Shown: positions 1-24,554 of the stretch, piece after piece
Layout of the letters: each line of letters starts with the position of its first letter
Position numbering within the stretch: the stretch's first letter is position 1
DNA from: a virus
DNA: 24,554 bases
IMG/VR virus record: IMGVR_UViG_3300012936_000159
Location: 1-24,554 of that record
Direction: 5' to 3' (one strand)
Program-made: the position numbers and the translations under genes
Notes under the pieces: model-generated
The model's database searches: none
What the model saw: the letters and a program-made list of their open reading frames with translations, nothing else
Told to the model about the DNA's origin: nothing

Positions 1-1
1 C

Positions 2-1294
2 ACCAATGAGTTTAGACGTTTGCCTGTGTATAACACTATCAAAAGCAATAAACAAGCCAAAGCAAATGGCGAGGATGGAGTTGCAGATCCTGTGGCTATT
101 GCAGATCTCATGGCATGGTACAACATTGACAGTGAAATAGAATACGGCTTCTGGGATATACTAGCTGGACAATACACAAAAAAGATGATGCTTACTATAA
201 AACAATTTGTTGCTCCAGAGATTAGACATGATCCTGTTAGCACTAAAAACTTATTGGGAGACAGAAATCTACAAACCAAAAGATTGAACAACATAGTTCA
301 AGCAGAACTACTGCGCAAAAGATACGATTACACATACACAGGATTGAATACAGAAGTAATGGATTTAGATGTATCACTCAACAATACATTTTACACTATT
401 CAAGCACTGCAACATGGTAGACTAGAAGGCAGAGACGATTTTTTTGTTGGACTAGAAGAACAGAAACTTATAAGCCTAAAAGATGATTTGCAAAACCTAA
501 AAAGTAAAATTCGTAAAATAAATCAACGAATCAATGACATTGATGCACAGCTGGAAAGTCTTAACAATTTAGAAACTCAAGGAGAAATTGAGAGAATTGC
601 TAGACAAAAACTTACAGAAGAACGCAGTACCAAAGTACAAGAGATGAGAAATACATCTCAGGCTCAGCCAGGGATTACAGATCAGATACTAGCTGAACAG
701 TTGAGAATTGAAGAACTCAACAAACAACAAGGCAATCAAAATAGATTTCTTACTATGAAAGAACGTTACATTACACAAAGTGATATTGCTTTCAAGAAAC
801 CAGAAGTAGAAGCATTTCCAAACAAGTTCAGTCAAACAAAATTCAAAAGTTTGGCAACAGGCGGTAGCAGTGAAGAAGATAGACCTGCGGCGGCAATGTT
901 GGGTGCAGTAGAACAAAACTATACTGCATTTACAGACATGCTCACACAGCAACTAAACATCAGAGGAGATCCTTACTGGCTTGGCAGACCTAAAAATCAA
1001 AAAAGTTTACGTAACAGAGAACAACATGCCAATTATCAAAGAGGCGGCGTTTGTTATTTTCTAAATCTTCAGTTTCCAACTTATCCAAGCGACGACACAG
1101 GACTAATGGATCTAAGTGAACGCAACTTTGGTATTATTGGAATCTATCGAGTAATGACTGTAACAGCAACATTTGTCGATGGCTCATTTTTTATGGAACT
1201 CAGCAGTATCAGAGACATACACAGTAACATGGAATCACTGTATGAGCAATTACAAGAAAATTATTATAACACAACAAAAGGATTAGGATTGTAA
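2..1294 (+). CDS. Baseplate hub-like structural protein, C-terminal part (5' truncated)
   Basis: The reading frame is already open at the window edge (it reads TNEFRRLPVYNT), so the true start lies upstream and the TTG at 20 is probably not the start. About 430 codons are visible. Counting from the TTG, residues ~150-260 are rich in Lys, Glu, Gln and Leu with heptad-like spacing and look like a long coiled coil. The C-terminal section holds DPYWLGRP near 320, then FGIIGIYRVMTVTATFVDG and FMELSSIRD. This 'YRV..V...F.DG.F...L..IRD' ending is typical of hub proteins of the T4 gp27 / phage D / VgrG N-terminal type. The gene sits one base upstream of the gp5-like gene, gp5 being the partner of gp27 in T4. 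The hub role is therefore an inference from the C-terminal pattern plus position. It could instead be another tail-tip protein, because the N-terminus is not visible. No catalytic motif is seen. Confidence 0.6.
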   Translation, partial: TNEFRRLPVYNTIKSNKQAKANGEDGVADPVAIADLMAWYNIDSEIEYGFWDILAGQYTKKMMLTIKQFVAPEIRHDPVSTKNLLGDRNLQTKRLNNIVQAELLRKRYDYTYTGLNTEVMDLDVSLNNTFYTIQALQHGRLEGRDDFFVGLEEQKLISLKDDLQNLKSKIRKINQRINDIDAQLESLNNLETQGEIERIARQKLTEERSTKVQEMRNTSQAQPGITDQILAEQLRIEELNKQQGNQNRFLTMKERYITQSDIAFKKPEVEAFPNKFSQTKFKSLATGGSSEEDRPAAAMLGAVEQNYTAFTDMLTQQLNIRGDPYWLGRPKNQKSLRNREQHANYQRGGVCYFLNLQFPTYPSDDTGLMDLSERNFGIIGIYRVMTVTATFVDGSFFMELSSIRDIHSNMESLYEQLQENYYNTTKGLGL

Positions 1295-1295
1295 A

Positions 1296-2660
1296 ATGGT
1301 ACGTACTAACAACAGCAATATGCCTCAAGGCGGTCAGATACAAGGAAGATACCAACACGGTGATATTGGTGGTCTTGGAATGTTTCATGGACTTTATATT
1401 GCAAGGGTACGCAGTGTCAAAGACGACAAATATCAAGGTGATATCTTTGTTGAACTGCTAGGACAGCAAACACTGTTTGAGGACGGCACACCTCCTGAAA
1501 ATTGGATACGCTGTCGTAGGATAAGTCCTTTTGGAGGCAGTATCAAAGAAGATGAGTTTACCAACAACTACGGTTTTCATTGTAGTCCTCCAGCAGTAGG
1601 ATCAGAAGTATTGGTTGGATTTACTGGCAGAGAAACATACTGTTTCCTAGTAGGTGTAATGTCAGACATGAACAGGAATGCACAAGTTCCTGGACTACCT
1701 GTAAGCAAAGTAGAAGGCGAAAGTGGTGTAGGTAGCACAGTAGAAAGCACAACCAAGCAACAAAATAATGAACCTGACAGAAGAATACCTCATCACCTCA
1801 ACGGTGCATTGGGTCAACAAGGTATTGGTATTGACAGTGCTAGAGGTGTAAGCAGTAGTGGTAGTAGACGTGAAAGTCCATCAAGAGTAACAGGTTGGAA
1901 TACACCAGGAGGACACAGCATTGTGTTTGACGATGGAACTATCAACACAGAAGACAACCTCACACCAGATAAAAACAGAGAAACTGGACTGAGCTGTAAC
2001 ATAAGAATACGCAGTCAAGGTGGCGCACAGATACTACTCAATGACAGTGCAGGTATTTTTTATCTAATCAATCAAAACGGCAGTGGGTGGATACAAATGG
2101 ATAGCAGTGGCAACATTGACGTTTATGGTGAAGGCAGTATCAGCTATCATGCAGAAAAAGATTTCAATATACACGCTGGCGGCAACTTGAACATTGATGC
2201 AGATGACATCAATGTCAAAAGCAGAGGTGATGGCGGTATCAAATTTCAAAGTTCAACAGGAGCATTCAATGTACACGCTAATAAAGATGTTAGATTGACA
2301 ACAGATCTCAATGGTCATATTAGATGTAAAGGCACAATGCGTATTACTACAGATGGTATGTTGGATCTAAACGGACCAACAGCATTTCCAGCAAACAAAT
2401 CTGTTACCAATAATCACACAGCAAACACAACAGTAAAACAAAGTATATCAAGCAGAGTGCCTGAGCATGAGCCTTGGGGCGGACATGAAGAATCACAAGA
2501 TACTATTCCATTGCAAGCACCTAGCAGTCAGACCAACACCAGCGAAACTGATGTAAAACCTGATAAACTCAGTGGACAAACAATGCCAGCTGGTAAAACA
2601 CAAAGCACAGCAAGAAGTGCAGGCACTGATGTGAATCCAAGAACAGGCGGGCCATTCTAA
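1296..2660 (+). CDS. 5: gp5-like baseplate spike protein (OB fold + beta-helix, no lysozyme domain)
   Basis: This 454-residue protein has the layout of a contractile-tail spike. Residues ~30-128 look like the gp5/VgrG OB fold: IARV then strands through GDIFVELLG, WIRCRRISPFGG, and PAVGSEVLVGFTGRETYCFLVGV. A polar linker follows, then TPGGHSIVFDDG at ~203-214, a signature of the gp5/VgrG needle domain. Residues ~235-360 form a run of short strands (WIQMDSSGNIDVYGEG, DFNIHAGGNLNIDADDINV) consistent with a trimeric beta-helix. The last ~90 residues are Ser/Thr/Pro-rich and look disordered. In T4 gp5 a lysozyme domain sits between OB fold and helix. Here there is none, and a lysozyme-like protein is encoded by the next gene. 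The start ATG lies one base after the previous stop, with AGGA-type purines upstream. The stop overlaps the next start (TAATG). Assignment to the gp5 family is firm; the gene name is by analogy. Confidence 0.85.
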   Translation: MVRTNNSNMPQGGQIQGRYQHGDIGGLGMFHGLYIARVRSVKDDKYQGDIFVELLGQQTLFEDGTPPENWIRCRRISPFGGSIKEDEFTNNYGFHCSPPAVGSEVLVGFTGRETYCFLVGVMSDMNRNAQVPGLPVSKVEGESGVGSTVESTTKQQNNEPDRRIPHHLNGALGQQGIGIDSARGVSSSGSRRESPSRVTGWNTPGGHSIVFDDGTINTEDNLTPDKNRETGLSCNIRIRSQGGAQILLNDSAGIFYLINQNGSGWIQMDSSGNIDVYGEGSISYHAEKDFNIHAGGNLNIDADDINVKSRGDGGIKFQSSTGAFNVHANKDVRLTTDLNGHIRCKGTMRITTDGMLDLNGPTAFPANKSVTNNHTANTTVKQSISSRVPEHEPWGGHEESQDTIPLQAPSSQTNTSETDVKPDKLSGQTMPAGKTQSTARSAGTDVNPRTGGPF

Positions 2661-3556
2661 TGCTGACAGAAGTACAAAATTTATTCAAAATAGTTTGGGA
2701 TGACTTTGTAATTCAGGATAAAACTGTTTATGATACACAAATAGACATTGCACCTATCACCAGCAGTGAAACAGTTGAACTTACTGCACTAAACTTTCAT
2801 CGCTACAACGGTTACAGTGGATTGGGCTACGGCGAAAGTAAATTTGACAGAGGCATCACTGAACAAGAAGCATTTGACGACTGGCTTACCACATGGAATC
2901 AAGAACAAACCAAGTTCAAAAAACAACTTACTAGTCTTGGATTGAACAGTTTGAGTCAAAACATGTATGATGGTCTGATGATTTTGTATTGGGTAACAGG
3001 AAAGTTTCTCACTGTGCAAGCAGACGAAGGCATATATGATACAAGAGATGCAATTATACACAAGGACTTGGACAAACTTGCAAATATGATCAGTCGCAGT
3101 CAAATCAATCGAGGCAAGTGTAGAATAGCAAGTAATATTATTAGATTGGTAGATTATGGTCCTAGCAAAAATAGAGCTTGGATTAGATTGAACGGCATTC
3201 ATAAAATGCGTAGAAACAACGAAGTTGGGTTACTGGATGAACAAGAACTACAACGTGCAAGATTTGCATACTTTGCTGAAACTGGAAACTATTTGCCATT
3301 TACGCCAGAAGGACGTAAAAGAGAAATCAGCAAACTATACACCAGTCTTGTAATTACACAATTTTTTACTGCTGGCACTAACACAGAATTTACCATACAA
3401 AAAGAAGTAAGCATGTATCCAAAAGAAAAATTGTTGGTACAGTTGCAAGGACAACCACTGCAACACCTATACGATTTTACAGTATCAGGCAGAACGCTAA
3501 CAATTTCTAAAACCATGCAAGCTACTGATCAAATATCCACACAGATTATAATATAG
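2660..3556 (+). CDS. Lysozyme-like (degenerate GH24) tail protein with C-terminal beta domain
   Basis: This is a 298-residue protein. Residues ~44-115 resemble phage T4-type muramidases: GYSGLGYGE at 51-59 sits where GH24 enzymes have G(Y/W)xTIGxGH, GITEQEAFDDWL at 65-76 matches the GIT.xEA helix, and LSQNMYDGLMILYWVTG at 98-114 matches the family's LTQNQFDALVSFAFNVG helix. The catalytic set is not intact by eye. Aligned on GY, the T4 Thr26 position is Gly54, Asp20 corresponds to Arg48, and the GxGH histidine is Glu59. Glu40 lies close to the expected Glu11 position. Enzyme activity is thus doubtful. Residues ~230-298 form a second unit (FTI, then LLVQLQGQPL, YDFTVSGRTLTIS) like small beta domains of tail fibres and like copies in the giant protein downstream. 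The start overlaps the gp5-like stop (TAATG), suggesting coupled translation. It probably replaces the internal lysozyme domain of T4 gp5. The fold is fairly likely; the activity is not shown. Confidence 0.6.
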   Translation: MLTEVQNLFKIVWDDFVIQDKTVYDTQIDIAPITSSETVELTALNFHRYNGYSGLGYGESKFDRGITEQEAFDDWLTTWNQEQTKFKKQLTSLGLNSLSQNMYDGLMILYWVTGKFLTVQADEGIYDTRDAIIHKDLDKLANMISRSQINRGKCRIASNIIRLVDYGPSKNRAWIRLNGIHKMRRNNEVGLLDEQELQRARFAYFAETGNYLPFTPEGRKREISKLYTSLVITQFFTAGTNTEFTIQKEVSMYPKEKLLVQLQGQPLQHLYDFTVSGRTLTISKTMQATDQISTQIII

Positions 3557-3568
3557 TAGCACATAATT
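3552..3568 (+). repeat. 17-bp intergenic motif TATAGTAGCAYATAATT, copy 1
   Basis: The bases TATAGTAGCACATAATT overlap the stop of the lysozyme-like gene and precede the late promoter. A second copy with one difference (T for C) lies at 22192-22208 in the only other sizeable promoter-bearing gap. The function is unknown; it may be a transcription or RNA-processing signal. Confidence 0.5.
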
Positions 3569-3572
3569 CTGC

Positions 3573-3580
3573 TATAAATA
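3573..3580 (+). promoter_or_regulatory. T4-type late promoter (TATAAATA) for the baseplate wedge operon
   Basis: TATAAATA, followed by CTA, is an exact match to the T4 late -10 element recognised by the gp55/gp33/gp45-modified host RNA polymerase. It lies in the short gap after the lysozyme-like gene, just before gene 25. In T4 the octamer spans about -13 to -6, which places +1 at about 3586, the A of the gene 25 ATG. The element is seen directly; its use is inferred from the T4 system. Confidence 0.75.
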
Positions 3581-3585
3581 CTAGT

Positions 3586-3951
3586 ATGGCGACTTATATC
3601 GGATATAGCACAATTGGAAAGATTTCAGGAAGCAGACGTCTAACTGACGTTGATCTTGCTAAACGTGATCTTTTGAATCATTTTTACACTCGCAAAGGCG
3701 AACGTGTACAAAATCCAAACTTTGGTAGCATACTACATGACTTGGTATTTGATCCACTAGATACTGCTACAGAAGAAATTGCATTAGATGATGTAAACAA
3801 AATTATAAACAGTGATCCTCGATGGACACCCTTAGAAACTGTTCTCAGCAAGCCAGACGAACATTCACTTGATATTAGAGTGCGTCTAACATACAACGAC
3901 ACAGGCACTGCTGAAGAACTATACCTAACATATGTAGGCGAGATAGAATAA
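3586..3951 (+). CDS. 25: Baseplate wedge protein gp25
   Basis: The 121-residue product is a typical gp25/gpW-family wedge protein, close to the 132 residues of T4 gp25. The family core is clear: LAKRDLLNHFYTRKGER, then the hallmark N-x-x-x-G-S-x-L-x-D-L-x-F-x-P segment (NPNFGSILHDLVFDP) at about residues 43-57. An amphipathic helix and a final beta strand (LDIRVRLTYND) follow. Gp25 sits at the inner end of each wedge, contacts gp6 and gp53, and is related to the sheath-nucleating LysM/gpW proteins of other contractile machines. The ATG is preceded immediately by the late promoter octamer and has no recognisable Shine-Dalgarno, so its own transcript may be leaderless. The stop overlaps the start of gene 6 in TAATG. 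Confidence 0.95.
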   Translation: MATYIGYSTIGKISGSRRLTDVDLAKRDLLNHFYTRKGERVQNPNFGSILHDLVFDPLDTATEEIALDDVNKIINSDPRWTPLETVLSKPDEHSLDIRVRLTYNDTGTAEELYLTYVGEIE

Positions 3952-6900
3952 TGGCACAGGGCGCAAGACAGAGTAGTTTGTTTGCCGCAGAAGACTTTAG
4001 CGTAATCTATGAAAGTTTCAGTGAAGCAAACTTTCAAGCGTATGACTTTGAAACAATACGTAACGCTATGGTTGAATACATAAACACCAACTACCCAGAA
4101 AACTTTAATGATTGGATTACCAGTAGTGAATTTGTAAGTTTGATTGAACTTATGGCTTTCTTAGGACACAACCTAGCATTTAGGGCAGACCTAGCAAGCA
4201 GAGAAAACTATTTGAGTACAGCTGAACGCAGAGAAAGCGCCTTGCGTATTGCTGAATTCCTAAACTATCATCCCACAAGAAATGTCGTTGCAAGTGGATT
4301 ACTAAAAGTTGATAGTGTAAAGACCAACGAAACTGTTTATGATGTTGATGGAAACAATCTTGCAAACGTAAACTTGCAATTTGAAGATAGCACAGATCCA
4401 GACACTTACCAAAACTTTCTAACTATTATGAACGCTATTTTTCAAAACAGTAGTAAGTTTGGAACACCTTATGCAAGAACAACCATTGACGGAGTTAGCC
4501 ACGAGATTTATAGAACAAACAGTGTGAACACAGACAGCACCAACACATTTGCAAACCTTGTAAATGGCAAAAATGCTACATTCAACATGCACAGTTTGTA
4601 TTACAACGCAGAGAAAAATGCAATCGAAGAAAAATCACCTAACCCATATGGTGTAGTAGACTTGCTTTATAAAAATGACAACAGCGGATTCAGCAGTCCT
4701 AATACAGGATTCTTTGTTGGCTTCAAACAAGGTGCGTTGGTATTCCAAGATTTTAGAATTGAAAATGGCTTGCCAAACATGGTACTGGACATTGATGCAA
4801 ACAATGTTGCCAATGGCAATGTATATGTACAAACAATTGACGAAACTGCTAGAATACAAAAAACATGGACACAAGTGGACAAACTGTATGGACGTAACAG
4901 TATCTTCAACGCACTCAACAACAACACCAGAGACATCTACAGTGTTGCCAGCAGAGAAAATGATCAAATTAGTATTGTGTTCAGTGATGGCAACTTTGGT
5001 AATATTCCAAGAGGTGTTATTCGTGTTTGGTATCGCACAGGTCTAAATGACACATACACATTGGAGCCTGGACAGTTCAATAAAACAACTTTCAGTTTTG
5101 ATTATGTAGGTATTGATGGCAATGTCTACACTGCAACACTAAATCTAAGTTTGAAAAGCACAGTAAGCAATGCCAGTGCTAGAGAAAGTATTGCAAGCAT
5201 CAAAGCAAATGCTCCAAGATTCTTTGCTACACAGGACAGAATGGTTACAGCAGATGACTACAGCTTGTTCCCATTGACTGTGAGCGAAAACATTCGTAAG
5301 ATCAAAAGCATCAACAGAGTACACAGTGGACACAGTAGATTCAGAGACATATATGATCCAACAGCAACCTACAGTGATGCTATTCAATATATGAATGACG
5401 GATATCTATACAAAGAAGATACAGTAACAAGAAGTTTGCTAAACTTGCCAACCAGTTTGAGCAGTGAAAGTATTTTCAATAGAAACGTTATACCTCTATT
5501 GGACAACAGTGAACTCAAAAACTTCTACTACAACAATCATACATATGAAGGCACACACAGTAGCAACACAAGTTTTGCTGACACACAAGTTGGTATCACT
5601 TACTTCAATGCAGATGGCAGTGACACAAATGTTTTTCGTTGGAACCAAGTGAGCAAGGGCAATAAAACTTGTAGTGGATATATAACATTCAACACAATTG
5701 TACAGCGTTTAGGCACAGTTGCAACCAGCAGTTTGAAAAAACTAGAACCAAACGGACTAGTAGAATTTATTACTGCACCTTACAAAATGGGTTATGTAAA
5801 AACAATCAAAGTTGTAAATGGTGGTAGTGGTTATACAAGTGCGCCAACAGTTACAATTGGTGGCACAGGTACAGGTGCTACAGGCACTGCAAACATCAGT
5901 GCAGGCAGTGTTGTAAGTGTTACAATTACTGACAGTGGTAGTGGCTACAATGACGCAACAAGTATTGTGTTCAGTGGCGGCGGAGGCAGTGGTGCAGTAG
6001 CAAGTATTACAGTAGCCAACAGCGACACAACATGGGCAAGAGTTGTAAGTCTATACAAAGATGGACTTGGACAAGATGATGCAACAGGCACACCCAATGG
6101 TATAAACATCACAGGCAAAGGTGCAGTTGTACTCAGTCAAGTGATTCCAAGTGGTGCTAGAATCAAAAGACTTGTTTCAAGTTGGGCAACAAGTACTACT
6201 GCTACAACAAAGTCAAACATCAAAGCAAAGATTTCAGGCAACTTGAGTTTTGGTTTGAGATATGATGCTGGCAGTCAGTCATGGAAAATTATCGATAGTG
6301 CTAACTTACCAGCCAACAGCGTAACCAATAACAGCATAGCACAGTGGAGCAGAGTGTACGAAGGCGACAACAGCAACACAGGCAGAGACAACAGCTGGTT
6401 GATTAGATTCAATTACACCAGTGACTATTGGGAAATACTAGTTAGAAAGAATACTATTATATTTGGTAGTGATCAACAAGTTAGATTCAACAATCTAAAC
6501 TTCAAAGAAACTTTCAGCAGTGAAACACTCAAGCCGTTGGACGACAGTTTGACAGTATTGAAAATCAATGGACAAACAAATGACACCAGTGTTCCTTTGC
6601 TCAAGAACTATCAGTTCAATGCATACGGATACTATATCTACAGCGACGGATACACAGATCCACACAAGATTAGAGTTACATTGGATGATCCAGACAATGA
6701 CGGATTCCCAAATGATCCTGAAGCATTTGTAAAACTATTGGGCACAGACACAATCAAACTAGGCACAGTTATTGAAAATGATTATACATTTACAATACAT
6801 GACACAAACGGAAGCACCAGTGTAGGTGGTAGAAATAACTTGCACACTGAGTATAGAAGAATTGCAGACATCAATCAAGTTATTGATCCTGCAACAACAA

Positions 6901-7478
6901 ATGTTATTGACACTTATGTACTACTCAGCAACTATGATGCAGATTACAGAGCATGGGCACAGTATGATGGTAGATCCAGCACTAGACCTAACCCACCAAC
7001 TATTAGTGAACTAAACAATATCTTTGACAGTTTGAACAGCAAGAAGAGCATCAGTGACCAAGTAATTTACAGACCAGTAAAATACAAAGTACTGTTTGGC
7101 GATTTGGCTAGCAGTGAATTACAAGCACGTTTCCTTGTTACTAAAACTGCAAACAGTAGTATGAGTGATACAGAAATCAAACAAAATGTTATTAGACTAA
7201 TAGAAACATATTTTAGTGTTGACAACTGGGACTTTGGAGAAGAGTTTTACTTTACAGAAATGGCGGCGTACATTCACAACAACATGATTGGACAGATCAG
7301 TAGTATTACAATTCAGCCAGTTGCTAATGATATGAACACAACAGAACTATTTGAAATAAGCAGTGACAGCGATGAACTGTTTTTACCAATTCTCACAACC
7401 AGCAATATTGATATTGTAAATACTGCAATTAGTAACCCAACAACAATTGCATCAAACACTGGAGTTAGCATTCAATGA
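3951..7478 (+). CDS. 6: Baseplate wedge protein gp6 (enlarged)
   Basis: The N-terminus carries the conserved gp6 (phage J-like) core: YINTNYPENFNDWITSSEF, LIELMAFLGHNLAFRADL and RRESALRIAEFLNYHPTRN at residues ~44-110, which also marks marine T4-like gp6. Gp6 forms the inner iris of the baseplate and clamps gp7 and gp25. At 1175 residues it is much longer than T4 gp6 (660). Part of the excess is an insert at residues ~614-692 containing two GSGY units (VVNGGSGYTSAPTVTI and ITDSGSGYNDATSIVF) separated by Gly/Thr-rich loops, with a similar module in the next protein. The C-terminal part (KYKVLFGDLASSELQARF, FTEMAAYIHNNMIGQISSI) returns to gp6-like sequence. The start is coupled to gene 25 (TAATG), with AGG about 12 bases upstream. 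The end overlaps the next gene as ATGA. Confidence 0.92.
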   Translation: MAQGARQSSLFAAEDFSVIYESFSEANFQAYDFETIRNAMVEYINTNYPENFNDWITSSEFVSLIELMAFLGHNLAFRADLASRENYLSTAERRESALRIAEFLNYHPTRNVVASGLLKVDSVKTNETVYDVDGNNLANVNLQFEDSTDPDTYQNFLTIMNAIFQNSSKFGTPYARTTIDGVSHEIYRTNSVNTDSTNTFANLVNGKNATFNMHSLYYNAEKNAIEEKSPNPYGVVDLLYKNDNSGFSSPNTGFFVGFKQGALVFQDFRIENGLPNMVLDIDANNVANGNVYVQTIDETARIQKTWTQVDKLYGRNSIFNALNNNTRDIYSVASRENDQISIVFSDGNFGNIPRGVIRVWYRTGLNDTYTLEPGQFNKTTFSFDYVGIDGNVYTATLNLSLKSTVSNASARESIASIKANAPRFFATQDRMVTADDYSLFPLTVSENIRKIKSINRVHSGHSRFRDIYDPTATYSDAIQYMNDGYLYKEDTVTRSLLNLPTSLSSESIFNRNVIPLLDNSELKNFYYNNHTYEGTHSSNTSFADTQVGITYFNADGSDTNVFRWNQVSKGNKTCSGYITFNTIVQRLGTVATSSLKKLEPNGLVEFITAPYKMGYVKTIKVVNGGSGYTSAPTVTIGGTGTGATGTANISAGSVVSVTITDSGSGYNDATSIVFSGGGGSGAVASITVANSDTTWARVVSLYKDGLGQDDATGTPNGINITGKGAVVLSQVIPSGARIKRLVSSWATSTTATTKSNIKAKISGNLSFGLRYDAGSQSWKIIDSANLPANSVTNNSIAQWSRVYEGDNSNTGRDNSWLIRFNYTSDYWEILVRKNTIIFGSDQQVRFNNLNFKETFSSETLKPLDDSLTVLKINGQTNDTSVPLLKNYQFNAYGYYIYSDGYTDPHKIRVTLDDPDNDGFPNDPEAFVKLLGTDTIKLGTVIENDYTFTIHDTNGSTSVGGRNNLHTEYRRIADINQVIDPATTNVIDTYVLLSNYDADYRAWAQYDGRSSTRPNPPTISELNNIFDSLNSKKSISDQVIYRPVKYKVLFGDLASSELQARFLVTKTANSSMSDTEIKQNVIRLIETYFSVDNWDFGEEFYFTEMAAYIHNNMIGQISSITIQPVANDMNTTELFEISSDSDELFLPILTTSNIDIVNTAISNPTTIASNTGVSIQ
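5788..6027 (+). other. GSGY module inserted in gp6
   Basis: This covers residues ~613-692 of gp6. Two half-units each read V-x-x-G-S-G-Y-x-x-A-x-x-V/I, separated by glycine-rich sequence (GGTGTGATG and SGGGGSGAV). Such Gly/Thr-rich beta modules recur in marine phage structural proteins. A related pair occurs in the giant protein at 11847-12095, which suggests module exchange within the wedge operon. Confidence 0.65.
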
Positions 7479-10400
7479 GTGAACGTCAAGTAAAAGCAAC
7501 TAATGCTCCGTTGATTACCAGACCAGGTGAAAGCAAAGAATTTTTAGGTACAAGAAATGTTGTGGACTTTCTTCCACAGATTTTTCAAACCACAGTAAAC
7601 AAATCATTCTTAGACACTACACTTGAACAGTTGATGAGTTCAGGTAGTTTGCTTGCAGTCAGTAACTATGTTGGTAGTACACAATCACGTTCTGCTACAG
7701 AAGATTATCATCTAACAAATAGAAGTTATACTGATGCTGTACAGTTTGTTACAGGTGCAGTAAACAAAGACGCTGATCAAAATATTACACAAGCACTCAG
7801 CTATGATGATCTTGTAAATCAGATTACAGTACTTGAAGATGATGCTAAACAACACAACAACTCACTCAACGAGCAAGGCTATACGCTGAACTTGCCAATC
7901 AACTACGACATGTTTATAAACTATCACAAGTATTTTTGGCTTGTTGATACAATGCAACCTTGTGACCTAGTTTACAATTTTGCAAACCCGCTTACAAACA
8001 TCGACGATATAATTGGACTAACTTATTACACCACACCAACACTAGACAATGGTAAAACATTGGAACTGCAAAACGGCATGAGAATTCGTTTCAAGCCAAT
8101 ACGACAAGATGTATTTCATCAATCAGTGGTGGGCAACACAACATTTACATTGACCATAAACGGTGCAACATATAGAAAAGTTTATGTAGATAATATTATA
8201 CAAACAGAAGGTGTAGACTACACAATTGTAGGAACAACACTAACACTTACTTCAGCACCAGCACTAACAACAGAAGTACAAGTTGATCATTATTGGGCCA
8301 ACGGTACAAACTATCATGTGGGAGACATTTACATTGTCGACGGCATTGGCACTGAGAAAGGTCTGTGTCTTACTAGACAGTTTGAAAGTTCTCGCAGAGC
8401 TGACAGTTATGAAGTAAGAGAATTTTTGAGTCACACAGTTTATACCAGTCAAGAGCCAAGTACATTTGATGGAGACAATCAAAACTTTGACTTTGATCCA
8501 TATGACATCAGAGAATTTAGAAATGTAGACAGAGATTATGTTTGTGAACAGCGTTTTGCAACAGATAGCAGTGCATGGGCTAGAACAAACAATTGGATAC
8601 ATGAAACTGCCGCACAAGCCGCACTGGACTTTCAAGGCGAAGCGTACAGTGATTGGCTTGCAGAACCTTACAGAGCTGTTAGACCTATTATTGAATTTCG
8701 TGCTAACATTGAAAAATACAATTTTGGTACAAGACACATTCATAATGTTACACATCTACACGAAAGCACAGCAGACCCTGCTACAACTATTGTTGGACAA
8801 ACTGCCTGGACACACATGGGCAACATTACAAACAACTGGACAATAGGACAGGGATATGTGATTGGAGAAAAAGTAAAATTTACACTTGGCGGTGAAACCA
8901 GTTACTATGAGTGTGCTGAAACACACGGAGAAAGTTACAATCCAACTTACTTTGAAAACAGACGCTGGTGGAGACAAATAAATCCATTGGAAGTACAGAC
9001 AGGCGATACTATTTTGTTCTTGGGTACAACAAACACAACGTATGCAAACAAGATTTTTAGAGTAGGAGGTGTTAGCACTAGCATTACACTTACAGAAGTT
9101 TACGGTCCTAGCAGTACTGCATTGGTGAGTGGTGACAAGATTTTAGTTGTACATGGATACAACGACGAGCAGTTCAACAACAGTGAATCAACAAAGCCTT
9201 ATGAAGGCAGTGAGTGGCATTGGGATGGCACTGCATGGAACTATAGCAGTCAGAAGATGCACAAAAGCGCAGGACTTCCTATTCAACTTTATGATATCGA
9301 TGGTGTCAAACTTGATGACACTACAACATATCCTGAAAGTACATTTACAGGTGACGGTGTTTTTGATTATGGAAAAAGTTCTACAAGTCCAGTTGACCAC
9401 GCACTAGGTTTTAGTCCAAGTTACGTAGACTACGGTAACACACCAGGATTAGATTTTGCATTTGGTGCAGGAGCTATACGCTATAACTATGTAATATTTG
9501 ACCAAGACAATGATGTAAAAGTTACAAAAGAAATTCCAGGATATTATTTTTACAAAAACTTAGATACTAATAGATATGAAAATACTTGGAGTTTGATTAG
9601 AAACGCACAGCCAGTAAAAAGACACGCACAAAAAATTGTAGATGCAGATAAAAGTACAGTACAGTTTGATCTAGGAACAACTGATGTAGCAATTGGTAGA
9701 ACTATTAGATTTACAAAACGTTTGGGACAACTGGTAGCACACTATGAAAGTCCAGCTAGAATGGACGAAATAAACGGTCAATATCCTACACTGTACATGA
9801 GTAGAAATAAAAACTACGATATCAAAACACAATTTTTCCAAAGTGAGATTGAGTTTGTAAATTTTGATGGCACAGCATTGGGTGCTGGCATTACAAGAAC
9901 AGCAGGCACAGGTGACGATTTTCAATTGCAAATTGTTGCTCCAACTTACGATGCATTCAAGTATAGACTAACAGCATCACCAAACACATACGGTATGATT
10001 TATTTGGATGATAATACTGCTGATTATAATTTTGTTGTTACAAAAAACAGCGTTGTCAACACAACAGATTGGACCTACAGCAACGGAGTTGTTACTGTAA
10101 ACACCAATGCGCTTGCAACAGATGATGTTTGGGAAGTCACATGGCACAGTGATTCAACACTTAGCGATACAGCAGACGGCGAATTTATGCCAGCTGACAC
10201 ACACATTTACAATCCTCAAAACAAAAAACTAAGCACAGCTAGTTTTGGTGATATGATTGAACACATGAGAGATCAAATGGAAAGCATGCCAGGCTTTACA
10301 GGCGATTACTTTGGTGACAACAACTACAACAAACGTGCAAGAGTACATGAATATGGCGGTACTATTAGACAACAACCATTTAGTACAGAACTTATTGGTC

Positions 10401-13400
10401 AAATGAACATGGATACTGATACACACGCTATCAGTAGTTTGAAGTATGCCAGCAACAGTTACAGAAGATTCAAAAATCAATTCACACAAAAAATGCAACA
10501 ACTGCACAACACAGTGGACATCACAACACCAGTATACGAATTGGTGGACCGTGCTCTTGAAGAAATTACTATAGGTAAAGATGCTAACAGTCCATTTGCT
10601 AACAGCAACATGGCTATGTTCAAAGAATATGAAAGTGTTCTCAACACATACCATCCAGGTCCTGGACAAACATGGGATCTACCACATGCAGTTAGTACAT
10701 ATGACGATGCAAAAAATCACGTACAAGTATTTGTCAGTGACAATGGTGTTTGGAGACAATTAGAAAAAAGTGAATATACACTGACTGCGTATAATGTTAC
10801 AATTACTACAACATTTCCAAATAGTAGTCCTTTTGAAATTCGCTGGTATCCTCAAAATGCTGTGAGCTATATTCCTAGCAGTGCAGTAAAACTAGGATTG
10901 ATAAAACCATATCAGCCTAGCTCAAACCTGTCATATGGTGTAGACAGTGCAATACTAGGACATGACGGAAGCATTCATATCAAAACAGGCAGTGAACTTT
11001 ATGATAGAACCAGCAGTAGTTTTGATATTGTTAGTGCGGCACTTTGGGATTTAGAACTTAGAATTTGGAACAATCTACAAGATGATTTCAGCAACATCAT
11101 TGAGTACGAGCATATTATGCCAAATGCTAACATTGGTACTCCTCACAGTTGGACAGACTTGAACAATGCACTTGAAAACGATTGGGTAAAGTTCAAAGCA
11201 CGTAATAGTATTACTACACTTACACCAGCTGGATATTTTACATCAGATGAATTTACATGGAACTATAGCAGTGTAGGTCCTGGCATTGCTGGATACAAAG
11301 GCTTGTACAACTATTATTTCAATACAGATAGACCACACATCACTCCTTGGGAAATGTTTGGATATCACATAAAGCCAGCTTGGTGGGATACTCACTACAG
11401 TTGGAGTGCAGGTCCAAAGCGTACAGCTCTTATATCTGCACTAAAATTTGGACTATACAATGATCCTTCACAGCCAGCTAAACAAGATCCACGTTGGAGT
11501 TATAGATGGTTTGACTGGAGCGCAAATGACCTAGTTACTACAGCTGGTGTACTAAATGGTCCAGTAACCAGTGGATTGGTTTCTGCACCCACTGCAATAA
11601 ACAGAGCCAAAGACTTTGTGTTTGGTGATTGGGGTCCTGTAGAAGATCAATGGAGACGTAGCAGTGAAGGTAAAATTGCACTGTTTACTGCACTTATGAA
11701 AATTAGACCACTGTGGATTACAAACACATTCTTCAGCAGTAACAAACGCAAAATAAAACAAGACGGAAACTGGAATACACCTATTATCTACAACAGCGAT
11801 TTCAATCAGTTGATAGATCACACCAAGCCTTTGCTAAGTTCTACTACTTACGAAGGTGGCATAATTGAAAGTGTTAGAATTGCAGATGCTGGCAGTGGAT
11901 ACATAAACCCTCCAGTGCTAAAAGTTTATGATAACTTTGGAAGCGGTGCTACTCTACGTGCATATGTTACAAGTGCTGGAACAATAAGAGCAGTAGAAGT
12001 TACAAATCCAGGCAGTAATTATTTTAGCAAGCCTGTGATTCTTCAAGACCCTGCGGGCAACGGATCACTAGAAGCAGTTATAAAACAAAACGCTAAACGT
12101 TACTTTATTGGACTTAGCAACGCAATGGTAGAATACGCAAAGTTCAACAACACAAGCGTAACTCAACTAACAGAAAGATTCAGCAGACTAGACTTCAGTC
12201 CTATACTAAAAACTGGAGGCTTTATCAACGCAGGTGGCAATCAGTTTATACTAGAAAGCAGTCAAGACAAAGGCAGTGTTGTAATACCAGAAGAAAATGC
12301 AAAGATTGTACTCTACAACAGCAAGCCAGTTGACGAACTGTTTATTGGTGGTATAACAGTTACAAAAACCAGCACAGGATATAAGATCAACGGATTTGAC
12401 AACGAAACATATCAATTTGTATACTATAATCCAAACACAGGAAGCATGAGAACCACAGTAACACAAGATAGTGTCAGTGTTATTCGTTATGCTGTATATG
12501 ATACAATTGAACAAACATTGGATTACAATGATGAGTTTTATAATGTTCAAGAAGTGTACAACTTTATATTAGGCTACGGCGAATATCTAAAATCAAAAGG
12601 TTATGATGCCAACTGGAGATCACAAGGCGTAAACTTTGTAGCATGGGCGGCTGGTGATATGTCAACACCAATTACATTGATGCCAAATTCAGAATCAATT
12701 GTAGTACCAGAGCCTAGCAGAGGTTACTATGACAATATTGAAAACAAGTATGATGCAGTGTACAACCTAGTTGACATCAACGGCAAACAAATCAGCAGTG
12801 ACAGCGTTGTATTTTTACGCAACACTGCAAACAAAGATCAAACAACAAGCATTATTGTAAAAGACAGCACCAAAACAGCAATTTATGGTATTAGACTTTA
12901 CATAGTTGAAACAGAACACACAGTTGTATTTGACAACAACACAGATTTTGATGACACAGTTTATGATAGTGCATTGGGTCAAAGACACACAAGGATTATT
13001 TGGAAAGGTAGTAAAACTAAAAACTGGAATGGTAAACTACATGCACCAGGTTATATTATTACCAGCGATGATGTTATTGAAAACTTTGATACAGTAGCAA
13101 GAGAACTGGATCAATACTACGGAAAGACAAATACAATCAGCAACAAACAAATTGCTGATGTTGCAAAGTTCAACAGCGGATACAACAAAGCTGATTGGGC
13201 TACGCAACTGAAGCTGGACGACGACACAGCATTTGATCTCTACAAAGGCGGACTAAAGTATCAAGGTACACGCTACAGTTTAGATGCGTTTATGAAAAAC
13301 AAAGCCTTGTTTGGAGCAGATGCTACAGCAAATCTATTTGAAGAATGGGCTGTACGCACAGCAGACTATGGTGATGTACGTAGCAGAGATACTATAGAGT

Positions 13401-16400
13401 TTGAACTGAACACAACAACACACGTTACCAGTCCACAGCCAATTAGATTCAACGCTGATACCACAGTAGTTGATGCACTAACTGACCTTACAATTGACAT
13501 TAGTAATAGCAGTGACTTGTTGGTAACAGGAGATGTAAACAATGTGTTTACAACCAGACCTGCAAGAACTTACACCAAGTCAACTATTAGCGATGAAGCA
13601 CAATACGCTGGAGATTTTATTACAGCAGGTCTACCGCTGACAAATGAAACAGATTATCGTGTGCTAACCAAAGACCACTTTACACAGTTTCCAACTCCAG
13701 CAAATGATGCTTATATTTTTGATGGTGAATGGCAGGACATTGACCAATGGGATAACAAGACCAGTTACAAGTTCAATGACAAAGTAATTTACGTGGGTAG
13801 AGTTTGGGAAATGGTTGACCCAGATGGAGCAAGTGGACTGAACAGACCAAATGATCCTATCTCAGTAACAGGCACAATTACACTACCAACAATTAGTAGC
13901 AGTGGTGGTACATTGATCATTGACGGAACAAGTGTACAGCTAACTAAATCTGTACAGAGTACAACAAACAATGTAATAAACGTTATTGGTACTAATAATA
14001 TTGGCGGCAGTAGTTTAGTAACAAACGGTAGCACAGTAATATTTGGCGAAAGCAGTGGTGTTGCTAGAACAGTTACATTTTCAAACAGCGTTACCACAAC
14101 AACATTCAATAACATTGTAAAAAATGGTACAGTAACAAATCCAGTAATTCAAGGTAGTGCAACCAAAACACTTATTATTGATGGCACTACAGTAAACTTC
14201 AATGATGTAGTAAACACTACTTCAAATATTACTGCACAAGTTGCATGGGAAAATGCGTTCAATACTAGCTGGACAATAAACACAGGTCAAATTTCAGCAG
14301 AAGCGTCAAACAGAATCAATGACTTGCAAGCACTCAAAGTTCAGTACATAAGTGCAACTAATCCTTCAGGAAGCGATTGGATTGCCTTTATGACCAGTTA
14401 TTACAGTCAGAGTGATGCAGGACTAAATCTTAGTTTCTTACTCAGTGAGCATGCAACTGCTTCTGTAACTTATATTACACAACTTGAAAGTTTTATAGCC
14501 AGAGACGTAACAGTTATCAACAATGTGTTGAATAGAACATATGTCGCGGCAGACGTAATCAGCGGTGTTACAGTTATTCCAGCACAAGATATTACTGACA
14601 CACAAAATGCAGTGGACAATGGCGCATATATGACAGGATTCAAAAATTATATGCTGGACATTTCCAATGCTGGATCGCTACTACAAACTTTCACAGTAGT
14701 TACAACAGAAAATACCACTGGATTCAAAGTTTATCAGTTGAATGATATTGTACAAGAGATTACCAGTGCAGGTGTTCCTAACGTAACAGCAAGTGCAGTA
14801 GGCTCTATATTGCGCTTGACAAAAACTACAACTACACCTACTAACGCATTTAGTTTGACAGTCAGTGTTGGTACTGCTAACACAGATGTTGGATTTAGCG
14901 GTGTTACAGAAACAATCAATGCAACCAGCACTAGTACAATAACCAATCCTAACCTCACACTATCACAGGTTGTAAATCAAATCAACACTGCAAGTATTAC
15001 AGGTGTTACTGCACAAGTAGCCAGCAATGGCACAAGTTTGCAAATCAACTGTAACCTAGCAACACTGTTTATTGGTAGTGGTACTGCTAATGGTGTAATA
15101 GGACTCACAGCAGGTGTTATTCCAGCAAGCACTACAACTACAACAACTGCGGTAAGTTTGAATCTAACAGATATTATTGGCGCAATCAACAATGCAAGTA
15201 TTAGTGGTGTAACAGCAAGCAACAACAACAATAGATTGGGCATTACCAGTAACAATGCAACACTTGTAATTGGAGCAGGAACCAGTAACAATGATGTTGG
15301 ACTTACTGCACAAACATACAGTGCAGTACAAGGCACAGTGAGCAACGTTTTCAATGCAGTTGTAAACGGAACACAAGTGTTCAAAGAGATGCCAAACGAT
15401 CCAAACATATTCAGCATTTGGGTTGCAGACAACAGTGACCAAGGCAACTTCAACAAGGGCTATGCAGTTTATCAGACCATGGATTTTGGAATGTATGCAA
15501 GTCGTGCATGTGCTGGTATTACAGCAGATGATGATGCACAAATTACAGTTACAAGATATCCTAACACTGTTACCCAAGCACACAATTTACAAGCAGGCGA
15601 CTACGTGTTTATTACTGGTAGTACCACTGTTCCTAATATTGATGGTATACACAAAGTTACAGGCGCTGATCCTAACAATGCTAACAAATTTTTCATTGAT
15701 GAATTTATTGAACAAGAAGGCGGAACAGGTAATATCTATCCTTTGAGAAACTTGAGATTCAGTGACTTTGCAAGTTTACAACAAGCCGCCACTGCACAAG
15801 TCAATGGAGTTTATACTCATAACTTTGCAGGCATAAGACAAAACAATACCAACACACCAATTTATGCTTATGTTGATAGAATTAGTACCAGCGATGATAG
15901 ACCAGCAGTTTATCGTTGGACAGGAACATTCAATGACAGCGTAGGTCACATCAATGGACAGTGGCTTCAAGTTAGAATTGGAGATGTGCAAGCAAGAAAT
16001 GATCTTGTTGAGAATGTAAAAATTTATGATGCAATTACTGAAACAACAATTGCACAACTAGAAACATATGATCCAGCAAAAGGAATTTTGTTTGGATTTA
16101 TTCAAGAAGAGATTGATTATATCTTTACAGCAGATGTTGCAGGATACAATTACAATACTATTGATGGAAGTATTCCTAATACACAAGCATGGGGATCAGC
16201 ACAAGTTGGCAAACGTTGGTGGAATCTAAACACAGCAATTTATTTGGACTACGAACAAGGTAGTACTGATTATAGACAAAACAATTGGGGCAAACTATTT
16301 GACGGTGCAAGCATTGACGTTTACGAATGGACTCGCAGTACAGTTCTTCCAGAACAGTGGAGTGAAAATGTACAAAGAGGACTAGTGGTTGATGGTAGAG

Positions 16401-19400
16401 TTGCAAGTGGTGAAGCCTACAACAATGTAATCAACGGTGAAGAACTTTACAACTGGGTTGAAGAAAGTTATTACAATCCAAAAACACGTAGAACAGAAAC
16501 TTACTTTTACTTCTGGGTCAAAAATAAAATCAATCACTACGGAAACAGAGATTACAACACATATCAATTGAGCGTACTGCTATCAAATCCAAACAGTTTT
16601 GATATTGCATGGTGTGCTGGTAGTGGAAGCAATGTATTGTTTGTAAGCAATGCACAGCGTTTCTTGACCAAGAACAGCGTAGCACAGTTGAATCTATCAT
16701 ACGAAAGCAATGCAATGCCATTGCAAGAATGGACATTGATCAGTGAAGATGATCCAGACCAGCGCATACCAGAATATCTACACATAAAAATACGTGACAG
16801 TTTAGCTGGGTTCAACAATTACAAAGAAAGATTCGACTATACAACTTGGAGCAACACAACCATTTACACAGCAGATGTAGTAGTACAAGAAGGCACTAAT
16901 TTTTATCTAAGTGTGCAAGGATCCAATCAAAACAATCAACCAAGTTTGGATACTGCACAGAGTTATTGGAGTAGAATTTATGACTTCGATACTGTAGAAA
17001 GTACACAAGGTGATGACATTGATGTGTGGAGAGGTCAAATGCTACCTGACTTGAATCTGCACAAGCACAATCGTTATGGACATTTGATTCGTCCAAGACA
17101 AAGTTTGTACAGAGATTTAGTTGAAGCTAGACAAAACTTTGTTTACAAACTAAACGAACTACTAGGAGAAATTTTGCTAGTAGATGAAATGCAAGATTGG
17201 GAGCAAGTATTCTACAAAGAATATGTAAAAGGTATAGTAACATACAAAACATCCAAGTATTGGAACTTTGCGGATTGGCGTCTAGTAGAAAGAGATCACA
17301 ATGATGTTATAACATTTGAATTTGACACTAACATTGTTGCTGATGTAGCATACAATGACTATCCAAAAATGATAGCAGACACAAGTCAATCTGAGAACAC
17401 ATACGCTCTAGTAAAAGTAGTGCCACACAGCGATGGCATCAACAGACCTGAGACTTATCGTTATGATGGCACACAGTGGAAACTAGTACACAAACAAAAA
17501 GCAACAATTGCGTTCAGTGAAGAAGTTTGGAATCAAAGCAAGTTTGGACATGGATATGATGCACAAGGTTTTGACATTACACCATTTGATAGTGGTAGCA
17601 GTGACATACTAAGTACACTGTTTGATGACTTGCGCAACAAAGTGTTTATCAATACACACAGACTCAAGTACAACAAACTATGGTTCAGTTGTTTGTTGCA
17701 GGCAGTACTGCAAAACACAACCAGCGACTTTGCATTCAAAACAACTTATGTAAAACTAAAAGTACAACACCCAGTATTGACAAACAGAACACATTACGAA
17801 AGATATCACATCAGTATTGTTGAAGATTATCTACAGCAAATCAAACCATTCCACACAAAAGTACACAGTGTAATGGACAGCAATACACTGGGCGAAGGCA
17901 TCAGCGTTGAAATTGATGACAAGAACCATTCAAAAATGCTTGTTGAAATGCGTAGACTGGATCACAGCTTGAGAAGTTGGCAGTGTGATATTATATTGAA
18001 CGGAGGTGACTTTGGTTATACTCCTGGCAATGAAGATGTTAGTTTGTTCACAACGGTTGACGCAGACTACGATATCATATATAATGGCAACAAGTTTGAC
18101 CAACCTGCTTGTGAGTGGGAGGGCGATGAACTTTATCCTGTAGACTATACTGAAAACATTAGTATTGCTGTACAAACAAATGCACAAGGCATGGTTATAG
18201 CAGGTCCAACTCATAGTGTTGCGGCACAAGAAAATAATCCTAGAGGAATAACATTCAACAACGATGGAACAAAAATGTTTGTTATTGGCGCGGCAGGTGA
18301 TGATGTGAATGAATATACACTTTCAACAGGATTTGATTTATCATCTACAGTTACTTTTATAGACAGTTTTGCAGTTACACAATGTCCAAATCCAACCGCA
18401 GTAAAATTTAACACAGATGGTACAAAGATGTTTGTAACTGGTACGGGCAATAATAATGTTCACGAGTATGCACTGTCAACAGGCTTTGATGTGTCAACTG
18501 CAAGCTTCACACAAACACTGGTCACCACTGTAGACAATGATCATTTTGGACTAGACTTTAAAGATGATGGTACTAAAATGTATATCACAGGAAATCAAAA
18601 TGACAAGATATATGAATTTGATTTATCATCTGCGTTTGACATTTCAACAGCAACATTCAATCAAGATTTATACTTAGGTGCAACAGACTTTGAACCATTT
18701 GGTATAGAATTCAACCCTACTGGAACAAAAATGTTTATAGTTGGCACACTTGGTAATGGCGTAGATTTATTTAGACTGACAAATCCTTGGGATATTTCAA
18801 CAGCAACACATGCAGAATTTTACCTATTAGGAGCTAATCCTTCAGGTATACATTTCAATCCTACTGGTACAAAAATGTTCATTGTAGGAAATCTTGGAGA
18901 TAGAGTTGAAGAATTTGGTCTTACAGTACCGTATGAATTTACAACCAGTAGCATTGCTACAGCAGATACTAGATCATTTAGAATAAACTACTATGAGCCA
19001 ATGGGTATTGAAGTTAGTAACGTGATTGTTGACAATAAGAAAACTGTTCTAGCAAGTGATATAACAGCTACAGCAACTGATATTCCAGTTACCAATGCTA
19101 GCGTACTTGACCAACCAACAATTACAACAGGTCATGGAGCACCTAATAGGAATGGTGTTGTATGGATTGGAACAGAAAGAATTGAATACGGTGCAATTGA
19201 CGATAACTCAGATACGCTGAAGTTCTGTGTTAGAGGTACACTAGGTACAGGTCAAAAAGCACACACAAGTGGAGACACAGTTATCAACAGTGGCAACACT
19301 ACAAAGATTCCAGCACTAGAGAAATTCTCACATTATGGAGATAATTTGCGCATGGCATACAATGACAGCGGAATTACACTAGCTGACCCAGGAATTACAC

Positions 19401-19444
19401 CAGAACATGCTTTCATTAGAAATGCAGGGCAAGGATCGATATAA
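7475..19444 (+). CDS. Giant modular baseplate/tail structural protein (gp7-position)
   Basis: One unbroken frame of 3989 codons follows gene 6 with an ATGA overlap; GGAG lies 10 bases before the ATG. T4 has gene 7 (1032 residues, wedge initiator) at this place, so the N-terminal part may be its counterpart, but I see no decisive gp7 motif. Residues ~1-170 (NVVDFLPQIFQTTVNKSFLD, NLPINYDMFINYHKYFWLVD) look like a globular attachment region. Then come many modules: fibre-type beta domains at ~218-275, 829-894 and 1076-1126; W-rich CBM5/12-like modules at ~452-503, 2083-2118 and 3119-3171; a GSGY module at ~1459-1539; Thr/Asn-rich IIDGT and hook-IN-like repeats at ~2135-2620; a propeller-like array at ~3588-3829; and a C-terminal IGTERIEY module. 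No signal peptide, membrane segment or protease motif is apparent. It probably forms the outer wedge and a host-facing appendage. The virion role is well supported by context; the gp7 identity is only inferred. Confidence 0.82.
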   Translation: MSERQVKATNAPLITRPGESKEFLGTRNVVDFLPQIFQTTVNKSFLDTTLEQLMSSGSLLAVSNYVGSTQSRSATEDYHLTNRSYTDAVQFVTGAVNKDADQNITQALSYDDLVNQITVLEDDAKQHNNSLNEQGYTLNLPINYDMFINYHKYFWLVDTMQPCDLVYNFANPLTNIDDIIGLTYYTTPTLDNGKTLELQNGMRIRFKPIRQDVFHQSVVGNTTFTLTINGATYRKVYVDNIIQTEGVDYTIVGTTLTLTSAPALTTEVQVDHYWANGTNYHVGDIYIVDGIGTEKGLCLTRQFESSRRADSYEVREFLSHTVYTSQEPSTFDGDNQNFDFDPYDIREFRNVDRDYVCEQRFATDSSAWARTNNWIHETAAQAALDFQGEAYSDWLAEPYRAVRPIIEFRANIEKYNFGTRHIHNVTHLHESTADPATTIVGQTAWTHMGNITNNWTIGQGYVIGEKVKFTLGGETSYYECAETHGESYNPTYFENRRWWRQINPLEVQTGDTILFLGTTNTTYANKIFRVGGVSTSITLTEVYGPSSTALVSGDKILVVHGYNDEQFNNSESTKPYEGSEWHWDGTAWNYSSQKMHKSAGLPIQLYDIDGVKLDDTTTYPESTFTGDGVFDYGKSSTSPVDHALGFSPSYVDYGNTPGLDFAFGAGAIRYNYVIFDQDNDVKVTKEIPGYYFYKNLDTNRYENTWSLIRNAQPVKRHAQKIVDADKSTVQFDLGTTDVAIGRTIRFTKRLGQLVAHYESPARMDEINGQYPTLYMSRNKNYDIKTQFFQSEIEFVNFDGTALGAGITRTAGTGDDFQLQIVAPTYDAFKYRLTASPNTYGMIYLDDNTADYNFVVTKNSVVNTTDWTYSNGVVTVNTNALATDDVWEVTWHSDSTLSDTADGEFMPADTHIYNPQNKKLSTASFGDMIEHMRDQMESMPGFTGDYFGDNNYNKRARVHEYGGTIRQQPFSTELIGQMNMDTDTHAISSLKYASNSYRRFKNQFTQKMQQLHNTVDITTPVYELVDRALEEITIGKDANSPFANSNMAMFKEYESVLNTYHPGPGQTWDLPHAVSTYDDAKNHVQVFVSDNGVWRQLEKSEYTLTAYNVTITTTFPNSSPFEIRWYPQNAVSYIPSSAVKLGLIKPYQPSSNLSYGVDSAILGHDGSIHIKTGSELYDRTSSSFDIVSAALWDLELRIWNNLQDDFSNIIEYEHIMPNANIGTPHSWTDLNNALENDWVKFKARNSITTLTPAGYFTSDEFTWNYSSVGPGIAGYKGLYNYYFNTDRPHITPWEMFGYHIKPAWWDTHYSWSAGPKRTALISALKFGLYNDPSQPAKQDPRWSYRWFDWSANDLVTTAGVLNGPVTSGLVSAPTAINRAKDFVFGDWGPVEDQWRRSSEGKIALFTALMKIRPLWITNTFFSSNKRKIKQDGNWNTPIIYNSDFNQLIDHTKPLLSSTTYEGGIIESVRIADAGSGYINPPVLKVYDNFGSGATLRAYVTSAGTIRAVEVTNPGSNYFSKPVILQDPAGNGSLEAVIKQNAKRYFIGLSNAMVEYAKFNNTSVTQLTERFSRLDFSPILKTGGFINAGGNQFILESSQDKGSVVIPEENAKIVLYNSKPVDELFIGGITVTKTSTGYKINGFDNETYQFVYYNPNTGSMRTTVTQDSVSVIRYAVYDTIEQTLDYNDEFYNVQEVYNFILGYGEYLKSKGYDANWRSQGVNFVAWAAGDMSTPITLMPNSESIVVPEPSRGYYDNIENKYDAVYNLVDINGKQISSDSVVFLRNTANKDQTTSIIVKDSTKTAIYGIRLYIVETEHTVVFDNNTDFDDTVYDSALGQRHTRIIWKGSKTKNWNGKLHAPGYIITSDDVIENFDTVARELDQYYGKTNTISNKQIADVAKFNSGYNKADWATQLKLDDDTAFDLYKGGLKYQGTRYSLDAFMKNKALFGADATANLFEEWAVRTADYGDVRSRDTIEFELNTTTHVTSPQPIRFNADTTVVDALTDLTIDISNSSDLLVTGDVNNVFTTRPARTYTKSTISDEAQYAGDFITAGLPLTNETDYRVLTKDHFTQFPTPANDAYIFDGEWQDIDQWDNKTSYKFNDKVIYVGRVWEMVDPDGASGLNRPNDPISVTGTITLPTISSSGGTLIIDGTSVQLTKSVQSTTNNVINVIGTNNIGGSSLVTNGSTVIFGESSGVARTVTFSNSVTTTTFNNIVKNGTVTNPVIQGSATKTLIIDGTTVNFNDVVNTTSNITAQVAWENAFNTSWTINTGQISAEASNRINDLQALKVQYISATNPSGSDWIAFMTSYYSQSDAGLNLSFLLSEHATASVTYITQLESFIARDVTVINNVLNRTYVAADVISGVTVIPAQDITDTQNAVDNGAYMTGFKNYMLDISNAGSLLQTFTVVTTENTTGFKVYQLNDIVQEITSAGVPNVTASAVGSILRLTKTTTTPTNAFSLTVSVGTANTDVGFSGVTETINATSTSTITNPNLTLSQVVNQINTASITGVTAQVASNGTSLQINCNLATLFIGSGTANGVIGLTAGVIPASTTTTTTAVSLNLTDIIGAINNASISGVTASNNNNRLGITSNNATLVIGAGTSNNDVGLTAQTYSAVQGTVSNVFNAVVNGTQVFKEMPNDPNIFSIWVADNSDQGNFNKGYAVYQTMDFGMYASRACAGITADDDAQITVTRYPNTVTQAHNLQAGDYVFITGSTTVPNIDGIHKVTGADPNNANKFFIDEFIEQEGGTGNIYPLRNLRFSDFASLQQAATAQVNGVYTHNFAGIRQNNTNTPIYAYVDRISTSDDRPAVYRWTGTFNDSVGHINGQWLQVRIGDVQARNDLVENVKIYDAITETTIAQLETYDPAKGILFGFIQEEIDYIFTADVAGYNYNTIDGSIPNTQAWGSAQVGKRWWNLNTAIYLDYEQGSTDYRQNNWGKLFDGASIDVYEWTRSTVLPEQWSENVQRGLVVDGRVASGEAYNNVINGEELYNWVEESYYNPKTRRTETYFYFWVKNKINHYGNRDYNTYQLSVLLSNPNSFDIAWCAGSGSNVLFVSNAQRFLTKNSVAQLNLSYESNAMPLQEWTLISEDDPDQRIPEYLHIKIRDSLAGFNNYKERFDYTTWSNTTIYTADVVVQEGTNFYLSVQGSNQNNQPSLDTAQSYWSRIYDFDTVESTQGDDIDVWRGQMLPDLNLHKHNRYGHLIRPRQSLYRDLVEARQNFVYKLNELLGEILLVDEMQDWEQVFYKEYVKGIVTYKTSKYWNFADWRLVERDHNDVITFEFDTNIVADVAYNDYPKMIADTSQSENTYALVKVVPHSDGINRPETYRYDGTQWKLVHKQKATIAFSEEVWNQSKFGHGYDAQGFDITPFDSGSSDILSTLFDDLRNKVFINTHRLKYNKLWFSCLLQAVLQNTTSDFAFKTTYVKLKVQHPVLTNRTHYERYHISIVEDYLQQIKPFHTKVHSVMDSNTLGEGISVEIDDKNHSKMLVEMRRLDHSLRSWQCDIILNGGDFGYTPGNEDVSLFTTVDADYDIIYNGNKFDQPACEWEGDELYPVDYTENISIAVQTNAQGMVIAGPTHSVAAQENNPRGITFNNDGTKMFVIGAAGDDVNEYTLSTGFDLSSTVTFIDSFAVTQCPNPTAVKFNTDGTKMFVTGTGNNNVHEYALSTGFDVSTASFTQTLVTTVDNDHFGLDFKDDGTKMYITGNQNDKIYEFDLSSAFDISTATFNQDLYLGATDFEPFGIEFNPTGTKMFIVGTLGNGVDLFRLTNPWDISTATHAEFYLLGANPSGIHFNPTGTKMFIVGNLGDRVEEFGLTVPYEFTTSSIATADTRSFRINYYEPMGIEVSNVIVDNKKTVLASDITATATDIPVTNASVLDQPTITTGHGAPNRNGVVWIGTERIEYGAIDDNSDTLKFCVRGTLGTGQKAHTSGDTVINSGNTTKIPALEKFSHYGDNLRMAYNDSGITLADPGITPEHAFIRNAGQGSI
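8122..8295 (+). other. Fibre-type beta domain, copy 1 in giant protein
   Basis: This covers residues ~217-274 of the giant protein: TTFTLTINGATYRKVYVDNI followed by GVDYTIVGTTLTLTSAPA. The pattern 'F.I...y..v.VdgvlQ...DYtv.GttLTl...p..' matches the C-terminal domain of the lysozyme-like protein (3346-3553). Weaker relatives lie at 9960-10158 and 10700-10852. Confidence 0.6.
8827..8985 (+). other. W-rich CBM5/12-like module 1 in giant protein
   Basis: The stretch TNNWTIGQGYVIGEKVKF, then YYECAETHGE and RRWWRQI, follows the pattern W-x(4)-Y-x-x-G-(D/E)-x-V-x(n)-Y-x-C/S...WW-x-x-I found in small chitin/carbohydrate-binding and phage fibre modules of the CBM5/12 type. Binding to a sugar is not shown. 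Confidence 0.45.
11847..12095 (+). other. GSGY module in giant protein (related to gp6 insert)
   Basis: This covers residues ~1458-1540: ESVRIADAGSGYINPPVLKV, then GSGATLRAYV, then VEVTNPGSNYFSKPVILQD. The two half-units (GSGY and GSNY) are spaced as in the insert of gp6 at 5788-6027. Confidence 0.6.
13738..13833 (+). other. W-rich CBM5/12-like module 2 in giant protein
   Basis: DIDQWDNKTSYKFNDKVIYV followed by GRVWEMVDPDG has the W-x(4)-Y-x-x-x-D-x-V-x-Y pattern of module 1, ending at the edge of the Thr-rich repeat region. Confidence 0.45.
13870..14240 (+). repeat. IIDGT beta repeats in giant protein
   Basis: Residues ~2132-2255 contain two copies of TLIIDGT(S/T)V about 260 bases apart (near 13911 and 14169), with a looser strand (LVTNGSTVIFG) between them. 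The Thr/Ser/Asn-rich composition and short strands suggest a repetitive fibrous or decorating segment, possibly the leading strand of hook-IN-type modules. Confidence 0.5.
14721..15328 (+). repeat. Three tandem hook-IN-like repeats in giant protein
   Basis: Three units of roughly 200 bases (about 66 residues) lie at ~14721-14931, 14932-15128 and 15129-15328. Shared anchors are a helix with I-x-x-I/V...I-N-x-A (NDIVQEITSA, SQVVNQINTA, TDIIGAINNA), then (P/T/S)(N/G)VTA, then a strand, then GTANTDVGF, GTANGVIGL and GTSNNDVGL. This is the pattern of the flagellin hook IN motif (INxA...GVTA...GT..N.LGL). Homology is by eye. Confidence 0.6.
16836..16986 (+). other. W-rich CBM5/12-like module 3 in giant protein
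   Basis: YTTWSNTTIYTADVVVQEG, then NFYLSVQGSNQNNQPS and YWSRI, is the clearest of the three modules: W-x(4)-Y-x-x-x-D-V-V, a Y-x-S turn, an Asn/Gln loop and a closing W-x-x-I. Confidence 0.5.
18233..18960 (+). repeat. Five-unit beta-propeller-like repeat array in giant protein
   Basis: Five units of 48-51 residues each carry F(N/K)xxGTKM(F/Y)(V/I)xG, then (V/I)xE(Y/F)xL, then FD(L/V/I)ST. The GTKM glycine codons start at 18266, 18419, 18569, 18722 and 18866, a spacing of 153, 150, 153 and 144 bases. This is the pattern of propeller blades of the lactonase/'GTKMYV' type seen in surface and phage structural proteins. Five clear blades are visible; a sixth, divergent one may exist at either end. 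Confidence 0.75.
19035..19305 (+). other. C-terminal IGTERIEY module of giant protein
   Basis: TVLASDITATATDIPVTNAS, then VVWIGTERIEYGAI, then VRGTLGT...AHTSGDTV follows a pattern repeatedly seen at the ends of phage structural proteins: A.a.i.atdttIpVts...G.v.IG.E.I.Y......l..v.RG..GT.a..H..G..V. It is probably a small beta domain for attachment or capping. Confidence 0.55.
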
Positions 19445-19447
19445 ATA
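19440..19447 (+). promoter_or_regulatory. T4-type late promoter (TATAAATA) for the appendage genes
   Basis: TATAAATA overlaps the TAA stop of the giant gene and is again followed by CTA, giving an 11-base match to the promoter at 3573. With the T4 geometry +1 falls near 19453, leaving a leader of about 14 bases with CGGA ahead of the ATG at 19467. It would let the three appendage genes be expressed independently of the giant gene. Confidence 0.75.
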
Positions 19448-19466
19448 CTACAAACGGATATAACCA

Positions 19467-20054
19467 ATGGAATTAAAAATTGAAAAGCCTCTAGTTGGCA
19501 TTGAAGGACATATAAAGATTTGGGATCCTGAGTCAGGCGAAGTATTTGTTCGCAGACGTAACGCTGTGAACTTTGAAAACATGAGCGTGGCTATTGCAAA
19601 TCTGCTAGCCAACGAAACAGGATCATCCAGCACATATGAAATTGCCACTATGAGATTTGGAAATGGTGGCACTAGTATTGATGGCTTGGGTAACGTAACT
19701 TACAAAGCTACTAATACCAGCACAGCTAGTGGCATACTATATAACCAAACATTTTCCCAAACTGTTGACGATGCGACAGCAGATAACAGTGTTGAAGTAA
19801 CACATACTAGTCCAAACACTTTCTCAGACGTTGTTACGACTTGTACATTAGATTATGCAATACCAGTGGGACAAGATACACTAGACACAAGTACTGATAT
19901 GAACGGTACATATGTGTTTGACGAATTAGGATTATACACAGGCAACGGCGATCTGTTGACACATGTAATTTTTCATCCAGTACAAAAGAGTGCTAATAGA
20001 AAAATACAAGTGGTGTATACACTACGAATTAGAACAAGTTTTGCAGACTTATAA
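19467..20054 (+). CDS. Putative baseplate/tail appendage protein, unknown
   Basis: I do not recognise this 195-residue protein with confidence. The N-terminus (KPLVGIEGHIKIWDPESGEV) and the following strands look beta-rich. A helix (NFENMSVAIANLLANE) is followed by an 'M-R-F-G-N-G-G' turn near residue 67. The C-terminal half holds NGTYVFDELGLYTGNGDLLT and a closing strand QVVYTLRIRT. The 'F-x-E-(I/L)-G-L-(Y/F)' turn with a preceding 'GnGg' loop is reminiscent of N-terminal domains of phage tail-collar/tail-fibre proteins (DUF3751 type), which would fit a fibre-attachment role. It is the first gene after a late promoter that overlaps the giant gene's stop, so late virion expression is likely. 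T4 gp8 lies at a comparable place but is longer, and I see no decisive similarity. Confidence 0.6.
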   Translation: MELKIEKPLVGIEGHIKIWDPESGEVFVRRRNAVNFENMSVAIANLLANETGSSSTYEIATMRFGNGGTSIDGLGNVTYKATNTSTASGILYNQTFSQTVDDATADNSVEVTHTSPNTFSDVVTTCTLDYAIPVGQDTLDTSTDMNGTYVFDELGLYTGNGDLLTHVIFHPVQKSANRKIQVVYTLRIRTSFADL

Positions 20055-20069
20055 TTAGAGAGAATAACG

Positions 20070-20981
20070 ATGCCATATACAATAAATTATAGTACAGGTT
20101 CAAAGACTCCTATAGTTGTAAACGATGGTACAGTTGATACAACCACCAGTATTAGTTTGATTGGTAAAAACTATACAAGGTTTGGTGAGATACTGAACGA
20201 AAACTTTTTACACCTATTAGAAAACTTTGCAAGCGGTACTGCACCAACAAACCCATCTGAAGGACAGCTTTGGTACGATACAGCAAACAGCAAACTAATG
20301 CTATACGACGGACAGTGGTTTAGTATTGGAGCGCCAGCAAGTAATACACGGATCGAATACCGTAATAGACAAGACACGCTGGGCATATATCACAATACAA
20401 TAGAAACAATTGTAGACAGCAACATTGTAAGCATTATTACAGATGACACTACAGCATGGACACCTCATGCAACAGAATATTTAGAAGATGGCGTAACAGC
20501 TCTAAGCACACAGTTCAATGTTATTCAAGCAGGCATCACAATGAATAGCACAACAGACTATAAGTTTAGAGGTATCGCAACAAGTGCAGAATATGCTGAC
20601 CTTGCAGAGCGTTATGAAGCCGATGCAGAATATGAAGCAGGTACAGTAGTTAGACTAGGTGGAACACACGAAATCACTCAAACACTACAACAAATGGATA
20701 CTGATGTATTTGGAATTATCAGTACTGCACCAGGATTTGAAATGAATGCAGGTGCTGGTTCAGATGCTACACATCCTTTTGTAGCACTAGCAGGGCGGGT
20801 GCCTTGCAAAGTCGTTGGCAAAGTAGCCAAAGGACAGAGACTGGTTTCGAGTAACACCCCAGGTCACGCAATGGCAATATCAACACCAAGTAGCGAATGC
20901 TACGCAGTTATTGGTAGAGCACTAGAATCTAAGGACACAGAAGAAACCGGAACAATTGAAGTAGTAGTGGGAGCAAAATAA
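20070..20981 (+). CDS. Tail-fibre-like protein with candidate C-terminal autoproteolytic (Peptidase_G2-like) domain
   Basis: The 303-residue protein starts after a GAGAG Shine-Dalgarno. Residues ~32-87 hold a module common in marine phage fibre proteins: GKNYTRFGEILNENFLHLLE, then GTAPTNPSEGQLWYDTANSK and a W at the end of a Y-D-G-x-W turn. The middle is beta-rich. Residues ~171-303 resemble intramolecular-chaperone domains of the Peptidase_G2 type: AEYADLAERYEADAEYEAGT, VVRLGG, FGIISTAPGFEMN, VALAGRVPCKVVG, KGQRLVSS, AVIGRAL and a final GTIEVVV. In known fibres such domains help trimer assembly and are cut off. Whether this one cleaves cannot be decided; Ser172 near the domain start is a possible site only by analogy. 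The next ATG is one base after the stop. The family call is by pattern. Confidence 0.65.
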   Translation: MPYTINYSTGSKTPIVVNDGTVDTTTSISLIGKNYTRFGEILNENFLHLLENFASGTAPTNPSEGQLWYDTANSKLMLYDGQWFSIGAPASNTRIEYRNRQDTLGIYHNTIETIVDSNIVSIITDDTTAWTPHATEYLEDGVTALSTQFNVIQAGITMNSTTDYKFRGIATSAEYADLAERYEADAEYEAGTVVRLGGTHEITQTLQQMDTDVFGIISTAPGFEMNAGAGSDATHPFVALAGRVPCKVVGKVAKGQRLVSSNTPGHAMAISTPSSECYAVIGRALESKDTEETGTIEVVVGAK

Positions 20982-20982
20982 C

Positions 20983-22158
20983 ATGCCACAGACGCCTGGC
21001 CAAATAGCTGAAGCTTCACACTACAACGCGGTAGCTGAAGTTGTCAACAAAATTTTTGGTGACAAGTATTTTTCCGCGGCTGTAACTGATCCTAATCGTG
21101 TGCTTACGCATAAATTTGGTTGGGGAGCACCGAATGTTGCTGACAACCTTCCTATTTCTACTCTTATTACAGCTTTGAGATTACAAGATCTCGTTGAACG
21201 TACAAACGTTAGTAAAGACAGAACACCATTGAGTGATACAGTGTTGGTATTCAGTGTACCAACAAACCGCACAGACGTAACAGCAAACACTCCTATTAGA
21301 GCAGAAGATTTGAATGTAGTTGATACTAACATTCAACCTTTGCTGATAAACAACAATCACCTTGCAGTAGATCCTACAAACGCTAGTGCATTGGTTGCTA
21401 CACCAAACAACGGACCTTATCAACGAACAACTAATTGGACTAACAAACTAAACGCTGAACACAGATGGTTGTTTGACAGCTACAATCATGCTAGATATTT
21501 TTTCAACAGCGGCGGACAACTAAGACTAAAAATTACTATGGCGGGTGGTAGTACAGCAGGTTACTATAACTGGAGTGATGTTATCAACGAAATGGGCATG
21601 CTAAACTTTACATGGGATAATGTTTTTGAAAGTGCGGCTACAACAGGCGGCACCAGCGAAGGCAAAGGATTTTATGATCTTACACAATATTATGGCGATG
21701 GCACTGATGCTGGAGCGGCAGATGAAGGATTACTATACACAAGTAGTGGAGTAACACTAAGTGGTTACGGCTATGGATACGGATATGGGTATGGGTATGG
21801 GTATGGTTACGGATATGGTAGCAGTCGATTTGGATATATCACAGGTTCTGGCAATCATCCTTCACAAGCTCAAACAACTGCATACAGTGGAATATTTACG
21901 AGTAGTTATTCACAGTACAGTGCATATCAAAACCTAAAATTCAAACTATACGGTAAATGGGCAGATAACGGGCGTGAAGTACATTTCAAGTGTGTGCTTG
22001 ACGATACAACATTTGACCAAGTTATCGACGGTACAATAAGCACAAGCCTAAGTTTATTGATGCCAGATATCGTTACAAATGGTAACGCTACGTTTGATGT
22101 ATCTCCTGTTCCAACAGTAAAAATTACAAACGGTTGGGATAGTGCAGACGACAGCTAA
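20983..22158 (+). CDS. Virion appendage protein with (Gly-Tyr)9 tract
   Basis: This 391-residue protein has GGGAG about 10 bases ahead of its ATG. The N-terminal ~140 residues begin with a helix (QIAEASHYNAVAEVVNKIFG) and look like a folded attachment region. The middle has a patterned stretch NAEHRWLFDSYNHARYFF followed by FNSGGQLRLKITMAGG, then NWSDVINEMGMLNFTWD, as seen in fibre-associated proteins of marine T4-like phages. Residues 261-279 are a perfect alternating Gly-Tyr tract, preceded by a Ser/Gly loop. The C-terminal ~90 residues are beta-rich (LKFKLYGKW, VHFKCVLDD) and end in an acidic tail. A tyrosine/glycine tract is typical of flexible, exposed or adhesive tips. It is the last gene before a 63-bp gap with a new promoter, so it probably ends the appendage unit. 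The exact function is not recognised. Confidence 0.65.
   Translation: MPQTPGQIAEASHYNAVAEVVNKIFGDKYFSAAVTDPNRVLTHKFGWGAPNVADNLPISTLITALRLQDLVERTNVSKDRTPLSDTVLVFSVPTNRTDVTANTPIRAEDLNVVDTNIQPLLINNNHLAVDPTNASALVATPNNGPYQRTTNWTNKLNAEHRWLFDSYNHARYFFNSGGQLRLKITMAGGSTAGYYNWSDVINEMGMLNFTWDNVFESAATTGGTSEGKGFYDLTQYYGDGTDAGAADEGLLYTSSGVTLSGYGYGYGYGYGYGYGYGYGSSRFGYITGSGNHPSQAQTTAYSGIFTSSYSQYSAYQNLKFKLYGKWADNGREVHFKCVLDDTTFDQVIDGTISTSLSLLMPDIVTNGNATFDVSPVPTVKITNGWDSADDS
21763..21819 (+). repeat. Hexanucleotide tract GGNTAY x9 encoding Gly-Tyr repeats
   Basis: Nine consecutive GGN-TAY codon pairs are followed by a closing GGT. Four adjacent glycine codons are GGG or GGA, with three identical GGGTAT units in a row at 21787-21804. 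Unit changes would keep the reading frame, so length variation between strains is plausible. Confidence 0.9.
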
Positions 22159-22167
22159 AAAAAACTG

Positions 22168-22197
22168 TTGACAAAACCCACATAAATAAGTTATAGT
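22168..22197 (+). promoter_or_regulatory. Sigma70-like promoter (TTGACA-18-TATAGT)
   Basis: A perfect -35 hexamer TTGACA (22168-22173) is followed after 18 bases by TATAGT (22192-22197, one mismatch to TATAAT). Transcription would start near 22204. This lies in the largest intergenic gap of the window, directly ahead of a gene with a strong ribosome site. An unmodified or early-phase host polymerase could use it, unlike the late promoters upstream. Confidence 0.6.
22181..22188 (+). promoter_or_regulatory. Possible late promoter variant (CATAAATA)
   Basis: This is one mismatch from TATAAATA and lies between the -35 and -10 of the sigma70-like promoter. With T4 geometry it would start near 22194, leaving a 28-base leader containing AGGAG. 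It could add late expression of the same genes, but the mismatch is at the first base and its use is uncertain. Confidence 0.4.
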
Positions 22198-22208
22198 AGC
22201 ATATAATT
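22192..22208 (+). repeat. 17-bp intergenic motif TATAGTAGCAYATAATT, copy 2
   Basis: TATAGTAGCATATAATT matches the copy at 3552-3568 at 16 of 17 positions. Here it coincides with the -10 and start region of the sigma70-like promoter and includes an exact TATAAT (22202-22207). Confidence 0.5.
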
Positions 22209-22210
22209 AT

Positions 22211-22215
22211 AGGAG
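22211..22215 (+). promoter_or_regulatory. Strong Shine-Dalgarno AGGAG
   Basis: AGGAG lies six bases before the ATG at 22222 and fixes that start. It is among the best ribosome sites in the window and contrasts with the absent one at gene 25. Confidence 0.85.
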
Positions 22216-22221
22216 AAACTC

Positions 22222-22569
22222 ATGGACGAGAGACTCGAAAAAGCTCTGGAATTTGCAAACTATCGTATTACTCTGAGTAATCAGAAGAGAAACGTTAGGA
22301 CACGTATGCAAGTCCTCCAGACCGTTCATCACAACAATGGCACATTTATTGCAGATGCCGAGACTATTGGCTTTGTAGCCGCATTGCTGAACTTTGGCAA
22401 AACTTCAGCAATTTTGATTGATACCAAAGATAATCCAATTGAAATTGATAACTTGGAAGCATTTAGAGATATATTGTTTGAAGCATATGCAGAAGCTAGC
22501 TTTGAATACAAAACACAGATGGAAAAAATCCAACGTGCAAGAAATATCAAAAAACTTATGGATTGGTAA
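22222..22569 (+). CDS. Small conserved-looking phage protein, unknown function
   Basis: This protein has 115 residues, and its start is fixed by AGGAG. Residues 1-35 are charged and helical (LEKALEFANYRITLSNQKRN). A central strand-helix section contains DAETIGFVAALLNFGKTSAI and then LIDTKDNPIEIDNLEAFRDI. The C-terminus is a long basic/acidic helix ending KIQRARNIKKLMDW. The 'FANY(R)xTLxNQK...TSAxLIDTxxNPxEI' arrangement is one I associate with small proteins encoded beside the tail genes of marine T4-like phages, but no biochemical role is known to me. No signal peptide, membrane segment or metal motif is seen. It is the first gene after a sigma70-like promoter, and its stop directly abuts the ATG of the first glycosyltransferase-like gene, so the two are co-transcribed. 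Confidence 0.75.
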   Translation: MDERLEKALEFANYRITLSNQKRNVRTRMQVLQTVHHNNGTFIADAETIGFVAALLNFGKTSAILIDTKDNPIEIDNLEAFRDILFEAYAEASFEYKTQMEKIQRARNIKKLMDW

Positions 22570-23478
22570 ATGGAAGAAGAAAACGGCGTTGCCATTATTG
22601 CATACAATAACAGCCAGCTGAACTATCTGCAATTTGCCGCTATCGCAAGTGCATATGCTAAATTGCATATGAAAAATAACAAAGTAGCATTGATTACAGA
22701 TACCGGTACTGAAGACTGGATGAATATCAGTATGCCCAAAGAGGATATTGAAGTCTTGTTTGACTATGTTGTTAGTCATGAAATTCATCATGATCCTAAT
22801 CCACGTAGACACTTTGATAGTCCGTGGACAGAATTTACTACACAATTTAGTAACAAAAACAAAGATGGTATCTTTGAACTAAGTCCTTTTGAAAAAACAC
22901 TTTTGATTGACAGTGATTATCTAATTTGTAATAATTTTTACGACAGAGTTTTTCAAACTGAACTTCCTCTAGGAATGCACAGAGATGCAATATACTTAGA
23001 AGGACAATCTCCCTACCTAAACGAAATAGATCTGAATGAAGCAGGTATCCATCATTGGTGGAGTACCGCAGTTTACTTTGACAAAAGTGAAGAAAGCAAG
23101 ATCTTTTTTGGTATTTGGGAACACGTCAAAGAAAATTGGGATTACTATGCACTGCTATATCAATTCCCTCCTGGATTGTTTAGAACAGACTTTTGTGTTA
23201 GTATTGCAATACATATTCTCAACGGATTTACAAACGAACATCATGTTTATGACTTTGACGGTGTACCTCTTATAAACATGGATCAGAAAGATGATTTGAT
23301 TAGAGTAAAAGATTTTACAGACATGACTTTTCTCAGCCACAACCGCAGTGAGCCTTGGAAAAATATTATGGTTAGAAAACAAAAAGAAAATATGCACATT
23401 ATGAACAAACGTGCAATGGCTAGACAAGCAGATAAAATGTATGAAAATCTTGTAACAGCATTGAAGGAAAAACAATGA
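22570..23478 (+). CDS. GT-A-like glycosyltransferase, first of a pair
   Basis: The 302-residue protein begins with a Rossmann-like stretch: VAIIAYNNSQLNYLQFAAIA (6-25), then KVALITDTGTEDW. It has a DxD motif in TLLIDSDYLI (D114, D116) preceded by a helix, the usual metal and nucleotide-sugar site of GT-A enzymes. HHWWSTAVYFD (161-171) follows, at the place where GT8-like enzymes have an acceptor-side 'N-(A/S)-G-(V/L)-(M/F)' strand. The C-terminus is basic and helical (MNKRAMARQADKMYENLV). It has no membrane segment, so it would act in the host cytoplasm. It starts immediately after the previous stop and overlaps the next gene as ATGA; both neighbours share its promoter. Donor and acceptor are unknown. 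The fold assignment rests on the DxD and the N-terminal pattern and is moderately strong. Confidence 0.65.
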   Translation: MEEENGVAIIAYNNSQLNYLQFAAIASAYAKLHMKNNKVALITDTGTEDWMNISMPKEDIEVLFDYVVSHEIHHDPNPRRHFDSPWTEFTTQFSNKNKDGIFELSPFEKTLLIDSDYLICNNFYDRVFQTELPLGMHRDAIYLEGQSPYLNEIDLNEAGIHHWWSTAVYFDKSEESKIFFGIWEHVKENWDYYALLYQFPPGLFRTDFCVSIAIHILNGFTNEHHVYDFDGVPLINMDQKDDLIRVKDFTDMTFLSHNRSEPWKNIMVRKQKENMHIMNKRAMARQADKMYENLVTALKEKQ

Positions 23479-24329
23479 GCAGAGGTTTCGTTACATTAGG
23501 TATCAACACTGATAGAGATAGATTCAAATACTGCTATGCTCTAGCACTGAGCATCAAAGCAATAGACAAAGATGCTGAAGTTTGTATGGTAGTTGACAAA
23601 GACAAATATGATGAAGTTGGAAGCACATACAAAGAAGCATTTGATTATATTACTGAACTGCCTTTTGGTCTTACCAGTCACATAGACGGGTTTCATGCCA
23701 TGAACATGTGGCAAATGGTGCATGCAAGTCCATTCAATGAAACTATCTACTTGGATGCAGATACAATTCTGAGAAATGTTGACCTTGATTTACTATGGGA
23801 TCAGTTTACTAACCATGACCTAGCAGTAAGTAGCATAGCAAGAACATATAGAAATGAACTAACAGACAAAAGTTATAAATTTGAGATCGAACAACACTAC
23901 AATCTGCCTCAGAACTACAACAATATGATTTACTTTGACAACAGCAAAGATACTGTGCTAGAGTGGTTCAAAATGGCTGACCCTGTGCTACAAAATTGGC
24001 GTGATGTTTACAGTACAATGTTCAAAGAAAAGAAACCACAAACGTTTGATAAAAATTTGTTGTTGAATTGTGTAACACACTTCTTAGATTGCGATAATGA
24101 TATATCAATTCCAGTAAATAACTTGTACGACATCGATACCAAAAGTGCAAGACTGTGGAACAAAGACATTCCGCACAATTGGACTGAAATGATGAATGCT
24201 TGGTATACAGATGACGACAAATTTTTGATTGAGAATTATAATATTCCTGGTGGAATTATTCATTATGGAGACGAGCAGTTTATAACAGAGCAGGTATTAG
24301 ATGTCCTCTACTCTAGAACCTCTACTTGA
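23475..24329 (+). CDS. GT8-like glycosyltransferase, second of a pair
   Basis: The 284-residue protein has GT8-type landmarks: FVTLGINTDRDRFKYCYALA at the N-terminus (a first strand followed by a helix entering a nucleotide-binding fold), AEVCMVVD as the second strand, and TIYLDADTILRNVDLDLLWD with DAD at 94-96 (the family's YLDADT/YLDxDx metal site). PQNYNNMIYFDNS follows at 145-157, matching the 'f-N-(A/S)-G-(V/M)-x-(V/Y)' strand, and PGGIIHYGDEQF lies near the end, like the 'I-x-H-(F/Y)-x-G' C-terminal motif. AAGGA upstream and the ATGA overlap favour coupled translation with the first transferase, to which it is similar in plan. Cytosolic; donor and acceptor unknown. The last 29 bases overlap the start of the next gene in another frame. 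Confidence 0.75.
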   Translation: MSRGFVTLGINTDRDRFKYCYALALSIKAIDKDAEVCMVVDKDKYDEVGSTYKEAFDYITELPFGLTSHIDGFHAMNMWQMVHASPFNETIYLDADTILRNVDLDLLWDQFTNHDLAVSSIARTYRNELTDKSYKFEIEQHYNLPQNYNNMIYFDNSKDTVLEWFKMADPVLQNWRDVYSTMFKEKKPQTFDKNLLLNCVTHFLDCDNDISIPVNNLYDIDTKSARLWNKDIPHNWTEMMNAWYTDDDKFLIENYNIPGGIIHYGDEQFITEQVLDVLYSRTST

Positions 24330-24554
24330 GGTAGTAAAAGCTAAAGCAGACAAGGCAAAATACTTCTACGTTTACTTCGACGAATGGGACGGAGAGATCC
24401 TTGAAATCAGCAGTAAACAATTAGAGAAGAAACAGCATTATCTAAAAACTAAAGATAGTATCGCAGAAAGAATGCTGATAGGAAGTGAAGATCCTAGCAA
24501 GTATACAGTTGCCGATACTCCAGATGGTCATGTGATCATCAAAAAATCAGATCA
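24301..24554 (+). CDS. Unknown phage protein, N-terminal part (3' truncated)
   Basis: The frame from ATG 24301 (reading MSSTLEPLLEVV) stays open for about 84 codons to the window edge, so the C-terminus is missing. It begins 29 bases inside the preceding gene, in a different frame, with a weak CAGG-type ribosome site upstream. The visible sequence has a charged helix (VVKAKADKAK), then KYFYVYFDEWDGEILEISS, then a helix with KKQHYLKTKDSIAERMLIGS, and KYTVADTPDGHVIIKKS. The 'YxVYFDxWxGEIxxxS' opening looks like a recurring domain of marine T4-like structural proteins, so this may be the start of a larger virion protein. That is inference; no function is recognised. Confidence 0.6.
   Translation, partial: MSSTLEPLLEVVKAKADKAKYFYVYFDEWDGEILEISSKQLEKKQHYLKTKDSIAERMLIGSEDPSKYTVADTPDGHVIIKKSD

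Follow-up and report, generated by a model that had tools for sequence, protein, structure and literature searches.

A giant structural protein encoded beside the gp6-like gene of a marine phage and its putatively mobile beta-propeller cassette

The window analyzed here, 24,554 nucleotides in length, is an entire 24.5-kb IMG/VR record (IMGVR_UViG_3300012936_000159), and the annotated genes and domains described below lie on its plus strand. Profile searches identified a baseplate hub or gp5-like protein (1296..2660; PHROG 13211), a gp25-like baseplate wedge protein (3586..3951; PHROG 43 and Pfam GPW_gp25) and a gp6-like baseplate wedge protein of 1,175 aa (3951..7478; PHROG 10646, E 9e-265). 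The latter is larger than T4 gp6, and its additional stretches match PHROG 460 and PHROG 1922. Its stop codon and the ATG of the next gene overlap as ATGA. This next gene (7475..19444) encodes the protein that we refer to as the giant, a structural protein of the PHROG 10938 family: it has an ATG start, 3,989 codons plus a stop and zero internal stops, exactly the single frame claimed by an earlier sequence-only reading, which had also been correct in putting the product at roughly four times the length of T4 gp7 (1,032 aa). The giant is followed by a companion gene of 195 aa (19467..20054; PHROG 11259) and, as the next gene in the cluster, by a gene for a fibre-like protein (20070..20981; PHROG profile search). 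Five ORFs of the window (2660-3556, 20983-22158, 22222-22569, 22570-23478 and 23475-24329) gave no PHROG match at E 0.001.

The giant matches PHROG 10938 ("virion structural protein", profile length 3,324) with an E-value of 1.1e-240; the best stretch covers residues 1533-3247 (12071..17215), and its core is conserved with named jumbo phages. A tblastn search with the giant returned 60 named jumbo-phage records at ~24-27% identity, and in IMG/VR relatives were found at 74 loci, with 29 distinct full-length proteins of 3.4-4.0 kaa. Single-gene homologues are present in RaK2 (3,326 aa), XbC2 (3,339 aa), CBB (3,340 aa) and Vibrio 2.275 (3,771 aa), and longer ones in SCTP-2 (3,807 aa), PA5oct (3,857 aa), Atu_ph07 (4,449 aa) and Phosso (4,555 aa). 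The core is nearly constant in length and conserved across distant phages. The gp25-gp6-giant order was found in PA5oct, CBB, Atu_ph07, RaK2, XbC2 and Phosso, whereas in SCTP-2 the gp6 homologue and the giant are not adjacent. At the structural level, a BFVD search revealed an N-terminal fold common to the window giant and an Atu_ph07 structural protein (E 9e-41), and the AF2 model of residues 1-1100 matched predicted phage protein structures, those of Atu_ph07 among them, along its length (E 1e-30 to 1e-48). Judging from these comparisons, the giant is evidently a divergent member of PHROG 10938 and not a one-off fusion. Since single-gene homologues occur in named phages and 29 relatives are full-length, the giant frame is normal for its lineage and no accident of assembly.

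Homologues have also been detected in virions. Mass spectrometry of CBB virions identified CBB_236 by 21 peptides at 7.7% coverage (PMC5259590), and that of phAPEC6 virions identified gp245 (381.9 kDa, 17 peptides), which adjoins the wedge protein gp244 (PMC7247149) and which we take as a homologue by size and place, not by sequence; for PA5oct gp355, presence in the virion by mass spectrometry is stated in the record note. These detections and the gp25-gp6-giant order support the structural protein that had been claimed for the gene 7 position, and its assignment as a baseplate protein at this position is well supported. RaK2 ORF070, CBB_236, phAPEC6 gp245, PA5oct gp355 and the Atu_ph07 protein resemble the window giant in family, length class, place after gp25-gp6 and N-terminal fold. 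The named PHROG 10938 giants differ from it in sequence (~24-31% identical) and in that only the window giant carries the propeller cassette described below. Giants at the gp7 position are thus already known: RaK2/PA5oct/Atu-like jumbo phages have them as a rule, and they are also found among cyanomyoviruses. The description of the giant as a mosaic holds insofar as fibre- and adhesin-type modules are present, but the architecture is not new.

The modules were delimited by homologue comparison, by fold comparison of AF2 models and, in one case, by eye. The model of residues 1-1100 has a mean pLDDT of 69.5 and is fair over 140-900; that of residues 1091-2130 has a mean pLDDT of 58.5 and is too uncertain for a fold verdict. 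An N-terminal block (residues 22-155, 7538..7939) is conserved in all jumbo homologues, and its fold is not confidently predicted. Residues 207-275 (8093..8299) probably form a docking domain like that of T4 gp10 and the XD domain of TSP4: they match 7rej_A, the docking/XD domain of CBA120 TSP4 (VIA Z 9.6, rmsd 1.7, 66 residues, 23% identity), as well as tail adaptor domains of several phages in the fold comparison of the AF2 model. This domain is missing in some relatives and corresponds to a gap in the PA5oct and CBB alignments. Further along the chain are a W-rich, CBM5/12-like module resembling a chitin-binding CBM (residues 452-504, 8828..8986; Z 6.7 over 47 residues to 4nz1_A), a cupredoxin-like beta-sandwich, which is a common arrangement (residues 740-849, 9692..10021; fold comparison of the AF2 model), and a GSGY-type beta module that is also found in cyanophage giants (residues 1465-1538, 11867..12088), with a weak match to a T4 gp18 sheath domain. 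Residues 2091-2113 are likewise W-rich and CBM5/12-like but fall below the Pfam cut-off, and a Pfam scan of the giant up to E 10 yielded only sub-threshold CBM matches. The C-terminal part contains a DFAFKTTY...IKPFHTK block found in all the jumbo homologues compared (residues 3335-3480, 17477..17914), the propeller and, by homologue comparison, a terminal IGTERIEY...RGTLGT domain (residues 3850-3989, 19022..19441; IGTERIEY at ~3898-3905). PDB profile searches with alignments A1 and A2 gave no match. Among the modules that the sequence-only reading had listed, the propeller-like array, a fibre-type beta domain (207-275) and IGTERIEY were recovered; the W-rich modules are weak, GSGY occurs as one exact copy (1473) and one near copy (1511), and the two hook-IN-like repeats (residues 2499-2610, 14969..15304; starts at 2499 and 2567) were seen by eye and have no Pfam match.

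An important question is whether the giant is itself a gp7. It shares with T4 gp7 the gene position and the overlap with gp6, and differs from this much shorter protein in that no significant sequence or fold match links the two. A blastp comparison of the giant with T4 gp7 found no match, and none of 16 giant-family slices compared with the T4 gp7 family by hhalign scored above the reversed controls. The fold lists for residues 1-1100 contain no gp7 (residues 1-130 are not confidently modelled); T4 gp7 is absent from every fold list of both AF2 models, which by itself excludes nothing. The suggestion that the first ~900 residues represent gp7 was therefore not borne out, and the sole gp7-like signal is a borderline, non-significant profile alignment in the middle of the protein, a gp7 or tail-protein-I-like motif (FDLYKGGLKYQGTRYSLDAFMKN; residues 1900-1961, 13172..13357). 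When slice 1850-2010 is aligned to P-TIM68-type giants, it is in register with their gp7 KGT motif (hhalign probability 11.7%, E 0.0025), whereas against a combined gp7 profile, for which 96 sliding windows were compared and 200 column shuffles made, the probability drops to 1.6% and 8 of the 200 shuffles score as well. As a positive control, two cyanophage giants that follow gp6, Syn19_088 (6,483 aa; L116:55-19506) and P-TIM68 gp086 (4,307 aa; L117:33-12956), match T4 gp7 by hhalign with E-values of 1.6e-9 and 2.1e-9; at the level of profiles, this shows the gp7 motif to be present in them, in agreement with the existing annotation of some records. Sullivan et al. (2010) put gp7 among the non-cyanophage core genes (PMC3037559). 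Both cyanophage proteins share with the window giant the gene position, the giant size and the GSGY-type and IGTERIEY-like modules; the difference is that their gp7 motif is significant and that of the window giant at best borderline.

Between the conserved block and the C-terminal domain lies a YVTN-type beta-propeller cassette of 256 residues (3567-3822, 18173..18940), recognized by its repeats, a PDB match and its distribution among relatives. It contains five GTKM repeats (at 3598, 3649, 3699, 3750 and 3798) with a period of ~50. In a single-sequence PDB query, it matched 1l0q, the YVTN beta-propeller of a Methanosarcina surface layer protein, with an E-value of 1.1e-10; the repeat sequence is alike over 219 residues (query residues 20-238), and the cassette differs from 1l0q in having five repeats and in being inserted in virion proteins. 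Only 4 of the 29 full-length relatives possess it. In nearly all the cassette-less relatives, the chain continues from VQTN straight into the next conserved strand, while two end before the site; as judged from these alignments, the cassette is a clean and precise insertion after VQTN. Between the window cassette and the cassettes of the other carriers, identity is 63-93%, whereas for the same pairs it is ~43-57% across most of the remaining gene and 64-65% in the conserved C-terminal part. Giants with cores as little as 24-27% identical carry cassettes that are 72-79% identical, and for the giants of records G010, G011 and G023 compared with the window, the values are 24-27% for cores and 75-77% for cassettes. 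The proportion of identical fourfold-degenerate sites is also higher in the cassette (0.57-0.71) than in the rest of the gene (0.43-0.50), with Fisher p-values of 0.0012, 0.0052 and 1e-6 in three of the four window pairs and 0.055 in the fourth (L006). Because the cassette is less diverged at these sites than the remainder of the gene, its similarity suggests horizontal transfer and not selection only; purifying selection alone was ruled out as the cause, with the L006 pair reaching only that last p-value.

The cassette is not confined to giants. Copies that are 61-75% identical were found in PHROG 13163-type baseplate fibre/wedge proteins, at several non-homologous places, and near the C-terminus of PHROG 227 gp15-type proteins. 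Roseobacter podoviruses contain divergent copies, and in the Lentibacter phage ICBM2 the genes with such propellers alternate with genes for tail assembly chaperones. Exactly one copy was found in 19 of the 24 records searched and none in the other five; a single copy holds in contigs of 125, 165 and 182 kb, although this one-copy rule is provisional since the records are incomplete genomes. In records G013, G017 and G021 (those of L129, L139 and L148), the cassette resides in a fibre gene, and the related giants of 5,190, 4,945 and 4,975 aa are without it. In the cassette tree, carrier labels are clustered, and neither the giants nor the fibres form one clade; the topology would still be compatible with a single origin of the cassette in giants. 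When the literature was searched for mobile virion beta-propellers, the unrelated tail-tube propeller of podoviruses was the only result. Taken on sequence grounds, the pattern points to movement of the cassette by recombination, both from one phage lineage to another and among different virion proteins. A more tentative extension, which we consider quite possible but do not favour, is that it is a one-copy-per-genome mobile cassette moved between lineages and non-homologous proteins (giant, baseplate fibre and gp15), such that the phage would need a propeller on its particle without its place being fixed.

Several individual records deserve mention. Gp15-type tail-sheath stabilisers with a near-C-terminal cassette occur in three contigs (L143:1805-3961, L144 and L145:2529-4658). 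At L142:4903-7011, a fibre-type N-terminus is followed by a propeller, a giant-type IGTERIEY-like end and then the contig end, so that this gene is either a recombinant or an assembly chimera. In LR756508.1 (H211), a 484-kb uncultured phage record, 13 places match the propeller cassette.

We propose, with a probability of about 0.65, that the giant serves a marine contractile-tail phage of the jumbo type as a wedge-associated baseplate or tail scaffold and bears an exchangeable surface-binding propeller; its wedge location and the adhesion are inferred. The conserved blocks (22-155, ~900-1420, 1540-2050 and 2830-3480) would anchor the giant in the baseplate beside gp6, which it presumably contacts, and the exposed beta modules, including the gp10/TSP4-like docking domain, may provide attachment points for fibres or glycans. 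The propeller, an autonomous domain inserted into a loop close to the C-terminus, would be displayed. It has apparently passed by recombination from phage to phage and from one virion protein to another, and it would most likely serve as a reusable module for adhesion to glycans of the host or the environment, possibly by binding a receptor.

Other readings of the giant have to be weighed against this proposal. It could be a true but very divergent gp7 in which, as in the cyanophage giants, a trifurcation core in the middle of the protein (~1850-2010) is flanked on either side by very large extensions. The gene position directly 3' of gp6, the profile matches of 4.3-6.5-kaa cyanophage proteins at the same position and the in-register KGT alignment make this a serious possibility, but the loss of signal against the combined profile, the lack of a fold match and an AF2 confidence below 50 over much of that region keep it short of an even chance. 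Improbable, in our judgment, is that the giant is a long fibre, whisker or sheath-decorating protein and merely the operon neighbour of gp6: beta modules do predominate in it, gp7 homology was found neither by hhalign nor by fold comparison, SCTP-2 breaks the gp6-giant order and CBB, a jumbo relative, bears whiskers that are unexplained (PMC5259590), yet the gp25-gp6 order is kept in nearly all the relatives examined, and a conserved core of near-constant length is unlike that of host-range fibres. That assembly joined the long frame from parts, or that its product is cleaved into separate virion proteins, appears highly improbable. The homologue coverage of only 7-8% in mass spectrometry leaves room for cleavage, but the frames are intact in named isolates and in 29 independent relatives of similar length, which come from other metagenomes and have one open frame each at the same place; these full-length relatives led us to reject an assembly artefact and make the join or frameshift contemplated by the sequence-only reading very unlikely.

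As for the propeller, a role in assembly, decoration or enzymatic activity instead of attachment is unlikely, though less so than the fibre or cleavage alternatives for the giant. Its occurrence on gp15-type as well as baseplate proteins, its optional presence in giants and its single copy per record would suit such a role, whereas the exchange pattern, the carriers among fibre genes and the tail assembly chaperone neighbours suit surface modules. The suggestion that the baseplate rim itself has become the receptor-binding apparatus is only partly supported. Adhesin-type modules are indeed present in the gp7-position protein, but the propeller is optional and missing in most relatives. T4 gp15 is located at the head-proximal end of the tail, and a cassette on gp15 is thus ill-suited to a receptor-contacting tip. 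Adsorption of RaK2 has been attributed to other proteins, gp531 and gp098 (PMC10253068); together with the gp15 carriers, this disfavours a simple receptor-binding tip.

The new element at this locus is the propeller cassette, the giant itself being of an already known type. Jumbo phages and cyanomyoviruses commonly encode giants at the gp7 position, and the papers that we found describe no role for them; the comparison presented here separates conserved blocks, probably the scaffold, from exchangeable ones and yields a defined domain of 256 residues. Phage Ig-like domains are promiscuous surface domains that recur on unrelated virion proteins and move horizontally. The cassette resembles them in these respects and differs in being a beta-propeller, an internal insertion and present in one copy per record. 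If the proposal is true, the spread of this domain between unrelated virion proteins across phage lineages would clearly exemplify how virions evolve through the transfer of domains.
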